Source of the DNA: a virus
Direction: 5' to 3' (one strand)
Length of the DNA stretch: 61,171 bases
IMG/VR virus record: IMGVR_UViG_3300032753_002656
Span: 1 to 61,171 of that record
In this document: positions 1-61,171 of the stretch, in pieces
Numbering within the stretch: position 1 is the stretch's first letter
How the letters are laid out: each line of letters starts with the position of its first letter
The notes under the pieces: generated by a model
What the model saw: the letters and a program-made list of their open reading frames with translations, nothing else
Database searches by the model: none
Told to the model about the DNA's origin: nothing
Position numbers and translations under genes: made by a program

Positions 1-972
1 AGTTAAAGTTTTCATATGCTCTCCTATTAATCTTTCTCCTTCTGCATTCAATTCATTGTTACCAGTTTTATTTAATATAGTTTGAATAGCATCACTATAT
101 GTGATTCTAGGTATCCAAGAATTGGAAAAAATGCTAGCAGGATGCCCTATTCCCATATCAAGTTTATCAATACCAAGAATTTTCAGTTCATTTGCACATT
201 CTTGGTTAAGTGTGCTCATTATATCCTTGAGTAGTCTTTCTTGTACTGCCATTACATCCTCTGCAGAATCAATAAATCCCATCTCTAGATCAAGACCTAT
301 AAATTCTGTCAGATGCCGGTTTGTATTAGAACCTTCTGCTCTATACACTTTACCGATTTCAAAAACCCTCTCAAATGCACCCACCATCATTTGTTTATAG
401 AATTGGGGAGATTGAGTAAGGAATAATTCGGTTTCGAAATACTTAACAGGAAATAATTCTGCACCACTTTCCAAACCAGATGCAGAAATTTTGGTTGATT
501 GTATTTCTGTAAACCCGTGGTGATTAAGATGTTCCCTAAAAGCCTTTACAATTTTTGACTGTATAATAAATATAGCGCGTTCCCGCGTGCCGCGTAAGGT
601 AATAGGCCGGTGTATATTTAGTGTGTTAAAGGGTACTGGAATTGGACCATTTAAAGGGAAAGGAAGTACTTCTGAGAGGCCTAAAATATTAATTTGGGAA
701 GCTACTATTTCTATTCCCCCATATTTGCATTGCGGCTCTAATTTCGGGGTTCCTATTATTTCCACTGTACTTTCAACACGCAATATTTCAGGGATGAGAT
801 CTTTCGGAATGAAGACCTGTGTATATTGAGGTATTCCTCTGCGGTTCTCTCTGAGAACAATAAAGGCCATCTTGGATAGCTTACGATATTCATGAACCCA
901 TCCTTTTACAAGTATTTCTTGTCCTATATGGTTTTTAACCATGTCTGCAGGTACTCTATTTTTACTACCCAT
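1..972 (-). CDS. aspS: Aspartyl-tRNA synthetase, archaeal/non-discriminating type (C-terminus outside window)
   Basis: Class II synthetase charging tRNA-Asp (possibly also tRNA-Asn). The first 324 residues are in the window and the frame runs off the left edge. The N-terminus is an OB-fold anticodon-binding domain (about residues 15-100, with VKGWVHEYRK). It is followed by class II motif 2 features: SGAELFPVKYF, LTQSPQFYKQMM, then RVFEIGKVYRAE and NRHLTEF. The spacing and the ELFPVKYF / QSPQ signature are those of archaeal/eukaryotic AspRS; the bacterial GAD insertion is not seen. Start ATG at 972-970, 7 nt after the upstream HNH gene. Last gene of the operon read from the promoter at 4057. 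The class call is firm; Asp versus Asp/Asn specificity cannot be decided from this fragment. Confidence 0.85.
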   Translation of the reverse strand, partial: MGSKNRVPADMVKNHIGQEILVKGWVHEYRKLSKMAFIVLRENRRGIPQYTQVFIPKDLIPEILRVESTVEIIGTPKLEPQCKYGGIEIVASQINILGLSEVLPFPLNGPIPVPFNTLNIHRPITLRGTRERAIFIIQSKIVKAFREHLNHHGFTEIQSTKISASGLESGAELFPVKYFETELFLTQSPQFYKQMMVGAFERVFEIGKVYRAEGSNTNRHLTEFIGLDLEMGFIDSAEDVMAVQERLLKDIMSTLNQECANELKILGIDKLDMGIGHPASIFSNSWIPRITYSDAIQTILNKTGNNELNAEGERLIGEHMKTLT

Positions 973-979
973 AATATTA

Positions 980-1450
980 TTAAAAATTCCTTACCTCAGG
1001 GTAAGGAAACTTGATTGCTGATTTATTGATGGCTTTCGCCTTTTTGTTTGCATTACACCGATGGCAGGATACAATAAAATTTTTTATATCCTTAGCTAAA
1101 TGTGGATGCGTTTTTTGTGGATAAAAGTGATCCGTAGTTGCTAGTATCTCTATATTTGGTATCTTATACCAGGGATAGATTACAAGATTAGCCTTACCAC
1201 AATATTCACAATGGAGTTCACCATATTTAGCTAATATGGATTCTAACCATTTGGTATTAAATACCATTTGATCGTATACAACCCTTCCTTTTTTAGTAGT
1301 AGCCCACTTAGGTTCTAATTCTCTATCCTCCTCTAATCTATATTGATCTAAAAGTAATTGATGCGAGCCCCAAGATCCGAGGCTCGCATCAGAACAAACT
1401 TTTACGCTTACACGTACCTGCTTATTTTTACTTTTTACAATTTCGATCAT
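980..1450 (-). CDS. HNH endonuclease
   Basis: A 156-residue protein with an HNH (beta-beta-alpha metal) nuclease core: CEYCGKANL, then a DHFYPQKTHP segment holding the catalytic-type histidine, then FIVSCHRCNANK, so two CxxC pairs flank the active site. The first 75 residues match no family I recognise. It lies just upstream of the AspRS gene on the same strand. It could be a free-standing homing nuclease or a packaging-associated HNH; the position does not decide. Confidence 0.8.
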   Translation of the reverse strand: MIEIVKSKNKQVRVSVKVCSDASLGSWGSHQLLLDQYRLEEDRELEPKWATTKKGRVVYDQMVFNTKWLESILAKYGELHCEYCGKANLVIYPWYKIPNIEILATTDHFYPQKTHPHLAKDIKNFIVSCHRCNANKKAKAINKSAIKFPYPEVRNF

Positions 1451-1470
1451 AACTACTTGAGTGTTAACTC

Positions 1471-1845
1471 TTAGTCCTGCAGGAGAGCCTTCAGTTCTTC
1501 TACTGTAGAAGCTCCGAGTTTTTCCTCCTCCTTCCGGGCAATGATGGCCAGAATTTTTTCATTATGCTGCTTTTTATCGCCGGCAGTTCTAGCTGCTTCG
1601 GAAGCTTCTACCTTATCAGTCAAAATTTCTAAAACAATATCAAACCGGAGTTTGGCTATTCTGTCTTTTTCTGACTTTTTGGTAACGAAAGATTTGCCGC
1701 CGGAAGCTTCAAATTCGTTTTCCAGTTTTACGGCCATCGCATCCAGCTGAGGAATAGTGAGCTGCCATAAATTTTCTACTGTTAATTCTCCCTTTGAAGA
1801 AGGGATCCTTAAGTTTAGCCTTGAGGCTTCTTTGAAGATGTTCAT
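1471..1845 (-). CDS. Conserved phage-type hypothetical protein, charged
   Basis: A 124-residue soluble protein, mostly predicted helical, with alternating K/E runs in the second half. No catalytic motif or membrane segment. Its codon use is visibly richer in G+C than neighbouring genes (gccgccgg-type codons), a property shared with the genes at 48065-49620. It lies between the 716-residue protein and the HNH gene in one operon. Function unknown. Confidence 0.6.
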   Translation of the reverse strand: MNIFKEASRLNLRIPSSKGELTVENLWQLTIPQLDAMAVKLENEFEASGGKSFVTKKSEKDRIAKLRFDIVLEILTDKVEASEAARTAGDKKQHNEKILAIIARKEEEKLGASTVEELKALLQD

Positions 1846-1885
1846 TTTAAAAGATTGATTGGTTGGTTATTAATAAAAAATCGTA

Positions 1886-4036
1886 TTAGAATTTAACTTT
1901 AATTGTTCGGTTAAAGGAACCAGTTAATTTGAGTATTACCTCATCTTTCACTGTGCTATTGAAGCCTAATCCTGATAATTGTTTGTCTGTAGGCTTGATC
2001 TTGTTATTAGCCCCTAGTACTTCCAAAACTTTCCTGTGTGTTAATAGATCTGGTAAAAGATTTTCATTGTGAAATCCTCTCACATCCTGATTAGTCTTTG
2101 CATTTTCTAACATAAAGAAATAATGCTTATTCCCTGCAGGATTTTCTCCCCAATGATTAGGAGATAAACAAACCAAATTAACCTTTTGGAAGGTGTTTGT
2201 TTCCATACCCCATATTTCCCTTGAAGATTCGGTAGAAGGTAATTTATGATTGATTGAAAATACCCCATTCTTTAGAGTTATTTCCGCTACCTGTATATTT
2301 CCTGAAACCGGTTTGTTGTAAACATATGTGAAAGTTTGTCCATCAAATTCTACCTCTGCAGTAAAGCCTTTTGAGCCACGAGAAGCAAATTGATGAACCC
2401 AAACCTTATAAATCCCATCCTTCATCTTTGATTTATCGCTCCATGCGATATTTTCAACGATATTCTTATTTCCATAATTATTTGGCTGTGTAATATCAAC
2501 ATCCAATTGACCAGACATAGGAGATCTTCCGTTGCCTGAATCCTTACGGAATCTGCGCTCTCCATAATAGATATGTTCACCCTTCTGATTTTGTGGTTCT
2601 TGTGCATGTGCATCTAGATCCGAATTATCGGAAGGATCTCCTTCGCCCCACATAATACTGAAGCGAAGTACTCCATCTACCTTACCCCCCTTTGCCTGAA
2701 CCGCCTCTTTTATCATACTTTTACCTGCAAGGTTACCGTTAAAGTCCCAGGAGTAATTATTAGGCCATTTAAAAATTGGCTTACTTTCTTTACTGTTAGT
2801 TGTCGTCATCGTAACCAAATTACCTTCGTGCTTGTTAGTAAACAAAGCCTCAATAGAGGAACAGGAAGGTAAAATATCCTTCATAAATTCCTCAATCGGA
2901 ATTTCTTCCACCCCCTCAAACTTAGCTACCTTTGTTGGTCCAGCAGAGGCCTTCACATTATCAAAGATTGTAACAGGCTTTATCTTGCTATTTGTAGAAA
3001 TATGTTTGATGTCGTTGACATTGATATCATCAATAGTAGCAAGCCTACGATCAAATGATTCCAGATATCCGTTATCAATAACAAATTTTTGAGCTGCCTC
3101 TATCTGACTTTTTGTAATTGGTGCACTGGCCTTCATATAATTTGCCGGATCCACACGTTTGTTAAAGTCCAGGCAAGCTTTATTAAGGTCTTCACCTCCT
3201 TCCAGCTCATAGCAAAATTCACCAACCAATGTATTACCAAATTTGGCAGTCCTTTCGTCTAAGCCATAACTTGTTTCCCAGAGCCAATTATTTTTATTAG
3301 TTTTTAACTTATCATATTTAGATTTGTGACCAATCATATTTTCAATGGCATGCAAATGTGCATTCCCATTTAAAAGGCTGCCCTGGTTAATTAGATCCTT
3401 CGCCAAATTTAGAGTCTCTAATGAGACTTCTTCCATTGTCCTTTTGAATACATCGTATTTGGTACGATAGTCACCCATTATAGTTTCTACCGATTTGTCC
3501 GACTTATCTACAAATTTGGCAGGAAGGTCAACATGGATGTGATTGAATGCTCGTATTTCATCGGGTTTAACCACGCCATATTTTTCTGCCTCTTCCAGAG
3601 TGTATTGTTTATGGTTTATTTCAATACCCAGGCGGTATGTTGGTTGATTAGGCTTAATCCGTTCGTAAGGAAGTGAATTAAGTTCCTCGTGTGTTTCGAA
3701 GAATACATTTTCAATTTGCCTGGTTTTCAAAACACCATGTAGTGCATCTGCAACAACCTTATAGGGACCTTTAATGTTTAGATCCCCGAACATAGAAAGT
3801 AATTCTCCGTTCTCATCAATCGCTACAATATTCCCATATCGTTTGATGAAATTGTTACAGTTGTTACAGTTGTGCATGGTACTATCTGGACTTCGAAAGA
3901 TCGGATTAGAACCATCAGGAAATGCCATCAAATATAACTGATAGATTTCCCTTCCTGATATATTAGACCTGAATAATTTCCCGGTTGAACACATTTTTTG
4001 AAATTGTTCCTTCAGGTTAATAATTAATTCTTCCAT
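1886..4036 (-). CDS. Large uncharacterised protein with C-terminal DUF2135-like domain
   Basis: A 716-residue protein with no signal peptide or membrane helix. The N-terminal part has a CNNC pair (residues 57-60). Residues 453-716 form a distinct domain: LRFSIMW, then SDLDAHAQEP (D473-L-D475-A-H477), SGQLDVDI, KVWVHQFASRG and EVEFDGQTFTY. This pattern of a beta-sandwich with an acidic D-x-D-x-H loop resembles DUF2135/YfaP-like domains in VWA and tellurite-type gene clusters. The last third (REIWGM, HYFFMLENA, SGLGFNST, GSFNRTIKV) looks like a phage-specific extension. First gene after the promoter at 4057-4079. Function unknown. Confidence 0.6.
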   Translation of the reverse strand: MEELIINLKEQFQKMCSTGKLFRSNISGREIYQLYLMAFPDGSNPIFRSPDSTMHNCNNCNNFIKRYGNIVAIDENGELLSMFGDLNIKGPYKVVADALHGVLKTRQIENVFFETHEELNSLPYERIKPNQPTYRLGIEINHKQYTLEEAEKYGVVKPDEIRAFNHIHVDLPAKFVDKSDKSVETIMGDYRTKYDVFKRTMEEVSLETLNLAKDLINQGSLLNGNAHLHAIENMIGHKSKYDKLKTNKNNWLWETSYGLDERTAKFGNTLVGEFCYELEGGEDLNKACLDFNKRVDPANYMKASAPITKSQIEAAQKFVIDNGYLESFDRRLATIDDINVNDIKHISTNSKIKPVTIFDNVKASAGPTKVAKFEGVEEIPIEEFMKDILPSCSSIEALFTNKHEGNLVTMTTTNSKESKPIFKWPNNYSWDFNGNLAGKSMIKEAVQAKGGKVDGVLRFSIMWGEGDPSDNSDLDAHAQEPQNQKGEHIYYGERRFRKDSGNGRSPMSGQLDVDITQPNNYGNKNIVENIAWSDKSKMKDGIYKVWVHQFASRGSKGFTAEVEFDGQTFTYVYNKPVSGNIQVAEITLKNGVFSINHKLPSTESSREIWGMETNTFQKVNLVCLSPNHWGENPAGNKHYFFMLENAKTNQDVRGFHNENLLPDLLTHRKVLEVLGANNKIKPTDKQLSGLGFNSTVKDEVILKLTGSFNRTIKVKF

Positions 4037-4056
4037 GTCATTATTTTATTTATAAA

Positions 4057-4079
4057 GCAAATATAATAAAAAATATCTG
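4057..4079 (-). promoter_or_regulatory. Putative promoter (GATAT-N7-TATATTTG)
   Basis: Read on the minus strand this is GATAT, 7 nt, TATATTTGC: a Bacteroidota -7 box (TAnnTTTG) with the shared upstream pentamer. A distal TTTAAC lies at 4098-4103, exactly 20 nt before the pentamer. It would drive the operon from 4036 to AspRS. Confidence 0.6.
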
Positions 4080-4129
4080 TCCGGAAAAATTAAAGTTGTT
4101 AAAGATTTTATAAGATTTTATACACTCGA

Positions 4130-4348
4130 TTACTTAATACGTTCGAATATGAAATGAGGAATAGCATATATTCCATCTGATGATTTAAGTATTTCCATCT
4201 TTACAAAACATTCCCCATCTGGATAAACTTCTCCTTTTAATATAGAATAGCGTTCTGTAAAATTTGGGATTAGTATTTTACTAGAATCCACTCTATAAGA
4301 ACCATAAATTGCCCCATGAAAGTAATATCCATCTAAAAGTTTGTCCAT
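4130..4348 (-). CDS. R-I-K array protein 1 (most promoter-distal member)
   Basis: 72 residues. Starts with GYYFHGAIYGSY, the shared G-h-x-x-G-x-h-Y motif, and ends PHFIFERIK. Mostly beta-strand by pattern, no cysteine pair or membrane segment. It lies 6 nt after member 2 and is the last gene of the array before the separate promoter at 4057. Function unknown. Confidence 0.75.
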   Translation of the reverse strand: MDKLLDGYYFHGAIYGSYRVDSSKILIPNFTERYSILKGEVYPDGECFVKMEILKSSDGIYAIPHFIFERIK

Positions 4349-4354
4349 AAATAT

Positions 4355-4600
4355 TTATTTTATTCTCTCAAAAGGGAAAACAAGTTTCGCTAATCTAGAC
4401 CAAACCCCATCTTCGTTAAATCGAATATCAAGTTCACTACATTCGAAAATTGTAAAATCCACAAAAGTTTCCTCTAGTGGTTTGTCTATGTCAGAATTTT
4501 CTAGAGGATAGGATTTACTGTTATCCAAAAAAGGTAATATTATCCAGGGGTTTCTGTATATTCCATAAACTATACCATTCCGATAATAACCTCTTTCCAT
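4355..4600 (-). CDS. R-I-K array protein 2
   Basis: 81 residues. Opens MERGYYRNGIVYGIY, the clearest version of the N-terminal family motif (YYRNGIVYG), and ends KLVFPFERIK. The middle is acidic (EETFVDFTIFECSELD). 8 nt separate it from member 3. Function unknown. Confidence 0.75.
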   Translation of the reverse strand: MERGYYRNGIVYGIYRNPWIILPFLDNSKSYPLENSDIDKPLEETFVDFTIFECSELDIRFNEDGVWSRLAKLVFPFERIK

Positions 4601-4608
4601 TATTTAAT

Positions 4609-4869
4609 TTATTTTATTCTTCCAAATGGTACATGGGGATCTGCAAATTCACGAAATATACCTTCATCATTTTGTAGTAGTGGACCAGGAACAAGGTCAA
4701 AGTATATCTCACCCTCAAAATCATCAGACAAGGGATTAGGTGTAATCATTTTAAATGCTATCTTAGATGCAAGATTAAAAATTATAACTGTTCCCCTAGT
4801 TTGCTCTTCTTCCCAAACTTCCCCATTTTTATAAAATCCCTTCCTTATTTTTATTTGATTCTTCTCCAT
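4609..4869 (-). CDS. R-I-K array protein 3, start overlapping member 4
   Basis: 86 residues. FYKNGEVWEEE is the family N-terminal motif and VPFGRIK the tail. Its start codon lies inside the last codons of member 4 (19-nt overlap), so the DNA encoding W-R-R-I-K in one frame encodes M-E-K-N-Q-I-K in the next. Members 11 and 12 are arranged the same way. Function unknown. Confidence 0.75.
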   Translation of the reverse strand: MEKNQIKIRKGFYKNGEVWEEEQTRGTVIIFNLASKIAFKMITPNPLSDDFEGEIYFDLVPGPLLQNDEGIFREFADPHVPFGRIK

Positions 4870-5054
4870 GGAAAATTAATTTCCGCTTTTAGTGATTTTC
4901 TTCCTGTTTCAGTTTCAGTAGTTACTAAAAGATAGCTCACACGACCTACCCAATCGGGGCCTGGGGTGGGACCCTCTACACTAATAGCACTACCATGATT
5001 TGGAATAATCTGGTTATTCCAAAGTAAGCCGTATCCTATCTTATTATCTTCCAT
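4851..5054 (-). CDS. R-I-K array protein 4
   Basis: 67 residues, a short member. GLLWNNQIIPN is the N-terminal motif and EINFPWRRIK the tail. Its 3' end overlaps the start of member 3 by 19 nt in another frame. Function unknown. Confidence 0.75.
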   Translation of the reverse strand: MEDNKIGYGLLWNNQIIPNHGSAISVEGPTPGPDWVGRVSYLLVTTETETGRKSLKAEINFPWRRIK

Positions 5055-5067
5055 GTAATTAATACAT

Positions 5068-5286
5068 CTAGAACTTTACGTCTTTTACACCCTCACAATT
5101 ATCACCACGGGCAACTATGTTTTCATCTAGTACCCTCTTGTCTAATAGAGTCCTAAATGAGGAATGTTTCGCACATTCTATTCCTGCTGAGCTAGCAACA
5201 ACATATCTGCAACACTCATGTCCTTGTCCGGGTTTGCAGACATTATAAAAATGCTCATCGGGTATTGGATTAGTTAAATTTTCCAT
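5068..5286 (-). CDS. Cysteine-rich small protein, unrelated to the array
   Basis: 72 residues with CKPGQGHECCRYV, then CAKHSSFRTLLDKR, then ARGDNCEG. The five cysteines and the C-K-P-G-Q-G / A-x-G-D-N-C pattern recall a small protein I have seen in other phage and bacterial genomes without an assigned role. It may bind a metal ion. It ends KDVKF and lacks the R-I-K tail, so it looks inserted into the array. Stop codon TAG. Confidence 0.7.
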   Translation of the reverse strand: MENLTNPIPDEHFYNVCKPGQGHECCRYVVASSAGIECAKHSSFRTLLDKRVLDENIVARGDNCEGVKDVKF

Positions 5287-5292
5287 ATTTGT

Positions 5293-5538
5293 TTATTTAA
5301 TTCTTTCAAAGCTAATCAATGGGATTGCATATTTACTTATTTTACCAGTAATCATATTCTCGCGGTCCATAAAATATTTTGTCGTTAGTTCGAATTTTTG
5401 TCCAGATTGTTTTAGACACTCTAACATATTTTCAATATCTTTATGTAAGGGAAAAGTAATAATTGCTTCATTCTTGGTTCTTACCATACCAAAATCAAAT
5501 CCTCCTATAACAATTTTGGTTTGATATCTATATTCCAT
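5293..5538 (-). CDS. R-I-K array protein 5
   Basis: 81 residues. The N-terminus IVIGGFDFGMV is a weaker version of the family motif; the tail is PLISFERIK. Its ATG overlaps the stop of member 6 as TAATG, consistent with coupled translation. Function unknown. Confidence 0.75.
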   Translation of the reverse strand: MEYRYQTKIVIGGFDFGMVRTKNEAIITFPLHKDIENMLECLKQSGQKFELTTKYFMDRENMITGKISKYAIPLISFERIK

Positions 5539-5777
5539 TATTTAATTCGTTTAAATGGTACTAATGGTATTAATATTCTTTTTATAATATTCATTGGATT
5601 CCCTGTTGTAAGGGATTTCCCAATAAATTCAAGTTCGGTACGGGTTTCAAATAAAAAGCTTCTGTCTGAATCTATATTAAATCCATCTGCTATTCGGTAC
5701 ATGTAAACGTAATCATGTCTTCCATCCTGGCAAACGGGTATTAATTGGCCATTAAGAATTCTCGCTCTCTGTATCAC
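5538..5777 (-). CDS. R-I-K array protein 6 (GTG start)
   Basis: 79 residues. ARILNGQLIPV is the N-terminal motif and IPLVPFKRIK the tail. It begins with GTG inside the GTGA overlap with the TGA stop of member 7, so TGA is a real stop codon in this array. This matters when reading the in-frame TGA of member 15. Function unknown. Confidence 0.75.
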   Translation of the reverse strand: MIQRARILNGQLIPVCQDGRHDYVYMYRIADGFNIDSDRSFLFETRTELEFIGKSLTTGNPMNIIKRILIPLVPFKRIK

Positions 5778-6025
5778 TTAATCCTTTCAAATGTTAATAA
5801 TGGTATGGCAGTGCAAGAATCTCCGCCTTCTTCATAATAGGTTTCACACAATTCAAATAGTTGGCCTTCTGTTGGTATTGTTTCTGGATCTATTCCTACA
5901 TCCAATGTATAAAATGAACGGATCTCTCCAAGTTCATTATAAACAAGACCTTGTCCATATTTACATATAGTTCTTGAAATAATTATATATTTTCCATTAA
6001 CCCACTTTATTTCTGCAAATTTCAT
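5774..6025 (-). CDS. R-I-K array protein 7
   Basis: 83 residues. IKWVNGKYIII is the N-terminal motif and AIPLLTFERIK the tail, nearly identical to that of member 8. Stop TGA. The start overlaps the end of member 8 in an ATGA junction. Function unknown. Confidence 0.75.
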   Translation of the reverse strand: MKFAEIKWVNGKYIIISRTICKYGQGLVYNELGEIRSFYTLDVGIDPETIPTEGQLFELCETYYEEGGDSCTAIPLLTFERIK

Positions 6026-6318
6026 TTTATCCTTTCAAAGGTTAATAGTGGTTCTACTGTTGTTCCAAATCCCGCTAATACCCAACCATTATCAAGTAGC
6101 TCTGAATTTTCATGGGTTATGAAAGAAAAAGATATTCCCTCTGGTACATCCATATTAGGTAATATTTTCCAAGGTACTGGAGATAAATTTAATTTATTTG
6201 TTATATTTTCCTGTCCGAATGGAGTTATTAAATGAATTGTGCCATGAAGAACTATTCCTTGGTAAACTTTTAATTTACCTGTTGAAAATTCATAATCCCG
6301 TGAAAAATCTATATTCAT
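6022..6318 (-). CDS. R-I-K array protein 8
   Basis: 98 residues. VYQGIVLHGTIHLIT carries the G-h-h-x-x-G-x-h-h motif after a short N-terminal extension; the tail is VEPLLTFERIK. Both junctions are ATGA overlaps. The middle holds a D-V-P-E-G-x-S-F-x-F segment also seen as D-I-P-x-x-F/Y-x-F in several members. Function unknown. Confidence 0.75.
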   Translation of the reverse strand: MNIDFSRDYEFSTGKLKVYQGIVLHGTIHLITPFGQENITNKLNLSPVPWKILPNMDVPEGISFSFITHENSELLDNGWVLAGFGTTVEPLLTFERIK

Positions 6319-6623
6319 TTTATTCGTTCAAATTCTAAAATAGGATCAATAAATTTTCTAGTTACCAGCTTAAAATATTCTTTTTCCATTATCCCTGCTC
6401 TTTCTACGCACTCTTTATACACAATTCTAAAAATAAAGGGAATATCATTAAGAATAGGATATTCTTGAAATCCTAAAAGCCCCTCCATACCACAGCATTC
6501 TTCTATATTCCTTGTTATCTGTCCCATACTATTTAATAGCTCCCCTTGTTTATTGGTCAGATAAACAATATCATTTATTAAAATACCATAAAATAGTGTT
6601 GTCTCCTGAAACTCTCCCATCAT
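6315..6623 (-). CDS. R-I-K array protein 9 (longest intact member)
   Basis: 102 residues. FYGILINDIVYLT is the N-terminal motif, ILNDIPFIFRIV the central strand pair, DPILEFERIK the tail. It contains two adjacent cysteines (ECCG). Two possible starts (ATG at 6623 and 6620) both overlap the TGA of the upstream copy. Function unknown. Confidence 0.75.
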   Translation of the reverse strand: MMGEFQETTLFYGILINDIVYLTNKQGELLNSMGQITRNIEECCGMEGLLGFQEYPILNDIPFIFRIVYKECVERAGIMEKEYFKLVTRKFIDPILEFERIK

Positions 6624-6873
6624 TTGATTCTTTCAAATATTAGTAATGGCTCAATTATAGAATATATTTCATGCGTCATTAGACCATTTAAATTTAATTT
6701 GGCTCTTTGCTGATAGCTAAAAGTAAAATGAAATAATACACCAGGTGTAATAAAAGCTCCATATTTTATTTCTAAATATTCTCCAAGAGTTAAAATGGTC
6801 TATTACTAAGATCTAAGCAATTAATAATATTACCCTCTAATATTCCCCTGATTATTAATTCTTCTATTATCAT
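6620..6873 (-). pseudogene. R-I-K array member 10, disrupted by a frameshift
   Basis: From the ATG at 6873, which overlaps the stop of member 11 as ATGA, the frame reads LIIRGILEGNIIN (the family motif) for 27 codons and stops at TAA near 6792. Moving to the -1 frame just before this stop gives an open frame through VLFHFTFSY to EPLLIFERIK and a TGA at 6620-6622 in the usual ATGA junction. Both halves are thus preserved and only one indel separates them. The run around the shift (CCATTTTAAC) is not a classical slippery heptamer, so an inactivating indel or assembly error is likelier than programmed frameshifting. Confidence 0.75.
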
Positions 6874-7115
6874 TTTATTCTACTAAATTTAGGGGGAAGT
6901 ATATTCAGCTCAAGTATGTAAAGTCTTTGAAATTCATCAGGATCTCCTCCACTCCATATTTCTTGATATTCTATATAACCATCTATTTCTCTTGCCCATT
7001 CTGGAACACCAAAACCAGTTGGAATTTCTTCCATATTGCCATTAATTTTACTAATTAATATTTGGTAATGTGTCTTATTCTTTATACGCCCGCATTTTAT
7101 TTTGCTCTCTCCCAT
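6870..7115 (-). CDS. R-I-K array protein 11
   Basis: 81 residues from the ATG at 7115; an in-frame ATG at 7139 would add 8 residues but deepen the overlap with member 12. The chosen start gives a 19-nt overlap identical in layout to that of members 3 and 4, with M-G-E-S-K-I-K encoded across the W-E-R-A-K codons. The tail is LPPKFSRIK and the stop TGA is in an ATGA overlap. The N-terminal G-x-x-N-G motif is weak. Function unknown. Confidence 0.7.
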   Translation of the reverse strand: MGESKIKCGRIKNKTHYQILISKINGNMEEIPTGFGVPEWAREIDGYIEYQEIWSGGDPDEFQRLYILELNILPPKFSRIK

Positions 7116-7306
7116 ACAAATATTGGTTCTGCTACCCAATGTATAATAGGTTTATCTTTTACCTCTATTAAAATATCACCCTCAAATAATACAATACCAT
7201 CCGGAATTTTTTGAGCCATTATGAATAGACTTTTTGATAAAAATCCATCCTCACCAGAAATATATAATTCACCATTTATTAAGATACCTGCTGTTCTGAC
7301 TTTCAT
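7097..7306 (-). CDS. R-I-K array protein 12 (variant tail W-E-R-A-K)
   Basis: 69 residues. TAGILINGELYIS is a textbook version of the N-terminal motif. KIPDGIVLFEGDILIEV is the central strand pair. The tail is EPIFVWERAK, the only member with A in place of I. The 3' end overlaps member 11 by 19 nt. Function unknown. Confidence 0.75.
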   Translation of the reverse strand: MKVRTAGILINGELYISGEDGFLSKSLFIMAQKIPDGIVLFEGDILIEVKDKPIIHWVAEPIFVWERAK

Positions 7307-7324
7307 CCTATCCTGGATTATTAT

Positions 7325-7618
7325 TTATTTGATCCTTTCCCATTTCATTTGTATCTCTGCTTCGTATATGATTTTAGGATATCCAAAATCATCATGGATT
7401 TTTCCAAACTTTGAGATCTGATACATTTTACCTATAAATTCATAACTTCCATCTGGTATATCGGGATTAATAATATATCCTGTTTCCTTATAATGGAGAT
7501 CTCCATCAAAATCGATAAATTTATATAATTTTCCGTTTGCAACTAACCCATATTCAAGTTCACCAAACATTTTATCTCTATTAAGAAACAGGGAATCATA
7601 TCTAATGTCTTTCATCAT
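7325..7618 (-). CDS. R-I-K array protein 13
   Basis: 97 residues. LEYGLVANGKLYKF is the N-terminal motif after a 20-residue extension. DIPDGSYEFIGKMYQI is the central strand pair shared with members 9 and 12. The tail is AEIQMKWERIK. It stands 15-18 nt from each neighbour. Function unknown. Confidence 0.75.
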   Translation of the reverse strand: MMKDIRYDSLFLNRDKMFGELEYGLVANGKLYKFIDFDGDLHYKETGYIINPDIPDGSYEFIGKMYQISKFGKIHDDFGYPKIIYEAEIQMKWERIK

Positions 7619-7633
7619 ACACTAAAATTAGTA

Positions 7634-7933
7634 TTATTTTATACGTTCAAAATTAACAATAGGAATAGCATAAAATAAAGGACCCCCATAGCCTTTACCA
7701 TACTCGTCAAATTTTTGTCTCCTCGTTAATTCGAATTCATACTCTTCCTCAATTTTTAATCCTAATTTACTTAAACCCTTTGCTAGGGGGTAATATTTAA
7801 TGATATCACTATAACCGTTTCCTGTTTGTATTCGACAAACTCCTTTCCTAGTCCAGGAATATGTTCCCTGCAATATCCTATAAGAGATCCTATTATCCTT
7901 GATCCTTAATATCTCCCCCTCTTTCTGTGACAT
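7634..7933 (-). CDS. R-I-K array protein 14
   Basis: 99 residues. The tail is FYAIPIVNFERIK, preceded by EYEFELTRRQKFDEYG. This segment aligns with the end of member 15, including the codons beyond that copy's premature stop. Its ATG forms a TAATG overlap with the former stop of member 15. Function unknown. Confidence 0.75.
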   Translation of the reverse strand: MSQKEGEILRIKDNRISYRILQGTYSWTRKGVCRIQTGNGYSDIIKYYPLAKGLSKLGLKIEEEYEFELTRRQKFDEYGKGYGGPLFYAIPIVNFERIK

Positions 7934-7983
7934 TATTTAATCCGTTCGAAATTAACAATAGGTATACAATACCGAATTTGTCC

Positions 7984-8244
7984 TCAGTAACTTTTTACAC
8001 CGTTTTTATCAATCAATCTTTTAGTAATAGTTGTAAATTCAAATAAAATAATAGTCGAGGTTAATCCTTCTACACCTTCATAAATATTATATCTAAACCC
8101 CGGAACCAATCCTGCTTCTGTCTCAAACAATAAAGCAACTTTTTTATCTTCTTCCTGTTTGAATGATCCATATTGAATCTCCGTATGGATCGTTTTATAT
8201 ACATCCGAAGTATCAGTCTTTTCCAGGGTGTAGGTTTTTGGCAT
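7984..8244 (-). CDS. R-I-K array member 15, cut short by an in-frame TGA
   Basis: 86 residues ending KNGVKSY at a TGA (7984-7986). Beyond that TGA the same frame continues GQIRYCIPIVNFERIK to a TAA at 7933-7935, which overlaps the start of member 14 exactly as other junctions do. The ancestral gene therefore spanned 7933-8244 and has lost its tail by a nonsense change. Read-through or selenocysteine-type recoding would restore it, but TGA ends other members normally. The N-terminal motif is weak (EIQYGSFKQ). The start overlaps the upstream gene by 32 nt. Confidence 0.7.
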   Translation of the reverse strand: MPKTYTLEKTDTSDVYKTIHTEIQYGSFKQEEDKKVALLFETEAGLVPGFRYNIYEGVEGLTSTIILFEFTTITKRLIDKNGVKSY

Positions 8245-8443
8245 CCTCTATTTTTTTTATCCTTCTTTGAATTTCATGCCATTCTTCTCTAATTTCATTT
8301 ACACCTATTTCCATTCTTTTGACACGAGGATGTTGCCCTCCAAGAGAACGTGCTTGGGATTTAAAAAAATCCCAATTTTCCCAATAGCTAAAGGCAATTA
8401 TGGTTTCGGCTAAACGCAGATCTTCCAATTCATCCATATACAA
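8213..8443 (-). CDS. Hypothetical small helical protein
   Basis: 76 residues, charged and helical by pattern, with a possible coiled coil in the second half (NEIREEWHEIQRRIKKIE). No R-I-K tail at its C-terminus and no family recognised. The 3' end overlaps array member 15 by 32 nt. Confidence 0.6.
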   Translation of the reverse strand: MYMDELEDLRLAETIIAFSYWENWDFFKSQARSLGGQHPRVKRMEIGVNEIREEWHEIQRRIKKIEDAKNLHPGKD

Positions 8444-8448
8444 ACGAT

Positions 8449-8646
8449 TTATAAAATTTTATCCCGGAGAAGTTTTAAATTTTGTGCTAGCAATGTTCGT
8501 TCTACCTTACGAACATTATTTAATATTAGATTGGGATCTGTATTTGGTGGATATGCGTTTGCTTCATTATCCATTTTTAATTCATTGGATTTATTAAGTC
8601 CAATAATTAATTGGTCGATTTCTTTTACTATATCCTTTAATTCCAT
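8449..8646 (-). CDS. Hypothetical small helical protein
   Basis: 65 residues from the ATG at 8646, two bases after the clpS stop codon; an in-frame ATG at 8679 would overlap clpS by 32 nt and is less likely. Amphipathic helical pattern (KDIVKEIDQLIIGLNKS, RTLLAQNLKLLRDKI). No recognised domain. Confidence 0.6.
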   Translation of the reverse strand: MELKDIVKEIDQLIIGLNKSNELKMDNEANAYPPNTDPNLILNNVRKVERTLLAQNLKLLRDKIL

Positions 8647-8647
8647 A

Positions 8648-8941
8648 TTAATCAATTGTTGCGTTAATTCCGCGGTCAATAAATCCTTCTGCTAGGGGTT
8701 GAAGTGTTTCAAAATCCCCGCTCTTGACCCCACATTTACCCTTAAAGTGTATTATAAGAGTACACTGCTCTGCTTGCTCTTTGCTATGTTTACAAATTTC
8801 CATAAGAGATTGTATAACATGATCAAACGAGTTAACTTCGTCATTCCAAAGAATGAGGTTATGATTTTCTTTATTATTAATATCTGTAACCTCTAAAACT
8901 TGTTCTTCTATGTCGGGAGATCCCCAATTAATTATACCCAT
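8648..8941 (-). CDS. clpS: ClpS-like adaptor of the ClpAP protease
   Basis: 97 residues, the normal ClpS length. After a flexible N-terminus (1-27) it has the ClpS core: LILWNDEVNSFDHVI (29-43), then EQAEQCTLIIHFKGKC (55-70), then a C-terminal helix and strand ending DRGINATI. The N-degron pocket residues known from E. coli ClpS (Asn34, Asp35, His66) correspond to N33, D34 and H65, so substrate binding looks intact. NDEVN and QAEQCTLIIH are the Bacteroidota form, suggesting capture from a host. In bacteria ClpS delivers proteins with N-terminal Phe, Leu, Trp or Tyr to ClpA. It may redirect host ClpAP towards chosen targets (inference). Confidence 0.88.
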   Translation of the reverse strand: MGIINWGSPDIEEQVLEVTDINNKENHNLILWNDEVNSFDHVIQSLMEICKHSKEQAEQCTLIIHFKGKCGVKSGDFETLQPLAEGFIDRGINATID

Positions 8942-8951
8942 AGTGTTTATT

Positions 8952-9212
8952 TTATAAGCCCATTAATTTTTTCCCCATAATAATAGTTTCGGCAGGGGTT
9001 CCATTGAATTGCACAAGGTATCCTTCAAGACCCTCCCCTTCATGTATCATATACATGCTACCCGTAACTACTCCTTGTTCACCGGGTTTATGTAGATCTG
9101 CATCGTCACCATCAAGCTTAATAACGGAAGAACCAATTCCATATTTGCAACGATGATCTCCTTTTCTAAAGGTATCCACTATTTCTGCAGGTAATCCAAA
9201 TATTGCTGGCAT
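8952..9212 (-). CDS. Hypothetical small beta-barrel-like protein
   Basis: 86 residues. The pattern GEQGVVTGSMYM ... GYLVQFNGTPAETIIMGKKL, alternating strands with G-x-V-x-G and Y-L-V-x-F, resembles SH3/KOW-type small barrels. It contains a single HRCKYG segment. Directly upstream of clpS. Function unknown. Confidence 0.6.
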   Translation of the reverse strand: MPAIFGLPAEIVDTFRKGDHRCKYGIGSSVIKLDGDDADLHKPGEQGVVTGSMYMIHEGEGLEGYLVQFNGTPAETIIMGKKLMGL

Positions 9213-9236
9213 AAAATTATTATTTTAGTTATTTTT

Positions 9237-9689
9237 CTAAATGGTAGAAAATCCAGTTTTATGTAAGACTATTTTTGACCTAAATTTTTTACGTCCGGTA
9301 TATTGGACACAATCAAAATCTATTGGATGAGCAGAGGAAAAAAAGCCTTTACCTTTAATCCATTGAAAATCAGCATATTTCTGTACCCCATTTAGATATT
9401 TCAGTGGTATATCAGTACTGATCCTTACATCTGTATTATATTTACTCCAATAGCCAACAGGTACAAAATCCATTATACCCTTAATTCCTGATTCTCCAGT
9501 CCACGCCATTATATGTAATGAAACATCACCAGATAATCTGTATGACTCAAATTGAATTTCGTTAAGGTTAAGAAATTGTTTAAAAATATTTAACAACATT
9601 AACCTATGTTTCCTATTACCACTTCGAGGAGTAAAAACAAAACCAACCTTTTGAAAAAACATATCTTTCGTGAATTCTTCTAACTCCAT
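9237..9689 (-). CDS. Hypothetical protein
   Basis: 150 residues, mixed alpha/beta, aromatic-rich (DFVPVGYWSKYN, ADFQWIKGKGFF), no signal peptide or membrane helix, no catalytic signature. Co-directional with its neighbours in the operon from the promoter at 10101. Confidence 0.6.
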   Translation of the reverse strand: MELEEFTKDMFFQKVGFVFTPRSGNRKHRLMLLNIFKQFLNLNEIQFESYRLSGDVSLHIMAWTGESGIKGIMDFVPVGYWSKYNTDVRISTDIPLKYLNGVQKYADFQWIKGKGFFSSAHPIDFDCVQYTGRKKFRSKIVLHKTGFSTI

Positions 9690-9695
9690 AATTAT

Positions 9696-10082
9696 TTAGG
9701 ATTGAAGAGTAGAAGGTTCAACCAATTTTTTCCATTTCTCGTGCACAACCTTTAATGTTGTTCCATGTGTACCTAGATCGATATGAATGGATTTTTCTTG
9801 TATGAGCGCTAGTGCACCAATAGGATCCGTAGTCATCATTTGTTTCAGCTGTTCCAAATATTGGTCAGGCATATATGTTTTGAAAACCACCCCATTCTTT
9901 TCTTTCTCTCTAGCAGAACGATTTGCTAATGCCCAAAGCTCCTTCTTTTTTTCGTCAGTAAGCTCCTTCCTAACAGTAGGATCATAAAATAAATCTACAG
10001 CCAATGTTTCAGGATCTTCCTTCAATACTTGAAGTCCAGTTTCATCCCCGTATCCGTAAAGCCATGTGTTTCCTAAATTCAT
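9696..10082 (-). CDS. Hypothetical protein, first gene of its operon
   Basis: 128 residues, acidic then mixed. Aromatic N-terminus (NTWLYGYGDE) followed by charged helices (TDEKKKELWALANRSAREKEKNG). No recognised domain. The promoter-like element at 10101-10123 lies 19 nt before the start, so this gene leads the operon that includes clpS and the R-I-K array. Confidence 0.6.
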   Translation of the reverse strand: MNLGNTWLYGYGDETGLQVLKEDPETLAVDLFYDPTVRKELTDEKKKELWALANRSAREKEKNGVVFKTYMPDQYLEQLKQMMTTDPIGALALIQEKSIHIDLGTHGTTLKVVHEKWKKLVEPSTLQS

Positions 10083-10100
10083 ATTAAATTCAATTTTCCT

Positions 10101-10123
10101 ACAAATATAATTAAAATAATCAG
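10101..10123 (-). promoter_or_regulatory. Putative promoter (GATTA-N7-TATATTTG)
   Basis: Minus-strand reading GATTA, 7 nt, TATATTTGT: the recurrent window promoter with a perfect Bacteroidota -7 box. No distal TTTAAC at the usual distance. It would drive the 10082 to 4130 operon, including clpS and the R-I-K array. Confidence 0.55.
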
Positions 10124-10182
10124 CAAAAAAAATTTATTTCGTCACAGAAATAAATTTTAACGCCCTCTTAACAAGAGATAAC

Positions 10183-10377
10183 CTATAAAGAATGGCGAAG
10201 GGTAGTTACTTCTTTTTCCACCTTACGAATGAAATCCTCCAGATCCTGAATATCAGTATTAGATACCTCATATCTTTTGGATGCATATTCTACTACTTTA
10301 TCTATATCCCAGCGATGATACAATTTTGATACAATATCTTCCAATATAAATGGTTCTTTAAGCTCTGATACCTTCAT
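10183..10377 (-). CDS. Hypothetical small helical protein
   Basis: 64 residues. LEDIVSKLYHRWDIDKVVEYASKRYEV and a C-terminal helix DLEDFIRKVEKEVTTL suggest a small helical bundle. No recognised family. Preceded on its own strand by a TATAAATA run within the 12-nt gap to the upstream gene. Confidence 0.55.
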   Translation of the reverse strand: MKVSELKEPFILEDIVSKLYHRWDIDKVVEYASKRYEVSNTDIQDLEDFIRKVEKEVTTLRHSL

Positions 10378-10389
10378 ATGAGTATATAT

Positions 10390-10665
10390 TTATATAGTTT
10401 CTGGATCTATCTCTGGCATGATATAAACTAACTGGTGATATACCAATTCAATATTATTTAGGGGAGCATCAACAATAGCAACTACTTCTGCATTTCTATA
10501 AAAATCCTCCTTCAAGTCAATATTAGTGGGATCTGATTCATTTTTCCAATCGGTATTATATTTTTTATATGCCGCTACCATTGCTTTATCATGGTGATCC
10601 TCCACTATTTTCCAAATTTGGTGAGCGGCATCGACAGAAAAATACATTACTATATGAACTTTCAT
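10390..10665 (-). CDS. Hypothetical protein
   Basis: 91 residues, alpha/beta, starting with a beta-strand VHIVMYFSVDAAHQIW and containing AEVVAIVDAPLNNIELVYHQLVY. No domain recognised and no membrane segment. Stop TAA lies within an ATATAAATA run just before the next gene. Confidence 0.55.
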   Translation of the reverse strand: MKVHIVMYFSVDAAHQIWKIVEDHHDKAMVAAYKKYNTDWKNESDPTNIDLKEDFYRNAEVVAIVDAPLNNIELVYHQLVYIMPEIDPETI

Positions 10666-10790
10666 AGTTAAAGTTTTGATATAAGTTCTATTTTCATTTC
10701 CTTCGGAATATCTAATAGTTTTAAAACTTTTTGTGAAACCGGAAATCTAACCTCTCTAATTTCTTTTACCCAATTATTAGATTAAATCTA

Positions 10791-11123
10791 CTAAAGGTTA
10801 TCATTTTTCTTATTTATAGGAGGATCAAATGATTTTGGTAAAATATCAACACCCATCTTTTTAGCCTGACGGACAATGATTGGAATTAAGATACTTGCTC
10901 CAGGAATGATAATGAAAGGAACTACAACACCCACAACTTTTAATGTGTCCCATAGTTGGGCCTTTAATATTTTTTCCTCATCATCCGTTATTTTACGATC
11001 TTTCATATACTTACCGATTATCTCGGCAGCCTCTTTTGTTCCTCTGGCCTCTTCCTTTATTCCTCGTACAAAATGGTGGGCATTCACTTCAATTTTCTGT
11101 ACTATTATTTCAAACATTCTCAT
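10791..11123 (-). CDS. LETM1-like membrane protein
   Basis: 110 residues. N-terminal helical region with FVRGIKEEARGTKEAAEI, then KITDDEEKILKAQLWDTLKVVG, one transmembrane segment VVVPFIIIPGASILIPIIV (about residues 73-91), then RQAKKMGVDILPKSF. The order (charged helix, short TM with P-G-x-x-x-x-P, K-x-x-G-I/V-D-x-L-P-x-S-F) is that of short LETM1-domain proteins common in Bacteroidota. Mitochondrial LETM1 contacts ribosomes and affects K+/H+ exchange; a phage role is unknown. It may act on the inner membrane or membrane-near ribosomes (inference). Confidence 0.75.
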   Translation of the reverse strand: MRMFEIIVQKIEVNAHHFVRGIKEEARGTKEAAEIIGKYMKDRKITDDEEKILKAQLWDTLKVVGVVVPFIIIPGASILIPIIVRQAKKMGVDILPKSFDPPINKKNDNL

Positions 11124-11137
11124 TGGAGCTTGAGGAA

Positions 11138-11491
11138 TTATTCCTCACCCATTTTATAGGCTTCTATTAATTCAAGATATTGAGGGTCTACAAATACTTT
11201 AACATTACTTGCATGAAATTCTGCTAATTTGGTAAGTTTGTTATGCTGGATAGCTAGTTTTCTTTCATGCTCTAAAGCCGCTGGCAATTTATTTTCTGCT
11301 GGTACTATAACACCTAAAGTTCCATCCTCGTTATAAGAGTGTAGGATGACTTTAGTTCCAGGACAAGAAACACCATAAGGTGCTCCTTCCTTTATCAGGT
11401 ATTCTCCCGGAGGGTATTTGGAAATAATTTCTTGTACACTTTCTGGCCTAGATCTTATCCATTCTAACCATTGCTCTTTTTTACTAGACAT
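11138..11491 (-). CDS. Hypothetical protein
   Basis: 117 residues. The N-terminal helix is W-rich (EQWLEWIRSRP), followed by a small beta unit (YPPGEYLIKEGAPYGVSCPGTKVILHSY) and a charged C-terminal helix. No known family. Overlaps the 11484 gene by 8 nt. Confidence 0.6.
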   Translation of the reverse strand: MSSKKEQWLEWIRSRPESVQEIISKYPPGEYLIKEGAPYGVSCPGTKVILHSYNEDGTLGVIVPAENKLPAALEHERKLAIQHNKLTKLAEFHASNVKVFVDPQYLELIEAYKMGEE

Positions 11492-12032
11492 ATCGTGCTT
11501 TTTTAAATAAATTATCGAATCTGCTTATTGTTGGGGTCTTTCCATCTGTATCTTCCCTGGGTTTAAGGTAGACACCCTCGATATACTCCCCTTTACTGTT
11601 TTTCTTTGTACCCATCTTATCAAAGATACGAGTTTCTGAATTCTCGATAGTTTCGAATGTAATCATCACGACCTCTTTTCTTTCCTTCGTCCTTTTGATT
11701 TCTTCGATGTCCATCTTGTTTTCTGGGTCTCCCTCCCATATCCAACCTTCTGTTATCATAGATATACAAAGTGGAGATACTCCTTGTTCTTCTAACTTAC
11801 TAAGTATTTGGGGAACAACAACATTTGTTAGCGCATCTTTTGTTGAACCATTCCTAAATAAATCATTAGGTATCGGAACTAAAACTAGTACTGGTTTTTC
11901 CTCGTTTGGATCCTGACATAATATATTAAAGACGGGAGAAATTTGGCTTGATTCAATAATCTCCTCGTTTGTTTGTTGGATGATGAATTTTTTAAATTTT
12001 TCTATATCCTCACGATTTCTTTCCGTAGACAT
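11484..12032 (-). CDS. Hypothetical protein, alpha/beta
   Basis: 182 residues. Strand KPVLVLVPIPNDLF, helix NVVVPQILSKLEEQ, strand CISMITEGWIWEG, then a charged stretch and EVVMITFETIENSETRIF. Resembles small phage proteins that assist nucleotide or stress functions only in general fold; no motif supports a role. The promoter element at 12052-12075 lies 19 nt upstream. Confidence 0.6.
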   Translation of the reverse strand: MSTERNREDIEKFKKFIIQQTNEEIIESSQISPVFNILCQDPNEEKPVLVLVPIPNDLFRNGSTKDALTNVVVPQILSKLEEQGVSPLCISMITEGWIWEGDPENKMDIEEIKRTKERKEVVMITFETIENSETRIFDKMGTKKNSKGEYIEGVYLKPREDTDGKTPTISRFDNLFKKARYV

Positions 12033-12051
12033 TGTAATGAAAATTTATGTT

Positions 12052-12075
12052 GTAAAAGTAATGTATTTTTCTCAA
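12052..12075 (-). promoter_or_regulatory. Putative promoter with distal TTTAAC
   Basis: Minus-strand reading AGAAA, 7 nt, TACTTTTA: a slightly off-consensus -7 box. TTTAAC lies at 12093-12098, 20 nt before the pentamer. It would drive genes 12032 to 10183. Confidence 0.5.
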
Positions 12076-12114
12076 TTAAAAAAATCTATTATGTTAAATC
12101 TATGTTAAGATTTA

Positions 12115-12573
12115 TTAGGAAATAATTACTAATATTCTCTTCCTTGCCAAGGGTGAAATCTTACATTCAGAGAATACCCTGTCTAGTAATAATTTAGCCT
12201 CCTCTGGTGATTCATTAAATTTGTCTAGAATTGCTAATGTCCAGGATTCATCATCCCACTTACTTGGATCTGCCGGTTTCCTATTTAGTTCAGTGGGATC
12301 AATTTTGATATTCTCTGGAGGAGGGATAATTTTTTTAGTATCATTTCCTTTTTTTGCTATGGATTTACGATTGCTCCCAAATCCATTTCTACTTGCCATG
12401 CTAGCAATTTTAGCAGCTACTTCTGGATCCTTAATTATTTGATACTCATTTCCAGTTTTATGGTGTACAATAAGATGTCCGGATGCTTTTTGCACAGGAG
12501 AACATTCTATACAAAAGTTAAATCCTAAATTAACCCTTTTTTGTGGTATTATATTACCGCACTTGCATATCAT
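12115..12573 (-). CDS. Zinc-ribbon protein of unknown function
   Basis: 152 residues. N-terminal CKCGN ... FCIEC gives a CxC/CxxC-type zinc ribbon (residues 3-24). A GHLIVHHKTGNEYQII strand unit follows, then a basic linker, and a C-terminal helical domain (WTLAILDKFNESPEEAKLLLDRVFSE). Could bind nucleic acid. Overlaps the next upstream gene by 20 nt. Confidence 0.6.
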   Translation of the reverse strand: MICKCGNIIPQKRVNLGFNFCIECSPVQKASGHLIVHHKTGNEYQIIKDPEVAAKIASMASRNGFGSNRKSIAKKGNDTKKIIPPPENIKIDPTELNRKPADPSKWDDESWTLAILDKFNESPEEAKLLLDRVFSECKISPLARKRILVIIS

Positions 12574-12829
12574 TGGGAGTATATGATATTACTGGAAAAT
12601 CCAGATAGCCAAAAATAAATTGATTAGTTTCTGCTTTGAAGTATAAAGATCCTTCATAAATTTTCTGTTGCAATAGATCTACCAAAAAATGTCGGACCTC
12701 TTTTTTTTGTACCATCTGGGCAAACAGCTGTTTATTGGGGGTGTCTTTTAGAACTTTTTGTATAATTTTACCCGATAATAAACCTCCATTGTCAGTAAAA
12801 GTTTTCCGAAATTGAGCCACTGTTAACAT
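12554..12829 (-). CDS. Hypothetical protein
   Basis: 91 residues, helical N-terminus with FRKTFTDNGG, then QKKEVRHFLVDLLQQKI and a beta end (SLYFKAETNQFIFGYLDF). Not recognised. The promoter at 12849 lies 19 nt upstream, so it leads a two-gene operon with the zinc-ribbon protein. Confidence 0.55.
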   Translation of the reverse strand: MLTVAQFRKTFTDNGGLLSGKIIQKVLKDTPNKQLFAQMVQKKEVRHFLVDLLQQKIYEGSLYFKAETNQFIFGYLDFPVISYTPNDMQVR

Positions 12830-12848
12830 TGAAATTACATTTAGTCTT

Positions 12849-12871
12849 GCAAATGTAATAAAAAATATCTG
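12849..12871 (-). promoter_or_regulatory. Putative promoter (GATAT-N7-TACATTTG)
   Basis: Minus-strand reading GATAT, 7 nt, TACATTTGC with an upstream T-tract. Perfect Bacteroidota -7 box. Lies in the divergent region between 12829 (-) and 12942 (+). Confidence 0.6.
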
Positions 12872-12928
12872 AAGTAAAAAATATTTTTTGAACTTTTTCT
12901 TTAGCTGTGTATTATAGTCTAATAGGCC

Positions 12929-12938
12929 AGATATATAA
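12929..12938 (+). promoter_or_regulatory. AGATATATAA element 3 nt before a start codon
   Basis: The 10-mer AGATATATAA ends 3 nt before the ATG at 12942. The same element at the same distance precedes 13144, 19095 and 38669. It is too close to be an ordinary -10 box with a leader, so it is either a translation-initiation element or a promoter making leaderless mRNA. Confidence 0.5.
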
Positions 12939-12941
12939 GAA

Positions 12942-13127
12942 ATGAAACATCTTATACCAATACATTTATTTGAATGGAATATACCAGGGGATGCTACTGG
13001 TGATGGTAGTATGATGGCTCAAAATCCTAGAATCCCGGATACAATTTCCATAAAAAAATATAGTGATGAGTGGCAAAAGAAACCTTGTAGGAAATGTAAG
13101 AAAAAAGGATTAAAGAGAGGAAGGTAA
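12942..13127 (+). CDS. Small hypothetical protein with basic C-terminus
   Basis: 61 residues, ending in a strongly basic CRKCKKKGLKRGR tail with one CxxC, following a P/G-rich middle (NIPGDATGDGSMM). It opens the plus-strand cluster. Could bind nucleic acid; nothing more can be said. Confidence 0.55.
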   Translation: MKHLIPIHLFEWNIPGDATGDGSMMAQNPRIPDTISIKKYSDEWQKKPCRKCKKKGLKRGR

Positions 13128-13130
13128 AGA

Positions 13131-13140
13131 AGATATATAA
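13131..13140 (+). promoter_or_regulatory. AGATATATAA element 3 nt before a start codon
   Basis: Fills most of the 16-nt gap between the stop of the 12942 gene and the ATG at 13144. An intra-operon position argues for a translational rather than a promoter role. Confidence 0.5.
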
Positions 13141-13143
13141 AAA

Positions 13144-13713
13144 ATGAATACTAGCAAACCATCCGGTTATAAATTAAAAGGTCCACAAGCTGGAATTGAT
13201 CTAGAAACACCAGAAGAAGGTACAAGAGCTGTAGTTAAATCTCCACAGGGAGAAATGAGCCAAGACAACATAATTCAAAAGTTACAAACTGGTGATTATG
13301 AAGGGGCCAAAAAATTAGTTAATGATTTATTAGCTTTTGATGGAACAGAGGAAGAGAATGAATTGATCAAAGGGATCCTATTGCAGGTGGAAGATTATTT
13401 AAAGACATTAGAACCAGAGAAAAGAAAAGAGATCAAGGCGGCAGTTATGGGTGATGATACGCCAGGAGGAAAAACAAACCCTAAATATGTAATGGAAAAA
13501 ATGAGCAAATTAAACAATTACTCTGAATTTGTGGGTAAAGTTAATGAACAAGTAACGGCGGATTTAAAATCTTTACCATTCGAAAAAGTTTTATCCATGT
13601 TCGAAACTTTAGTAAATAGTTTAGCTACTAAAACTAAGACCCCTGCAGACGAGCAACAACTTAATGATCTTAGAGCAGAATTAACATCAAGGAGAGATCC
13701 AAGCAAACATTAA
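13144..13713 (+). CDS. Hypothetical protein, probably structural or scaffolding-like
   Basis: 189 residues, acidic and helix-rich, with a Gly/Pro-rich N-terminus (NTSKPSGYKLKGPQAG) and an internal low-complexity Asp/Gly stretch (MGDDTPGGKTNPK). No cysteine, membrane helix or catalytic motif. Sits between the small basic protein and the glycosyltransferase. A virion role is only a guess. Confidence 0.55.
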   Translation: MNTSKPSGYKLKGPQAGIDLETPEEGTRAVVKSPQGEMSQDNIIQKLQTGDYEGAKKLVNDLLAFDGTEEENELIKGILLQVEDYLKTLEPEKRKEIKAAVMGDDTPGGKTNPKYVMEKMSKLNNYSEFVGKVNEQVTADLKSLPFEKVLSMFETLVNSLATKTKTPADEQQLNDLRAELTSRRDPSKH

Positions 13714-13726
13714 TAAGAACATACAT

Positions 13727-14791
13727 ATGGAAAAGGCTAAGGTCCTATTTATCCTCAAAAGGAGAGAGGATTATAACATTGAAAAACACACTAAAATAGG
13801 TCTTATCACTGGCTTATTTAACTCGGCATCTTTTATGAACCAAATGTTAGTTGATGCTGGCATTGATTCAAATCTTGAAGTTGTTATAGATAATAATGAT
13901 ATTGATAGGCAGGTAAATAAATATAAGCCCACACATGTGATCATTGAGGCCCTTTGGGTAGTACCTTCCAAATTTTCAGTCCTTTGTAAACTGCACCCAA
14001 ATGTTAAATGGATTATTCGTTTACATAGTGAAATTCCATTCTTAGCAAATGAGGGTATGGCAATGGATTGGATTGGTGATTATATTGAATTTCCAAATCT
14101 TTATATTGGAGCTAATGCTCCAAGGGCATTAAAAGAGGTAAGATTTTTTGCTGCTCATAAAATGGAATGGGATGAAATAACAGCAGAGGAGAGAATTATT
14201 TATTTTCCTAATTACTATCCACAGGATTATAAAAAGAAAGAATTAGATAAAGAGAAAGATTGGATTGATATAAGTTGTTTTGGTGCTATCAGGCCACTTA
14301 AAAACCACGTACTTCAAGCATTAGCAGCTATTCAATTTGCAGACAAGATCGAAAAGAAACTTCGATTCCATGTAAATTCAGGTAGGATTGAAATGAACGG
14401 GAGTCCGGTGCTAAATAATTTAAAGGGATTATTTGAGCAACTACATGAAAAAGGACACCAATTAATCAATCATGAATGGACGGATCGAGAAGGATTTTTA
14501 GAATTATGTGGTAAAATGGATATTGGTATGCAAGCTTCTATTACGGAAACGTTTAATATAGTTGGTGCGGATCTAATTAGTCAAGGAGTTCCTCTAGTAG
14601 GTTCTAGTGAAATTCCATGGGCTGCTAATTTCTTTTGTGCTAATCCAGTAGAAAGCGATGATATTTGCTCTGCCCTCATGAGAACTTATAGATTCCCCCA
14701 AACAAATGTTTGGCTAAATCAATACCTATTAAAAAGATATACTAATAAGACCAAAAATATTTGGGTAAAATACTTTACTAATCATATATAA
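13727..14791 (+). CDS. Glycosyltransferase, GT-B fold
   Basis: 354 residues. The C-terminal half carries the family 1/4-like signature: DISCFGAIRPLKNH (about 184-197, start of the nucleotide-sugar domain), then GFLELCGKMDIGMQ, ASITETFNIVGADLISQG and VPLVGSSEIPW, with the E-x-F-x-x-x-x-x-E-like loop (SITETF) that contacts the donor. The N-terminal half has a Rossmann-like pattern (THVIIEALWVVP). It could modify phage DNA bases, virion proteins or host surface glycans; the acceptor cannot be read from sequence. No base-hydroxylase gene lies beside it. Confidence 0.8.
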   Translation: MEKAKVLFILKRREDYNIEKHTKIGLITGLFNSASFMNQMLVDAGIDSNLEVVIDNNDIDRQVNKYKPTHVIIEALWVVPSKFSVLCKLHPNVKWIIRLHSEIPFLANEGMAMDWIGDYIEFPNLYIGANAPRALKEVRFFAAHKMEWDEITAEERIIYFPNYYPQDYKKKELDKEKDWIDISCFGAIRPLKNHVLQALAAIQFADKIEKKLRFHVNSGRIEMNGSPVLNNLKGLFEQLHEKGHQLINHEWTDREGFLELCGKMDIGMQASITETFNIVGADLISQGVPLVGSSEIPWAANFFCANPVESDDICSALMRTYRFPQTNVWLNQYLLKRYTNKTKNIWVKYFTNHI

Positions 14792-14794
14792 TCA

Positions 14795-15001
14795 ATGAAA
14801 CATCAAAAACATAGAATGAAAAAATCAAGATGGATTGAGGGAGTACTTCAAACTGAAATCATCTTATTTGAATCACTCGAAGAAGCATTAATAGAAGCTA
14901 ATTTATTTAAGGGTTGGCAAATTAAGATCTATAATGAAATGAATGAATTAGTTCATAGCCAGAATAATGGTTATGACCACGGATATCACACCTATGCATA
15001 A
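14795..15001 (+). CDS. Small hypothetical protein
   Basis: 68 residues, starting 3 nt after the glycosyltransferase and probably co-translated. A basic N-terminus (MKHQKHRMKKSRW), a helix with FESLEEALIEANL, and a Gly/Tyr/His-rich tail. Not recognised. Confidence 0.5.
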   Translation: MKHQKHRMKKSRWIEGVLQTEIILFESLEEALIEANLFKGWQIKIYNEMNELVHSQNNGYDHGYHTYA

Positions 15002-15026
15002 TAGTTTGAAATAATTTTTTTTTATT

Positions 15027-15049
15027 CAATAACGAATTATTATATTTGC
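15027..15049 (+). promoter_or_regulatory. Putative promoter (ATAAC-N7-TATATTTG)
   Basis: Plus-strand copy of the recurrent promoter: ATAAC, 7 nt, TATATTTGC, 14 nt before the ATG at 15064. Perfect -7 box. Confidence 0.6.
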
Positions 15050-15063
15050 ATTAAATAAGAGTT

Positions 15064-15429
15064 ATGACTATTTTCAATCCAGAGAATAAACAGGTCCTTA
15101 CGTTTAAAGAGTTATTAGATCCTGCAATGGAAATTAAGGAAAATGAGGATGCTAAACAATATCTTGCAAGTTATGTAGAATGGCTAGAAGCTGCATGGCT
15201 ACGTGACGGTAAGATAGAAAAAGAGCCTGCTATTAATATAGCCAAATCTAATTTAGGATATTGGGCAGGTTATTATTCTGAATCCACAAGAAAGAGAGTA
15301 GAAAACCTTTTTGAATGTGAACATCCTATATTTGGGTCAATAGAGAAAAACGGCAGGCCTACTGCAGAGGAAGCATTAAAATTAGGTATTAAGATGGGAG
15401 AAGAATCCATCAAAAGGAATTTAAAATAG
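15064..15429 (+). CDS. Hypothetical protein
   Basis: 121 residues, helical and acidic. NLGYWAGYYSESTRKRVENLFECEHPIFG is the most conserved-looking part and recalls small phage and bacterial proteins that lack an assigned function. Single-gene transcript from the promoter at 15027. The 3' end overlaps the convergent 15421 gene by 9 nt. Confidence 0.6.
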   Translation: MTIFNPENKQVLTFKELLDPAMEIKENEDAKQYLASYVEWLEAAWLRDGKIEKEPAINIAKSNLGYWAGYYSESTRKRVENLFECEHPIFGSIEKNGRPTAEEALKLGIKMGEESIKRNLK

Positions 15430-15903
15430 ATCCCCCTGTTTAGGTATTGGAGGAGTCGGGGTAATTTCCGGCTCCTTATATTTGTGGGCATTTTTTTTAA
15501 CCCATTCCTGTAAATGCTTTTCAATTTCTATATCAGGACCCCTTAAAATCTCATAATTAGCTATTTTTGTTAATTGGCCAGAATAATAATACATCTTAGA
15601 TCTTAGTTGCTCCATTTCCAAAGGATTTAGGGAATGATATGCAATAACCTTTGCTCCTAATTGGCACCAATAATCCATATCCCTCCTATCAAATCCAAAT
15701 CCATCATTTATACCGTTTCCTATGCTAAGCAAATACATCCACAATAAACCTTTAATTCTATTAGTATCACATTCTAAAGAAATCAAAGATCCATATCCTA
15801 AGGATTTATCCATATCATCCCTTGTGATTTCTTTCACTGGAGTAACCTTCTTAATTAGCCATTCGTTGATAAATTCTATAAAGGGTTTAATCTTTTCCAT
15901 CAT
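15421..15903 (-). CDS. Protein of unknown function with capsid-targeting-like N-terminus
   Basis: 160 residues (two adjacent ATGs, 15903 and 15900). The second gives MEKIKPFIEFINEW, matching the M-x-x-I-K-x-F-x-x-F-I-N-E signature of four other proteins here and resembling T4 capsid-targeting peptides cleaved after I/L-x-E. The rest has a Trp/Tyr-rich core (RRDMDYWCQLGAKVIAYH) and a proline-rich end. An AGATATATAA element is 6 nt upstream. It may be packaged in the head (inference). Confidence 0.6.
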   Translation of the reverse strand: MMEKIKPFIEFINEWLIKKVTPVKEITRDDMDKSLGYGSLISLECDTNRIKGLLWMYLLSIGNGINDGFGFDRRDMDYWCQLGAKVIAYHSLNPLEMEQLRSKMYYYSGQLTKIANYEILRGPDIEIEKHLQEWVKKNAHKYKEPEITPTPPIPKQGDLF

Positions 15904-15909
15904 AATGTT

Positions 15910-15919
15910 TTATATATCT
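15910..15919 (-). promoter_or_regulatory. AGATATATAA element upstream of 15903
   Basis: Minus-strand AGATATATAA, 6 nt before the ATG at 15903. Same 10-mer as in front of 12942, 13144 and 38669. Confidence 0.45.
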
Positions 15920-15989
15920 TTGTGATTCGTCTTGAGAGGCGCCCTCTTTTAAATTCAAAATATAGTTATTTTTACTTTAACGTTTTTCT

Positions 15990-16012
15990 TGCAAAAAAAT
16001 TCGTACATTTGT
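15990..16012 (+). promoter_or_regulatory. Putative promoter (TACATTTG -7 box)
   Basis: TACATTTGTA at 16004-16013 is a perfect Bacteroidota -7 box, 14 nt before the ATG at 16028. The upstream pentamer is only A-rich (CAAAA), so this is a weaker match to the shared element. Confidence 0.5.
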
Positions 16013-16027
16013 ATTTAATTTGTAATT

Positions 16028-16606
16028 ATGAAAAGAGGTATAACAGAGGGCCAAATTAATTTCTTAAATTACGGAGCCTCTGGTAAATGGAGCATTGACG
16101 AAAACTGGTTAGTTAATGTCGATGGTCATTTCTTTTGTAATGCTGAATGGAGCCCAAATTATACATTAGATGGATTTATGGGGCTAAATTTTGGTAGGAT
16201 CGAGGGGGATTTTATTGCTTCTGCTGTTAGATTAACTTCATTGAAGGGATGTCCTAGATATGTCGGTAGAAATTTTGACGTTGAACATAATCTATTGAGA
16301 ACTACTAAACATTCACCTGAATGGGTAGGTTTAAGTTATAGAATACAGCATAATTCACTAGTTTCTTTAGAAGATCTACATCCAGATAACATCGGTGGAA
16401 AATTATATTTCTTTAATGAAAGAGTTTCGGTAGAAACACTTCATAAAATTTGGGGCTTTATGAAAAAGAAGAAAACAATCTTTGAAGTAGCAGTTGTATC
16501 TGTATGGAATGATATTCCAGAAAAGGACCAAATATTATTAGATGATTATCTACCAAAAGATATAGAATTATACAAGTCTCTTGTTGATTATGGTATCATA
16601 AAATAA
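16028..16606 (+). CDS. Leucine-rich-repeat-like protein
   Basis: 192 residues. The middle repeats a phage LRR-like pattern: RLTSLKGCPRYVGRNFDVEHN, then RTTKHSPEWVGLSYRIQHN, then SLEDLHPDNIGGKLYF. Each unit is about 20-23 residues with a conserved N at its end. The C-terminal 70 residues (FMKKKKTIFEVAVVSVWNDIP) form a separate helical part. LRR proteins of this sort usually bind other proteins; no partner is evident. Transcribed alone from 16004. Confidence 0.6.
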   Translation: MKRGITEGQINFLNYGASGKWSIDENWLVNVDGHFFCNAEWSPNYTLDGFMGLNFGRIEGDFIASAVRLTSLKGCPRYVGRNFDVEHNLLRTTKHSPEWVGLSYRIQHNSLVSLEDLHPDNIGGKLYFFNERVSVETLHKIWGFMKKKKTIFEVAVVSVWNDIPEKDQILLDDYLPKDIELYKSLVDYGIIK

Positions 16607-16736
16607 TTTTATTACCCTCGAAACATTCATTAAAATCATTGCTAAAAATATTACATCAGTAATATCCCAGCCGTTGATACTATCTAAGAGAGGCTTCTCA
16701 ATTCAAAATTTCTATTTAATTTCAGTTAATTCTTTT

Positions 16737-16750
16737 GCTGTTTAAACAGC
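16737..16750. repeat. Perfect 14-bp palindrome
   Basis: GCTGTTTAAACAGC reads the same on both strands. It lies in the 262-nt non-coding gap between convergent genes 16606 and 16869, near the hairpin at 16786-16825. Could be a dimeric protein site or a small stem. Confidence 0.6.
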
Positions 16751-16785
16751 CAGAAGTAATGAATAAGAGATTATGATTAAAGATT

Positions 16786-16825
16786 AATTTGGTTGATTAA
16801 AATCATGCTTAAAATCAACCAAATT
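16786..16825. terminator. Hairpin between convergent genes, part of a two-copy repeat
   Basis: Arms 16786-16798 (AATTTGGTTGATT) and 16813-16825 (its exact reverse complement) form a perfect 13-bp stem around a 14-nt loop. There is no clear U-tract, so a bidirectional or RNA-stabilising hairpin is as likely as an intrinsic terminator. The right arm and loop belong to a 23-nt sequence found again, inverted, at 59461-59483. Confidence 0.5.
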
Positions 16826-16868
16826 AAATACCAAAGTATAATAATTAATGAATAAAATTGGGTAAGAA

Positions 16869-17366
16869 TTATTTATTTAAGATACCCTTTGTTTTGGCAG
16901 GTAGGAAATAGCGCATGATTGAAATACCAAAGAAACTAACATTACTGGCAGAATTTACACCACTGTAATAATATTGTCCATAATAAACATTAATATGGAC
17001 AGTCTTACTATAGGAATATTCTATGCCGGACGTGAATTCGACGAGAAAATTTTCTTCTGCATTCATGACAAAGCCTACTCCAGTAGTAATAGTATTTGTC
17101 CATTTACCTTGTTGAAAGATATTAAGATTAGGACGGATCTCAAAATAAGTAGATGTATCTTTGCCTGATTGTTTTGATAGCGTAGTTTTACCTATATCAA
17201 CACCTAGACTAAAAACGTCCCATTGTTCCCCTGCCTCTAAAGAAAGATTGGCTTTATCTTTTATAGTTCCAGCTGTATTTGTAAGGCTAGGAACAAAAGA
17301 AACATACGTTTGTGCATATGCATAGCTACTTCCTAGTAATGCTAGCGATAGTATTATTTTTTTCAT
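16869..17366 (-). CDS. Exported beta-barrel-like protein with signal peptide
   Basis: 165 residues. MKKIILSLALLGSSYAYAQ is a typical Sec signal peptide with AYA cleavage near residue 19. The mature part alternates polar and apolar residues in strands (WTNTITTGVGFVM, FTSGIEYSYSKTVHINVYYG, VSFFGISIMRYF), as in small outer-membrane barrels of Bacteroidota. A second exported protein with the same character is at 22348. It may change the surface of the infected cell, for example in superinfection exclusion (inference). Confidence 0.7.
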   Translation of the reverse strand: MKKIILSLALLGSSYAYAQTYVSFVPSLTNTAGTIKDKANLSLEAGEQWDVFSLGVDIGKTTLSKQSGKDTSTYFEIRPNLNIFQQGKWTNTITTGVGFVMNAEENFLVEFTSGIEYSYSKTVHINVYYGQYYYSGVNSASNVSFFGISIMRYFLPAKTKGILNK

Positions 17367-17444
17367 ATTATTCTATTTTACGAATCCCTATCAGATCCTG
17401 GTTAATTAATTCTTTTATATCCTCTTTATTTATACCTTTACTAA

Positions 17445-18956
17445 TTATTTATATAAACCAATCGACATACGATGGAGGGATTCGTTCCTGCCTAAAATTT
17501 CCATTGTTGTTAATAGATCTGGCCCAGGTATTCCCTTCCCTACCAATTTACGTAATTCTGGCATAATAAATTTCTCTTTCTCGCCATGCACAAGCGCTAC
17601 CTTATCAAGTATCTCTTTTATTTTATCCTTTTTCCAATCTAAATGATGTACGCTAAGTCCCAATTTAATAATATCCTGAAGCATAACCATTTCTGTAGTC
17701 CAAACTATAGGATTATTACCTTCTTCCTTTGGAGGTAATAATCCACGATTAAATATTTCTACTACCTTATTAAGATCTGAAAATAATACACTTCTGGCTT
17801 TGGCCAGATTAATAATTTGTTCTTGCTTTTCTTTGTTATCATTATAGAAAGGATCAATGTATACCTTATCCAAAAGAACTGAATTAGGAAGGATATTACT
17901 AATATATTGGCTATTGAAATATTTAGCTTTCTCAATGTCAAATTTAGCACCTCCAAGATGAACGTCTGATAGCTCAAACATTTCTATCATGTCTTCCATA
18001 GACATCATCTCATTATGTATTTTTGGAGTCCATCCTAAAAGGACTAAAAAGTTCAGTAGTGCGGAGGGATCATAGCCAAGCTCCATAAATCCATTACTTC
18101 CTACTACGGATCCGTCATCATTTATCATAACAGCATCCATTGGAAATACTGGTACTCCTAATTTGATAGCACTTCTTTTAGAAAGCTTACCCTTCCCATT
18201 AGGATTAAGTATTAGTGGAAGATGTGCAAATTCTGGTGTATCCCAGCCCATAGCTTCATAAATAAGATAATGGAGACCAAGGGATGAAAGCCATTCTTCT
18301 CCCCGAATAACATGAGTTGTCCCCATATCATGGTCATCCGCACAATTGGCAAGATGATAAGTTGGTATACCATCAGATTTAACAAGGACTTTATCATCCA
18401 TGTCATTTGTGTTATATTTAATTGGTCCCCTAATAATATCATTAACTATGAACTCTCGATTTTCTGGGGTTTTAAAACGAATGACATAAGGTCCATTTAG
18501 CATCTCCCTTACTTCATTTACATTCATAGTTAATGAGTTTCTCATTGTCATTCGAAACTTGGAATTATAAATGAAATTGGTATGTCCCTTTTCCCCCATA
18601 TTACTTAATCTCGCATTCTCAATATATTCGGGAGTATCGAAGGCATAGTAAGCATGGCCTGTTAGTAACAATTTGTTAATATGTTCAGTATAATCCCTTT
18701 CTGATTGACGATATTTTTTACAACCATCTATCCAAGGGGCAGCATCTGGTATAAGTCCAAACCATTCCAAAGAATTTTTGATATACTCCTCTGCATCAGA
18801 AACAAATCTTTTAGTATCAGTATCCTCAATACGAACATAAAAGGTTCCTTCGTGCTTTTTTGCGAAAAGGTAATTATATAATGCAGTCCTAATTCCTCCA
18901 ATATGGAGGAATCCGGTCGGACTTGGCGCGAAGCGGGTAACAACTTTTTTATTCAT
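17445..18956 (-). CDS. gltX: Glutamyl-tRNA synthetase
   Basis: 503 residues, full length for bacterial GluRS. HIGH motif in RFAPSPTGFLHIGGIRTAL (residues 8-26), VRIEDTDTKR (41-50), the acceptor-stem Zn-less region, HVIRGEEWLSS (215-225), and KMSKS-equivalent KLSKRS (257-262). The C-terminal anticodon-binding domain is complete. KLSKRSAIKLGVPVFP is of the Bacteroidota type. Activates glutamate and charges tRNA-Glu. Served by the promoter at 18977; together with AspRS, ArgRS-like and MetRS it forms an unusual phage synthetase set. Confidence 0.95.
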   Translation of the reverse strand: MNKKVVTRFAPSPTGFLHIGGIRTALYNYLFAKKHEGTFYVRIEDTDTKRFVSDAEEYIKNSLEWFGLIPDAAPWIDGCKKYRQSERDYTEHINKLLLTGHAYYAFDTPEYIENARLSNMGEKGHTNFIYNSKFRMTMRNSLTMNVNEVREMLNGPYVIRFKTPENREFIVNDIIRGPIKYNTNDMDDKVLVKSDGIPTYHLANCADDHDMGTTHVIRGEEWLSSLGLHYLIYEAMGWDTPEFAHLPLILNPNGKGKLSKRSAIKLGVPVFPMDAVMINDDGSVVGSNGFMELGYDPSALLNFLVLLGWTPKIHNEMMSMEDMIEMFELSDVHLGGAKFDIEKAKYFNSQYISNILPNSVLLDKVYIDPFYNDNKEKQEQIINLAKARSVLFSDLNKVVEIFNRGLLPPKEEGNNPIVWTTEMVMLQDIIKLGLSVHHLDWKKDKIKEILDKVALVHGEKEKFIMPELRKLVGKGIPGPDLLTTMEILGRNESLHRMSIGLYK

Positions 18957-18976
18957 TTAAACACAAAATTTAATAT

Positions 18977-18999
18977 ACAAATATAATGATAAAAATCTG
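18977..18999 (-). promoter_or_regulatory. Putative promoter (GATTT-N7-TATATTTG)
   Basis: Minus-strand GATTT, 7 nt, TATATTTGT, 20 nt before the gltX start. Perfect -7 box; no distal TTTAAC seen. Confidence 0.6.
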
Positions 19000-19081
19000 A
19001 ATAGCACAGATAATTTTCATATATTTTTTATAAGATATAATGGTACTTTATGGATCGGATTAAAGGAACCAAATTTCTTTA

Positions 19082-19091
19082 AGATATATAG
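19082..19091 (+). promoter_or_regulatory. AGATATATAG element 3 nt before a start codon
   Basis: AGATATATAG ends 3 nt before the ATG at 19095, the same distance as at 12942, 13144 and 38669. Confidence 0.45.
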
Positions 19092-19094
19092 AAT

Positions 19095-19772
19095 ATGTAT
19101 AAAAGAAATTGTCATTCTTGTAATAAAGATATGGAATATAAAAATAAAAGAAAATATTATTTAGCAGAAAAAAATAATGGTATTTGTCAATCCTGCTCAA
19201 AAAAAGGAAAAAATAATCCAATGTTTGGTATTATTGGAATAAATAATTCTAGATATGGTAAACCGCAAGAAAATCTTAAAGGTGATAATAATCCTGCTAA
19301 AAGATCTGAAGTAAGAGCATTAATATCCGAAAGAAATAAAGGAAGGGTTTCCCCGATGAAAGGTAAGCACCACACAAATAAATCTATATCTGAAATATCA
19401 AAATCTAATTTAGGACAAAAAAGAGATCAGGAAACAATAGAAAAAATTAAAATTGCTAGAAGTAAGCAAATTGGAGAAAAATGTCCTGGGTGGAAAGGAG
19501 GTATTACTTTAACGATTAAAAATATTAGAAATTGTGATCATTATAAGAAATGGAGAATATTAGTAATAGAAAGGGATAATTATATCTGCCAAAAATGTAA
19601 ATTAAACAGCGCAAAATTAGAGGTCCATCATATAATTGGTGTACATGAAAGACTGGATTTAATTTGTAATCTATCTAATGGAATTACTCTTTGTAAGGAA
19701 TGCCATAATAAATTCCATAAAGAATATGGTCTTAAAAATTTTCCTGATATAAAGAAGGCTTGGAATTTATAG
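19095..19772 (+). CDS. HNH homing endonuclease with NUMOD3-type repeats
   Basis: 225 residues. N-terminal zinc-binding pairs (CHSC ... CQSC, residues 6-35). Then several NUMOD3-like DNA-binding motifs: KKGKNNPMFG, SRYGKPQENLKGDNNPAK, NKGRVSPMKGKHHT. C-terminal HNH nuclease: CQKCKLNSAKLEVHHIIG and NGITLCKECHNKFHKEYG. Free-standing homing enzyme, inserted on the plus strand between minus-strand genes; its 3' end overlaps the 19767 gene by 6 nt. Probably mobile between related phages. Confidence 0.88.
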   Translation: MYKRNCHSCNKDMEYKNKRKYYLAEKNNGICQSCSKKGKNNPMFGIIGINNSRYGKPQENLKGDNNPAKRSEVRALISERNKGRVSPMKGKHHTNKSISEISKSNLGQKRDQETIEKIKIARSKQIGEKCPGWKGGITLTIKNIRNCDHYKKWRILVIERDNYICQKCKLNSAKLEVHHIIGVHERLDLICNLSNGITLCKECHNKFHKEYGLKNFPDIKKAWNL

Positions 19773-20810
19773 CTCCCATTTTGTTTTATCAACTCCAATA
19801 AAAGATTTTATAGATTTTATTGCAGATGAACTAATATGTTCATATTCTTTATCACAAAATAAGGAAACAACTTGTATATTTTTGTTAAATTCTTGTAACC
19901 ATCTATATTGATTCAATTCATAGGATAGATCAGTACTATTTCGAATACCCCTGATAACAGTTAAAGGATAATCCTTAGTATTTAGGTAATCTGTAAGTAA
20001 ACCAGTATAATTATCTATTTGATACCTATCTTTAATAGGTGAAGGAAGATCTGTAATAATTGCTCCCTTCTTTTCTGGATTAACACCCCTGGAAATAATT
20101 ACTTTATCAAATATCATTTCCGCTTTTTCTATTATATTTAAATGACCAACCGTGAATGGATTAAAGCTTCCGGGATATGTTGCTATTTTAGGTTCCCAAA
20201 CAGAAAGTGTATTATAAGCAGCCTCAATATTCTTTTGTGCCTGATCCCCCATAAATGCAACCTTAGGACCATAGCTTTTAAAAAATTCCATTCGTCCCTT
20301 TCTAAAATCTGAAAAGTCTACCCAATAATATTCCTTCATAATTTGTTTGGTATTTTCCCAGAATTGCGGGAATGGAATAGTTAGCCTCTCCAGATCCGAT
20401 TTGATCATAATTTTAACATATTCAGGAAGGGATTCACTATAATTGTGCTCTTTAGTAGCAATAATCATTTCCTTGACCTTTGCTTCAATCCTTTGCCATT
20501 TTTCCCATTCTTCTGGGCTTTCTATTGAAAATGGACCAATTGCATGCTCGAATACGGCAAATGAATCTTCCTCATTTGTTTTAGATCTTGTGTCATAAAC
20601 AACATCGTGAAAAATAATCGCGAAATATAATGCGGCTTTATCCTCATCTGATAAACGGCTGCAATTAAGATCCGCATAATTCAGCATCTCTAATACATGC
20701 CAAAGGTTATGGTAATATCTATTACCCCCATTATACGAATCACACACATGTTTAATAACATCAGCGGGGAACTTAAAAAATTCTAAAATTTCTACTACTC
20801 TATTTTTCAT
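19767..20810 (-). CDS. HD-domain phosphohydrolase fused to a CoaD-type nucleotidyltransferase
   Basis: 347 residues, two domains. Residues 1-200: predicted HD hydrolase with YYHNLWHVLEML (H34, H38), FHDVVYD (H68-D69) and a later helix IIATKEH; this arrangement is common in uncharacterised bacterial HD proteins. Residues 208-347: phosphopantetheine adenylyltransferase-like domain with ATYPGSFNPFTVGHLNII (T/H nucleotide motif, G222-H223), VIRGIRNSTDLSYE and the ISSSAIKSI motif (326-334) that binds the triphosphate. CoaD makes dephospho-CoA from 4'-phosphopantetheine and ATP. The fusion could couple nucleotide hydrolysis and cofactor synthesis; the real substrates are unknown. Overlaps the upstream gene by 4 nt. 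Confidence 0.85.
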   Translation of the reverse strand: MKNRVVEILEFFKFPADVIKHVCDSYNGGNRYYHNLWHVLEMLNYADLNCSRLSDEDKAALYFAIIFHDVVYDTRSKTNEEDSFAVFEHAIGPFSIESPEEWEKWQRIEAKVKEMIIATKEHNYSESLPEYVKIMIKSDLERLTIPFPQFWENTKQIMKEYYWVDFSDFRKGRMEFFKSYGPKVAFMGDQAQKNIEAAYNTLSVWEPKIATYPGSFNPFTVGHLNIIEKAEMIFDKVIISRGVNPEKKGAIITDLPSPIKDRYQIDNYTGLLTDYLNTKDYPLTVIRGIRNSTDLSYELNQYRWLQEFNKNIQVVSLFCDKEYEHISSSAIKSIKSFIGVDKTKWEL

Positions 20811-21385
20811 AATACTTCTTCTTTAAAATATTTTTCCTTCCACTGTTTAACAATTTCCCTGCCCTCTTCTGTGTCCCAGCTCCAAGCAACTGCTTGGTGT
20901 ATTTCTTTAGCGGGGACTTTGCAGCAGGTTCTCCTACCTTCAAAGGGTTTTAGACCAATATCATGAAGTTGACAAAGTCCATCTGCAGACTGAAAATTGC
21001 ATCCATTACGAACGCCCATTGTTCCTGTAGCTAAGCTCCCTATTTCCTTCAGCATAAATTCCATCATTTTCATAGGATCCGCTTTAGCCAGTTGCTCCTC
21101 ATCCATACTAAGAATTTCAACATCTGGAGCAAATGTTGATTCCTTACCAGGTGTTGCCGGCGCGATAATAAAAATATGCCCACCATCTTCTTTACTTCTT
21201 CCCCACATATCTAACATAAGCCGATCACCATACCCAGAATCCATAAGATTTTTTACCTCCTGCGGAGTTGGCCAACAGGGTCTTTTACAAAAAGCAACTC
21301 CTTTTGTACAGCCCTTACATTCATTGTAATCTTGGCTAAAATCATTGATATTTGGAACTAATGTCCCGATGTCTTTTTTGTTCAT
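20807..21385 (-). CDS. Cysteine-rich protein, possible metal binder
   Basis: 192 residues. CKGCTKGVAFCKRPCW (C23, C26, C33, C37) and a second cluster NGCNFQSADGLCQLHDIGLK with RRTCC. The layout (CxxC, later C-x6-9-C then CC) recalls YkgJ-type metal-binding proteins. The middle contains a conserved-looking DMWGRSKEDGGHIFIIAPA. Role unknown. Overlaps the HD-CoaD gene, so they are probably co-translated. Confidence 0.6.
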   Translation of the reverse strand: MNKKDIGTLVPNINDFSQDYNECKGCTKGVAFCKRPCWPTPQEVKNLMDSGYGDRLMLDMWGRSKEDGGHIFIIAPATPGKESTFAPDVEILSMDEEQLAKADPMKMMEFMLKEIGSLATGTMGVRNGCNFQSADGLCQLHDIGLKPFEGRRTCCKVPAKEIHQAVAWSWDTEEGREIVKQWKEKYFKEEVL

Positions 21386-21566
21386 CCTGATTTTCGATTG
21401 GTTTCCAATGTGTTATTTTCCATTTAACTAGAACATGTTGTCTAATTAGTGGCGTTTCAAAATATGTTTCCCAATAATGGATATCCCCCATTCTAGATTG
21501 CTTTTTTACTTCTACCATAGTTCCTAGAGGAGGTAGTGCAAAATTAATAGAGATCCATTCATCCAT
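21342..21566 (-). CDS. DUF551-like small protein
   Basis: 74 residues. DEWISINFALPPLGTMVEV followed by a strand pair and KITHWKPIEN fits the W-I-S-V-x-x-x-L-P-P ... T-H-W-x-P pattern of DUF551 proteins, widespread in phages and prophages with unknown function. The 3' end overlaps the Cys-rich gene by 44 nt. Confidence 0.7.
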   Translation of the reverse strand: MDEWISINFALPPLGTMVEVKKQSRMGDIHYWETYFETPLIRQHVLVKWKITHWKPIENQDEQKRHRDISSKYQ

Positions 21567-21578
21567 TGGTATTAGAAT

Positions 21579-22007
21579 TTAATTTTTGATAGCATCTGGT
21601 AATAATACTACCTGTGCTTCGTGCAATAATGTTTCTGCAACATCTGGAGATACCCATTGAAAGGCATCAATTTCAAATGTTTCAATTCCTTCTTTATTAA
21701 TGAAGCAGCTATCACAACGGGTTGTTAGTGTTTTTGAATCCTCCTCTAATTGAATAGAATATGCATAAATTTTCTTCTTTCCTGATTTGTAAACATTACA
21801 ACCTACATACTTAATTTTTGTTGGATCTAATACTAATGAAGTTTCTTCTACGACTTCTCGTAGTGCTGCTACCTCTGGAGTTTCTTCCGAGTCAGGCTCT
21901 CCCTTTGGTATTGACCAAAGATTTTTATTAAATGGAAATCCAGTAGGATGAGCTATTAATAGCAATCCATTTTTGTCAAAAATAAATACTCCACAGGTTA
22001 TTTTCAT
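21579..22007 (-). CDS. Nudix hydrolase
   Basis: 142 residues. Complete Nudix box (G-x5-E-x7-R-E-V-V-E-E-T) in residues about 37-59, with IPKGEPDSEE and AALREVVEETS visible. The fold around it is canonical (GVFIFDKNGLLLIAHP, ending DAFQWVSPDVAETLL). Hydrolyses a nucleoside diphosphate linked to another moiety; substrate not predictable. Overlaps 22004 by 4 nt. Confidence 0.9.
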   Translation of the reverse strand: MKITCGVFIFDKNGLLLIAHPTGFPFNKNLWSIPKGEPDSEETPEVAALREVVEETSLVLDPTKIKYVGCNVYKSGKKKIYAYSIQLEEDSKTLTTRCDSCFINKEGIETFEIDAFQWVSPDVAETLLHEAQVVLLPDAIKN

Positions 22008-22351
22008 ATAGTATTTTCCTTCTCTGTATTTTCCCTTTCAGCTATAATTAGCCGAAGCTCCTTAATCCTTTTCTTTGAATTGATAATTTTTATTTCCTGC
22101 TCTTCAATCATTTTTTGTGGATCGTTGTGCTTATTCCAGTATTTGGCCGCATCCGCATGATCCCCGCCGCCCATTTCCTGAAATCTAGTTTTACATTTAG
22201 GACATTCTCCACCTCTTAATGGAGGACCTTGTCCATCTTCGTAATTATAAAGACGGATATCTTCATTACCACATCTGAAACATGGTGCAACTGAAAATTT
22301 TATAACTTCTTCTGTTTTTTTTGTATGTACTCGTACTACCTGTTGTATCAT
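22004..22351 (-). CDS. Lar-like zinc-ribbon protein
   Basis: 115 residues. CFRCGNEDIRLYNY ... GGECPKCKTRF gives two CxxC pairs (about 19-22 and 47-50), followed by AAKYWNKHN, the A-x-x-x-W-N ending typical of the Lar restriction-alleviation family. A C-terminal coiled coil (EEQEIKIINSKKRIKELRLI) follows. Lar of Rac prophage weakens EcoKI restriction; whether this protein does so is inference. Overlaps its neighbours by 4 nt on both sides. Confidence 0.6.
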   Translation of the reverse strand: MIQQVVRVHTKKTEEVIKFSVAPCFRCGNEDIRLYNYEDGQGPPLRGGECPKCKTRFQEMGGGDHADAAKYWNKHNDPQKMIEEQEIKIINSKKRIKELRLIIAERENTEKENTI

Positions 22352-23196
22352 TTACTTCTATATTTTAAATATAAACAAATTGAAATATCTTGTGGTGATA
22401 GATAAATTCCACTTTGGATTACTTCTGGGTCTTTTGCAATATAGTTCAAATAGGATTGATAAATGTAATCAACAGATACCCCAAAACAAAGACCCCCTAT
22501 AATTCTTACATCTGCACTATTAAGGCTTCTGAAATTAGTATTATCAGCCCAACCCACATCCTCATTTGGATTTCTTGTCCAGGTTTTTAGGCTTGGCTGA
22601 AATGTTTGCGAAGACGTGATAGTAGTAGAACCACTAGTAAAAACAAACTTCAAGCGGAGAGAAGTTCGTAATGAAAGATTATCTTTTTTTGGAATAGAAT
22701 TAGCTATAACAAGGGACTCGTAATAATCTGGCATAATCACATCGCTCAATTCAAGCATTATTGTTTTATTGATACCTGATGTAGAATTTGTTATTTTAGA
22801 ATTAATTAATTTGTATGATGGTCCAATTCCTAGATTATAACGAAGATTTATTTTTCTGAGCTGGGAATGTTCTATTTCCGAAAATAACATTACTTTCCAT
22901 TTATCATCAAAACGATGTGATATATGGGATACCATATAAAATTCATTCTGCTTAGATGGGGTTGATGTTGGTGTAATAGGATAGGGATAAGAAATCATAT
23001 ATCTATACGAGGGAGCAATAGACCAATCTTTCTTTTTATGTATTCCCTTTGCTTCTGCCGAAACATTATAACTATGATTTTTTATGTTACCATCGGATAA
23101 TTGAGCCCCTCCTTGAATGGAACAAATTAATGTATCCCCAAATCCATAAGAAGTTGAAGAATACAATATTAATCCACAAATGATTAATTTTCTCAT
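22348..23196 (-). CDS. Exported outer-membrane-like protein with signal peptide
   Basis: 282 residues. MRKLIICGLILYSSTSYGF is a Sec signal peptide. The mature protein is a run of amphipathic beta-strands (KDWSIAPSYRYMISYP, FYMVSHISHRF, WKVMLFSEIEHSQL, LRTSLRLKFVF, VSVDYIYQSYLNY) ending ISICLYLKYRSK, so a transmembrane barrel is plausible. It is one of two exported barrel-like proteins (see 16869). Probable location: outer membrane of the infected cell. Role unknown. Confidence 0.65.
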   Translation of the reverse strand: MRKLIICGLILYSSTSYGFGDTLICSIQGGAQLSDGNIKNHSYNVSAEAKGIHKKKDWSIAPSYRYMISYPYPITPTSTPSKQNEFYMVSHISHRFDDKWKVMLFSEIEHSQLRKINLRYNLGIGPSYKLINSKITNSTSGINKTIMLELSDVIMPDYYESLVIANSIPKKDNLSLRTSLRLKFVFTSGSTTITSSQTFQPSLKTWTRNPNEDVGWADNTNFRSLNSADVRIIGGLCFGVSVDYIYQSYLNYIAKDPEVIQSGIYLSPQDISICLYLKYRSK

Positions 23197-23489
23197 ATGG
23201 AATTTTTTCGAGCTTCTCTAATTTGTTTTGCTCTTTCTAAGAAAGAATTACCTATTTTTTCCATTTCCTCTACAGTAAAGGAAAGTATCATTGTTTTTAT
23301 TAAGTTTTCTTGATCCGAGGGTTCTGAATATATTTTAGTGTCCTCAATAGTTAGAGAATTATATTCTCCTGCTTTCCCTAAAATAGTAATTAATAACAAT
23401 CGATGCCCTTCATTAGTTATTACTAAATCCTGAAAAGAAGAATTGTCAGCATATTTGAAGTCCCCTACCATTTTAAGATTATCTGCCAT
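23193..23489 (-). CDS. Hypothetical protein
   Basis: 98 residues, strand-rich start (KMVGDFKYADNSSFQDLVITNEGHRLLLITILG) then helices (FTVEEMEKIGNSFLERAKQI). 4-nt overlap with 22348. No family recognised. Confidence 0.55.
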   Translation of the reverse strand: MADNLKMVGDFKYADNSSFQDLVITNEGHRLLLITILGKAGEYNSLTIEDTKIYSEPSDQENLIKTMILSFTVEEMEKIGNSFLERAKQIREARKNSI

Positions 23490-23491
23490 AT

Positions 23492-24667
23492 TTAAACTTT
23501 TTCTATCTCATACATTCCCAATAACTTCATTCCATGTATTAGATCATCTAATAAAGGCTGGAATAATATTTGATTTTCTGGATTATCCTTAATATGATTA
23601 GTAATATATAATTGATTAATTAGTTTTGCATGCTCGACTAACTCATCAAATAACAAATTTGGAGCTATTAATGTTCTAGCCTTTAATAGCTTAAACTCTA
23701 AAACATTACTATTGAATTCTTCAATCCTCTGAGGTTTAAGTCCTGCAGATTTGATCCTTGCGAGAGTATAGCTAAGATACAAGCCAAAAGAAGTTTTGAC
23801 GTTATCAATTTGATTCATTTTAATATCCTTCATGGAAGATAGATCATATTTGAGTATATGACCACATAAAACATTCCATGTTAGATCAAAATCATTATTA
23901 AACTTCTCTTGTACTTGTTTTAGAATCTCTGCCATTAGAATAACATTTCCCTCTGACGATGACATTTTCTTCCCATCAACTGTTACCAAACCAAGCCCAA
24001 TATGTTTAATATCAGGAAACATATCCTTTAATAAAGAAAAATGCCCATTTTGCTCTAATCCCGTAACGTATAAGGTTGGAGAATTTAATTTAGTTGCTAA
24101 AGCTACATCCTGGTAAAAATATGTACTAACACCTGTTGATTTTAAACCTACTATTTTTTGATCCCCAATCTCAAATATTTTTGTCCCTTCATAGTCTCCT
24201 GTACCCTCTTTGAGAGAAGAAGAATCTAATGTTTGGGCAGAGGCGAAATAAATGTCGTCTATATAATAGTCATACTGCATACAATAATATTTATATGCCT
24301 TAAGAGCTTCATCCTTAGTAACAGAACCCTCCAAAGTGTCCCCTAAGATAGCAATAGTTTTTTCTGTAATTCCTAAACATTGTAATGTTTTGGCAATGAT
24401 CAAATTAGATAGATGCCCTAAATGGAGTTCCTTATTTAGGTTAGGACTAAAAAAATCTCCATATTTATAAATTTTAGGTTCCTCAAAAAGATCTTTAATA
24501 TTAACACCTAATGGTAGTGTGATATTATTGTACGGACCAGTAGATTGAATTTTTAAGCCCCAATATTTTATCCATTCTAGAATTTCTTCTGTTGGATCTC
24601 CATAAACAGAAAAACCAAAAGTTAAATTTTTTGGAACAAGCTTTATTTTATTTATGTTGAGCCTCAT
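23492..24667 (-). CDS. Arginyl-tRNA synthetase-like protein, short form
   Basis: 391 residues from the ATG at 24667. A TTG 24 nt upstream also opens the frame but lies inside the promoter. Class I core: FFSPNLNKELHLGHLSNLII (residues 72-91, HIGH motif as HLGH 82-85 in the ArgRS-type S-P-N-x-N-K-x-L-H-L-G-H context), TYFYQDVALATKL (182-194), and KKMSSSEGNVI (233-243) as KMSKS. SYTLARIKSAG (C-terminal part) matches the ArgRS anticodon-binding region. Typical ArgRS has about 550-580 residues, so the N-terminal additional domain and part of the C-terminus are missing or strongly reduced. May charge tRNA-Arg or a phage tRNA. Confidence 0.75.
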   Translation of the reverse strand: MRLNINKIKLVPKNLTFGFSVYGDPTEEILEWIKYWGLKIQSTGPYNNITLPLGVNIKDLFEEPKIYKYGDFFSPNLNKELHLGHLSNLIIAKTLQCLGITEKTIAILGDTLEGSVTKDEALKAYKYYCMQYDYYIDDIYFASAQTLDSSSLKEGTGDYEGTKIFEIGDQKIVGLKSTGVSTYFYQDVALATKLNSPTLYVTGLEQNGHFSLLKDMFPDIKHIGLGLVTVDGKKMSSSEGNVILMAEILKQVQEKFNNDFDLTWNVLCGHILKYDLSSMKDIKMNQIDNVKTSFGLYLSYTLARIKSAGLKPQRIEEFNSNVLEFKLLKARTLIAPNLLFDELVEHAKLINQLYITNHIKDNPENQILFQPLLDDLIHGMKLLGMYEIEKV

Positions 24668-24687
24668 TATTATAACTTTATTACATA

Positions 24688-24710
24688 GCAAATATAATAA
24701 AAAGTTTCTG
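24688..24710 (-). promoter_or_regulatory. Putative promoter (GAAAC-N7-TATATTTG)
   Basis: Minus-strand GAAAC, 7 nt, TATATTTGC: near-perfect form of the shared promoter. A TTTAAC-like site is farther upstream than in the 20-nt group. It would drive 24667 down to 19767. Confidence 0.65.
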
Positions 24711-24819
24711 AATAGAAAAATCTATTCAGACGAATTATAATGAAATAGTGTTAAAATTATGTTAAGGAAGGATTTCCCAAAAAATCTAGTAGAAAAATAT
24801 TCCATCTTAGTTATAGATA

Positions 24820-25047
24820 TTAATTTCTGCCGGATTTTTTTATTATATTGAAAACAAAAATAGGCCATAAAAAAATGAATAGAAAAAGTATGAATTTTCT
24901 CCATCCCGTTTCTGATAATTGTTTTTTATCATCGTTTTGATATTTCATTCTTAGTGCCGCAATGATAAGATCTAATTTATCCATCATCAGGAAGGAGAAA
25001 AGTATACCAAGAACTAAGTACCAAGAAAATATTTTTATTTCCAACAT
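24820..25047 (-). CDS. Small inner-membrane protein, two TM segments
   Basis: 75 residues. TM1 about residues 8-21 (SWYLVLGILFSFLMM) and TM2 about 51-66 (KFILFLFIFLWPIFVF), with a charged loop between (KYQNDDKKQLSETGWRK). No lipobox. Could be a holin-like or membrane-remodelling protein; the sequence alone does not show it. Confidence 0.55.
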   Translation of the reverse strand: MLEIKIFSWYLVLGILFSFLMMDKLDLIIAALRMKYQNDDKKQLSETGWRKFILFLFIFLWPIFVFNIIKKSGRN

Positions 25048-25048
25048 A

Positions 25049-25639
25049 TTATCTTATTGATTTGATTATTATTTTTCCATCTACTGGACGAGGTATCCAT
25101 GTTGTGTGATGTATAAGACCAGGACCTCCTATTTCCCCTACTGATCTTAATCCTCCACTGATAACTGTTCCAGCTTCTTTCATCTGGATAGAAGCTATCC
25201 ACTCAGACTGAATGGCTTGTGAATATAGATCGATTGATTCGAGTAATGTACCAACTAATCCTTTTTCTATAAACCGAAGTGTTTTAGCCATAAATAACAT
25301 GGATGCCCTAACATCTTCGTTTGTATAGGTCTTTCTTGATGGAATCATTGCTTCTATTGAAGCTTTGTCCAATTTCCACATATTTGTTAATTCCCCCGTG
25401 GATGCGATTATCTTATATCCATCATGAATTGTATCATTTGCCGAATCAACCCGAAAAATATCCATTGAACCAGTAGTTAGACGCTCCATGAAATATTCTC
25501 CATTATTATAGGCCATATGATTGTCTAATAAATAGTAATCATTTCCAAACTTAACTAATTTGTGGTCCATGTCCATAAGTGAACTTGAAAGATAGAGATA
25601 ATCCTCATCAGTGAGTGTTTTTGTAATTTTATTGTTCAT
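25049..25639 (-). CDS. Hypothetical protein
   Basis: 196 residues. Starts with charged TLTDEDYLYLSSSLMDMDHK, has a beta core (FGNDYYLLDNHMAY) and a C-terminal GGLRSVGEIGGPGLIHHTTW. No known domain. Lies 3 nt before the M23 peptidase gene. Confidence 0.55.
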   Translation of the reverse strand: MNNKITKTLTDEDYLYLSSSLMDMDHKLVKFGNDYYLLDNHMAYNNGEYFMERLTTGSMDIFRVDSANDTIHDGYKIIASTGELTNMWKLDKASIEAMIPSRKTYTNEDVRASMLFMAKTLRFIEKGLVGTLLESIDLYSQAIQSEWIASIQMKEAGTVISGGLRSVGEIGGPGLIHHTTWIPRPVDGKIIIKSIR

Positions 25640-25642
25640 ATT

Positions 25643-26566
25643 CTATTTTTTAATAGTCCTTAATGCTGTTAGTAATCCTGCAACTAATGCAGAGTATTCA
25701 GTTTTAAACTTATCAAGACATAATCCCAGATTGTCCCTTTTATATTTTCCAATCCAATCGAGTGAAAAAATCCATCCCCCCGTAAACTTTGGAGATTCAT
25801 CAGGCATACCAAAATCTATATCTTGACTTGTTGTTAGTAATAATCGATGTTCCATCTTTAACCAGCGACTAACCTGCGACCATAAAGGAGCTTGTGTTAT
25901 TTCTGGAGTAAAGAATGTTGTGTGGATATATTCTGGATGGTTCTCTATAGATTCTTGTCCCAGCATATTGAATTGGCCTGTACTATTATCATACCAAGCT
26001 AAACATGGTAAATCAAATCTGGCATCCTTTAATAATTTAGACAATTCAAAAGGAACAAATTCTTCGTGAATGTCATAAAAGTCAGAGGGCTTATGATTTT
26101 TGAAAATTAGTTCTTCTATGTTCTTTAGGTCTTTTGGCTTGTCCTTATCTAGCCACCAACCATCCCAATTACCGCGATAGCCCTTTTCATACCACTCTAT
26201 ATGTAGCATTGACATTGGTTTTCCTTTGTCCTTTAATAGAATAGTAAGGATATTACCAATTAAACTTCCTTCTTCTATAGAATCTCCAATTTTTAATGCT
26301 ATATTTGGCTCTAATTCTCCATAAAGGATAACACCAGATTCCCCTTCGACCGCTACACATTTTGTTTCTGCCCACCAAGGCATTCCAATAGATGCACCTG
26401 TAAATGGTGCGATGTCTGTAACAATTCCATCTTCAAAAGCGTACACAGGAGTTCCAGGATCACAAAATAAATCAACCCCAGTATGGTAATCATGTTTTCT
26501 TTTAGCTCCCCATCTGTTTGCTGTGGGGACGTCTTCTAAATGATAATATTTTTTAATTGGAAACAT
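25643..26566 (-). CDS. M23-family (LytM-type) peptidase with C-terminal phage domain
   Basis: 307 residues. The peptidase core has HDYHTGVDLFCDPGTPVYA (H28, D32 as the first zinc ligands), GDSIEEGSLIGNI, and LHIEWYEKG (121-129), where the canonical H-x-H is H122-I-E124. The changed second His is unusual and could alter activity. The last 130 residues (LPCLAWYDNSTG, APLWSQVSRWLK, FSLDWIGKYKRD) form a separate domain I do not recognise. No signal peptide. Likely degrades host peptidoglycan at entry or lysis; inactive forms also exist as structural proteins. Confidence 0.75.
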   Translation of the reverse strand: MFPIKKYYHLEDVPTANRWGAKRKHDYHTGVDLFCDPGTPVYAFEDGIVTDIAPFTGASIGMPWWAETKCVAVEGESGVILYGELEPNIALKIGDSIEEGSLIGNILTILLKDKGKPMSMLHIEWYEKGYRGNWDGWWLDKDKPKDLKNIEELIFKNHKPSDFYDIHEEFVPFELSKLLKDARFDLPCLAWYDNSTGQFNMLGQESIENHPEYIHTTFFTPEITQAPLWSQVSRWLKMEHRLLLTTSQDIDFGMPDESPKFTGGWIFSLDWIGKYKRDNLGLCLDKFKTEYSALVAGLLTALRTIKK

Positions 26567-26567
26567 A

Positions 26568-27044
26568 CTATAAATTTTTATTAAACAAATTATTTATGGT
26601 TTCCCATTTTGAATATGTTGTATCAGTCTCACCCTCATATCGATTATATAGGGTCTGGAAATCCTTTGACATGTCCTCTATCCAATCCCATTCTCCTTTA
26701 TCCACTAAATCAAGAAAATAATTTAGTTGTTCGTGAGTTCCATATAAATGGTAAATTCTTGATAAATCTTCGTGGCTATATCTAAATCCATCAATTTTAA
26801 ATATGCCAAACTGACAATTTTCTTGATCCTCTGGCCAAATTGCATAGGTAAAATTACCTTTCCTAAACCAGATCATACCAAAGCCATGATTTCCAATTCC
26901 CTGATATCCACGTTTTATTAACTTATTTTTGATAATTTCTACTTCCTTCTTTAACCAATCAATTAACATTTCCTCGTGTATTTCATCGGGAACGCTAAAC
27001 ATATCACGAGTAAAGTCAGAAAAAACTATTTCATTATTTTCCAT
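26568..27044 (-). CDS. Hypothetical protein
   Basis: 158 residues, rich in Trp/Tyr/Asp. RGYQGIGNHGFGMIWFRKGNFTYAIWP and DKGEWDWIEDMSKDFQ are the most distinctive parts. No motif or membrane helix. Overlaps the start of the next gene downstream of 29826 by 11 nt. Confidence 0.55.
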   Translation of the reverse strand: MENNEIVFSDFTRDMFSVPDEIHEEMLIDWLKKEVEIIKNKLIKRGYQGIGNHGFGMIWFRKGNFTYAIWPEDQENCQFGIFKIDGFRYSHEDLSRIYHLYGTHEQLNYFLDLVDKGEWDWIEDMSKDFQTLYNRYEGETDTTYSKWETINNLFNKNL

Positions 27045-29826
27045 CTTTAGTTGTATTAAATAATCTAACAGGAGATTGAGGTTCCTTTAGAATATCACGA
27101 GCTCTCCTAAACGTTAAGGTTATACGATAATTAATCAAAGTTGTTTCTCCTACTTTATTACCACCTTCATCCCAAACAGGAACAATAATTGATTTAGTCT
27201 TAGTGTTTTGTGTATTTTCCGATACTCGATGGTTAAAAGTAAATCTGTTTACACCATTGATACCAAATGCGTATATTCCGCCATTTTTAATTACTAAGCT
27301 ATTAATCTTTTCTGGATTTTTTTCAAAAACAGAATAAGTATTTTCATTTAAATCATATTTAGTTTCATCTGAAAAATCTGTATGGTACATTAAACTTCCT
27401 TCGGCACCTAAATTTATAACAACAACCGGATAATTTTTTGCGGTAATACTTTCTGTTATATCTCTATGCTGGTGTATAAAAGATCCAGGTTCGTAAATAT
27501 TAGCAAGAACCGAATCATAATCTTTCAAATCAATTCCTAATTTTTCTTGTATGAAATTCATGATTGGTTGAAGCTTCTTTATACTCGGTAAAGGCTTGTT
27601 ATTTTGGTCCGTTACATAATATCCATACCCATCATATTTGGCCGGTGCCTTTATAACAACTCTTCCTGGCCTTTGTTGTAATCCTAATTTTCTCTGATAA
27701 CTTTTTTCTGACTCATTTGGAATATTCTTAGCCCATCTTAGGCCGAAGGAAAACATTCTATTAGCAGTATAAGCTCGGTTCTCAACATATGCTTGATTAA
27801 GTATTTGTGGCTGTAAGAGGTCTATAAAATTATTAGCTTCCTCTAAAGAGAGACCAGTATCTGCTATATTTTCAACACCAGGATAAGGTGAATAAATTTT
27901 ATCAGAACCTTTGGGCTCTTCTTGTTTTGTTGATTGGGATAAAGCATATGTACACTTAGAAGACCTAGACATAGCTACATACATCTCCGAATTTAGGTTT
28001 TCTATTTTATCGGGGCTTTCCTTTAAACGATTTCTCCAATAATGATTTCTCCCTTCGATATTATCCAGATCAACAATAGTATTTTCATAAGTAGCTCCTT
28101 GGGATTTATAAGCAGTTATAGCATAACCATAATCTATGGATTTTTCTTTAAACAAAGATGCTTTCCTTTTTGTTATTTCAACAAATTCTAAAATTTGTTC
28201 GTAAGTTAGCCTCTTATCTGCTAATCTCATCTTAACATTTCTTTCAATCTCGCTTTCACTAATTAGTTTATTATTATAACGATAAATGTTTTCATTTGTT
28301 TGTAAAGTAGCACTAAGTAATTTCAATGCGCTTTCTATTGGAAGTATTTTTTCTCGCCAAAATTCTTTTCTTTTCTTATACTCTAGCTTCTTTTGTTCTT
28401 TTTTAAGAGCCTCTACTCTATCATAGAGGAGATTGAATAATTCACCAGTCCTATCAAATTCTTTGACGTGATCCGGATCCTTCATATCAAAGATAAACAT
28501 TATCATCTTTACTGGATCAAATATACTATCACTCTCTGTAATTTCTAAGGTATAGGGAATAAGTGATAAGTCCTTCTTCCCCAATTCAGATAGCATACGA
28601 GCAATTTGCTGTTTACCACTATTAAGTGTACCTAAAGTAAAATCATCCAAGCCAACCTTTTGTCCATTTTTAAGGGTAGTATTAACCATTTCTAATAATC
28701 CAATAGGTTCTGTCTTAATAGAATTTACAATATACTCCTGGGAATTATAAAATATTTCTACACTTTGGGAATAACCCATAAGTGTATCTCCGACGCTATA
28801 TGAATATTCACCAACATCAAGACCAAGAAGGCCTCTTACCATTTTGTTGTATTGGGAAACCTTTTCATTAGACTTTGCCACTATTTTAACAAATGCCCTA
28901 TTTTCTTGGTATTTTGGATCTGTATACAATTTAGTAATTATATCACCGATTGTATTTGAGTAAATGATCCCCTCCCCATCGGGACCTACTCTAGTTAGAT
29001 ATGACAGGGGTGAGTGTACACTGCGTATATTGTTGCGTAGCTCTGTTAATTCCTCTATTAAAGGATTATCTTTGCCCGTGCGCATTACCTCCCTTAAACC
29101 GACAGAATGCGTTACATTATGTGAACTAAAAAGGGGAGATAATTTTTGGGTTCCTGGATTTCTTAATTGTGCTGGATCCCCCATAACAATAACAGGGATC
29201 ATACGGGAGTAGTATTTTACTTTCTCTATTTCTCCTGGATCCGATATCATCGATACTTCATCAATTACCCAAAGGGAAACAACAGGAACCCCGCTTTTAA
29301 CTAATTTACTATACCCAGCAGTAGCTTCTATATCTTTAGTATATTCCATACCACCATGAGTATTAAGAACTAATTGTGTTTGGAAAGCTGCTTGTGTAGT
29401 AAATGTTCTAGCTTTGAAAAATTCTCTGGCATTAGGACCAGAGATATAGTCTACTAGTTTTTGATTAAATTTATTCCGAACCTGCATAGTTCGGATTGAT
29501 TTAAATAGTTGCTTTCTTGCTTGGTGTGAGGGGGCAGAAATGGCAAATCCCTTACCTATTTTCTTACTATCTACTAGATATTGTAGAAAAAATTTAATAA
29601 CAGAGGTTTTTCCAACTCCAGCAAATCCCTTGACAAGAAATATGTTATCCTCTCCAGTTCTATTTTTTCTGGTATCCCACCAATGATATAACTCTTCCAA
29701 TAACTTTTCCTGCTGAGAAGAAAGACCTTTTGGAAATGGTATATCAATAATACATCCATCTGGAAATTTATATTGATGTTTTTCCCGAATTATTTCTACT
29801 ATTTTATCTTTTGATGGCTCTACCAT
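27034..29826 (-). CDS. Dda-type helicase fused to an AlkB-like 2-oxoglutarate/Fe(II) dioxygenase
   Basis: 930 residues with two enzyme modules. Residues about 35-640 are an SF1B (RecD/Dda) helicase: Walker A GFAGVGKTS (67-75), DEVSM (189-193), GDPAQLRNPG (216-225), and the C-terminal motif YAITAYKSQGATYENTIVD (568-586) with VAMSRS (617-622). Residues about 720-910 look like an AlkB-family dioxygenase: NIYEPGSFIHQHRD with Fe ligands H787-x-D789, distal H866 in FTFNHRV, and 2-oxoglutarate-binding R in NYRITLTFRR (R901/R907). No other residue is obviously missing. T4 Dda opens duplex DNA at forks; AlkB removes alkyl groups from bases. The fusion suggests repair or base modification tied to unwinding. 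It overlaps its neighbours by 7 and 11 nt. Confidence 0.9.
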   Translation of the reverse strand: MVEPSKDKIVEIIREKHQYKFPDGCIIDIPFPKGLSSQQEKLLEELYHWWDTRKNRTGEDNIFLVKGFAGVGKTSVIKFFLQYLVDSKKIGKGFAISAPSHQARKQLFKSIRTMQVRNKFNQKLVDYISGPNAREFFKARTFTTQAAFQTQLVLNTHGGMEYTKDIEATAGYSKLVKSGVPVVSLWVIDEVSMISDPGEIEKVKYYSRMIPVIVMGDPAQLRNPGTQKLSPLFSSHNVTHSVGLREVMRTGKDNPLIEELTELRNNIRSVHSPLSYLTRVGPDGEGIIYSNTIGDIITKLYTDPKYQENRAFVKIVAKSNEKVSQYNKMVRGLLGLDVGEYSYSVGDTLMGYSQSVEIFYNSQEYIVNSIKTEPIGLLEMVNTTLKNGQKVGLDDFTLGTLNSGKQQIARMLSELGKKDLSLIPYTLEITESDSIFDPVKMIMFIFDMKDPDHVKEFDRTGELFNLLYDRVEALKKEQKKLEYKKRKEFWREKILPIESALKLLSATLQTNENIYRYNNKLISESEIERNVKMRLADKRLTYEQILEFVEITKRKASLFKEKSIDYGYAITAYKSQGATYENTIVDLDNIEGRNHYWRNRLKESPDKIENLNSEMYVAMSRSSKCTYALSQSTKQEEPKGSDKIYSPYPGVENIADTGLSLEEANNFIDLLQPQILNQAYVENRAYTANRMFSFGLRWAKNIPNESEKSYQRKLGLQQRPGRVVIKAPAKYDGYGYYVTDQNNKPLPSIKKLQPIMNFIQEKLGIDLKDYDSVLANIYEPGSFIHQHRDITESITAKNYPVVVINLGAEGSLMYHTDFSDETKYDLNENTYSVFEKNPEKINSLVIKNGGIYAFGINGVNRFTFNHRVSENTQNTKTKSIIVPVWDEGGNKVGETTLINYRITLTFRRARDILKEPQSPVRLFNTTKDGK

Positions 29827-30446
29827 AAATTTAATTGATCCTCTTTAGGTGGAACTAATAATTCACCAAGTCCATACATTAATTGGCTTGTTTCGTCGCC
29901 CTGAAAAGTAAAAGGGTTTTTATCTCCATCACAGAGTTTTTCTGTCCTCTTGATTAGAAATTCTCGGAGGAGAAGATTTTCCAAAAAATTAGTATAAACC
30001 TTATGAAGGCCTAATCCAGAATAAATGAGATCTAATTCAATGTTACCTTTACCATTAGTTCTAATTAATGGTGTTCCTATTATGCCAGGAGTTAAAATCC
30101 TTCTAACGTTATACTCATAATAATAACCAACATTGTATTCTATTAGGTATGAGATTTTTTTATTAAGTATTGGTGTTACTCCGATGAAAAGATCGCTAGT
30201 TTCTTTAATACCCGGATATGAAACCACAATTTTAGAGGTAATATTTTTCATACGAGAACCACTATAAACAAAATCCTCCATAACAAATGTAGGTATTGGT
30301 ACTTGGAATAAATCCATCGTTAAAATATCTAATCCACCATGTGTTTCTTTCAAAACATCATTGGTGTGTAGAAGTATAATCCTTGTTGCTATTTCTGGTT
30401 TCATTCGGTCCAGATCATTCATTTTAAATCTGGCCATAGTTATCAT
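29820..30446 (-). CDS. Hypothetical protein
   Basis: 208 residues, mostly beta (KIVVSYPGIKETSDLFIG, YLIEYNVGYYYEYNVRRILTP) with a C-terminal helix. No cysteines or catalytic motif recognised. Lies between the helicase fusion and MetRS with 4-7-nt overlaps. Confidence 0.55.
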   Translation of the reverse strand: MITMARFKMNDLDRMKPEIATRIILLHTNDVLKETHGGLDILTMDLFQVPIPTFVMEDFVYSGSRMKNITSKIVVSYPGIKETSDLFIGVTPILNKKISYLIEYNVGYYYEYNVRRILTPGIIGTPLIRTNGKGNIELDLIYSGLGLHKVYTNFLENLLLREFLIKRTEKLCDGDKNPFTFQGDETSQLMYGLGELLVPPKEDQLNLW

Positions 30447-31864
30447 GGTATCTTTTCAAATAAGATTACTTTTTTCCTTTCTCTTAATGCTTTATCTATA
30501 ATCTCTGCTTTATTCGGGAACACTGGAACGTATAATCTTGAAACTGTCCAGATCAAATGATAGCAATCGCTTAATATTCTTTTTACTCTCTCCGGATCTG
30601 TTTCTGACCAAGGCTTATGATCGTTAATGTATTTATTTCCATAAGAAACTAATTCTGCTGTTCTTGCCAATGCTTCTTTTATTTGAAACTTATTCCAAAG
30701 ATCCGTTATATTTTTTTCCCCATCTACTAAAATTTTAAAAAAGTCTGGTGTTACAGAAGTAAAATATTCCCCTTCGCATTTTGTATCCATTAAATGTAAT
30801 ACCCTGGATATAAAATTACCCCATGAATTACAAATATCAGCATTAAATTTCAATCTTAGATCTTCCTCATTCCAGCTAGAGTCAGAGTAAGTGGATAATC
30901 CAGCCAAAGCGTAATATCTAACTGCATCCAGGCCAAATTTATTTAGTTGATCTATCGGGTCTATTACATTACCCTCTGTTTTGGACATTTTTTTACCATT
31001 ACTATCCACTATAGTTCCATGAACTAATAATTTATTTGTTTTCCTAAAATGTAATGCATCCAACATTCCCTGGAATATAATAGCCTGAAATCTGAGATTG
31101 TCTGGACCGCATATTTGGATGATATTAGTATCTTCGTGATTCCACAATTCGTTTGCTGCAATAACATAATTAAGTAATGCATCAAACCAAACGTATATGA
31201 CATGTTCAGGATCATCAGGTACTTCAACACCCCATGGGCATTTTGCTTTTAGTCGGGATATTGAAATATCTCCGGTCTCTTCGATCATATTGATCAATTC
31301 CCCCCTTTTATATTGAGGCTCTAGAAAAGATGGACTATTTTTAAGCCAAGTTAGAAGTTTTTCTTTGTGATCTCCAAGCCTAAAGAAATAATTTTCTTCT
31401 TCAACCTCATCTAAAGTAAGTGTATGATGATCCGGACATTTACCATCAACAAGTTCTTTATCCTGCTTAAATGATTCACACCCCACACAATATAGAGATT
31501 TGTAAGGCTTTTTATAAATTTCATTACGCCCCATAAAAACATGCCAAAATCCCTGGACAAATTCATGATGTTTTGGATCTGATGTTAAGTAGAAATTGTC
31601 ATACTTAATATCAAACTTACCACAAAAATCTTTCCATATAGGTTCTAGGGTCTTAATATACTCATGTGGTGTAATACCAAGCTCGTCTGCTTTTTGTTTT
31701 ATTTTTGTACCATGGCAATCTAATCCAGTATTAAAAAAAACTTCATTATTTTCCAGCCTAAAGTATCTGGTGATAGCGTCACCTAATACAAATTCGAACA
31801 TATGACCTATATGAGGTATAGAATTTGCATATGGTAAAGTAGTTGTTAAGAATATTTTTCCCAT
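30443..31864 (-). CDS. metG: Methionyl-tRNA synthetase
   Basis: 473 residues. HIGH motif TTLPYANSIPHIGHMFEFV (8-26), knuckle zinc site CVGC ... CPDH (126-129 and 143-146), KMSKTEGNVIDP (292-303), and a C-terminal helical anticodon-binding domain (YINDHKPW). It lacks the C-terminal dimerisation domain that many bacterial MetRS carry. Charges tRNA-Met, initiator included. Short overlap with the previous gene. Confidence 0.95.
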   Translation of the reverse strand: MGKIFLTTTLPYANSIPHIGHMFEFVLGDAITRYFRLENNEVFFNTGLDCHGTKIKQKADELGITPHEYIKTLEPIWKDFCGKFDIKYDNFYLTSDPKHHEFVQGFWHVFMGRNEIYKKPYKSLYCVGCESFKQDKELVDGKCPDHHTLTLDEVEEENYFFRLGDHKEKLLTWLKNSPSFLEPQYKRGELINMIEETGDISISRLKAKCPWGVEVPDDPEHVIYVWFDALLNYVIAANELWNHEDTNIIQICGPDNLRFQAIIFQGMLDALHFRKTNKLLVHGTIVDSNGKKMSKTEGNVIDPIDQLNKFGLDAVRYYALAGLSTYSDSSWNEEDLRLKFNADICNSWGNFISRVLHLMDTKCEGEYFTSVTPDFFKILVDGEKNITDLWNKFQIKEALARTAELVSYGNKYINDHKPWSETDPERVKRILSDCYHLIWTVSRLYVPVFPNKAEIIDKALRERKKVILFEKIP

Positions 31865-32131
31865 TTATATTTTATTAAGTATTTCGTTAAGTTTAATTTT
31901 TTCGGCAGGAGTAGGCTTTCTTATTGTCCAATCAATAAAAACAAGGTAAATCTCATTATCATTAGCAGTAAATATACCTTCCTCCATGCCATTTGCAATA
32001 CCTTTAATAGCCCGGATTTTTTTATAAGTTCCTTCTATTAATAATGTTTTTCCTTTTAGCCTATGATCATTAGATTCATATATAGCCAAACTTAAATTGT
32101 TATCCCCGTATGTAGATGCAATATGACTCAT
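31865..32131 (-). CDS. Hypothetical protein
   Basis: 88 residues, beta-rich (SLAIYESNDHRLKGKTLLIEGTYKKI, EIYLVFIDWTIRKP). Adjoins metG without a gap and overlaps the next upstream gene by 4 nt. Not recognised. Confidence 0.55.
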   Translation of the reverse strand: MSHIASTYGDNNLSLAIYESNDHRLKGKTLLIEGTYKKIRAIKGIANGMEEGIFTANDNEIYLVFIDWTIRKPTPAEKIKLNEILNKI

Positions 32132-32418
32132 GATCGAATAAATAGTTTATGTTCTTTTGATGAGATAACCTTATCTTCAATGAAATCTAAATCGTCATCT
32201 TCTCCAACTTGAATATTACATTCATACAATTCGGCTCTCCAAGTAACTAAGAATTGGTCAGATTGACCAATTCTTTTATAGTTAAAGCTATCAATACTGG
32301 ATCTTCTCCCGGTTTGGCTAAATCCATTATGATCTGTTATTCGGGTCTTACATAATAATCTTCCAACTGGAATCTCTCCTGAGATTATTTGTTTAAGCTT
32401 TACGTTCCTTGTTGGCAT
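32128..32418 (-). CDS. Hypothetical protein, paralogue of 32420-32728
   Basis: 96 residues from the ATG at 32418, placed 1 nt after the stop of its paralogue. An ATG at 32448 would overlap it. FNYKRIGQSDQFLVTWRAEL and DDDLDFIED align with FNWKKIDNTNKYLLTLRIGG and EEELDFIPQ of the neighbour, so the two arose by tandem duplication. Strand-rich small domain, function unknown. Confidence 0.6.
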   Translation of the reverse strand: MPTRNVKLKQIISGEIPVGRLLCKTRITDHNGFSQTGRRSSIDSFNYKRIGQSDQFLVTWRAELYECNIQVGEDDDLDFIEDKVISSKEHKLFIRS

Positions 32419-32419
32419 A

Positions 32420-32728
32420 TTAATGTCTATTATAATAAATTCTAACAATCTTATATTCTACATCAGGATTTCCAACTTGCGGTATAAAATCAAGTTCCTC
32501 CTCCAGTTCTACCTCCATCTTAGCAGTTAAATACCCACCTATTCGAAGAGTCAAAAGATACTTATTTGTATTGTCTATTTTTTTCCAATTGAATAAATCC
32601 GCGCTATCAAATTGCTCAGTTTTACTAGTACCATCATCAGGATTAGTGGTCCTAATTTTACCATATATCCCGCCTTTGTCAAAAGTAGGATTAATTATTT
32701 CTCTTAGAGTAAGTACTTCTATTGCCAT
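32420..32728 (-). CDS. Hypothetical protein, paralogue of 32128-32418
   Basis: 102 residues. Shares LREIIN..F.KG, FNWKKID..NKYLLTLR and ..LDFIP.V with its downstream neighbour. Beta-rich, no catalytic residues visible. Lies 2 nt after the methyltransferase-like gene. Confidence 0.6.
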   Translation of the reverse strand: MAIEVLTLREIINPTFDKGGIYGKIRTTNPDDGTSKTEQFDSADLFNWKKIDNTNKYLLTLRIGGYLTAKMEVELEEELDFIPQVGNPDVEYKIVRIYYNRH

Positions 32729-32729
32729 G

Positions 32730-33371
32730 TTATTTTTTAGTAAAAATGTAAATGATATTCTTTTCCTTTTCCATACTTCGAGAAAGAATAGTTTTATGCT
32801 TAAATTTTTTCACTGGAAACATGCCTAAAATTTCTTTACTTGCGTGTGTTTTTTCATTACCTACAAAAATGTATTTTTCTACACTATCATCAAAGATAAG
32901 GGTCTCATCAACACCTAAAGCGTTGCCTTCTGTCATTCCCTCTTTCCACTTTTGTGTAACCCAGCATGCTATAACAACTTTAGGCTTATATTTTTTAATA
33001 GCTTCAAGACCATCAATAAGTTCTACATCATCACCATATGTGATAACAGGTTGTCGCATTAAGCTATAATAGGCTTTAATTTCTGGTAATTCCTGCATTT
33101 TGTTATCAGTTCTGGGAATTCCCAAAAATCGTCCAATACATCCATTACCTGAACCTATTTCAATAGCAGACTCTCCTGCTATTTGGTCCTTTAAGAATTT
33201 AATTAATTCCTGTGTTGGTAATTGATAGATTGCATGCTTATGACAAAATAGGGTAAGTTGATCTTGAGAAAATCTATTTAATACCTCAAATGGCAGATTA
33301 TTAATCTTGCCGTCTGTTAGAAGAAGACTTTCTAATTCGCTAATATCCGTTTTTAAGATTGTTGAGTACAT
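32730..33371 (-). CDS. Class I SAM-dependent methyltransferase-like protein
   Basis: 213 residues from the ATG at 33371; a TTG at 33395 is in frame but lies in the promoter. AIEIGSGNGCIGRFLGIP is the G-x-G-x-G SAM-binding loop and VVIACWVTQKW the fourth-strand motif region. It lacks an N-P-P-Y/D-P-P-Y motif, so DNA adenine/cytosine specificity is not supported. May methylate a small molecule, protein or RNA. First gene after the promoter at 33392. Confidence 0.7.
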   Translation of the reverse strand: MYSTILKTDISELESLLLTDGKINNLPFEVLNRFSQDQLTLFCHKHAIYQLPTQELIKFLKDQIAGESAIEIGSGNGCIGRFLGIPRTDNKMQELPEIKAYYSLMRQPVITYGDDVELIDGLEAIKKYKPKVVIACWVTQKWKEGMTEGNALGVDETLIFDDSVEKYIFVGNEKTHASKEILGMFPVKKFKHKTILSRSMEKEKNIIYIFTKK

Positions 33372-33391
33372 TAAGCATGTTATTTCAATAT

Positions 33392-33414
33392 ACAAAAGTA
33401 ATGAAAAGTTTCCG
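33392..33414 (-). promoter_or_regulatory. Putative promoter with distal TTTAAC
   Basis: Minus-strand GAAAC, 7 nt, TACTTTTG; TTTAAC at 33433-33438, 20 nt before the pentamer. It would drive 33371 down to about 24820, including metG and the helicase-dioxygenase. Confidence 0.65.
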
Positions 33415-33474
33415 AATAAAAAAATTCTATCTGTTAAAGAAAATATAAGATAAAATTAACAATATATAGATGGT

Positions 33475-33783
33475 ATGAAAAATCTAGAAATTTATGAGTC
33501 TTTTGGTAAAAGATCCGTTGTACTGGAATCTAGGAGGAAATTAACCATTACCTTTGATGTCCAAGGGGGAAAAATTAAGAATATAGTAAATAATAGTGGC
33601 GTTAGATTTCCTTATATGGAAAATGAGCATTATAATAGAAATGTTGAAATCTGGTGTTGTAATAATAATTTTACAATGGATGGAAAAGATATGTGTCCAG
33701 AAAAAAAAGTATTTGGTATTAAACAAAGCCAAATACCAAAGGGTCACGAATTAAGAACTATATTCAAAAATAAGTTTAGATAA
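33475..33783 (+). CDS. Hypothetical protein
   Basis: 102 residues. MKNLEIYESF is similar to the N-terminus of the next gene (MINLEIFENY) and to the capsid-targeting-like leaders elsewhere. Then a beta core (TITFDVQGGKIKNIVNN) and WCCNNNFTM. Its stop overlaps the next start, so both are co-translated. Not recognised. Confidence 0.55.
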   Translation: MKNLEIYESFGKRSVVLESRRKLTITFDVQGGKIKNIVNNSGVRFPYMENEHYNRNVEIWCCNNNFTMDGKDMCPEKKVFGIKQSQIPKGHELRTIFKNKFR

Positions 33784-34331
33784 TGATAAATCTTGAGATA
33801 TTTGAAAATTATACTGAAATGGATCGCGGTAAATTTAATAAAGCCTTTGATCTAGGAGATGGCTGGATTTTAAAATCTCCATTAGATAGGAATGAAACAG
33901 CGTATCTAAATAAAACGACTAAAGGTATCTTAGCAGATTTTAAAAGACATATTAAATTTATGTCCAAATTTCCGGAATTCTTTGCCGAGGTTAAGTTATT
34001 AAATAAATATAGGGCTGTACAAGAAAAATTAGATTTGGAGCAATCTAAAAAGGAAATAATATATCTCCATAAAGTTTTGGGTAAAGGCCCTTTTGGATAT
34101 TTAGAAGATGATGTTGATAATGTAGGTCTTATCCAATATCTTTACTATAGTACGGATGAATTGGAATGGCTTGAAGAATACCTTAATACTAATCCCTCTG
34201 ATTCTATTACTCTTAAATGGTATAAATTTATCATGGGTATAAAATCTAAATTTGGTAATATGCCGTTAGACCTACATTGGGACAATATGGGAATTGATAA
34301 GAATGGTAATATCAAATTGTTGGATTTTTAG
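33783..34331 (+). CDS. Protein-kinase-like phage protein lacking a C-lobe
   Basis: 182 residues. N-terminal NLEIFENYTE, then a glycine-rich region with a candidate K31 in WILKSPLD. At the C-terminus DLHWDNMGID (H165, D167, N168) is a kinase-type catalytic loop followed by GNIKLLDF (D181-F182), where the protein ends, immediately after the metal-binding D-F. A normal kinase would have another 60-100 residues. May be a small phage kinase-like protein or a truncated one. Its stop codon lies inside the hairpin at 34324-34354. Confidence 0.65.
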   Translation: MINLEIFENYTEMDRGKFNKAFDLGDGWILKSPLDRNETAYLNKTTKGILADFKRHIKFMSKFPEFFAEVKLLNKYRAVQEKLDLEQSKKEIIYLHKVLGKGPFGYLEDDVDNVGLIQYLYYSTDELEWLEEYLNTNPSDSITLKWYKFIMGIKSKFGNMPLDLHWDNMGIDKNGNIKLLDF

Positions 34332-34354
34332 ATACCATCATGCTATCTAAAAAT
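34324..34354. terminator. Hairpin between convergent genes
   Basis: ATTTTTAGATA (34324-34334) and its exact complement TATCTAAAAAT (34344-34354) flank a 9-nt loop. The hairpin includes the stop of the 33783 gene and lies before the 3' end of the convergent 34360 gene. No separate U-tract, but the stem is AU-rich at its base, so it could act in both directions. Confidence 0.5.
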
Positions 34355-34359
34355 ATTCT

Positions 34360-34920
34360 TTATCTTGCTTTGAAGTATTCAACCTTCTTTACCTGATCAA
34401 GACTTACTTCCCACATAGTTGCTTGTACATAAGGAAGCTTACTTCCAGGTTCTTCTATAATTTTGTCCCATTTCATTACGACATTATTTCCTTGTACCTC
34501 CCACGGAAACTCAACTTCTTCTATTGGAATAAAATCATTTTCTAAAATAGTAGATTCTTTTTCTATAGATCCCTGATCCCCTGTATTTAAAATAATGTGC
34601 CAATTTTCAAAATCGGTAAGTAGTACTTGGGATGAATCAATTTCTATTGTTAGTCTTACTCCCTTTTTACCCTTCTCGAGATGCCCACTTTTCCTCAGAT
34701 CCGGTTTTTTAGAAAAGTCACCATAATTATACCAAGCCCATACTGGATGTATTATCCCCTCCGGGGGAGGACCTATCCTTTTTATCATTTCTTTTTCCAT
34801 CCAAGAATATGGTTGTAAGAAAAAGGAATCAATGTACTTAGGATCTGCAAGAAAAACACCAGACCTAATTGCCTGATGCCACGATTCCTCTGCCTGTATA
34901 GACCAAAGAGTTAATTTCAT
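34360..34920 (-). CDS. DUF3841 protein
   Basis: 186 residues. LTLWSIQAEESWHQAIRSG, then GVFLADPKYID, then RIGPPPEGIIHPVWAWYN and KKPDLR, then QVLLTDFENWHIILN: the features of DUF3841. The family is scattered in bacteria and phages with unknown function. Last gene of the operon read from 35851. Confidence 0.85.
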   Translation of the reverse strand: MKLTLWSIQAEESWHQAIRSGVFLADPKYIDSFFLQPYSWMEKEMIKRIGPPPEGIIHPVWAWYNYGDFSKKPDLRKSGHLEKGKKGVRLTIEIDSSQVLLTDFENWHIILNTGDQGSIEKESTILENDFIPIEEVEFPWEVQGNNVVMKWDKIIEEPGSKLPYVQATMWEVSLDQVKKVEYFKAR

Positions 34921-34935
34921 TTACCTAATATTTTA

Positions 34936-35247
34936 TTAATCCGAAACATGGACCTTTACTGGCTTTGATTTTATTACAACTACACTAACATCCTGTGTAA
35001 AAGACCCTGTTACAAGATCCCCTATATTATATAGTTTTGAAAATGTTAAAAACCCAGATTTTGATGGATCTCCATATGCCTGACAGTCATATCCATATAT
35101 CATTCCTTTTTCTAATGTATCAATAAAAGGTTTAGACAATATCTTAATACTGTCTAAATTCTTTTCTCTAATACTACTGGTCTCAACTTTTGGATTCTGA
35201 CAGCCAATCAATAAAATTAAAGGTGATAAAAATAGTAACGTCCTCAT
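34936..35247 (-). CDS. Lipoprotein, possible outer-membrane member of a membrane pair
   Basis: 103 residues. MRTLLFLSPLILLIGCQNPK is a lipoprotein signal with lipobox LIGC (C16). The mature part is about 87 residues with a charged start and a beta-rich end. It lies directly downstream of a protein with an N-terminal membrane anchor (35252), the layout of o-spanin/i-spanin pairs. The spanin assignment is inference. Confidence 0.65.
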   Translation of the reverse strand: MRTLLFLSPLILLIGCQNPKVETSSIREKNLDSIKILSKPFIDTLEKGMIYGYDCQAYGDPSKSGFLTFSKLYNIGDLVTGSFTQDVSVVVIKSKPVKVHVSD

Positions 35248-35251
35248 CTGA

Positions 35252-35608
35252 TTAATTTTTAACTGGTATTGGATTTGTTAGTATTTTAGCTATCTCAATT
35301 GATTTATTTTCACCAATCGGTAATCGGACAAGATCATTTTTATGATATAGAATAGTTGTTGTATATTGTAAGCTATCATTAGAATTTAATGCAGAAACAA
35401 CATAATAAAACATTTGTCCTTCCGGATAATTAGGTTCCTCAGGCTCTATTTTAACTGTGTCAAAAACCTTTATGTGTTCAACGATAGGTTCTGGCTTATT
35501 TGCTAATTTTTTTTCCAGGTTCTGTATATTACATTGTTGGACAGCCATTATAAATATAACCATTATGGTTGTAGCAATTCGACCAGCATTGGTAAATCTA
35601 AGGTCCAT
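35252..35608 (-). CDS. Membrane-anchored protein, possible i-spanin-like partner
   Basis: 118 residues. One N-terminal TM segment (ATTIMVIFIMAVQQC, about 12-26), a short coiled coil (NIQNLEKKLANK), and a periplasmic beta-rich part (FYYVVSALNSNDSLQYTTTILYHKNDLVRL). Topology fits an inner-membrane anchored periplasmic protein. It shares an I/FY-x-Y ... LY-x-x-x-DLV pattern with the lipoprotein that follows. Confidence 0.55.
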   Translation of the reverse strand: MDLRFTNAGRIATTIMVIFIMAVQQCNIQNLEKKLANKPEPIVEHIKVFDTVKIEPEEPNYPEGQMFYYVVSALNSNDSLQYTTTILYHKNDLVRLPIGENKSIEIAKILTNPIPVKN

Positions 35609-35611
35609 ATA

Positions 35612-35836
35612 TTATTTTTTATTTTTAGTTTCCAATGAAAAAAGACCAATAGCTATTATAAATCCCAATAAATAAAAACTTAAAACCCTTATAGGGTGTC
35701 CAAAAGTAATAGAATTAAGATCTAATTGATCAAATCCAATTATACCAGTACCTATTAAAAATCCCACAAGAAGTATTGTTACTATGTAGTATACTGATGA
35801 GCTTAGATTTTTCATAATTATTGGAATTGATCGCAT
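35612..35836 (-). CDS. Small membrane protein, two TM segments
   Basis: 74 residues. TM1 about 16-32 (YIVTILLVGFLIGTGII) and TM2 about 48-64 (VLSFYLLGFIIAIGLFS). First gene after the promoter at 35851 and next to the membrane-anchored/lipoprotein pair, so a lysis cassette is possible but unproven. Confidence 0.55.
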   Translation of the reverse strand: MRSIPIIMKNLSSSVYYIVTILLVGFLIGTGIIGFDQLDLNSITFGHPIRVLSFYLLGFIIAIGLFSLETKNKK

Positions 35837-35850
35837 TATTAATTATTTTA

Positions 35851-35873
35851 ACAAAAATAACAAATTGTTTTTG
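35851..35873 (-). promoter_or_regulatory. Putative promoter with distal TTTAAC
   Basis: Minus-strand AAAAC, 7 nt, TATTTTTG; TTTAAC at 35892-35897, 20 nt before the pentamer. Upstream of the membrane-protein cluster. Confidence 0.6.
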
Positions 35874-35940
35874 TATAAAAAAATTTAGGGCGTTAAAGAT
35901 ATTATAAGATTATTTACCTATATTTTAAAATATCCTCTAA

Positions 35941-36252
35941 TTATGGCTTAGGCTTTAATAGATATCCTCCCTCCTCCTCATTATTGAAATATGGATCGTT
36001 AAATTCAAATGGATATCCATCCACATCAATAAAATCGGGAAATGCTGTTACTGTTCCTTCGAATAATCTATTCGATAATGAATAATTACTATCCGATCCG
36101 TGCGTTGATAAAACAATTGCTTTATCCCCCGTTTTTAATTGCTTTGCTTCCTCTAGTGTATATCTAATACCATTATTAAAAGCATCTTCGTAATTTTTAT
36201 ATCCGAATTTCATTTGATTAATGTTTGTTGTTTTATAATACTTGTATAACAA
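35941..36252 (-). CDS. Hypothetical protein
   Basis: 103 residues. YTLEEAKQLKTGDKAIVLSTHGSDSNYS and the beta/aromatic end FPDFIDVDGYPFEFNDPYF suggest a small barrel. Not recognised. Overlaps the S24/S26-like gene by 20 nt. Confidence 0.55.
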   Translation of the reverse strand: MLYKYYKTTNINQMKFGYKNYEDAFNNGIRYTLEEAKQLKTGDKAIVLSTHGSDSNYSLSNRLFEGTVTAFPDFIDVDGYPFEFNDPYFNNEEEGGYLLKPKP

Positions 36253-36523
36253 TACCGTAGACCTGTTTGGTCCAACCGTTTATATGACCATGATTGTTTC
36301 CAATCTGAAGACCCTGTATATCATTCTTTGCCTTAACTAAGTGGGTGAACATACGTCCATGTACTTTACAATATACTATATCGTCTACATTACAGTCTTC
36401 CCACTTCTTAACTGGTGCTAATAAGTGTTTTTGTCCTGACTTAATCTTGGGAGTCATGGAATTCCCTTTCTCTGATGTTTCAAAGGTCTCACCCTTTTGT
36501 AACTTTTCTATTTTCCACCTCAT
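36233..36523 (-). CDS. S24/S26 peptidase-like protein
   Basis: 96 residues. GNSMTPKIKSGQKHLLAPV carries the S-M-x-P motif of signal-peptidase/LexA-type serine proteases; DDIVYCKVHGRMFTHLVKA and QIGNNHGHINGWTKQVYGIV follow the rest of this fold, with K in LVKA rather than the canonical general-base position. Catalysis is uncertain; such small phage proteins could be processing proteases or non-catalytic relatives. Confidence 0.6.
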   Translation of the reverse strand: MRWKIEKLQKGETFETSEKGNSMTPKIKSGQKHLLAPVKKWEDCNVDDIVYCKVHGRMFTHLVKAKNDIQGLQIGNNHGHINGWTKQVYGIVIQVL

Positions 36524-36686
36524 TGTTTGTGTGTTTTGTTTCTGCCCTTCCTGGTTCTAGGTAATCACAGAGCTGTGACATGTGTTCCTCAATTTTACTT
36601 GCTTTGTCTAACCAAGCTTTCATTACATTGGGGTCTATTGTTTTGATAGATTGAGCTGCCTGTGGTTTTTTTGATTCCTGTACCAT
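36489..36686 (-). CDS. Hypothetical protein
   Basis: 65 residues from the ATG at 36686; an ATG at 36725 is also in frame. Helical, with WLDKASKIEEHMSQLCDYL. The 3' end overlaps the S24/S26-like gene by 35 nt. No family recognised. Confidence 0.5.
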   Translation of the reverse strand: MVQESKKPQAAQSIKTIDPNVMKAWLDKASKIEEHMSQLCDYLEPGRAETKHTNNEVENRKVTKG

Positions 36687-36744
36687 AGTTAGATTTATGT
36701 AGTTCCTTGATCTGGTATTATACAAACAATTATGCCTATTATTT

Positions 36745-37083
36745 TCAATTTCCTAATTTATTAGCAGGCAAGCTCTGATCATTCTTGTCCAAATATTTTT
36801 TGGCAGTATCTAAAAGACAATCTACAGACTCTTCTTTTATAAGACCTATTCTATAAAATATCATGGCTTGGTATTCTAATGCTCCATAACAGGTCCTTTC
36901 TGTATTATGACAAATATGGGAACTTTGCCCAGTTCCTAGATATGCCTGTATTTCTGACATTCTTCCTGGGGATAGAATCAATTGTTTCCCGTCTGTTCGA
37001 AAGATGCAGGATTTACATTTTTTAGTATTACAATTCTCCCTTGCTAGGAAATTCCCCTTTTGTGGTTTTTTCTTTCTCATCAA
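36745..37083 (-). CDS. DUF6283-like cysteine-rich protein
   Basis: 112 residues. CNTKKCKSCIFRTDGKQ ... RMSEIQAYLGTGQSSHICHNTERTCYGA matches the CxxCPFR ... HxCHxT ... CxGA layout of small phage proteins grouped as DUF6283. The Cys/His set could bind zinc. Overlaps the membrane protein before it. Confidence 0.65.
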   Translation of the reverse strand: MMRKKKPQKGNFLARENCNTKKCKSCIFRTDGKQLILSPGRMSEIQAYLGTGQSSHICHNTERTCYGALEYQAMIFYRIGLIKEESVDCLLDTAKKYLDKNDQSLPANKLGN

Positions 37084-37306
37084 TCAATATTTTTCGAGCC
37101 CGATATTTTTTATAACTTCCAAACCACAAATAAGCATTAAATAACCAAATTCCACAAAGTAATATTCCCATATTATAATATTCGTATACTGCTAGTAAGA
37201 GACACCATAATATTAATAATAAACACCAGAATGGTTTATTTTTCTGCGTTAGTAAACAAGCCGCAGTTACCATAAACATAAATATCAATGATTGGAATTG
37301 GTTCAT
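37028..37306 (-). CDS. Small membrane protein, about three TM segments
   Basis: 92 residues from the ATG at 37306, which overlaps the upstream TGA as ATGA; an earlier in-frame ATG at 37351 is less likely. Hydrophobic segments FQSLIFMFMVTAACLL, FWCLLLILWCLLLAVY and GILLCGIWLFNAYLWF, then a basic C-terminus. Membrane role unknown. Confidence 0.55.
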   Translation of the reverse strand: MNQFQSLIFMFMVTAACLLTQKNKPFWCLLLILWCLLLAVYEYYNMGILLCGIWLFNAYLWFGSYKKYRARKILIDEKEKTTKGEFPSKGEL

Positions 37307-37737
37307 ATTAGTTTCATCTGTTTTAATTCGTTTGTTTGTATCCTTTCCCAAAATTCATTCCACCAATCTATTTCACGATAGTTATCTTCTTTTGTATTAT
37401 AGGCAAAAACACCAGTTCTCCATTTACCATCTTTTAAGTGATAGATAGTAAAAACTGATTTATAGTGATCATCAATACCTTGTTCTGGCCCATTAAATCT
37501 ATCGAGCCCCCAAATAAATTCCACCGGTTTTTGTTCCTTACAAATTTTTATAACTGCATCCAAAGTTTCTGATGGTGTTAGTAAAAATGAAGCAATACTA
37601 ATCCCATCCGAATTTGCTGTTCTGAACATTCCAGGTGGTGGATGTATTCCTTCCTCGTCAATGGAAATTCTTAGAAATTCTAAAAATGTAGTTTCCAGCA
37701 TCTTCGTTTCTTCTTTGTTTTCTATAATATTTTCCAT
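37303..37737 (-). CDS. Hypothetical protein
   Basis: 144 residues from the ATG at 37737; an ATG at 37764 would overlap the previous gene by 17 nt. IHPPPGMFRTANSDG and PVEFIWGLDRFNGPEQG ... EIDWWNEFWERI are distinctive. No domain recognised. ATGA junction with the next gene. Confidence 0.55.
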   Translation of the reverse strand: MENIIENKEETKMLETTFLEFLRISIDEEGIHPPPGMFRTANSDGISIASFLLTPSETLDAVIKICKEQKPVEFIWGLDRFNGPEQGIDDHYKSVFTIYHLKDGKWRTGVFAYNTKEDNYREIDWWNEFWERIQTNELKQMKLI

Positions 37738-37747
37738 CTGTTTATTT

Positions 37748-37987
37748 TTACTTAATGAGCTCAAAACGAGTTACCCCACAAACATAATCCCTACCATAAC
37801 TGTCTTCAATACATCCTCCTGATAAGAGAAGATGTCCATGAATAGATAATGTTAATGTATCTGGTTGTTTTAACTGATAATAGACCTTAATAGTATATTC
37901 GGTTTTTTTGGGTGTCCATAATAATAGAATAATCATTGCAGAAACCCAAACAAATATAACAATCGAAATTAATATTTTCTTACCCAC
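37748..37987 (-). CDS. Membrane-anchored small protein
   Basis: 79 residues. N-terminal TM segment ILISIVIFVWVSAMIILLL (about 5-23), then a periplasmic or cytosolic beta-rich domain with two cysteines (GGCIEDSYGRDYVCG). First gene after the promoter at 38008. Function unknown. Confidence 0.55.
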   Translation of the reverse strand: MGKKILISIVIFVWVSAMIILLLWTPKKTEYTIKVYYQLKQPDTLTLSIHGHLLLSGGCIEDSYGRDYVCGVTRFELIK

Positions 37988-38007
37988 AAGAACAATTATT
38001 TAATTAT

Positions 38008-38030
38008 ACAAATATAATGAATTGTTTTTG
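38008..38030 (-). promoter_or_regulatory. Putative promoter (AAAAC-N7-TATATTTG)
   Basis: Minus-strand AAAAC, 7 nt, TATATTTGT, 20 nt before the start at 37987. Perfect -7 box. It would drive 37987 to 35941. Confidence 0.6.
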
Positions 38031-38057
38031 AATAAAAAAATTTATTTCTGCTATTTT

Positions 38058-38615
38058 TTAAAGGAATACTGGGGTTGGAAGTTTTGGGACGTGATGTGCT
38101 TCGTTTATTAGCTCTTTTATACATTCTGGCATTTTACCAACATCCTGAAGGGATCTCAGGGTTAATGGATTTTTTTCACCAAACGTATAATGATGCTCTC
38201 CATAAGAAGTAGGAGATGTAAATACTCTACCCTGGCACAAAATATCAAAGGAGATGCCATTATTATTATTGCGATAGGTATTTTTCTTAAATGTCTCGTT
38301 TTGAAAATAAAGATGTAATCCGCCATTCATGGTAGTTTCATAAAGGAAATCCGAAATGTCCAGGCCATTAGATTTTAAGAATTTAATAAATAATGGAACA
38401 GATTGATCAGTATTTGCTATATCTAAACAAAATAGATTACTCTCCGAAATAAAAAGAGCCAAACAATTATAGTCGGGGTCTTTACCTTCTAATATGTCTT
38501 CGTCCATATCTTCAACTTTCGAAGCAAACTTAAGCCCACTATTAATCTGATGGAGATACATTCCAATAACGGGAATACCCAAAGAATTCCATTTTTTTGC
38601 AAGTGTTAAGTTCAT
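38058..38615 (-). CDS. Prim-pol (AEP)-like protein with degenerate first motif
   Basis: 185 residues from the ATG at 38615; a TTG at 38636 is in frame but falls in the GATATATAG element. The AEP layout is visible: LFCLDIANTD (D65-I-A67) where motif I should be D-x-D, MNGGLHLYF with H101, then GISFDILCQGRV and TSPTSYGEHHYTF. The Ala in motif I suggests weak or lost catalysis. Standing alone without a helicase it might be a relic or a regulator of priming. Confidence 0.6.
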   Translation of the reverse strand: MNLTLAKKWNSLGIPVIGMYLHQINSGLKFASKVEDMDEDILEGKDPDYNCLALFISESNLFCLDIANTDQSVPLFIKFLKSNGLDISDFLYETTMNGGLHLYFQNETFKKNTYRNNNNGISFDILCQGRVFTSPTSYGEHHYTFGEKNPLTLRSLQDVGKMPECIKELINEAHHVPKLPTPVFL

Positions 38616-38625
38616 GATAGTATCT

Positions 38626-38634
38626 CTATATATC
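38626..38634 (-). promoter_or_regulatory. GATATATAG element upstream of 38615
   Basis: Minus-strand GATATATAG about 10 nt before the preferred ATG at 38615. Weaker placement than the four 3-nt examples. Confidence 0.3.
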
Positions 38635-38655
38635 AATTATGGAAATAAAAATATT

Positions 38656-38665
38656 AGATATATAA
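38656..38665 (+). promoter_or_regulatory. AGATATATAA element 3 nt before a start codon
   Basis: AGATATATAA ends 3 nt before the ATG at 38669, as at 12942, 13144 and 19095. It stands in a divergent 53-nt gap, where it could also be promoter DNA. Confidence 0.5.
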
Positions 38666-38668
38666 ATC

Positions 38669-39361
38669 ATGGAGAAACTAAAGAAGTTTGCGGAGTTTAT
38701 AAATGAATCCATGTTTAATATTAAGGATGAGGATTTTGAAAAAAGTGCCTCCACCATGGCAGGATTACTACAAAAATACAAAAATGTTAAAGAACTACCA
38801 AAAGGTTCAAAAAAAGGGCCCGAAGTTTCTAGCTGGTTAAGAGTTGCGGGTGCTCAACCTGGTAATAATTGGTGTATGGCGTTTGTGTATGGAATTTTTG
38901 ATGAATTGGCAGGTCATTTAGGAATAACTAATCCATTACCAAAAACAGCAGGAGTTATGGATCATTGGGATAAAGCAGATCCTTCCATAAAGATTAACGT
39001 CAGCGACACAAAAACAAATCCGGACCTACTGAAGCCAGGTATGATCTTTATTATGCACAGGGCGAAGGCTCATGGACAAAAAAATCTGGGTCATACAGGT
39101 ATAGTTATATCTGTAGACCCAGTTAAAAAGTCTTTTGTATCAATAGAGGGAAATACCAATGATATGGCATCAGGCCAGGGTGGTAGAGTAGGAATCAATA
39201 CAAGAAGACTCGATGATCCCCTATTAATTGGATTTGTAGATTACTTTAAATCTTCTAGAGGACCTGAATTTGAAGAAGCCTTAAACAGGGAATTTACAAA
39301 CGCACTTGGCGATGATATCGAAAGACTCAAGTATAAAAATCCAATAACCCATTCAAGCTAA
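38669..39361 (+). CDS. CHAP-type peptidoglycan hydrolase with capsid-targeting-like N-terminus
   Basis: 230 residues. The CHAP fold is read in NNWCMAFVYGIFDELA (nucleophile Cys near residue 71), LGHTGIVISV (general base His near 151) and IEGNTND (Asn). An unrelated leader MEKLKKFAEFINES precedes it and matches the I-N-E cleavage-like signature of other proteins here. Digestion of host cell-wall cross-bridges is likely; the leader suggests the enzyme is loaded into the virion rather than made for lysis. A strong terminator hairpin follows 41 nt later. Confidence 0.8.
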   Translation: MEKLKKFAEFINESMFNIKDEDFEKSASTMAGLLQKYKNVKELPKGSKKGPEVSSWLRVAGAQPGNNWCMAFVYGIFDELAGHLGITNPLPKTAGVMDHWDKADPSIKINVSDTKTNPDLLKPGMIFIMHRAKAHGQKNLGHTGIVISVDPVKKSFVSIEGNTNDMASGQGGRVGINTRRLDDPLLIGFVDYFKSSRGPEFEEALNREFTNALGDDIERLKYKNPITHSS

Positions 39362-39528
39362 CCCCTTATTGGACCTGCAACCCTTCTTCCTGTAATTGAT
39401 TGACTCTCGAGAAAAGAAATCCTTTTCTCGAGAGTTTTAATATATTGTAAAAGTGCAACAAATCCTTCTTGAGAATGGTCAGGGTCCTCGATCATTCCTA
39501 ATATGTCTTTTTCTAATTGCTTATCCAT
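39358..39528 (-). CDS. 56-residue coiled-coil protein, antisense to a terminator
   Basis: ATG at 39528 shares its A with the stop of the 39528-40919 gene (TAATG), and the frame ends with TAG at 39358-39360, touching the end of the plus-strand CHAP gene. MDKQLEKDILGMIEDPD, then LLQYIKTLEKRISFLESQS, a short coiled coil, then a G-R-R-x-x-G-P end. The hairpin at 39403-39435 lies within it. The overlap-style start supports translation; it might also be an accidental frame. Confidence 0.5.
   Translation of the reverse strand: MDKQLEKDILGMIEDPDHSQEGFVALLQYIKTLEKRISFLESQSITGRRVAGPIRG
39403..39438 (+). terminator. Rho-independent-type terminator after the CHAP gene
   Basis: A perfect 14-bp inverted repeat (ACTCTCGAGAAAAG and its complement, 39403-39416 and 39422-39435) with a 5-nt loop runs directly into TTTT. 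It is the strongest intrinsic terminator signal in the window and points in the plus direction. Confidence 0.75.
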
Positions 39529-40919
39529 TATTGGAATTCTGTTTTTACAACACTATTAATAATATAACTAGTTTTCTTAACCATTTCTGGCCCTAAGGAG
39601 TTAACTATACAATTATAGTCATAAAGATGTCGGGTATCATGATATATTCCAACCCCTATAGTTACAAAACCATCTCTTCTACATTTTTCTACTATTCTTT
39701 TTAAGTTATCTACATCCCTTTTACTGCCATAAGAATTTCCACAAGGCTCTCCGTCAGAAAGAACTATAAAAATAATGTTATCCTCTGTGTATTCACGAAC
39801 CTTCTCATAAATAGCTTCAATAACAGGTCCATCATAATTTTCACTCTTAGCCCTCATTGTTTCAATAGAATCATTGAAATTGTCATGATATGGATCCTTA
39901 TAGACATAGATCACTGGATGGTATCCACCGCTATGGCCGTAAACACTTAACTTATTTTTAGGTAAAATTTCGCTGAAAGCCAAATACATAGTTTTCACAA
40001 CATCAATTGCACATTTCATTTTTCCTCCCATACTACCAGATTCATCAACAAGTATAACTACACTGAAAGGCTTTGTTGTTTGATTTGGTTCAACCTTATA
40101 ATAAATATTAAGGTTCCCTGCAATAACTTCTCCGACCTTCCGTTGGTCAAATTTACCAGCTCTTAATGAATTTAAACGGTCTATACTAGGATCGAAATTA
40201 ATATCTAATAATTGAACTAATGTTTTTGCATTCCTTTCTTGTTCTGCTGTAAATGGTTTTATTGAAGGGGATCCCTTAGGATATTGCCAGGTAGTATTTC
40301 TTTTTAATTCCCCACTAATATTAGGTGCTTGTGGCTTTTCTCTTTTTTTAGTTTCTCCTAAAGTACCAGATAGAATTTTTTCTATTCTCCTCGTTAATTG
40401 TTCAGCAGTCTCTTTTTTAGGTTTAGATTTTTTACTATCCTTATCATTTTTATCCTCTCCCTCTTTTGGATCAGAATCACCCTCCCCATCACTACTTGTT
40501 GATTCCTCCTCTGGAGGGGGAATCTTAACCATTATATCAGTAGTTAAAATTGTTTCGGTGTAATGTAGGAATAAGGATCTATATTCTTTTTCCTGTCTAA
40601 TCAAGGTTTCCAAAACTGCTCTCTGTGAATCCTTGTTACAAACAGCAAATTTATCATCGCTAAATCCCCAAAAGCCTTTTCTTGTAACAATTTTTGGATC
40701 TTGTGAAAGAGCTTCTATTAATCCATATTCCTTCGATTTAACAAGAAAGATATCTATAAGCTTAGAACCTGTGTAATAACTCAGGTCCTTATGCTTATGG
40801 ATATCATATTCTACATCCATCCCAGTATGAACGTCTGGATGGTCTATAATTAAACCCTTATATCCTCCATAGAAGGATGACTCCCATTTCGTGGAGCTAA
40901 AAATATTATCTTTCCTCAT
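39528..40919 (-). CDS. VWA-domain protein of a MoxR/VWA pair (copy 2)
   Basis: 463 residues. C-terminal VWA domain with MIDAS motif VDESGSMGG (D292-E-S-G-S296), later VLSDGEPCG for the third metal ligand. The N-terminal part (YYGGYKGLIIDHPDV-like start) is shared with 42138. An acidic Ser/Glu/Lys linker (about 136-175) separates them. The protein pairs with the AAA+ ATPase 40938-42110. Such CobS/CobT- or MoxR/VWA-like pairs act as remodelling or metal-insertion machines in bacteria; here the target is unknown. Confidence 0.85.
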   Translation of the reverse strand: MRKDNIFSSTKWESSFYGGYKGLIIDHPDVHTGMDVEYDIHKHKDLSYYTGSKLIDIFLVKSKEYGLIEALSQDPKIVTRKGFWGFSDDKFAVCNKDSQRAVLETLIRQEKEYRSLFLHYTETILTTDIMVKIPPPEEESTSSDGEGDSDPKEGEDKNDKDSKKSKPKKETAEQLTRRIEKILSGTLGETKKREKPQAPNISGELKRNTTWQYPKGSPSIKPFTAEQERNAKTLVQLLDINFDPSIDRLNSLRAGKFDQRKVGEVIAGNLNIYYKVEPNQTTKPFSVVILVDESGSMGGKMKCAIDVVKTMYLAFSEILPKNKLSVYGHSGGYHPVIYVYKDPYHDNFNDSIETMRAKSENYDGPVIEAIYEKVREYTEDNIIFIVLSDGEPCGNSYGSKRDVDNLKRIVEKCRRDGFVTIGVGIYHDTRHLYDYNCIVNSLGPEMVKKTSYIINSVVKTEFQ

Positions 40920-40937
40920 CTTATTGGGTTTAATTAA

Positions 40938-42110
40938 TTAAGCATCTTCGTCATCTTCATCATCTCCATAATCTTCATCATCTCCATAATCTTCATCAGG
41001 TTCAGGTATAGGAGAAATAACAGGGATAGATTTAGCACCCTTTGTAGATAAAATGGATTCAATAGATTTTAATCCTTCCTTCGAAGCTAATCCCTTACAT
41101 AAAGTGTAATATCCATCATAGATGGTAAATCCATCCTGTACAAGGGATGTAATAAGCTTCAAGTGACGGAAGCTTAATCCAAAGCTAATAGTAAATTCTT
41201 CGTTAGCTTTGTTGATTTTTTCATAGATGTCAACTATTACAGTAATATCAGTGAAAGCTACCCTTGGGTAAATGTATTTAAGGATCTTTTCAATTTGATT
41301 CTTTTTTAAAGAATCCATTTCCAATAGCATAAATCTATCCAAAAGAGCTCTATCAATTTTAGACGTGCCTGAATATTGGCTACCAATATTTGCGGTGGCA
41401 AAAAATACACAATTTGGATGAATAGCAATTGGGGCCGAATCATTGAATGCATATTCCATATTAAGCTCTCTTCTAAAATCTAAACATGGAAAGAGTAAGT
41501 TATTAGCTTGTAGGGATGCCCGGCTTAGCTCGTCCAATAAAACAATACCCGGTTTTTGTATTACTTCAGAAAATCTAGACTTAATGAATTTAGAAACTGT
41601 AACACCATCCTGGACTTGGATAGTATTCGTTCCAACTAAACCCATAATTGGATCTGTCATAGTACCCATGTCAAAAATTGTTAATGGAATCCCCAAATGT
41701 TTAGCCATATGGTAAACTAATTCGGTTTTACCAAATCCAGTTGGTCCTAATAGGAGTGTATTTTCCTTTTTAAGAATGTTCCTCCTTAGAATTTGATAAG
41801 TACCTTTATGGATTTTAAAAAATCCATCCAAAGTAATAAATCCATCAGTATCTGCAGTTGGGGTTTTTTCTCTTCCAACTAAGACCTCCGCTTTTTTTCG
41901 TTTAGTCGTCTTAGTTTTACTAACTGCTGGTGCGGGAATGCTATTCAGATCACGGTCAACCCAGGCAACAACTGATTTTGGAGTAGGAGTACCCTTTTTT
42001 GCAGAGGGGGGAGCTACTTTTTTTACAGTTGTTGGTGCTGGAGCAGCCTTCTTGGTAGCGGGTACCGTCTTGACGGATTCCGCCCGTCTTGTTTTAATTA
42101 ATCTTGGCAT
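40938..42110 (-). CDS. MoxR/CobS-like AAA+ ATPase (copy 2)
   Basis: 390 residues. Low-complexity Lys/Ala/Pro N-terminus, then Walker A LLLGPTGFGKTEL, Walker B IVLLDELSRAS, an insert KSRFSEVIQKPG, sensor CVFFATANIGSQYSGT, and DRFMLLEMD. The ATPase core is nearly identical to the 43812 gene. A strongly acidic C-terminus (repeated D-E-D-Y-G-D) follows. Works with the VWA protein next to it (inference from the usual pairing). Confidence 0.9.
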   Translation of the reverse strand: MPRLIKTRRAESVKTVPATKKAAPAPTTVKKVAPPSAKKGTPTPKSVVAWVDRDLNSIPAPAVSKTKTTKRKKAEVLVGREKTPTADTDGFITLDGFFKIHKGTYQILRRNILKKENTLLLGPTGFGKTELVYHMAKHLGIPLTIFDMGTMTDPIMGLVGTNTIQVQDGVTVSKFIKSRFSEVIQKPGIVLLDELSRASLQANNLLFPCLDFRRELNMEYAFNDSAPIAIHPNCVFFATANIGSQYSGTSKIDRALLDRFMLLEMDSLKKNQIEKILKYIYPRVAFTDITVIVDIYEKINKANEEFTISFGLSFRHLKLITSLVQDGFTIYDGYYTLCKGLASKEGLKSIESILSTKGAKSIPVISPIPEPDEDYGDDEDYGDDEDDEDA

Positions 42111-42137
42111 AGATAAGTTTATTTAAATGTTAACTTT

Positions 42138-43808
42138 TTATTGGAATTCTGTTTTGACAACCTTGTTGATAATATGGCTAGTTTTTTTAATCATCTCATC
42201 ACCAAGACTTTTAATTACACAGGAGTAATTATATAGATCAGGATCGTTGAAATGTAATATACCCAAACCAACTGTTACAAATCCATCTCTTCTGCATTTT
42301 TCTAAGACTTTTTTCATTGCAGATACAGCCTCTTCTCCACCATAACCGCTGCCACAAGGCTGCCCATCAGATAGAGTAATGAAGATAATATTATCATCAG
42401 TCATTCCCCTAACCTTATCATAAACTGCTTCTATAGCTGGCCCATCATAGTTAGAGTCACGGGCATCAATACTTTCGATCCTTTCTTCAAATCGTTGATT
42501 GTATTTGTCTTGATAAACAAATACTTCAGGTATTTCGTCGCCGCTGTGTCCGTAGACGTAAATTTTATCCTGTGGAAGTATTTCGGAGAAGGCTAGGTAT
42601 AGGGTTTTTAGAATGCTCTTACTATAATCTATTTTATAGTGCTCGCTCATACTACCTGACTCATCTTGTAGTATTACAACACTAAATGGCTTAGTTGTTT
42701 GGTTCTCTTCGTGTGTATAATACACATTCATATTACCAGGAATAACTTCAGCCACCTTTCGGGGATCTAATTTGCCCATTCTTAGTGAATTAATTCTATC
42801 AGTCGCAGGATCAAAGTTGATGTCTAAGAGTTTTACAAGCCTATTAGCAAAAGCATACTCATTATCGCTAAACTTGCATTTTACTCGATCCCTCGGATGT
42901 ATGAATTTGGTATTTTTAACTAAATTACCGTTCAGATGATGACTAACGATTTCTCTTTTCTTGATATCCCCTAAGAAAGCTCTAAGATCTCCACGGGCCC
43001 TTTTAATTTCTTCGGTCCTATTAGAAATCTTATTATTTAACTTCCCCTCCATACGTTCAGGATTTCTAGTACCATCATCCTCCGCTTCACCCTCGGTTTC
43101 TTCTCCATCTTCGTCACCATCCTCATCTCCGGAACCCCCCGAACCTTGGCTCTCCTCCTTTTCTTTCTCTTCTTTGTCATTTTCACCAGAACCGCCAGAA
43201 CTATTTTCTGTCTGCTCCTCTCCTTCCTCATTGCCCTTCTCCTTTTTCTGTTTACCAGATTCACCCTTTTCACTTTGTTCGTCATCATTCTTCTCTCCCT
43301 CTTGTTCTCCAGTACCAGATCCCATTGGGGGTGGTTTAGGAGAACTCGGGGGAGGAAGAGGAATACTGATTTCTGCAGTTTTTATTACTTTAGCATAGTT
43401 GATAAAAAGAGCTTTATGTTCAGGTGATAATTCACAAATTTCGTCAAAGACTTGCTCTAAGGATTTTTTTGTTACCATCAATACCTCTTTCTTCATCCAA
43501 AAAGAAGATATTTCCGTAACTTGAGCATTATTTGCTAATCTATCAAAAAAATTAAACTCCTTTACTTTTAGAAGAAAAATCTTCATTAGCTTATCCCCGG
43601 TCCACCAGCTTAAACCCATGGAATCTTTTACTTTTACGTCCAACTGATACGATACCTGAACTTCCGGATGATCGGTAATCAAATTATAGTAGCCCCCATA
43701 ATAGGAGGTTTCCCACTTGGAGCTACTATAATAATTTGGTGTAGTTGGCGCATAGAACTTTTTAACTTTGTTTGGCTCATAGAACCTTTTAACTTTGTTT
43801 TTGTCCAT
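42138..43808 (-). CDS. VWA-domain protein of a MoxR/VWA pair (copy 1, with long acidic linker)
   Basis: 556 residues. The N-terminal SSKWETSYYGGYYNLITDHPE region matches copy 2. Residues about 150-260 are an extremely Glu/Gly/Ser/Asp-rich linker. VWA core: QDESGSMSE (MIDAS D382-E-S-G-S386), ITLSDGQPCG, and NYDGPAIEAVYD. The C-terminus IINKVVKTEFQ is the same as in copy 2 (IINSVVKTEFQ), which confirms duplication of the whole gene. Near-identical N-terminal KVKxFY repeats occur twice (residues 5-9 and 14-18). Confidence 0.85.
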   Translation of the reverse strand: MDKNKVKRFYEPNKVKKFYAPTTPNYYSSSKWETSYYGGYYNLITDHPEVQVSYQLDVKVKDSMGLSWWTGDKLMKIFLLKVKEFNFFDRLANNAQVTEISSFWMKKEVLMVTKKSLEQVFDEICELSPEHKALFINYAKVIKTAEISIPLPPPSSPKPPPMGSGTGEQEGEKNDDEQSEKGESGKQKKEKGNEEGEEQTENSSGGSGENDKEEKEKEESQGSGGSGDEDGDEDGEETEGEAEDDGTRNPERMEGKLNNKISNRTEEIKRARGDLRAFLGDIKKREIVSHHLNGNLVKNTKFIHPRDRVKCKFSDNEYAFANRLVKLLDINFDPATDRINSLRMGKLDPRKVAEVIPGNMNVYYTHEENQTTKPFSVVILQDESGSMSEHYKIDYSKSILKTLYLAFSEILPQDKIYVYGHSGDEIPEVFVYQDKYNQRFEERIESIDARDSNYDGPAIEAVYDKVRGMTDDNIIFITLSDGQPCGSGYGGEEAVSAMKKVLEKCRRDGFVTVGLGILHFNDPDLYNYSCVIKSLGDEMIKKTSHIINKVVKTEFQ

Positions 43809-43811
43809 AAA

Positions 43812-44819
43812 TTATTTTTTGTGTGAGGAAAGAATTGAGTCTATTGATTTTAGGCCTTCTTTACCTGCTAGTCCCTTACACAAGGTGTAATAAGAATCAT
43901 AGATAGTAAATCCGTCCTGCACAAAAGAAGCTACTTCCCTTAAATGACGGAATGAAAGACCGAAGCTAATTGTGAAATCCTCATTAGCCTTGTTGATTTT
44001 TTCGTAAATAGAAACCATTGTGGAAATATCATCATCACTAACTGAAGGGTAAGTGTATTTGATAACTTCTTTTATCTGACCTGTTGCTAATGTATCCATT
44101 TCAATAAGGATAAAGCGATCAAGTAATGCACGGTCCATTTTATTTGTACCTGAATACTGACTACCTATATTAGCTGTTGCAAATATTACACATTCAGGAT
44201 GAAGCTTAATAGGTTCTGAATCATTGAATGCGTATTCCATGCTTAATTCACGCCTGAAGTCTAAGCATGGAAAAAGCAAGTTGTTAGCTTGTAGGGATGC
44301 ACGGCTTAGCTCGTCCAAAAGAATAATACCAGGCCTTTGTATAGCAGAAGAGAAACGGGATTTAATAAATTTAGAAACAGTAACACCATCTTCAACTTGA
44401 ATAGTATTAGTTCCTACAAGGCCCATAATCGGATCTGTCATAGTACCCATGTCAAAAATTGTTATAGGAACCCCCAAGTGCTCTGCCATATTGTGGACAA
44501 GCTCTGTTTTACCATAGCCAGTAGGCCCAAGGATTAACGTGTTCTTTTTCTTTTCTATGTTCCTACGAAGGATTTTATATGTCCCTTCATGGACCTTAAA
44601 AAATCCGTTCAAGGTAACAAATCCATTAGCATCTTTTCTTGGAACAGGAATTGTTTTTGCTTCTTTAACTGATGCTACTACGGATGCTACTGCAGCAGCC
44701 TTTGCAGTGGAGTCTTTTGCTCCCTCCGTTATTTGGAGATCCGCATCAATAAACATTTCCTCTTTGGATTTTACCGTGATACTTCCCGGTGACATTGGTG
44801 TTGCTGGTGTTGTTGACAT
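43812..44819 (-). CDS. MoxR/CobS-like AAA+ ATPase (copy 1)
   Basis: 335 residues. NTLILGPTGYGKTELVHNM (Walker A), IILLDELSRASLQ (Walker B), CVIFATANIGSQYSG (sensor 1), LDRFILIEMD. It shares TIFDMGTMTDPIMGLVGTN and GVTVSKFIKSRFS with copy 2. Lacks the acidic tail of copy 2. Gene order is ATPase-VWA-ATPase-VWA, so the pair was duplicated as a unit. Confidence 0.9.
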   Translation of the reverse strand: MSTTPATPMSPGSITVKSKEEMFIDADLQITEGAKDSTAKAAAVASVVASVKEAKTIPVPRKDANGFVTLNGFFKVHEGTYKILRRNIEKKKNTLILGPTGYGKTELVHNMAEHLGVPITIFDMGTMTDPIMGLVGTNTIQVEDGVTVSKFIKSRFSSAIQRPGIILLDELSRASLQANNLLFPCLDFRRELSMEYAFNDSEPIKLHPECVIFATANIGSQYSGTNKMDRALLDRFILIEMDTLATGQIKEVIKYTYPSVSDDDISTMVSIYEKINKANEDFTISFGLSFRHLREVASFVQDGFTIYDSYYTLCKGLAGKEGLKSIDSILSSHKK

Positions 44820-44861
44820 TGTTAATTTGTTTTGTTTGTTTATAAAAAATGAATTTGTTTG

Positions 44862-45179
44862 TTATTTCGAATCTATGATGTCCTGTGCTTCTGCTATAAG
44901 CTGGTTTTGTTCCATATACCGACGCAGTTGAACTAATTTTGCTTGTAATATCCAGCAATCTTCCTTGAGCTGCTCTGTTTCCCTTTCTTTATGTTGCTCT
45001 TTCTGAGCCTTTTTCATAGCTCTCTCCCTTTTGAATTCCTCTGGCGCTTTTTCAAGAACCATAGTTTCCATGAGCTCAGCTATGAGTTCTGCTGCTTGCC
45101 CCTGATGTGGCAATCCTTCAAGTCCTTTGATAAGCATATCAAAGTCTTCTTTCGTAAACTTAATGTCTTTTAGATCCAT
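44862..45179 (-). CDS. Coiled-coil protein, charged
   Basis: 105 residues. FTKEDFDMLIKGLEGLPHQG followed by an uninterrupted K/E/Q-rich helix (KRERAMKKAQKEQHKERETEQL). No catalytic motif. It precedes the MoxR/VWA block and may belong to it. Confidence 0.55.
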   Translation of the reverse strand: MDLKDIKFTKEDFDMLIKGLEGLPHQGQAAELIAELMETMVLEKAPEEFKRERAMKKAQKEQHKERETEQLKEDCWILQAKLVQLRRYMEQNQLIAEAQDIIDSK

Positions 45180-45187
45180 ATTGTTTG

Positions 45188-45373
45188 TTATTTAATTGTT
45201 TCAAATTTTGGGGTTTGTCCATTGTCATAAATAATGGTCATATAAAAATTACTTCCGGTGTATAAAAATTTTGCATCTATTACCACAAAAGTGGGATTTT
45301 TATCTTGCCATTCATCAACCTCTTTTTGTAGATCGTACATATCATGTCCCCTCAATAATTTTATCCTTTTCAT
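45188..45373 (-). CDS. Small protein of a three-gene family ending in T/Q-I-K (member 1)
   Basis: 61 residues. KRIKLLRGHDMYDLQKEVDEW, then KNPTFVVIDA, then a strand MTIIYDN and the end PKFETIK. Three adjacent genes share this layout. The C-terminal P-x-F-x-x-I-K resembles, but is not the same as, the F-x-R-I-K tail of the 4-8 kb array. Confidence 0.6.
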   Translation of the reverse strand: MKRIKLLRGHDMYDLQKEVDEWQDKNPTFVVIDAKFLYTGSNFYMTIIYDNGQTPKFETIK

Positions 45374-45376
45374 CTA

Positions 45377-45571
45377 TTATTTTATTTGGCTAAAACTAGG
45401 AAGTGTACCGTCATCATAAACTATAGTTGTTACGATATCCTCGATACCCTTGTTACTGGTAGAAGAATTTGCAGAGAGTACTTCAAATGTTGGATTTTCC
45501 TCCTGCCATTTAGCTATATCTTTTTCTATATAATACGCAAGATTCCCCGAAAACAATTTTACCCGTTTCAT
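45377..45571 (-). CDS. Small protein of the three-gene family (member 2)
   Basis: 64 residues. KRVKLFSGNLAYYIEKDIAKWQ, ENPTFEVLSAN, TTIVYDDG, tail PSFSQIK. Separated from member 1 by 3 nt. Function unknown. Confidence 0.6.
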   Translation of the reverse strand: MKRVKLFSGNLAYYIEKDIAKWQEENPTFEVLSANSSTSNKGIEDIVTTIVYDDGTLPSFSQIK

Positions 45572-45576
45572 ATTAA

Positions 45577-45801
45577 CTATTTAATTGTTCCGAAAGGTGG
45601 AGCTTCTATAGTGTAGACTACACTTAATAACGCTTCCTCTTTGGTAAGTGCTATTGAAGTGTTTTCAATAACAAAGGAAGGATTCTCTCTACACCACTTA
45701 TCCAACCTCTCCTGTATATCTTCTCGAACATTATAGATGCCTGGTTTTTTATTAGCACCACGGTCGTACATGTCCGATGCAAAAAGAATTACCTTCCTCA
45801 T
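45577..45801 (-). CDS. Small protein of the three-gene family (member 3)
   Basis: 74 residues from the ATG at 45801, where homology starts (MRKVILFASDMY); an upstream in-frame ATG at 45828 is less likely. Contains an insert (RGANKKPGIYNV), ENPSFVIENTS, and the tail PPFGTIK. Function unknown. Confidence 0.6.
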   Translation of the reverse strand: MRKVILFASDMYDRGANKKPGIYNVREDIQERLDKWCRENPSFVIENTSIALTKEEALLSVVYTIEAPPFGTIK

Positions 45802-45825
45802 TAGTTTAGTCTTTTCATATAATGA

Positions 45826-46023
45826 CAATATCTACATTCAACTAGAAATAAAATTTCGCTTAAAGCAAAAGGCCATATCAAAAGTCCAGAAGAAAGATCT
45901 AAAAGATCTAAATCCTTAAAAGGTCGTATTCCGTGGAATAAAGGAATAAAAAATTATAAAAATCTTACACAAATCGAGAAGATTTTACTTAAAAATTCCC
46001 ATATTCAACCTGAAAAACCTTAA
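45826..46023 (+). pseudogene. Fragment of a NUMOD3-containing homing endonuclease
   Basis: An open plus-strand frame of about 65 codons without a start codon reads KAKGHIKSPEERSKRSKS, then LKGRIPWNKGIKNY. This is the NUMOD3 pattern (H-x-S-x-E-x-x-x-K ... G-x-x-P-W-N-K-G) found in intact homing enzymes at 19095 and 53955. No nuclease domain remains. It overlaps the 3' end of the kinase/phosphatase gene on the other strand and the gap beside it, which suggests a decayed insertion. Confidence 0.6.
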
Positions 46024-46894
46024 TTCCCAGTTCTCTCCAAGTTCTTACTACTTGGTCCCTATCATCATATACTGCAATTATATTATATTTACCAAAAAGC
46101 ACATTTTCATAAATCTCCTTTTTTATCAAAGAATCCTTTCTATAATCATCCTTTGGCCTCATAAAAAGACCGTCATATTCTAATCCATAGAATTGTAACC
46201 ATTCTTCCGTCTTTGTTCTTGCAGATTCATCTCTTCCGGAGACAAAAATAACTTTATCTCCATTCTTTTTATGTAATTTGATTTGTCGTGCTATTACGAT
46301 ATCAATATCATCCTTATCTACTTGAAGCCAATCAAAAGGACCTCTTTTATTTGACATATGGGCAGTAGTACCATCAATATCAAAAATATAGGCATCGGGT
46401 AATTTAGGATCGAATATGGGCTCTTTGTAAATCTTAGCTCTTTTACTTATATGGGTGAAATTAAATGAAGCCAAAAGATTTTTGTAATCCTTGAACATTT
46501 TCTTTATAACAGCCTCACCCACCTTTTTTTCCCTTGCATTATCCCTCTCAATAGCCTTATCTATTGATATGTCAAATATTTGATACTCAACATCTGCTAC
46601 TTCCTCAACCATTTTAACAAGTTGCATTATGTAGCGGGATTTCAAATTGGTACTATCGATTATTACGTTTTGTTTGTATCTTAATGCGGTCAACACAGCA
46701 TCTCCTACCATCTCGGTTATCATATCCTCGATCTTAGGCTCGCATACTGGTGCATCTTTCGTCATAAATCGAAAGTCATCCCTATTGATTCTTGTCCAAT
46801 TTGGATTATTTTTAACATACGCCTTAGCCCATGTGGTTTTCCCGCTCGCAGGTATTCCCACTAGGAATTTAACCTTCAGTCCATCCTTTTTCAT
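45989..46894 (-). CDS. pseT: Polynucleotide 5'-kinase/3'-phosphatase (T4 PseT-like)
   Basis: 301 residues. Kinase domain with P-loop FLVGIPASGKTTWAKA (10-25) and INRDDFR. C-terminal HAD-type phosphatase with YIFDIDGTTAHM (FDIDGT 171-176), FVSGRDES, and KKEIYENVL. Prepares broken RNA or DNA ends (5'-P and 3'-OH) for ligation. With the RNA ligase at 53198 it would repair tRNAs cut by host anticodon nucleases, as T4 Pnkp and Rnl do. T4 naming is by domain similarity. Confidence 0.92.
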   Translation of the reverse strand: MKKDGLKVKFLVGIPASGKTTWAKAYVKNNPNWTRINRDDFRFMTKDAPVCEPKIEDMITEMVGDAVLTALRYKQNVIIDSTNLKSRYIMQLVKMVEEVADVEYQIFDISIDKAIERDNAREKKVGEAVIKKMFKDYKNLLASFNFTHISKRAKIYKEPIFDPKLPDAYIFDIDGTTAHMSNKRGPFDWLQVDKDDIDIVIARQIKLHKKNGDKVIFVSGRDESARTKTEEWLQFYGLEYDGLFMRPKDDYRKDSLIKKEIYENVLFGKYNIIAVYDDRDQVVRTWRELGIKVFQVEYGNF

Positions 46895-46924
46895 CTTTAA
46901 TTAGGGTTACTCCTTATTTGTTGT

Positions 46925-47266
46925 TTATACCAACCTATTTTTCCAATTAGCCTCTTCGGCATGGATTATTGTAACGATAGAATTGGTGCCGTACTCCCCT
47001 TTTGGTACCAGCGTTTTGAAAAAATTAAAATCATCTCGTGTAATAACTTTATCTATTACATCTTCATATTGCTCATTGAGGGATTTGGAAGAATCTAGAC
47101 CTGTCATCCAGTTATCCTTTTTGCCCTTTTTCTTAATTATCTCGATCATCTTATCAACAATCCTTCTTTGGTCCGAAACATTAAAATTACTTGTTTTTTC
47201 AAGAAGTGTGGATTTCTCTGCTATGTCTCCACCGTGTTTAGTTTCAATTTTAATTACGTAACCCAT
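46925..47266 (-). CDS. Hypothetical protein
   Basis: 113 residues. YVIKIETKHGGDIAEK start, helical middle, C-terminal strand YGTNSIVTIIHAEEANW. No domain recognised. Confidence 0.55.
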   Translation of the reverse strand: MGYVIKIETKHGGDIAEKSTLLEKTSNFNVSDQRRIVDKMIEIIKKKGKKDNWMTGLDSSKSLNEQYEDVIDKVITRDDFNFFKTLVPKGEYGTNSIVTIIHAEEANWKNRLV

Positions 47267-47283
47267 TGTTGTTTGTTTTATTG

Positions 47284-47583
47284 TTAAAATTTGTTGTTTG
47301 TTTGTTCTCTAAAAAATCTTTGATATTCTAATAATTGATCGTATGTTTCAATAGAATCATCTATAAGGTCCTCCAAATCTTCCTGGTCCGCTACCTTAAG
47401 TTTAAAATTTTCGATAAATCTTAGTATCTCTCCGCAATACATGCAAAGACTAAAATCACCTTCTTTAGGTTTCCTATCATCGTCAGCCGCAGATGTTGCT
47501 ACATCTAATTCATGTTTACATGCTGGACAATGTTGTAAATCATACGCAAATGAGTTACTCTTTGACTTGGCGCTATCTCCCAT
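47284..47583 (-). CDS. Zinc-ribbon protein
   Basis: 99 residues. CPACKHEL ... LCMYCGEILRF gives two CxxC knuckles (about residues 18-21 and 48-51), then an acidic helix (ADQEDLEDLIDDSIETYDQLL). Could bind DNA, RNA or a protein partner. No family recognised. Confidence 0.6.
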   Translation of the reverse strand: MGDSAKSKSNSFAYDLQHCPACKHELDVATSAADDDRKPKEGDFSLCMYCGEILRFIENFKLKVADQEDLEDLIDDSIETYDQLLEYQRFFREQTNNKF

Positions 47584-47623
47584 CGTATATAGTTTGACTC
47601 CCTAAAATTTTTTTTTGGAGTGT

Positions 47624-47833
47624 TTAAAAATCTTCGAAACTTTCCTTATAAAGGCTGTCTGACTCTTCATCAGCAAAAGTAAACCTGCCATCTTGTACTA
47701 CAAGCATTTTTACCTCTTCGAGCTTCTTAATAATCTCCTGCTTCTCATCTTGTATCTTTTTTGGAAGCACTGCAGTTTTTTCTGCTGCATCGATATAGGC
47801 TAATCGAATGATATTATTATTTTGGTCGCTCAT
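47624..47833 (-). CDS. Small acidic helical protein
   Basis: 69 residues. Helical DAAEKTAVLPKKIQDEKQEIIKK and an acidic C-terminus (FADEESDSLYKESFEDF). Read from the promoter at 47866. Not recognised. Confidence 0.5.
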   Translation of the reverse strand: MSDQNNNIIRLAYIDAAEKTAVLPKKIQDEKQEIIKKLEEVKMLVVQDGRFTFADEESDSLYKESFEDF

Positions 47834-47865
47834 ACTGATATTATTTACTCAATGAATTAATTTAT

Positions 47866-47888
47866 GTAAAAGTAATGAAAAATTTCAA
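47866..47888 (-). promoter_or_regulatory. Putative promoter with distal TTTAAC
   Basis: Minus-strand GAAAT, 7 nt, TACTTTTA; TTTAAC at 47907-47912, 20 nt before the pentamer. It would drive 47833 through the MoxR/VWA block. Confidence 0.5.
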
Positions 47889-48064
47889 AATAAAACAAAC
47901 TAAATTGTTAAAAAAGCGTTAAAGAGTTCTTTTGGGTTTTTTAGTGTATTCCTCACACAAAAATAGTAGAAAAGCTTGTTAAAGGGTTAGATAAACTCCA
48001 ATATTACATGGAAGACCCCAATACTTATACGCTTTCCTACTACTTAGTTATTTATTTCTATTCT

Positions 48065-49171
48065 TTATGTATGTTCCAGCTCAAAAAGAAATTCCGTCCC
48101 TTGATCAAGTACCCTGGTATAGCTATTAGATTGAACGAATATTTTGTACTGATTCATCACTTCCGGTAAGCTTAGTGGAGATACCCCGCCCTTAGTTCCA
48201 AAAGGAACACCAAGTTGTTCACGGCACCAATTAGTATCGGCATTTGCTTCGCCTGTTACTTTGTCTACGAAGATCACTTCTTTATTGGCCTGGATAATTT
48301 CGCGGTTTGCTTTTCCGTCTGCCGTTCTTTCAATCAATTGGTAAAAACCTCTGCCTTTTTTGTAGGTAGCTCCTGAATCTTCTACAAATTTTTTGATAAC
48401 CGTTGCCTCAGCAACTGTCATTACCTGAAATTTGGAAAGTAGCTCAATCTTTTCGGCTGATAGGGAAGATGTTCCTGATGTAAGGCCGCGGAGTTTATTG
48501 AACATTGCCTTCAGTGCAATATTGCCGGTGAATGAAGGGTCTGTTTTTTGGTAGTCATCGAGCTGACCAGCTTGTTGATAGGCAATAGCATTAATGTACG
48601 TAACAATGTGTTGGAATTGTGAAAGATCCAATTTTGTACCGCCTGTCATTTTTGATATGCCTTCGTAAAAATATGTGCTGGTCCGATTTCCCATTGCCTG
48701 GACTCCATAAACTGGGATTCCCATCTCATTCAAGGCTTTTGCTTCTTCTTTCCAATCATGGATACAAGTTTGTATAGAGCCGTCGTATTTGGAACGTACC
48801 TGGTATCCCTTATTATGTGGGGTTTCATCCCCAATCATTACGAATGCTCGTTTGTCTGCTTTCCAGGAAAGGTTCCTCGCTGTATGCAATGCCAATTCAT
48901 AGCATTCGGGAGAATCCCCACCGCCACGTGGTGAATCCTGATCTATGAATTTTTTGATCTTTGCTACATCGGATGTAAAATCCATAACCAACATATGATT
49001 AGGAGCATCGCAGTAGTCATTCATTATGATGATGGAAAAACGGATACCCGGCAGGTCCTTAGATAACCGGTCTACCATTTCTTTTGCTTTTGCCCGTACC
49101 TGCATACGGACTGCGGCCATACTGCCAGTATCATCAAAGGATAGGCCTAAATCTATTTGTGGTGTTTCCAT
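48065..49171 (-). CDS. VWA-domain protein (third VWA gene of the window)
   Basis: 368 residues. N-terminal VWA domain: LGLSFDDTGSM (MIDAS D-x-T-G-S, residues 13-17), RFSIIIMNDYCDAPN, GGDSPECYELALHTA and FVMIGDETPHN. C-terminal 170 residues are helical and do not match the MoxR-paired VWA proteins. Codon use is richer in G+C than the neighbours. It is paired with 49186, not with an ATPase, so its role may differ from the 39-44 kb pair. Confidence 0.8.
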   Translation of the reverse strand: METPQIDLGLSFDDTGSMAAVRMQVRAKAKEMVDRLSKDLPGIRFSIIIMNDYCDAPNHMLVMDFTSDVAKIKKFIDQDSPRGGGDSPECYELALHTARNLSWKADKRAFVMIGDETPHNKGYQVRSKYDGSIQTCIHDWKEEAKALNEMGIPVYGVQAMGNRTSTYFYEGISKMTGGTKLDLSQFQHIVTYINAIAYQQAGQLDDYQKTDPSFTGNIALKAMFNKLRGLTSGTSSLSAEKIELLSKFQVMTVAEATVIKKFVEDSGATYKKGRGFYQLIERTADGKANREIIQANKEVIFVDKVTGEANADTNWCREQLGVPFGTKGGVSPLSLPEVMNQYKIFVQSNSYTRVLDQGTEFLFELEHT

Positions 49172-49185
49172 AATAGTCCCCTCCT

Positions 49186-49620
49186 TTACTTTTTGGCAGT
49201 TGCTTTCTTTGCCACCACCTTTTTAGGTGGTACTGCAGCAGAAGCGGCTACGGGTGAAGATTTAGTTGATGTCATTTCATCGCCGCGGCTGACCAGCTCA
49301 TTAAGTAAGTCCTGAATAACATGGTCATTCATGAGACCGGCATATTTGGCCAAAAATTCCGTATTTGTTTCTTTGGCAGCAAATATATTGCTCATATAGT
49401 TTTTGGTATTTAACAGCAAAGCCCGGCGGATATGATGCGAATGCATGTCCTGAATTTTGATCAGACCGTCTGTTTTTGAATTATAATACCCCCGCGGCGT
49501 TAGAGAAAGACCGGTTAAAGCAAGACCCAATGTTTTGGCGACTGCTTGTAGTTCTTCAATGGTTCCAGTAAATTCCCGGCCATTTGAAAATTTGTGCGTT
49601 AAAACCTTTGTTGTGTCCAT
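49186..49620 (-). CDS. Hypothetical protein with Lys/Ala-rich tail
   Basis: 144 residues. Helical core with TIEELQAVAKTLGLALTGLS and a tail of AAVPPKKVVAKKATAKK, as in histone-like or nucleic-acid-binding proteins. G+C-richer than its neighbours. Two-gene unit with the VWA protein, read from the promoter at 49646. Function unknown. Confidence 0.55.
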   Translation of the reverse strand: MDTTKVLTHKFSNGREFTGTIEELQAVAKTLGLALTGLSLTPRGYYNSKTDGLIKIQDMHSHHIRRALLLNTKNYMSNIFAAKETNTEFLAKYAGLMNDHVIQDLLNELVSRGDEMTSTKSSPVAASAAVPPKKVVAKKATAKK

Positions 49621-49645
49621 AAAAAATTAATGATTTTTTGTGAAT

Positions 49646-49668
49646 ACAAATGTAAATAAAAGTTTCAA
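49646..49668 (-). promoter_or_regulatory. Putative promoter with distal TTTAAC
   Basis: Minus-strand GAAAC, 7 nt, TACATTTGT; TTTAAC at 49687-49692, exactly 20 nt before GAAAC. One of the best examples. Confidence 0.7.
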
Positions 49669-49705
49669 AATAAAAAAATACTAATTGTTAAAGAAAATAT
49701 AAAAT

Positions 49706-50008
49706 TTAAAAATTTTCAATGGACCTTTTTAGCCTCTGCGATATTGTTTCACCATTCCCACGAACTTTATTTGCTGTTCTTTGGTCTTTTGCCATAGCAT
49801 CTAATGGAACTTTATTTAAAAGAGCCCACATTTTTTCTACCTGTGAGGTTTCATCCCTAGAAACTAAAGAATTTGGTGAATTAATTTTCTCTTTATATGC
49901 CATTAAAAATTCGATTATTTTATCGACACGGGGATTCATTAAATCCTCTATTGGTCCACCAAAAAATTCGTTAAGTTTATGCTCTTTAAAGGTCTTTATT
50001 GTTTTCAT
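49706..50008 (-). CDS. Hypothetical protein with capsid-targeting-like N-terminus
   Basis: 100 residues. MKTIKTFKEHKLNEFFGG matches the M-x-x-I-K-x-F leader with L-N-E as possible cleavage site. Helical, basic remainder (AMAKDQRTANKVRGNGETISQRLKR). If the leader is cleaved, an 86-residue basic protein would remain, suitable for packaging with DNA (inference). Confidence 0.55.
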   Translation of the reverse strand: MKTIKTFKEHKLNEFFGGPIEDLMNPRVDKIIEFLMAYKEKINSPNSLVSRDETSQVEKMWALLNKVPLDAMAKDQRTANKVRGNGETISQRLKRSIENF

Positions 50009-50015
50009 TGAATTT

Positions 50016-50531
50016 TTATTTTATTACTCCGCCGCCATTACCAGTTCTTGGCTTAATTATATTGGTTGTTTCTGGTGTATTATAAGTAACCCTTGTTTGG
50101 TCATTACCATAATTCATAATTGCTTTATCTATTAAATGTACTTCTGCGAAGTAATATAGATTAGAAATTGGAGTATCTAAAACTTTTCTATTTCCTATTG
50201 AATCCTCTATAAAGGAAATAGTAGATTCTTTTGCTCTTTCCATATCATCGAATATAACCAAAGTTTTCTCCGTTGGTTCTTCCTGCAAAAATCTAGAAAA
50301 ACTTTTTCCCTTATCATCAATAGATTCAGCACTCATTACTATAACATGAAGACCTAATTTTTTAGCAATCATCTTCATGTGGGAAATAGTTCCTAAAGAT
50401 AATTGTTTTTCGACATATAAAGGCTTCTCTTGTTTTTTGCTAATAGCATCCTTAAGCATGGCTTCAAATGTACCAGGATCAAAGAGAGTATTTTCAACTA
50501 TAAAGCGACCAAAATTTTTAATAGGTTTCAT
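50016..50531 (-). CDS. Hypothetical protein with capsid-targeting-like N-terminus
   Basis: 171 residues. MKPIKNFGRFIVENTLF is the leader type (cut after I-V-E would remove 13 residues). The central part has a Rossmann-like pattern, LGLHVIVMSAE and KTLVIFDDMERAKE (a Walker-B-like LVIFDD), but no Walker A. The start overlaps the D-I codons of the upstream gene region via the GATATATAA element. Confidence 0.55.
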   Translation of the reverse strand: MKPIKNFGRFIVENTLFDPGTFEAMLKDAISKKQEKPLYVEKQLSLGTISHMKMIAKKLGLHVIVMSAESIDDKGKSFSRFLQEEPTEKTLVIFDDMERAKESTISFIEDSIGNRKVLDTPISNLYYFAEVHLIDKAIMNYGNDQTRVTYNTPETTNIIKPRTGNGGGVIK

Positions 50532-50535
50532 TTGT

Positions 50536-50544
50536 TTATATATC
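50536..50544 (-). promoter_or_regulatory. GATATATAA element 4 nt before a start codon
   Basis: Minus-strand GATATATAA, 4 nt before the ATG at 50531. It also encodes the last codons D-I and stop of the upstream gene. Confidence 0.4.
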
Positions 50545-51591
50545 CTTCATAACCCCCATATCCTTAGCGTATTGAATTGTACTAGCTAATTCTTCAGATA
50601 TACCGGCAGCACATAGAATTTTTTCCCTGTGAGAAGAAGGAATTTTATCGATAATGGTGGGGTTCATAGAAACAAATGCGGCTATCTGATTTATCCAATC
50701 TTGATCAGATGGATTAGAAAACATGGAAACTAATAGCTTTGCAATGGGATTCTTCTCATATTCCTCGTCAGTAATAATATAGTTTTCTTTAATCCCCTTT
50801 ATTATAAGTTTTATAATTTTCTTTTCTGCTTCTTCCTTTGTATTAGCACCAACAACAATAGACAAGCCCCCAGTACTAATAGATTTATTAATACTTGGCG
50901 AACTTTTTATGCTTATTTGTAAGTTGTTGCGTAGCATTGCCATTTTTTTATACCAATCTTCCTTTGGAAGGTAGTCACCAAGAAAATTTTCCCAAAAACT
51001 ATATTGTGGGTTTTCATGATTGATTGGTATAAGATATCCTAAGGAAAATGTTGGCCTAAGATTTCCATCATTAACTATTCTTTTTTTGATCCCTAAAAAA
51101 GTAAATACTTCCGTCCATTTAGGATCTGTGAAAAGAGAATTTGTATTATGAATGTAATATCCTCTTCCTATAGATTCCATATACATAACAATTATATCAT
51201 CAATAGAAAATTCCTTACCTTTTGCAGGACAATTTTGGTCTTCTAACCATTTTTTTAGATCATTTCTTTTTACGTCTAATGGAGTTCTTTTTAAGATGCC
51301 TTTAATCCAAACATCTCCCAGCATTTCTTCCATTGTTGAATACCAGGTTTCTGAAAATGGTCTTCCATCACTTAGTGATGTGTAATACCATCTTCCATCA
51401 GGTAATTTTTTTAGAAAAGCATTACTCCCCACATCAATATAGAACCTTCCTGTAGATTTTAATAGGTAGCCATCCTCTAATTTCCTTCGGTATAGAATTG
51501 CACGGAGGTCTCTTCCTTTTTTTGTTGTCATTAATGCTTCCCTGAGTTCCTTATATTCAGGAAACATCTCATAAGGATCTTTTTTTGCCAT
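50536..51591 (-). CDS. Hypothetical protein
   Basis: 351 residues, mixed alpha/beta, basic N-terminal third (TTKKGRDLRAILYRRKLEDGYLL) and a GRWYYTSLSDGRPFSETWY segment. The central NLRPTFSLGYLIPINHEN and a charged helical end are the only other features. No family recognised. Its start overlaps the HNH gene stop by 1 nt. Confidence 0.55.
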   Translation of the reverse strand: MAKKDPYEMFPEYKELREALMTTKKGRDLRAILYRRKLEDGYLLKSTGRFYIDVGSNAFLKKLPDGRWYYTSLSDGRPFSETWYSTMEEMLGDVWIKGILKRTPLDVKRNDLKKWLEDQNCPAKGKEFSIDDIIVMYMESIGRGYYIHNTNSLFTDPKWTEVFTFLGIKKRIVNDGNLRPTFSLGYLIPINHENPQYSFWENFLGDYLPKEDWYKKMAMLRNNLQISIKSSPSINKSISTGGLSIVVGANTKEEAEKKIIKLIIKGIKENYIITDEEYEKNPIAKLLVSMFSNPSDQDWINQIAAFVSMNPTIIDKIPSSHREKILCAAGISEELASTIQYAKDMGVMKDI

Positions 51592-51905
51592 TATTGTAAA
51601 TTTTCTGAATCTGAATAGGCTTTCTTGTAAGAAGACCCGATTTTTGTATAAAGTTCATCTGGACTAAATCCAGGTAGTGAATTTCCAGTTATGTGGAATT
51701 GTTCAGAATCCCAATGGTGTTTAGAACACACAGTAATGCCATTAGAGGGTGCAAAGCCACCATTTGGCATCTCACTCCTATCAGTAATATGGTGTACATC
51801 TAAATTCTCGGTAACGTGACAAAAAACACACTTATTGCCATCCCTTTTAAGGCAACTTTGATTAAATATTACTTTCCAACGTTTCTGGTCCTGTTTGTTT
51901 CCCAT
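51591..51905 (-). CDS. HNH endonuclease
   Basis: 104 residues. KRDGNKCVFCHVTENLDVHHITDR, then NGITVCSKHHWDSEQFH: the CxxC / D-x-H-H / C-x-x-H-H layout of small HNH nucleases. A compact HNH enzyme near the packaging ATPase is common in phages; this one lies 4 kb away. The 3' neighbour overlaps by 44 nt. Confidence 0.85.
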   Translation of the reverse strand: MGNKQDQKRWKVIFNQSCLKRDGNKCVFCHVTENLDVHHITDRSEMPNGGFAPSNGITVCSKHHWDSEQFHITGNSLPGFSPDELYTKIGSSYKKAYSDSENLQ

Positions 51906-52836
51906 TATTTGGAGTTTTCTTGTGATGATGTTTGTGTCTTTCCTCGAACTTATCGATAGAGGAAGATATTTCTACACATAATTCGTAAATTGTTAAAATT
52001 AATGCCACATGACTAATAAATTCAATTATCAATGCGACAAAAGGAATTGTAAAAAATTCAATAGCTTTAACTATTCCAGCAGTAATTAATGATTCCGTGC
52101 CATGTTCTAGATATAGACCTATAATAGAAGCCATAACTGGTAAAACAAAGGAAGGGCCCCCTAATTTTGTAGTTATCCAAGAGAGTAGAGCTATTAATTT
52201 ATCTACTCCTTTAGAAGCAATTTCATGGATTTCTGTTAACCAAACAAAAGGTGGTTTTTCAGTTACCGTAATAACAACCTTATCAACAGACTCAACATTT
52301 AATGCTTCGTTTACCAATGATTCGGTAACACTTTTACTAAGAAAATGACTGCGTAAAGAATGAACTATATTGTTTATAAAACCAGCAAAAAAATCATTAG
52401 TATAGAAATTAAATACATTTTTACAGGTCCTAAGATCATTGACAAAAGCTATCCGATCTGCATTAATCTTTTCCTTAATTAAGTCTTCAATTTTTTTATC
52501 CTTTAGAAGTTTCTTTTTTATATTACTTCTTGCACTAGAGAAATATGTTGATAAATATTTAGTTAGATCGTTTTTAATTTTAGATAGGAAATCACTAATG
52601 TTTTTAGATATCCTAATGATACTATCTAAAACCTTCTTACCCCTTGTATTTATTCTATCAATAAAACTTTCGTTGATGTTATACTCGTTTAATTCATTAA
52701 TAGAAAGGTATTCTTTATCTCTTATTGGTAATGCTAAATACAAAGCTTCCCTCATTTTAATTTCAAAATTATCATTCTCGTCAAGGTATTCGCTAAAGTA
52801 TTTTATTCTTTCCATTTGTCTAATTGCCTTTTTCAT
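51862..52836 (-). CDS. Large membrane-containing protein with capsid-targeting-like N-terminus
   Basis: 324 residues from the first ATG; the internal ATG at 52815 gives MERIKYFSEYLDEND, which aligns best with the other leaders and may be the real start. Further L/I-x-E sites (INELNE, INESF, VNEALN) lie in the first half. Two or three TM segments follow residue 200 (LPVMASIIGLYL, FTIPFVALIIEFISHVALILTIY). A packaged and processed internal protein with membrane segments is the best guess, possibly ejected at infection. Confidence 0.6.
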   Translation of the reverse strand: MKKAIRQMERIKYFSEYLDENDNFEIKMREALYLALPIRDKEYLSINELNEYNINESFIDRINTRGKKVLDSIIRISKNISDFLSKIKNDLTKYLSTYFSSARSNIKKKLLKDKKIEDLIKEKINADRIAFVNDLRTCKNVFNFYTNDFFAGFINNIVHSLRSHFLSKSVTESLVNEALNVESVDKVVITVTEKPPFVWLTEIHEIASKGVDKLIALLSWITTKLGGPSFVLPVMASIIGLYLEHGTESLITAGIVKAIEFFTIPFVALIIEFISHVALILTIYELCVEISSSIDKFEERHKHHHKKTPNNGKQTGPETLESNI

Positions 52837-52853
52837 ATATATTCAAATGGCAA

Positions 52854-53153
52854 TTACTTAATTCTTATAAAAATTGGATCCTCATTTAGCCTTTCAATTA
52901 ATAAGGATTTACTCCAATAAAATTTAGGAGAGGATCCAGCATCCCATAATTTTATAATCCAATTATCCCCTCCCCCTGAAGATCCAACTTTTATATAAAA
53001 TCCATTTTGACCTTGATAAAGATCTGTATCAGAATCTATACATTTATAGCCTTCATTAAAAAGTAAACTATAAAGTTCCTGAAATCTTGGATTACCTATA
53101 TTTGATATAGGGCATTTAAAGAAAGTTGAGTTATAGAATCTTGGCTCTCTCAT
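52854..53153 (-). CDS. Hypothetical protein ending in F-I-R-I-K
   Basis: 99 residues. GFYIKVGSSGGGDNWIIKLW and the tail DPIFIRIK, similar to the tails of the 4-8 kb array, though the N-terminus lacks the G-x-x-N-G motif. Directly upstream lies a short relic ending PPFNRIK. Probably a distant relative of the array family. Confidence 0.5.
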   Translation of the reverse strand: MREPRFYNSTFFKCPISNIGNPRFQELYSLLFNEGYKCIDSDTDLYQGQNGFYIKVGSSGGGDNWIIKLWDAGSSPKFYWSKSLLIERLNEDPIFIRIK

Positions 53154-53201
53154 TTATTTAATTCTATTAAAAGGTGGCATTTTGATAAATGTAAATTTTA
53201 T
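53154..53201 (-). pseudogene. C-terminal relic of an R-I-K protein
   Basis: After an in-frame TGA the minus strand reads IKFTFIKMPPFNRIK and stops at TAA (53154-53156), directly before the ATG of the 52854 gene. Only the tail of the family is left. It suggests that a second copy of the array family once stood here. Confidence 0.45.
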
Positions 53202-53845
53202 TCACCCGTATAAAGTGTTGCCCTTTTCCATGTTTTTGTCCAATGGTCCGATGTAGTGACGTGATTTGGACGAACCCATTTTAATACACATTCACCAAAA
53301 TCAGCATCAGGAAAACCTGCCTCTGTTCTAAATACAACACCCTCTCTTTTTCCTCCTAATGCGGATGGTTCCTTTGCTAATTTTTCTACCAATTCCTTTA
53401 ATTCTTTCTCACTATTAACTACTCCCCTAAATAAAACAGGAACAGTTATTAAATCGAATAAGAAAGCGTATTCTTCCACTTCTGGCCAGGAAAGCCAATT
53501 CATTTCTTCTCTAACTCCAAACATATAGAAGTAAGACCGTAATCTTTCATATTCGATACTATGAATACCCTCCATATTTTCTCCAAAAATATGAACACCC
53601 TCTGGTATTTGATGTCCAATCTTGGCATGAAGATCCCTAACTGCTCTAGACCAAGGAGATATAGTAAATGCTGCGTGACTACGAGCATATACACCGGGTT
53701 TTGTTTCCGATGTATTTTCACCATCAAGTTTTTCTGTTCCGATTATTGGAATTCCAATTAACCTATTCACAGAAGGAGCTATCCTGTCATCAGAAGTCGC
53801 ACCTGGCGAAAACGGAAAATGGTAAGTCCTCGGGAATTTACTCAT
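53198..53845 (-). CDS. RNA ligase, T4 Rnl2-like
   Basis: 215 residues from the ATG at 53845 (a TTG at 53863 lies in the promoter). Nucleotidyltransferase motifs in order: GTEKLDGENT (motif I, K39-L-D-G), HIFGENMEGIHSIEY (motif III area), KREGVVFR (motif IV) and VLKWVRPNHV (motif V). Shorter than T4 Rnl2 (334 residues), so the C-terminal domain is small. Seals 3'-OH/5'-P RNA ends; works with the kinase/phosphatase at 45989. First gene after the promoter at 53860. Confidence 0.88.
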   Translation of the reverse strand: MSKFPRTYHFPFSPGATSDDRIAPSVNRLIGIPIIGTEKLDGENTSETKPGVYARSHAAFTISPWSRAVRDLHAKIGHQIPEGVHIFGENMEGIHSIEYERLRSYFYMFGVREEMNWLSWPEVEEYAFLFDLITVPVLFRGVVNSEKELKELVEKLAKEPSALGGKREGVVFRTEAGFPDADFGECVLKWVRPNHVTTSDHWTKTWKRATLYTGE

Positions 53846-53859
53846 TAAAATTAATTTTA

Positions 53860-53882
53860 GCAAAAATAATGAAAAGTTTCTG
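53860..53882 (-). promoter_or_regulatory. Putative promoter (GAAAC-N7-TATTTTTG)
   Basis: Minus-strand GAAAC, 7 nt, TATTTTTGC, 14 nt before the RNA ligase start. Perfect pentamer and -7 box; no distal TTTAAC at 20 nt. Confidence 0.65.
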
Positions 53883-53931
53883 AATTAATGAATAAATTTT
53901 AATCTAATATGATATATTCCCGTGTATTTTT

Positions 53932-53944
53932 AGATATATAAATA
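53932..53944 (+). promoter_or_regulatory. AGATATATAAATA element upstream of the GIY-YIG gene
   Basis: AGATATATAAATA, 10 nt before the ATG at 53955. Contains TATAAATA, the consensus core of T4 late promoters, with more room than the 3-nt examples. A late promoter is possible here. Confidence 0.45.
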
Positions 53945-53954
53945 AAACCAAATT

Positions 53955-54878
53955 ATGACAGGAATAATATACAAAATTACTTCGCCAAGTAACAAAGTCT
54001 ATATAGGACAAACCACTGAAATAAGTATAGAGAGAAGATACAAGGGTGGGGTTGATAGGAATCAAAGAAAGTTATATAATTCTGTAAATAAGTATGGATG
54101 GGATTCACACATAAAGGAAATAATTGAATCAATTGAATTCACAGATATAAAAGAATTAGATACAAGGGAAACTTATTGGATTAGATTTTATAATTCAATC
54201 ATAGAGGGATTAAATTGCAGGGAGGGAGGAAATAATGGGTTTCTATCGGAGGAATCCAAATTGAGAATATCTAATAGTGTTAAGGAGTATATAAAAAATA
54301 ATGGGATTTTTTGGGAAGGTAGAAAACATACACAACATTCATTAGATCTAATATCAAAAAATAGGGCCGGTAAATTAAAGGGGAAAGACCATTTTTATTA
54401 TGGTAAAAAAAGAACAGAAGAAGTAAAGGAAAAACTTAGTAAAGCTCTTAGCGGAGAGAAAAACCCAAATTTTGGAAAACCCCGAAATATAGAGACCAAA
54501 AATAAGATAGGAAAAGCTAATGCAGGGATTAATAATGGTATGTATGGTAAAAAATTTAAAAGAACAGAGGATCAAATTAATAACCTTAGCCAAGGACTTT
54601 TAAATTCCAATAAATTAAAAGAATCCAGAAATACTAAAGAATATAAGGAAAAGCTATCTAAACATTTTTCTAAACCCGTTTTATTATTAGATATGGAATT
54701 TAATATAATCCAGGAATTTATAAATGCAGAAGCATGTGCAATTTTTTTAGGATACAAAAAATCAAATATACATCATGCTATAAAGGATTTAAGAAAAACT
54801 GGTAAAGGTGTTAAATATTGGGTAATCTCCAAAGATAACTATTTAATATCAATAGAAAAAATTAAATCTAAGAATTAG
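53955..54878 (+). CDS. GIY-YIG homing endonuclease with NUMOD3-type repeats
   Basis: 307 residues. GIIYKITSPSNKVYIGQT is the GIY-YIG motif (G-I-I-Y ... V-Y-I-G), with a conserved R in ERRYKGG and E in TRETYWIRFYN. Several NUMOD3-like units follow (GRKHTQHSLDLI, GKDHFYYGKKRTEE, GEKNPNFGKPRN, GMYGKKFKRTED). C-terminal FINAEACAIFLGYKKSNIHHAIK is a NUMOD1-like helix-turn-helix. Free-standing homing nuclease, inserted on the plus strand. Confidence 0.9.
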   Translation: MTGIIYKITSPSNKVYIGQTTEISIERRYKGGVDRNQRKLYNSVNKYGWDSHIKEIIESIEFTDIKELDTRETYWIRFYNSIIEGLNCREGGNNGFLSEESKLRISNSVKEYIKNNGIFWEGRKHTQHSLDLISKNRAGKLKGKDHFYYGKKRTEEVKEKLSKALSGEKNPNFGKPRNIETKNKIGKANAGINNGMYGKKFKRTEDQINNLSQGLLNSNKLKESRNTKEYKEKLSKHFSKPVLLLDMEFNIIQEFINAEACAIFLGYKKSNIHHAIKDLRKTGKGVKYWVISKDNYLISIEKIKSKN

Positions 54879-54915
54879 TATTAGTTTTACGTATAAATGA
54901 ACTAGAACATCATAA

Positions 54916-55284
54916 TTAGGAGAGAAAAATATTTGCTGTATATGGTTCAGTAGTAATTCTTTGAATAGGATTTCCCCAATGAGTAGTTCCATAAAAAATA
55001 ACTTTAATATACTTATCTGTTGTGTTAATCATATCAATTTTCTTTTCTAAAACTCCCTCAATTTCTACAGTTAAAATACCAGTATAAGACTTTTCTGTGT
55101 TATTTTTATCAACAAACTTTAATATTATTTGTTGGTTTTCATATTGCTTGTATACACAAGCAGGAGAAGGATAGCTAATAAATAAATTATTAGCTTCCGG
55201 ATAAAAAATGATCCTGTTTTGTTTTTCTTCTATCAATATATTATGATTTATATCTAAAATAACAATTTCTACCAATTCTTTCAT
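54916..55284 (-). CDS. Hypothetical protein
   Basis: 122 residues from the ATG at 55284; an earlier in-frame codon at 55353 would place the promoter inside the gene. Beta-rich, starting MKELVEIVILDINHNILIEE, ending HWGNPIQRITTEPYTANIFLS. Single-gene transcript from 55296. Not recognised. Confidence 0.55.
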   Translation of the reverse strand: MKELVEIVILDINHNILIEEKQNRIIFYPEANNLFISYPSPACVYKQYENQQIILKFVDKNNTEKSYTGILTVEIEGVLEKKIDMINTTDKYIKVIFYGTTHWGNPIQRITTEPYTANIFLS

Positions 55285-55295
55285 AAAGATTATAT

Positions 55296-55318
55296 ACAAA
55301 TGTAATGAAAAGTTTCTG
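55296..55318 (-). promoter_or_regulatory. Putative promoter (GAAAC-N7-TACATTTG), best consensus copy
   Basis: Minus-strand GAAAC, 7 nt, TACATTTGTA. It matches the deduced consensus at every position and lies 11 nt before the ATG at 55284. Confidence 0.7.
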
Positions 55319-55390
55319 TAATAAAAAATATTTTTTTGATATATATGAAACAAACAATATTTTTTCCGCTATAGAGAAAAAAATATAACT

Positions 55391-55789
55391 ATGCTAAATA
55401 TAGAAAAATTAGAGCCATATTATAGTAACCAATTTGAAATTGAATTTTTTGGTGGATATCAGTTATTAACTGAACAAGTAATCTCTTATAAAATAGAAGA
55501 TAGAATTATTTGGATTGATCTAGGAGTTAGTCAAGGAAAATTCATTGAAAATTATGAGGGATTAAAATCTACTAATGAGATTAGAATTAAACATTTTGAT
55601 CGGGTAGGTAATGTTTATCTTGAATTGCAGGGACTCGTAGATTTCATTAACACTAGTGGTTTTGGTGGTAATTATAATGAAACGAATTGTATGGAAATGA
55701 AAGTTTCGTATGTATTTAAAGGTTTAAGTGTAACAGAAGACGGAAGATATGGTGAATTTGGGCACCCCCAAACAATAAAATTATTTTAA
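55391..55789 (+). CDS. Hypothetical protein upstream of the packaging ATPase
   Basis: 132 residues. LEPYYSNQFEIEFFGGYQLLTEQVISYKIE is a strand-rich start reminiscent of tail-tube or baseplate small proteins, but no specific motif supports this. Ends 1 nt before the terminase-like gene and is probably co-translated with it. Role unknown. Confidence 0.55.
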   Translation: MLNIEKLEPYYSNQFEIEFFGGYQLLTEQVISYKIEDRIIWIDLGVSQGKFIENYEGLKSTNEIRIKHFDRVGNVYLELQGLVDFINTSGFGGNYNETNCMEMKVSYVFKGLSVTEDGRYGEFGHPQTIKLF

Positions 55790-55790
55790 T

Positions 55791-56801
55791 ATGATTTACA
55801 ATACCAAAATAGTAGATTTCATAAAAAATGAACTAAATAATGATATTAGTTTATTTAAAGAGACTCCATTTTATGAAAATAATCCAGATCTGAAAAAAGG
55901 AAATCTATTATTTGACATAACTATAGAAGAGCATCAAGAGATAACATCAATTAAAGATGACATTATAAAATTAGGTAATACCTATTGTTATGCTAATACA
56001 CATGATGGCTATAATAAGAAAATAGAATTAAGAAAATATCAGGAAGAATATTTATTAGCTCAAAAAGAAAATAGATTTTTAGTAACAGTAGCTTCTCGTC
56101 AAGTAGGTAAGACTCTATTAGAAGCTATCTATTGTATGAATCAGATACTGCACGGAAAAAAGATCTTATTAATTACTAATCTTAGAGATAGTTGTATAGA
56201 AATTTTAGATCGGGTTAAAATGATCTATAGGAATATGCCATTTTATCTAAAACCTGGTATTCAAGCATGGAACCAAACATCAATTGTTTTTGATAATGGG
56301 GCAAGAATATACGGGGCTGGATCTTCTAAGGGATCTTTTATTGGTAAATCGTTCGATCTTGTCTATATTGATGAAGCAGCCCATATAAATCATAATAATT
56401 TTCTTGATATCTATCATTCGGTATTTCCACAGATTCTAAAAGAAAATGGCCAATTAATAATTCAATCTACTCCAAATGGTAGAAATAAATTCTATGAAAT
56501 TTATGATGGTGCGACTAAAGGAACAAATTTATTTACCCCATATAGAATTGAATGGAATGTAGTTCCTGGCCGCGATGAAAATTGGAAAAATTCAGAGATA
56601 GCTAATTTAGGATCTGAACATTTATTTAATCGAGAATATGGATTATCATTTGATTCGGAGAATGAGGAAACTAGGAAAAAATTGATCAAGGATATAGTGG
56701 ATATAACTTCCAAAATGGATGAATCTGCGAAAAAAGAAAAATCCCTTCTAGAGGAAAGACTAGAAAGGATCGAATCCATGTTAGGTATAAAAAATAATTA
56801 A
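55791..56801 (+). CDS. Terminase large-subunit-like packaging ATPase lacking the nuclease domain
   Basis: 336 residues. T4 gp17-like ATPase: RKYQEEYLLAQ (adenine-binding Q motif region), Walker A ASRQVGKT (101-108), LLITNLRDSCIEILDR, Walker B LVYIDEAAH (190-198), coupling motif STPNG (226-230), and NREYGLSF, where the gp17 nuclease domain would begin. Instead the protein ends in about 50 residues of charged coiled coil (KKEKSLLEERLERIESM). T4 gp17 has 610 residues. Either the nuclease is on another gene (split terminase) or this is an accessory paralogue. Confidence 0.85.
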   Translation: MIYNTKIVDFIKNELNNDISLFKETPFYENNPDLKKGNLLFDITIEEHQEITSIKDDIIKLGNTYCYANTHDGYNKKIELRKYQEEYLLAQKENRFLVTVASRQVGKTLLEAIYCMNQILHGKKILLITNLRDSCIEILDRVKMIYRNMPFYLKPGIQAWNQTSIVFDNGARIYGAGSSKGSFIGKSFDLVYIDEAAHINHNNFLDIYHSVFPQILKENGQLIIQSTPNGRNKFYEIYDGATKGTNLFTPYRIEWNVVPGRDENWKNSEIANLGSEHLFNREYGLSFDSENEETRKKLIKDIVDITSKMDESAKKEKSLLEERLERIESMLGIKNN

Positions 56802-56808
56802 TTCCGGA

Positions 56809-57249
56809 TTAGGATTTTAATATCTGTATAATTGCTTCTACCCCTTCATCTATAGTTGGGGCAATTATATTACCAAAACTAAGCATACCATGTTCGTGTA
56901 TATTTCCTTTTCCCATAATTATTACAACAGGGATTTGAAATGCACGGGCCCATGCTATTTCCATAACAGTTCCAATAGAAACTTTAGAAGCTCCTAAAAG
57001 ATTTACTAAAATAGCATCAGAGGTTTTACAATCATTATAGTCCCTTACATTAATTCCTGTTATAGAACTCATAGTATAATCACTATAGGAATCCGCAATC
57101 ATTTCTTCTTTACTTAAATAGGATTTACCTCTCATTGGAGAATATCCTTGTATTCCATGTTCCTTTAAATGGTCTTTAACGTCATCTCTCCACGAGGTAA
57201 CAGTACCATAATCATAGCCCGTAATTGGACCTGCTAAATAAACTTTCAT
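56809..57249 (-). CDS. Nucleoside 2-deoxyribosyltransferase-like protein
   Basis: 146 residues. VYLAGPITGYDYG start, YSPMRGKSYLSKEE, NVRDYNDCKTSDAILVNLLGA, and GTVMEIAWARAFQIPVVIIMG. These are the D-x-x-x-I-x-x-S-D and G-T-x-x-E-I/L-x-x-A signatures of the family, with E of GTVMEIA as the likely nucleophile. Exchanges bases on deoxyribosides or hydrolyses modified nucleotides; supports salvage. Ends 8 nt from the convergent terminase gene. Confidence 0.85.
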   Translation of the reverse strand: MKVYLAGPITGYDYGTVTSWRDDVKDHLKEHGIQGYSPMRGKSYLSKEEMIADSYSDYTMSSITGINVRDYNDCKTSDAILVNLLGASKVSIGTVMEIAWARAFQIPVVIIMGKGNIHEHGMLSFGNIIAPTIDEGVEAIIQILKS

Positions 57250-57259
57250 GTATTTGTTT

Positions 57260-57652
57260 TTAGTATATTTTGTTAAATTCTAAATCCTTTTCATTAGTAC
57301 CAAAAGAGTTGTAATTAGAAATAATTTCTTCCCCCTTAAAAATTTTCCTACTAGCATACGTGCAATATTCATTATTAGGATCGCGGGTATTAAAAAATTC
57401 TTCCGAATGATTAAAAAATCTAGCATTGTCTATACAGAGAAAATATAGATCATTATGCCTATATGCGTATGTTTTTACAAATTCTGAGTCTAGATTATTC
57501 ATTATGCTAAGATTATCGTCCGTATAAATTCTATCTAAATTCGGATCTAATTTCCATATAAGAGCCCCCTCGGCAATATCCTCTGCTGCAAAACAACCAA
57601 TTCCAGCATTTGGTATTGTACTTTTATCTATAAATGTTTTAATTTTTAACAT
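57260..57652 (-). CDS. SET-domain protein, possible lysine methyltransferase
   Basis: 130 residues. STIPNAGIGCFAAEDIAEGALIW matches the SET N-terminal G-x-G-x-F/V-A ... I-x-x-G. NARFFNHSEEFFNT gives the R-F-x-N-H-S active-site motif and GEEIISNYNSFG the final tyrosine motif. Compact for the family, without pre-SET zinc clusters. Would bind SAM and methylate a lysine, or act without catalysis. Its target could be a host or phage protein (inference). Confidence 0.8.
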   Translation of the reverse strand: MLKIKTFIDKSTIPNAGIGCFAAEDIAEGALIWKLDPNLDRIYTDDNLSIMNNLDSEFVKTYAYRHNDLYFLCIDNARFFNHSEEFFNTRDPNNEYCTYASRKIFKGEEIISNYNSFGTNEKDLEFNKIY

Positions 57653-57654
57653 AC

Positions 57655-58005
57655 CTAATTTTTTAATAATTTAATCCTATTTGCTAAATAAACGTATGGC
57701 TTACTTTTTTCTTTCCTCCTAAGTCCTTCTGCGTGACATTCTACAATTACCCGATCTGTTCTTTTAAATCTCTTTAGGTATTCTTGTGCGTTTTCTTTAC
57801 CGTCAATAATATGGATTCCAGAAGTGTATTTAGTTCCATGCCCATCCATGACATTTTCTCTAATTTCACCTTCTATCCAAGTATCAATCGGTAGTTTTCT
57901 CGTCCCTCCAATCCCGTGGAATAATGTATATAGGTCAGAGTTCTTTTTTTCTACTATCTTGTAGTAGACTACGGGGTTTACATCCCTCCGGTTTTCGAGT
58001 TGCAT
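57655..58005 (-). CDS. Conserved phage hypothetical protein
   Basis: 116 residues. YTLFHGIGGTRKLPIDTWIEGE and YTSGIHIIDGKENAQEYLKRF resemble a widespread phage protein (L-F-H-G ... R-x-x-P ... W-I-x-A-E) of unknown function. Precedes the SET gene. Confidence 0.65.
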   Translation of the reverse strand: MQLENRRDVNPVVYYKIVEKKNSDLYTLFHGIGGTRKLPIDTWIEGEIRENVMDGHGTKYTSGIHIIDGKENAQEYLKRFKRTDRVIVECHAEGLRRKEKSKPYVYLANRIKLLKN

Positions 58006-58175
58006 ATAGCTGCGTGTTTGAATTTATAAATACGATACCTTTTTGTGTAATATTCTGCCCGACCCTTGGTCATAATAGCTCCGTGTACTGATTCGTCACT
58101 ATTAATATACCAAAAACTTGAACCTTCATAAAGAGGTTTACTCTCTATTGTCATTGCTAGTATTTCCCTTTCCAT
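57978..58175 (-). CDS. Hypothetical small protein
   Basis: 65 residues, beta-strand pattern (SSFWYINSDESVHGAIM) with a basic Tyr/Arg-rich helix. Overlaps the next gene by 28 nt. Not recognised. Confidence 0.5.
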   Translation of the reverse strand: MEREILAMTIESKPLYEGSSFWYINSDESVHGAIMTKGRAEYYTKRYRIYKFKHAAICNSKTGGM

Positions 58176-58807
58176 TACTTTTTTTCTAATTTTTCTGCTT
58201 CCGTTGGTTCAACATAATTATTTTCAGTATTAATAATACCAATATTAACAATATCAAAGCCTTTTAAAACCGCAACCTTTTGTGGTGCCCAATCTTTCTG
58301 TATATAATATGAACATACTTTCCCTGCTATTTCAAGAAATACAGCAGGTCTAGCCATAGCAGGTACCAATCTAGAATGTAATTCAGTAGCCCTAAGTTCC
58401 CCTTTCAAGCTAAAATCTGTATGACCCTCAACATGAACAATATAATCATGGACTGCTCTAAATGTTTGGTATTGTCCATCACTCCAAAGAGGATGATTCG
58501 TATATTCTGCACTTACATACATAATTTTTTCCGCATTTACCCTTTTAACCATATCAGAGCAATCCTTATAAACCTCATGTGGGGAAACAATAATTTTTAT
58601 ATGACTCATCATCTCTTTATAGAATTTTTCAGAGCTGGCTAATAAGGAATCCCAGTGTTTCACAGCAGTAGGATCAAATACTGGTAATTTATCATATGCT
58701 AAACATATGGCATGAGCATATGCCCATACAGCAGATCTGCCCTGCAAACTAAACCTTTCATTTAATAAAGGGTTCTCGCCAAATTCTTTATAGTTATAGA
58801 GTTTCAT
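58175..58807 (-). CDS. Conserved phage protein of unknown function
   Basis: 210 residues from the ATG at 58807 (a TTG at 58846 is in frame). The core VSAEYTNHPLWSDGQYQTFRAVHDY, followed by GHTDFSLKGELRA and YYIQKDWAPQKV, is a pattern I have seen in several phage and Bacteroidota hypothetical proteins (H-P-L-W-x-x-x-Q-x-x-x-F-R-x-x-H-D). Possible enzymatic His/Asp cluster. No function assigned. Confidence 0.65.
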   Translation of the reverse strand: MKLYNYKEFGENPLLNERFSLQGRSAVWAYAHAICLAYDKLPVFDPTAVKHWDSLLASSEKFYKEMMSHIKIIVSPHEVYKDCSDMVKRVNAEKIMYVSAEYTNHPLWSDGQYQTFRAVHDYIVHVEGHTDFSLKGELRATELHSRLVPAMARPAVFLEIAGKVCSYYIQKDWAPQKVAVLKGFDIVNIGIINTENNYVEPTEAEKLEKK

Positions 58808-58897
58808 CCAGTATATATTTTTAGTTTTACCATTTTTTAATCCCAAAGACCTATAATCGAATGAAAATTAATTTGGCCGAAGCATACGACAGCCAAC

Positions 58898-59125
58898 CTA
58901 TATTATAGGACTTAGTTCTGCATCATTGTTCCACATCATAACATCCTTCATTGCAAAATTCCTTTCTTCTCCTTTTTCTATATCAATTGCATGAAGGAAC
59001 CATTGTAATTCCTGGTGGAATTCTGTTCCACCGTACCATATTTTAATAGGATGTACTCTTCTATGTCCAATAACTCCTTTCCAATTCTTATAGGTTATGT
59101 AAACTGGATTTCCTAATAATTCCAT
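58898..59125 (-). CDS. WYL-like domain protein
   Basis: 75 residues. VYITYKNWKGVIGHRRVHPIKIWYGGTEFHQELQWFLHAID is the Y-x-N-W-x-G ... R-x-x-x-P-x-x-I-W-x-G-x-T-E-x-H-x-x-x-Q-W pattern of stand-alone WYL-type proteins in phages and plasmids. WYL domains bind nucleotides or regulate DNA-binding proteins. Confidence 0.75.
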   Translation of the reverse strand: MELLGNPVYITYKNWKGVIGHRRVHPIKIWYGGTEFHQELQWFLHAIDIEKGEERNFAMKDVMMWNNDAELSPII

Positions 59126-59144
59126 CTAAGTTATATTTAAAAAA

Positions 59145-59330
59145 TTACTGAATAATGTCATCTGTGAACTTTTGTAAATTTATCTCTATTTTACTTAACG
59201 CCGCTTCATGTTTCTTCTTCTCTTGGAGTAATCTGTGCAATTCTACCTTGTCGTGATGATTAAGACCATCTTCGTGTTCCAGAATATACTCTATTTCTTT
59301 CTGGATCCGTTCTAGTAAATTCCTTTCCAT
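59145..59330 (-). CDS. Small coiled-coil protein
   Basis: 61 residues. RNLLERIQKEIEYILEHEDGLN then a long charged helix with HHDKVELHRLLQEKKKHEAAL. Coiled coil by heptad pattern. Function unknown. Confidence 0.55.
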   Translation of the reverse strand: MERNLLERIQKEIEYILEHEDGLNHHDKVELHRLLQEKKKHEAALSKIEINLQKFTDDIIQ

Positions 59331-59460
59331 TTTTGTTATTATTTTAAATCTTTCGTTTCCTATATTTATCCTTTGGACATAAAGTTTTTCTAATTCTTGG
59401 AAAACTTAATATTGGCAACTTTTTGTAAATTTTCGATTAAAATAATCACTTTGGAAGTGC

Positions 59461-59483
59461 ATTTTGGTCGATTTTAAGCATGA
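59461..59483. repeat. Second copy of a two-copy non-coding repeat (inverted)
   Basis: Reverse complement TCATGCTTAAAATCGACC and the next five bases match 16803-16825 in 21 of 23 positions. It lies inside the 241-nt gap 59331-59571, where no gene is seen. The gap also holds a small hairpin CACTT-tgg-AAGTG (59450-59462 area). Possible origin-related element, ncRNA part or protein-binding site. Confidence 0.55.
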
Positions 59484-59571
59484 AATTTTAAATCCAAAAG
59501 ATATTTTAATATAAATCATTAGGGGCAAGAAATAGGATCAAATTTTTGAACTTTTTCAAGGTGGATGATAA

Positions 59572-59871
59572 TTATAGATCCATCTTTTTATAGTATTCTG
59601 CTTTAGGCTCTTTAACAACTATTTCAAGTAGATATTTGAATTGAGACATTTCTGCATAATCTACATATCCACTAGCCAGACTAGGATCTGCTGGGGATAT
59701 TCTATATCCATTCCCATCATCTACTAACCAACATGCCTTCTTTCCTTTTACCTTATCATCCCAAATAGGGTTATTAGAATAATGGAGTGTATGTATTTCT
59801 TTTCCATCTTTTTCCTCTTTGGTATAAGTGTATTCGTGATTCCCTTCCAGGAATAATTCTATCTGTTCCAT
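59572..59871 (-). CDS. Hypothetical protein
   Basis: 99 residues. YTYTKEEKDGKEIHTLHYSNNPIWDDKVKG and ACWLVDDGNGYRISPADPSLASGYVDY. Beta-rich, no motif. Its start overlaps the last 98 nt of the previous gene, an unusually long overlap for this window. Confidence 0.55.
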   Translation of the reverse strand: MEQIELFLEGNHEYTYTKEEKDGKEIHTLHYSNNPIWDDKVKGKKACWLVDDGNGYRISPADPSLASGYVDYAEMSQFKYLLEIVVKEPKAEYYKKMDL

Positions 59872-60511
59872 TTTTCTTTTTTATAAATCTAATAATCTTC
59901 TTACTAATAAATGTCCGTTTTGGTACTTTGGTGTCTGAATATTGATGGTTTAAACCTGGATATTGGAAATCCAAATACATCAATGACATTTTAGGTCCAG
60001 ACATTGGCGTTACTGCAACCAAATCCATACCAATTGTTTTGGCTGCTACTCGAGATGCTATTGGCATTATATTACCAAACCCTCCTTCTTCATCCTGGAG
60101 GATCTCTATAGTCTTTTTTACTTCGTCCTCTGGCATGTCGACCGGAAGATAGATTGTAGATTGATTACTTGCCCAAACGAAATGAGTCTTAAATTCTGTC
60201 CAGAGACCAGTAGCATCTGGAACAAAAAATCTATTTCTATAGACTGGCCATTTACTCTCTCCTTGGCTATCAAAAGAATCCCAATTAGTTTTATAATAAG
60301 GCTCTTCTTTTTCTTTGGTATAGACTCTCTGAAAAATACCATCCTTCATAGAGCAATATGTAATTCTACCACGAGCATCTTCATCTATATGTCCAATATA
60401 AAAAAGAGGATCCCCCTCAATGGGACACTTTAAACCAGTATCCCTTAATTCATCTAATGGAAATTCCTTAATTCTCCGCTTAAAATCCGCGGTTGTTGCT
60501 GGATCATACAT
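59774..60511 (-). CDS. Hypothetical protein
   Basis: 245 residues. LKCPIEGDPLFYIGHIDEDARGRITYC and WTEFKTHFVWASNQSTIYL, then KTIGMDLVAVTPMSGPKMSLMYLDF. No family recognised. The last 30 residues are read in the overlap with the 59572 gene, so the annotated end may be longer than the conserved part. Confidence 0.6.
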   Translation of the reverse strand: MYDPATTADFKRRIKEFPLDELRDTGLKCPIEGDPLFYIGHIDEDARGRITYCSMKDGIFQRVYTKEKEEPYYKTNWDSFDSQGESKWPVYRNRFFVPDATGLWTEFKTHFVWASNQSTIYLPVDMPEDEVKKTIEILQDEEGGFGNIMPIASRVAAKTIGMDLVAVTPMSGPKMSLMYLDFQYPGLNHQYSDTKVPKRTFISKKIIRFIKKKNGTDRIIPGRESRIHLYQRGKRWKRNTYTPLF

Positions 60512-60513
60512 AC

Positions 60514-60810
60514 CTATGTTAATTTGGCTTTTAGTTCCTCTAACTTTCGGGTTGGAGGTTTGTGTTGTGGATAATAAACCAAATATAGATATACCGAACC
60601 AAATACCTTAATTCTTTCTGTCCCAAAAACAAATTCCTTAATAGTCTCCTTTGTTGTAAGTGCCTTATTACCGATGGAGTCTTTAAAATACCATTTTCCA
60701 TTTTCCTCTTCGATTGATAGGACGGGTAAGGTATAGAGTTCTTCTGCATCCTTTGCAGGATCTTCGGTATAAGAGTTTATTAATGATATACTATAATTAT
60801 TTTGAACCAT
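60514..60810 (-). CDS. Hypothetical protein
   Basis: 98 residues. Two-strand core EENGKWYFKDSIGNKALTTKETIKEFVFG and VYLYLVYYPQHKPPTRKLEEL. Not recognised. Overlaps the MazG-like gene by 14 nt. Confidence 0.55.
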   Translation of the reverse strand: MVQNNYSISLINSYTEDPAKDAEELYTLPVLSIEEENGKWYFKDSIGNKALTTKETIKEFVFGTERIKVFGSVYLYLVYYPQHKPPTRKLEELKAKLT

Positions 60811-61171
60811 TTTCTTTATTTTTCCTGTCTATCGATTGAATCCATTCTATGGCTACTGCGGCCACTTGTATAAGTTCTGCTCTTCGGGTTTTGTCGTCAA
60901 ATGCAGAAATAGTTTCAGAAAGCTCTTCCACTAAAATATGACTCCATGTAAGTACATTTTTTTTAGCCGCTGTATCACATAAAAATTTTGCTCTTTCCTC
61001 AGAGGGAATTTCATATTCCTGGCAAAGTCTATCACCAGTTGCACCTCCATTTCTACCCGTTAAAATGGGGTCAACAGAGGGATGATCCTGTTGACCCCAT
61101 TTAGATTCCTGCCTTTGTCGCTCCAACCAAATTTCTTCGTATATTGGATTATCAATTACTAATGCGTTCAT
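60797..61171 (-). CDS. MazG-like nucleotide pyrophosphohydrolase
   Basis: 124 residues, with the ATG at the right window edge (61171), so an upstream start cannot be excluded. ERQRQESKWGQQDHPSVD, then WSHILVEELSETISAFDD, then RRAELIQVAAVAIEWIQ. The Q-x-x-K-W-G-x-Q-D-H ... E-E-x-x-E ... R-x-E-L-I-Q-V-A-A pattern is the phage form of the all-alpha NTP pyrophosphatase. Would control nucleotide or alarmone pools. Confidence 0.8.
   Translation of the reverse strand: MNALVIDNPIYEEIWLERQRQESKWGQQDHPSVDPILTGRNGGATGDRLCQEYEIPSEERAKFLCDTAAKKNVLTWSHILVEELSETISAFDDKTRRAELIQVAAVAIEWIQSIDRKNKENGSK

Follow-up and report, generated by a model that had tools for sequence, protein, structure and literature searches.

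The window analyzed here is an entire IMG/VR virus record of 61,171 bases. Between positions 4130 and 8244, it carries a tandem array of small genes, and 15 minus-strand reading frames there, 13 of them intact, end in [F/W]-x-R-[I/A]-K. This bears out the sequence-only reading of the region, which had described about 15 small genes with a common tail. Copy 1 (7933–8244) has an in-frame TGA at 7984–7986, followed downstream by CIPIVNFERIK, and the A1 profile matches 7936–8097 across this TGA (E 2.5e-5). A recoded TGA was ruled out, since five array genes (copies 5 to 9) terminate in TGA and it is thus an ordinary stop here. Next come copies 2 (7634–7933, 99 amino acids, ending in NFERIK), 3 (7325–7618, 97 amino acids, KWERIK), 4 (7097–7306, 69 amino acids, VWERAK), and 5 (6870–7115, 81 amino acids, KFSRIK). 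Copy 6 (6620–6873, ending in IFERIK) carries a frameshift in a T run near 6790, possibly through an error of assembly. Copies 7 (6315–6623, 102 amino acids, EFERIK), 8 (6022–6318, 98 amino acids, TFERIK), 9 (5774–6025, 83 amino acids, TFERIK, with the top profile score), 10 (5538–5777, 79 amino acids, with a GTG start, PFKRIK), and 11 (5293–5538, 81 amino acids, SFERIK) follow. The Cys-rich gene at 5068–5286, also on the minus strand, lies within the array and is not a member of it; its 72-residue product ends in KDVKF, lacks the tail, scores no higher than its shuffles, and has no known relatives. The array closes with copies 13 (4851–5054, 67 amino acids, PWRRIK), 14 (4609–4869, 86 amino acids, PFGRIK), 15 (4355–4600, 81 amino acids, PFERIK), and 16 (4130–4348, 72 amino acids, IFERIK), the last of which has no immediate downstream start. 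Most of the array proteins are acidic. Directly upstream, on the same minus strand, is a gene for a ClpS-type protease adaptor (8648–8941; PF02617, E 2.6e-18), and the surroundings of the array consist of small non-structural genes.

It is most likely, judging from sequence, that these are old paralogues whose bodies have strongly diverged and whose end has remained fixed. In a leave-one-out HMM comparison, 14 of the 15 score above all 300 of their own shuffles, copy 5 being the only one whose full-length score fails to do so. When the last eight residues are removed, only copies 3, 14, and 15 exceed all of their own shuffles and several others exceed most; the last eight residues carry most of the homology signal of the array. 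The copies closest to each other are the neighbors 14, 15, and 16 and also 2, 9, and 11. The sequence-only reading had further placed the motif G-h-x-x-N-G-x-h-Y near the N-terminus of every copy. A degenerate form of this hairpin motif is present in 10 of the 15 copies, compared to 0.5% of shuffled bodies (the motif was derived from the same copies on which it was scored), which makes “every” an overstatement.

The view that these proteins belong to no described family held up, as no significant match was found in Pfam, PHROG, NCBIfam, PADLOC, IMG/VR, or the PDB (by sequence). Profiles from the first four gave best E values of 0.02 to 0.12, for single members only, the PDB sequence search returned nothing significant, and the copy 9 protein had no match in phages or IMG/VR. 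Searches of IMG/VR at the DNA level gave 53 matches to a single FERIK-ATG pattern and 65 to a paired-tail pattern, with no array in the former on inspection and none in the latter. Neighboring genes were followed as well. The neighbor protein phrog_1735 occurs at 80 viral and 6 genome loci without the array, and the glycosyltransferase at 13727–14791 occurs at 26 loci, none of them with the array, the tags, or a common gene order, so that gene is merely widespread. A scan with the glutamyl-tRNA synthetase (GluRS) returned no relative.

Predicted structures had been suggested as a check, as had a test of whether the tail is exposed. A first AlphaFold2 model of an array protein was poor (pLDDT 57). 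For copy 4, with 14 copies as input, AlphaFold2 gave a five-stranded small barrel (pLDDT 71, pTM 0.45). The tail, for example the final WERAK of copy 4, lies outside the strands in both of these low-confidence models. In a fold search with the copy 4 model, OB proteins were among the top PDB matches at E >0.1, and there was no significant viral match.

The closest relatives of the window's large terminase come from Sphingomonas phage PAU, a 642-kb metagenomic phage, and Tenacibaculum phage PTm1, and by this sequence relationship the record is part of the genome of a large T4-like phage. The host is probably a member of the Bacteroidota, to judge from the terminase relatives together with flavobacterial and crAss-like helicase matches. 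A sibling virus is represented by two contigs that overlap over 22 kb with 99.995% identity, and its DNA corresponds to the right part of the window, mostly at 70–90% identity. Four proteins of the window (15421–15903, 38669–39361, 50016–50531, and 51862–52836) have N-termini of the form M-x-K/R-x-K-x-F-x-x-[F/Y]-[I/L/V]-x-E, similar to the capsid targeting sequence (CTS) of T4. The sibling orthologues of three of them have such N-termini too, the sequences of these proteins otherwise differ, and they are possible injected head proteins.

The tail is not confined to the array. The protein encoded at 52854–53153 (minus strand), which represents a second family with a body unrelated to the array, ends in DPIFIRIK, and its orthologues in the sibling are three tandem small proteins ending in PVFERIK, PEFERIK, and PPFERIK. 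An alignment of this family used as a query matched no array copy, and its tail probably comes after a helix. The third family comprises three minus-strand genes at 45188–45373, 45377–45571, and 45577–45801, whose products end in TPKFETIK, LPSFSQIK, and APPFGTIK, respectively, with a relative in the sibling ending in PKFEPIK. A suspected resemblance of this family to Cse60-like proteins (PF10957) was dropped, as there was no profile match at E 10. Another small protein, whose hydrophobic N-terminus is by eye a probable membrane anchor, is encoded at 37748–37993 (minus strand) and ends in TRFELIK; its sibling orthologue ends in AHFEVIK. The third family and this membrane-type protein are the looser matches, because they lack the Arg at position −3. 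The sibling also encodes a mini P-loop protein (phrog_1828; contig L214, 1577–1912) that ends in VFFRRIK. Its other matches are in Clostridioides and Streptococcus phages, where the protein has a different ending; in the sibling, the tail is carried by an extension of 17 residues beyond the domain common to the other phages.

Counted over the window and the sibling together, 11 of 190 non-array genes end in [F/W]xxIK, compared to 1 of 2382 background genes from 80 other large-phage loci (Fisher p = 3e-12), with the caveat that this pattern was widened after the data had been seen. The eleventh of these genes encodes an aminotransferase-like protein whose ending, YFSKIK, may be due to chance. 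The pattern is found in at least four sequence-unrelated families of small proteins, and when the four are counted once, p is about 1.5e-6. With the stricter [F/W]xRIK, there are two unrelated non-array families compared to 0.006 genes expected. At the DNA level, FERIK followed by a stop occurs nine times in the window and three times in the sibling (whose second contig is not part of this tally), and 29 other phage records lack it. The tag has been seen in only two related viruses, both of which are known as fragments, and an array could lie in the left part of the sibling, outside its two contigs.

Two accounts of the fixed end had been offered by the sequence-only reading, namely a conserved last strand of a small barrel and a terminal tag that a single partner recognizes. 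Since the same ending is found on bodies unrelated in sequence, a portable tag is now favored and the conserved last strand disfavored. We consider it reasonably probable that the tail is a portable C-terminal tag read by one common partner. The tag could be written [F/W]-(E)-x-I-K-COOH, with Arg favored at −3, and would be used by one T4-like large-phage lineage. Its carriers would be the roughly 15 diversified, small, beta-rich proteins of the array and several unrelated tiny proteins. Each variable body would be the working or target-binding part, and the common tail would bring all of the bodies to one partner, probably a host or phage machine.

One could also take the tail to be no more than the end piece of a single fold, conserved for the sake of folding. 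The N-terminal hairpin motif common to array copies, the five-stranded look of the barrel, and the weak OB-like matches would all suit this explanation, as would the small barrel-like proteins of another phage, whose common hFTK ending is perhaps explained by their fold. It was dropped once the tail turned up on sequence-unrelated families, and both low-confidence models also speak against it by placing the tail outside the strands, which leaves it quite unlikely. A further explanation looks to the DNA rather than the peptide: a repeat at the gene junctions could serve as a translation-start or recombination element, the peptide being a by-product. The ATGA, GTGA, TAATG, and 19-nt overlaps between array genes are as first described, and most tails overlap or adjoin the next start codon. 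However, the synonymous changes reported in the tail are real (AGA, AGG, CGT, CGA, and CGG for Arg; ATA, ATT, and ATC for Ile; TTT and TTC for Phe), with the Arg and Ile codons varying freely and the third positions being the least conserved in the tail. No downstream gene is coupled to copy 16, moreover, and isolated genes carry tails too. It is therefore the peptide that is conserved and not the DNA; the codon pattern largely refutes the DNA element, to which we give hardly any credence.

If the tail is a docking tag, the first candidate for its partner would be a host Clp-type AAA+ protease, as with the adaptor SspB docking on ClpX. A Clp partner is proposed because the ClpS gene lies directly upstream and because SspB docks on ClpX via a C-terminal peptide. 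In E. coli, this peptide docks on the zinc-binding domain of ClpX (PMC12373786), and the tail of Pseudomonas SspB likewise docks on ClpX (PMC13251409). Phage ClpS proteins are thought to deliver targets to host ClpAP (PMC7824862). Like the array proteins, SspB has a small folded body and a short C-terminal peptide ending in hydrophobic-x-x-[V/I]-K; E. coli SspB ends in LRVVK and the array in F-x-R-I-K. The likeness is weak, since 29 of the 2382 background genes (1.2%) have a hydrophobic-x-x-[I/V]-K ending and the array bodies are not SspB. The SspB domain (PF04386) had no match in the window in a search that was positive in E. coli and Caulobacter, and the array profile did not match E. coli SspB. 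The array proteins also differ from SspB in having no long linker and many bodies for one tail, and ClpX docking is only a candidate here. By this analogy, a Clp protease is a tentative and rather doubtful choice of partner. It is speculative that the array bodies bind host defense proteins, and the view of the sequence-only reading that such proteins face changing host defenses stays an inference. An unlikely further step would make the array a set of natural degraders, with some 15 heads that each catch another host protein and a tag that docks on a host AAA+ protease. If true, one phage would be redirecting host proteolysis at many targets.

A protease could also read the tail in order to destroy its carriers. 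The tail would then be a degron through which a host protease soon removes the small early proteins and limits the time in which they act. C-terminal degrons are known, such as the ssrA tag (AANDENYALAA) and the basic MuA tail RRKKAI, which is read by ClpXP (PMC8138137), and a degron would fit both the unrelated early proteins and the ClpS encoded nearby. However, the tail has no Ala-Ala ending, every array copy ends in Lys, unlike the ssrA type with its small non-polar last residues (LAA), and the aromatic residue kept at −5 points to a specific pocket, which a degron could have as well. We regard the degron as improbable. Another way to use a common end would be as a signal for packaging into the virion, a C-terminal counterpart of the T4 CTS, with the tagged proteins injected against host defense in the manner of T4 IPI. 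The CTS of the T4 internal proteins IPI to IPIII resembles the tail here in being one short terminal peptide on divergent small phage proteins. Some of the T4 proteins act against host defense; IPI, for example, inhibits a restriction enzyme (PMC9026906). The T4-like terminase of this phage would fit as well. The T4 signal, however, is N-terminal, cleaved by gp21, and directs packaging, whereas the array tail sits at the C-terminus and belongs to the encoded end. The CTS-like N-termini of the window are on four other proteins and on none of the tagged ones, the T4 internal proteins are basic whereas most array proteins are acidic, and the genes around the array are small and non-structural. 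Packaging is for us a highly improbable role of the tail.

An expansion of small paralogues within a single lineage of large phages is also seen in Bacillus phage G, which has about 35 zinc ribbons (PMC7824862). The array proteins differ in not being zinc ribbons and in having a C-terminal tag that is found on unrelated families too. ClpS adaptors are encoded by other phages (PMC7824862, PMC6102473), and here the ClpS gene is directly upstream of the array; the array proteins themselves are not ClpS, and their signal is C-terminal, not N-terminal. As a docking tag, a five-residue peptide on unrelated small proteins would be a functional handle on genes that homology cannot annotate, and identifying its reader would give some twenty unknown proteins one common pathway. 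It also suggests a simple search elsewhere for C-terminal peptides that are common to non-homologous genes of one phage genome.

Some other features of these genomes were seen along the way. Three genes of the window, at 17445–18956, 23492–24691, and 30443–31864, were read by eye as glutamyl-, tryptophanyl-, and methionyl-tRNA synthetases, respectively, and there is no tRNA gene in the whole record. The 930-residue protein encoded at 27034–29826 resembles Dda-type helicases in its N-terminal part and, by eye, AlkB-type dioxygenases in its C-terminal part. At 39528–42110 and 42138–44819 are adjoining duplicate gene pairs that by eye resemble a MoxR-type AAA+ ATPase and a vWA protein; both vWA proteins end in VVKTEFQ and cross-match at the DNA level. 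In another 200-kb virus (L060), five small proteins encoded at 4631–4867, 6815–7233, and 12697–13193 end in hydrophobic-F-T-K, with two tandem pairs among the five and bodies that resemble small barrels. The fold may account for this ending, but the five proteins could also be a second example of a shared end.

Follow-up and report, generated by a model that had tools for sequence, protein, structure and literature searches.

A Dda-like SF1 helicase of a probably very large phage appears to have gained an AlkB-type Fe(II)/2-oxoglutarate dioxygenase as an in-frame C-terminal addition, and we assign a probability of roughly one half to the reading that this AlkB module removes alkyl groups from DNA in step with its opening by the helicase. 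In this scheme, replicating phage DNA would be opened by the helicase, and the dioxygenase tethered to it would act on the bases just exposed, removing by oxidation their small alkyl groups (as in N1-methyladenine, N3-methylcytosine or similar) and clearing these lesions before they block the phage polymerase. Catalysis, substrate, DNA rather than RNA as the target and the coupling of the two activities are the parts of the scheme that we infer. The fusion was found in no other phage searched and is absent from the closest relative, which suggests that this phage has linked an enzyme for base cleaning to the motor by which single strands of DNA are exposed.

The fusion gene and its closest relative

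In the window, i.e. the whole analysed stretch of 61,171 nucleotides, ORF analysis placed the fusion in an uninterrupted frame of 930 aa on the minus strand (Table 1); a reading of the plus strand in the same interval, 27034-29826, is ruled out by 60 stops. The original prediction had given exactly these coordinates but did not state the strand.

Residues 31-600 match PHROG 325, 'Dda-like helicase', in a profile search (E=4.5e-43), the Pfam models AAA_30, AAA_19 and Viral_helicase1 all exceed their cut-offs in the helicase part, and T4 Dda (3upu) was found among solved structures (E=0.006). All signature SF1 motifs of T4 Dda and the PHROG 325 helicases are common to the fusion protein, namely GFAGVGKT, DEVS and GDPAQ (Table 1) together with AYKSQG (residue 572) and AMSRS (residue 618), and the residues of Walker A and of motifs II, III, V and VI are intact. 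For the signature motifs, which are those that were checked, the earlier claim of a complete motif set in residues 67-622 is correct. Compared with T4 Dda and the PHROG 325 helicases, the helicase part is larger, about 640 aa, whereas most relatives have roughly 370-510 aa, and it is followed by a C-terminal AlkB module, which occurs in none of 42 other Dda-like helicases sampled from IMG/VR. Most of these 42 proteins end 15-20 residues past the start of motif VI.

Table 1. Coordinates of the fusion gene, its domains and motifs, and related features in the window and in other records.
Feature	Position	Strand	Basis
Dda-like helicase/AlkB-type dioxygenase fusion gene, 930 aa	27034..29826	-	ORF and domain searches
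Helicase part, residues 1-636; 86% identical to the complete 641-aa L001 helicase	27919..29826	-	
Walker A GFAGVGKT, residues 67-74	29605..29628	-	sequence
Motif II DEVS, residues 189-192	29251..29262	-	sequence
Motif III GDPAQ, residues 216-220	29167..29181	-	sequence
Motif VI YVAMSRS, residues 616-622	27961..27981	-	
AlkB module, residues 649-913, PGVEN to LTFRRARDI; common to L003 and L008	27088..27882	-	
Pfam 2OG-FeII_Oxy_2 match, residues 730-907	27106..27639	-	
Predicted Fe(II) ligands H787-x-D789	27460..27468	-	alignment with E. coli AlkB
Predicted Fe(II) ligand H866	27229..27231	-	alignment with E. coli AlkB
R901-x5-R907, corresponding to the AlkB R204/R210 pair	27106..27126	-	alignment with E. 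coli AlkB
Segment of ~870 nt absent from L001	27059..27932	-	blastn
GluRS, ArgRS-like (short, 399 aa), MetRS (473 aa)	17445-18956, 23492-24691, 30443-31864	-	
Giant crAss-like proteins with AlkB module	L008:133-10323; L003:129-8804		DFDID motif
Giant protein of the crAss-like phage cr50_1, with Dda-like helicase	L030:4826-19150		DFDID motif

The closest relative found, L001 (IMGVR_UViG_3300020716_000012, a 46.8-kb record), has the neighbouring genes in the same order, and its helicase, which is 86% identical, stops at 641 aa without the AlkB module. The flanking blastn matches break 875 nt apart in the window versus 5 nt in L001. The extra segment is in frame at the 3' end of the helicase gene, where it sits between the helicase end and an overlap with the next gene that is common to L001. 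An AlkB-family match was not found elsewhere in the 46.8-kb record. Since both L001 and all 42 other Dda-like helicases are without the module, its gain in the lineage of the window is the simpler reading, with loss in L001 as a possible alternative in a comparison that rests on two genomes. Together with the two relatives of the module that occur elsewhere (see below), this pattern points to a mobile AlkB module that was placed on a helicase here. In L001, homing endonuclease-like ORFs recognised by eye (5305-5940 and 10655-11572) flank the helicase gene; the window is without them at this place.

The fusion comes from one metagenomic contig, which would fit an assembly artefact joining two genes. 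However, both junctions are in frame, neither the stop codon nor the overlap with the following gene is lost, the synteny with L001 continues on either side, the G+C content is similar (0.34 in the helicase part, 0.32 in the AlkB module and 0.33 in the whole window), and a homologous module is fused in two other contigs too. An artefact was rejected on synteny, reading frame and homologous modules and is, in our opinion, very improbable. Because the syntenic relative lacks exactly the AlkB segment and homologous modules occur elsewhere, the fusion is to be regarded as genuine and not misread. The same two observations, together with the profile matches of both domains, bear out the helicase-AlkB architecture that had been proposed from the sequence.

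The AlkB-type module and its predicted active site

Residues 730-907 match the Pfam family PF13532 (2OG-FeII_Oxy_2, the family of AlkB) with E=4.7e-11 and 43.7 bits versus a curated cut-off of 31.2. In a comparison of profiles (HHalign), the module profile, built from the fusion module and its two relatives, matched an AlkB profile of eight proteins (E. coli AlkB and seven from viral records) with a probability of 95% and E=3.7e-8, a similarity well beyond what chance would give. Among solved structures, the nearest by sequence is the 2OG-Fe oxygenase 5xeg (E=7e-4). The mean pLDDT of AlphaFold models was low, 32.1 for the module and 31.1 for the whole protein, because only 3-4 related sequences exist for the alignment.

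The ligands H787, D789 and H866 are located as had been predicted, and the expected R-x-x-L-T-F-R-R end was found as R901-I-T-L-T-F-R907-R908. In the alignment with E. coli AlkB, the residues N120, Y122, H131 and D133 correspond to N776, Y778, H787 and D789, and E136, H187, R204 and R210 to E792, H866, R901 and R907, so that every iron and main 2-oxoglutarate ligand is kept. The stretch before the core is similar as well (GYGYYVTDQNNKPLP in the module, GYLYSPIDPQTNKPWP in AlkB), with GYxYxxxD...NKPxP common to both. Two active-site residues are changed, D135 to T791 and N206 to T903, of which D135 is a base-contacting residue in AlkB. Because of these changes, the substrate of the module may differ from that of AlkB. 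The NCBI equivalog model NF011930 (DNA oxidative demethylase AlkB) gave 15 bits versus a cut-off of 267, and we therefore do not regard the module as an orthologue of the E. coli-type AlkB. It belongs to the same 2OG-Fe(II) family as E. coli AlkB and the standalone AlkB proteins of phages (~180-215 aa in Caulobacter phages Cr30 and CcrColossus, Xanthomonas phage XacN1 and Salicola phage SCTP-2) and has HxD...H and the R-x5-R end in common with them, but it is fused, constitutes a separate family of small size and departs from them at D135 and N206.

Between the module and its relative in L003, pN is 0.27 and pS 0.72, a value of pS near saturation, from which only the direction counts. The smaller number of replacement than silent changes points to purifying constraint on the module, and such constraint was seen on both parts, helicase and module. 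The conserved catalytic residues and the lower level of replacement changes argue that the module is probably functional.

The differences from the active site of AlkB leave room for another substrate. The module could remove or rewrite an epigenetic or defensive base mark, or hydroxylate a base for a modified phage genome, instead of acting in repair. A resetting of methyl marks has been proposed for the sporadic AlkBs of jumbo phages (PMC7824862), and the distribution of the module is sporadic here too. However, no modification or defence gene was recognised next to the fusion, and the match is to AlkB, with no TET/JBP family reported in the domain search. Such an activity on base marks appears rather improbable to us. 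The link to modified-base defence that had been suggested finds no support in the neighbourhood, where only MetRS and an M23 peptidase were recognised; defence-related roles for the fusion are possible.

Module relatives and phage context

Pattern scans with the module or its parts, which reach only fairly close relatives, detected two relatives among 2.9 million viral contigs, L003 (62% identical) and L008 (52% identical), and none beyond these. Scans of this kind found no fairly close relative in bacterial and archaeal genomes, and tblastn found none in 50,697 phage records. Both relatives carry the module close to the end of a giant ORF, the two open frames having 4,749 and 4,694 codons. 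This ORF contains a DFDID motif and is similar to the catalytic subunit of the RNA polymerase in Cellulophaga phage phi14:2 and in crAss-like phages. A DprA-like domain precedes the module in L008; a NADAR domain after it, suspected by eye, gave no Pfam match even at E=5. A giant protein of the same kind in the crAss-like phage cr50_1 has DFDID at about residue 3157 and a C-terminal Dda-like helicase with Walker A at residue 4275. Hence, as judged from sequence, the AlkB module and the Dda helicase each appear as C-terminal cargo of giant proteins in unrelated, crAss-like phages and are joined to each other in the window.

Three observations would fit a passenger, i.e. a captured domain with folding and activity of its own and no functional coupling to unwinding: in crAss-like phages the module is attached to a very different protein, L001 manages without it, and all 42 of the other Dda-like helicases are without it. 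However, the sequence constraint on the module is kept, and each of the three contexts in which the module was found joins it to a DNA-opening enzyme, which fits the preference of AlkB for single-stranded DNA; we consider an uncoupled passenger improbable. The virion RNA polymerase of the giant proteins in L003 and L008 would be another DNA-opening machine and as such counts for coupled dealkylation as the best explanation, but cleavage or separate folding of these giant proteins is possible and would weaken the argument of an attachment to a motor. We tentatively consider it possible, without holding it probable, that a small phage-specific AlkB family serves as a plug-in module that was repeatedly attached to DNA-opening enzymes, in the window to a replication helicase and in crAss-like phages to the injected virion RNA polymerase, clearing template lesions or marks at opening.

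The MetRS of the window is 53% identical to that of a phage of 634,780 bases, and terminases similar to that of the window occur in Sphingomonas phage PAU and Tenacibaculum phage PTm1; the source is probably a very large phage, of which the window would be a 61-kb fragment. AlkB was not found in three phages of 634-642 kb (two nearest by MetRS, one near by terminase), nor in PAU and PTm1. The ORF of the terminase large subunit, 55791-56801 (+), has only 336 aa and matches the ATPase half of longer terminases, and a GIY-YIG endonuclease-like ORF (by eye) lies just upstream, at 53955-54878; the terminase gene may be split. Other observations in the window concern a 347-aa protein that joins a weak HD-like domain to a cytidylyltransferase-like one (19767-20810, -), a run of small, apparently paralogous ORFs of ~100 aa ending in FERIK or WERIK (6022-7933, -), and a MoxR-like AAA ATPase gene with a CobT/VWA-like gene, the pair being duplicated in tandem (39528-44819, -).

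The main rival of DNA dealkylation is an action of the module on RNA (tRNA or phage mRNA), i.e. an RNA-repair or tRNA-modifying dioxygenase riding on the helicase, because AlkB has a precedent on RNA and RNA genes are present in the window. These genes encode GluRS, MetRS, an ArgRS-like protein, an RNA ligase and a polynucleotide kinase, and the absence of the base-contacting D135 would also be in line with RNA. However, T4 Dda-type helicases act on DNA, the RNA genes except MetRS are not near the fusion, and a Pfam search found no ALKBH8-like RNA-binding or methyltransferase domain in the fusion protein. As for the precedent, both E. coli AlkB and ALKBH3 have RNA among their substrates (PMC544882; PMC5304225), and the replicase polyprotein of plant flexiviruses holds AlkB with a helicase (PMC544882). 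On balance, an RNA substrate seems unlikely.

Unwinding-coupled dealkylation and known systems

Single strands are the preferred substrate of AlkB enzymes and the product of a Dda-type helicase. In human cells, the ASCC3 helicase supplies single-stranded DNA to ALKBH3 (PMC7608686). Based on the preference for single strands and on this precedent, unwinding-coupled demethylation seems to be the most plausible reading. In a 194-kb phage (L051:3989-6219), a standalone AlkB gene of 184 aa lies ~0.5 kb downstream of a Dda-like helicase on the same strand, with one small ORF between them, and this proximity is consistent with the proposed coupling. However, an annotated helicase was found beside the standalone AlkB gene in none of six other phage records examined; hence, the AlkB-helicase linkage is not general in phages. 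Module and helicase occur together in one genome only, for which reason a co-selection cannot be shown.

Phage AlkB, Dda helicases, a combination of AlkB with helicase in a plant RNA virus polypeptide (PMC544882) and the helicase-AlkB principle in human cells are already known. The databases and papers searched contained no description of the fusion itself, of its clean boundary or of a module common to crAss-like RNA-polymerase proteins. The original prediction knew of no described phage protein of this architecture, and indeed none was found among the 50,697 phage records; our literature search, which covered papers outside subscription, found none that names AlkB with a Dda helicase or with crAss-like phages. 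If the two activities are coupled, the protein would represent a single-chain form of helicase-assisted direct base repair, a process so far reported for activities on separate proteins. It would also be a compact model in which to study how unwinding provides a dealkylase with substrate, with L001, which is without the module, as a ready-made natural control. Moreover, the link to the crAss-like virion RNA polymerase would suggest that some phages give base damage on incoming or replicating DNA a dedicated, motor-bound enzyme.

Among known systems, JBP2, which helps to make base J in kinetoplastids, is a SNF2 ATPase fused to a TET/JBP dioxygenase and thus also combines a DNA motor and a base-oxidising dioxygenase in one protein, but its motor belongs to SF2 and its dioxygenase to TET/JBP and not to AlkB. 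The crAss-like giant RNA-polymerase proteins of L003 and L008 hold the nearest relatives of the AlkB module; there, however, it is joined to a virion RNA-polymerase protein whose open frame spans ~4,700 codons, and AlkB and Dda helicase occur together in none of L003, L008 and cr50_1. The flexivirus replicase resembles the fusion in having AlkB and helicase in one viral polypeptide (PMC544882), but flexiviruses are RNA viruses with a methyltransferase and an RNA polymerase in the same chain, and both the helicase and the AlkB are different. In the human ASCC3-ALKBH3 system, a helicase feeds single strands to an AlkB enzyme as proposed for the fusion (PMC7608686), but with two separate proteins and a Ski2-type 3'-to-5' helicase, which is not homologous on the helicase side.
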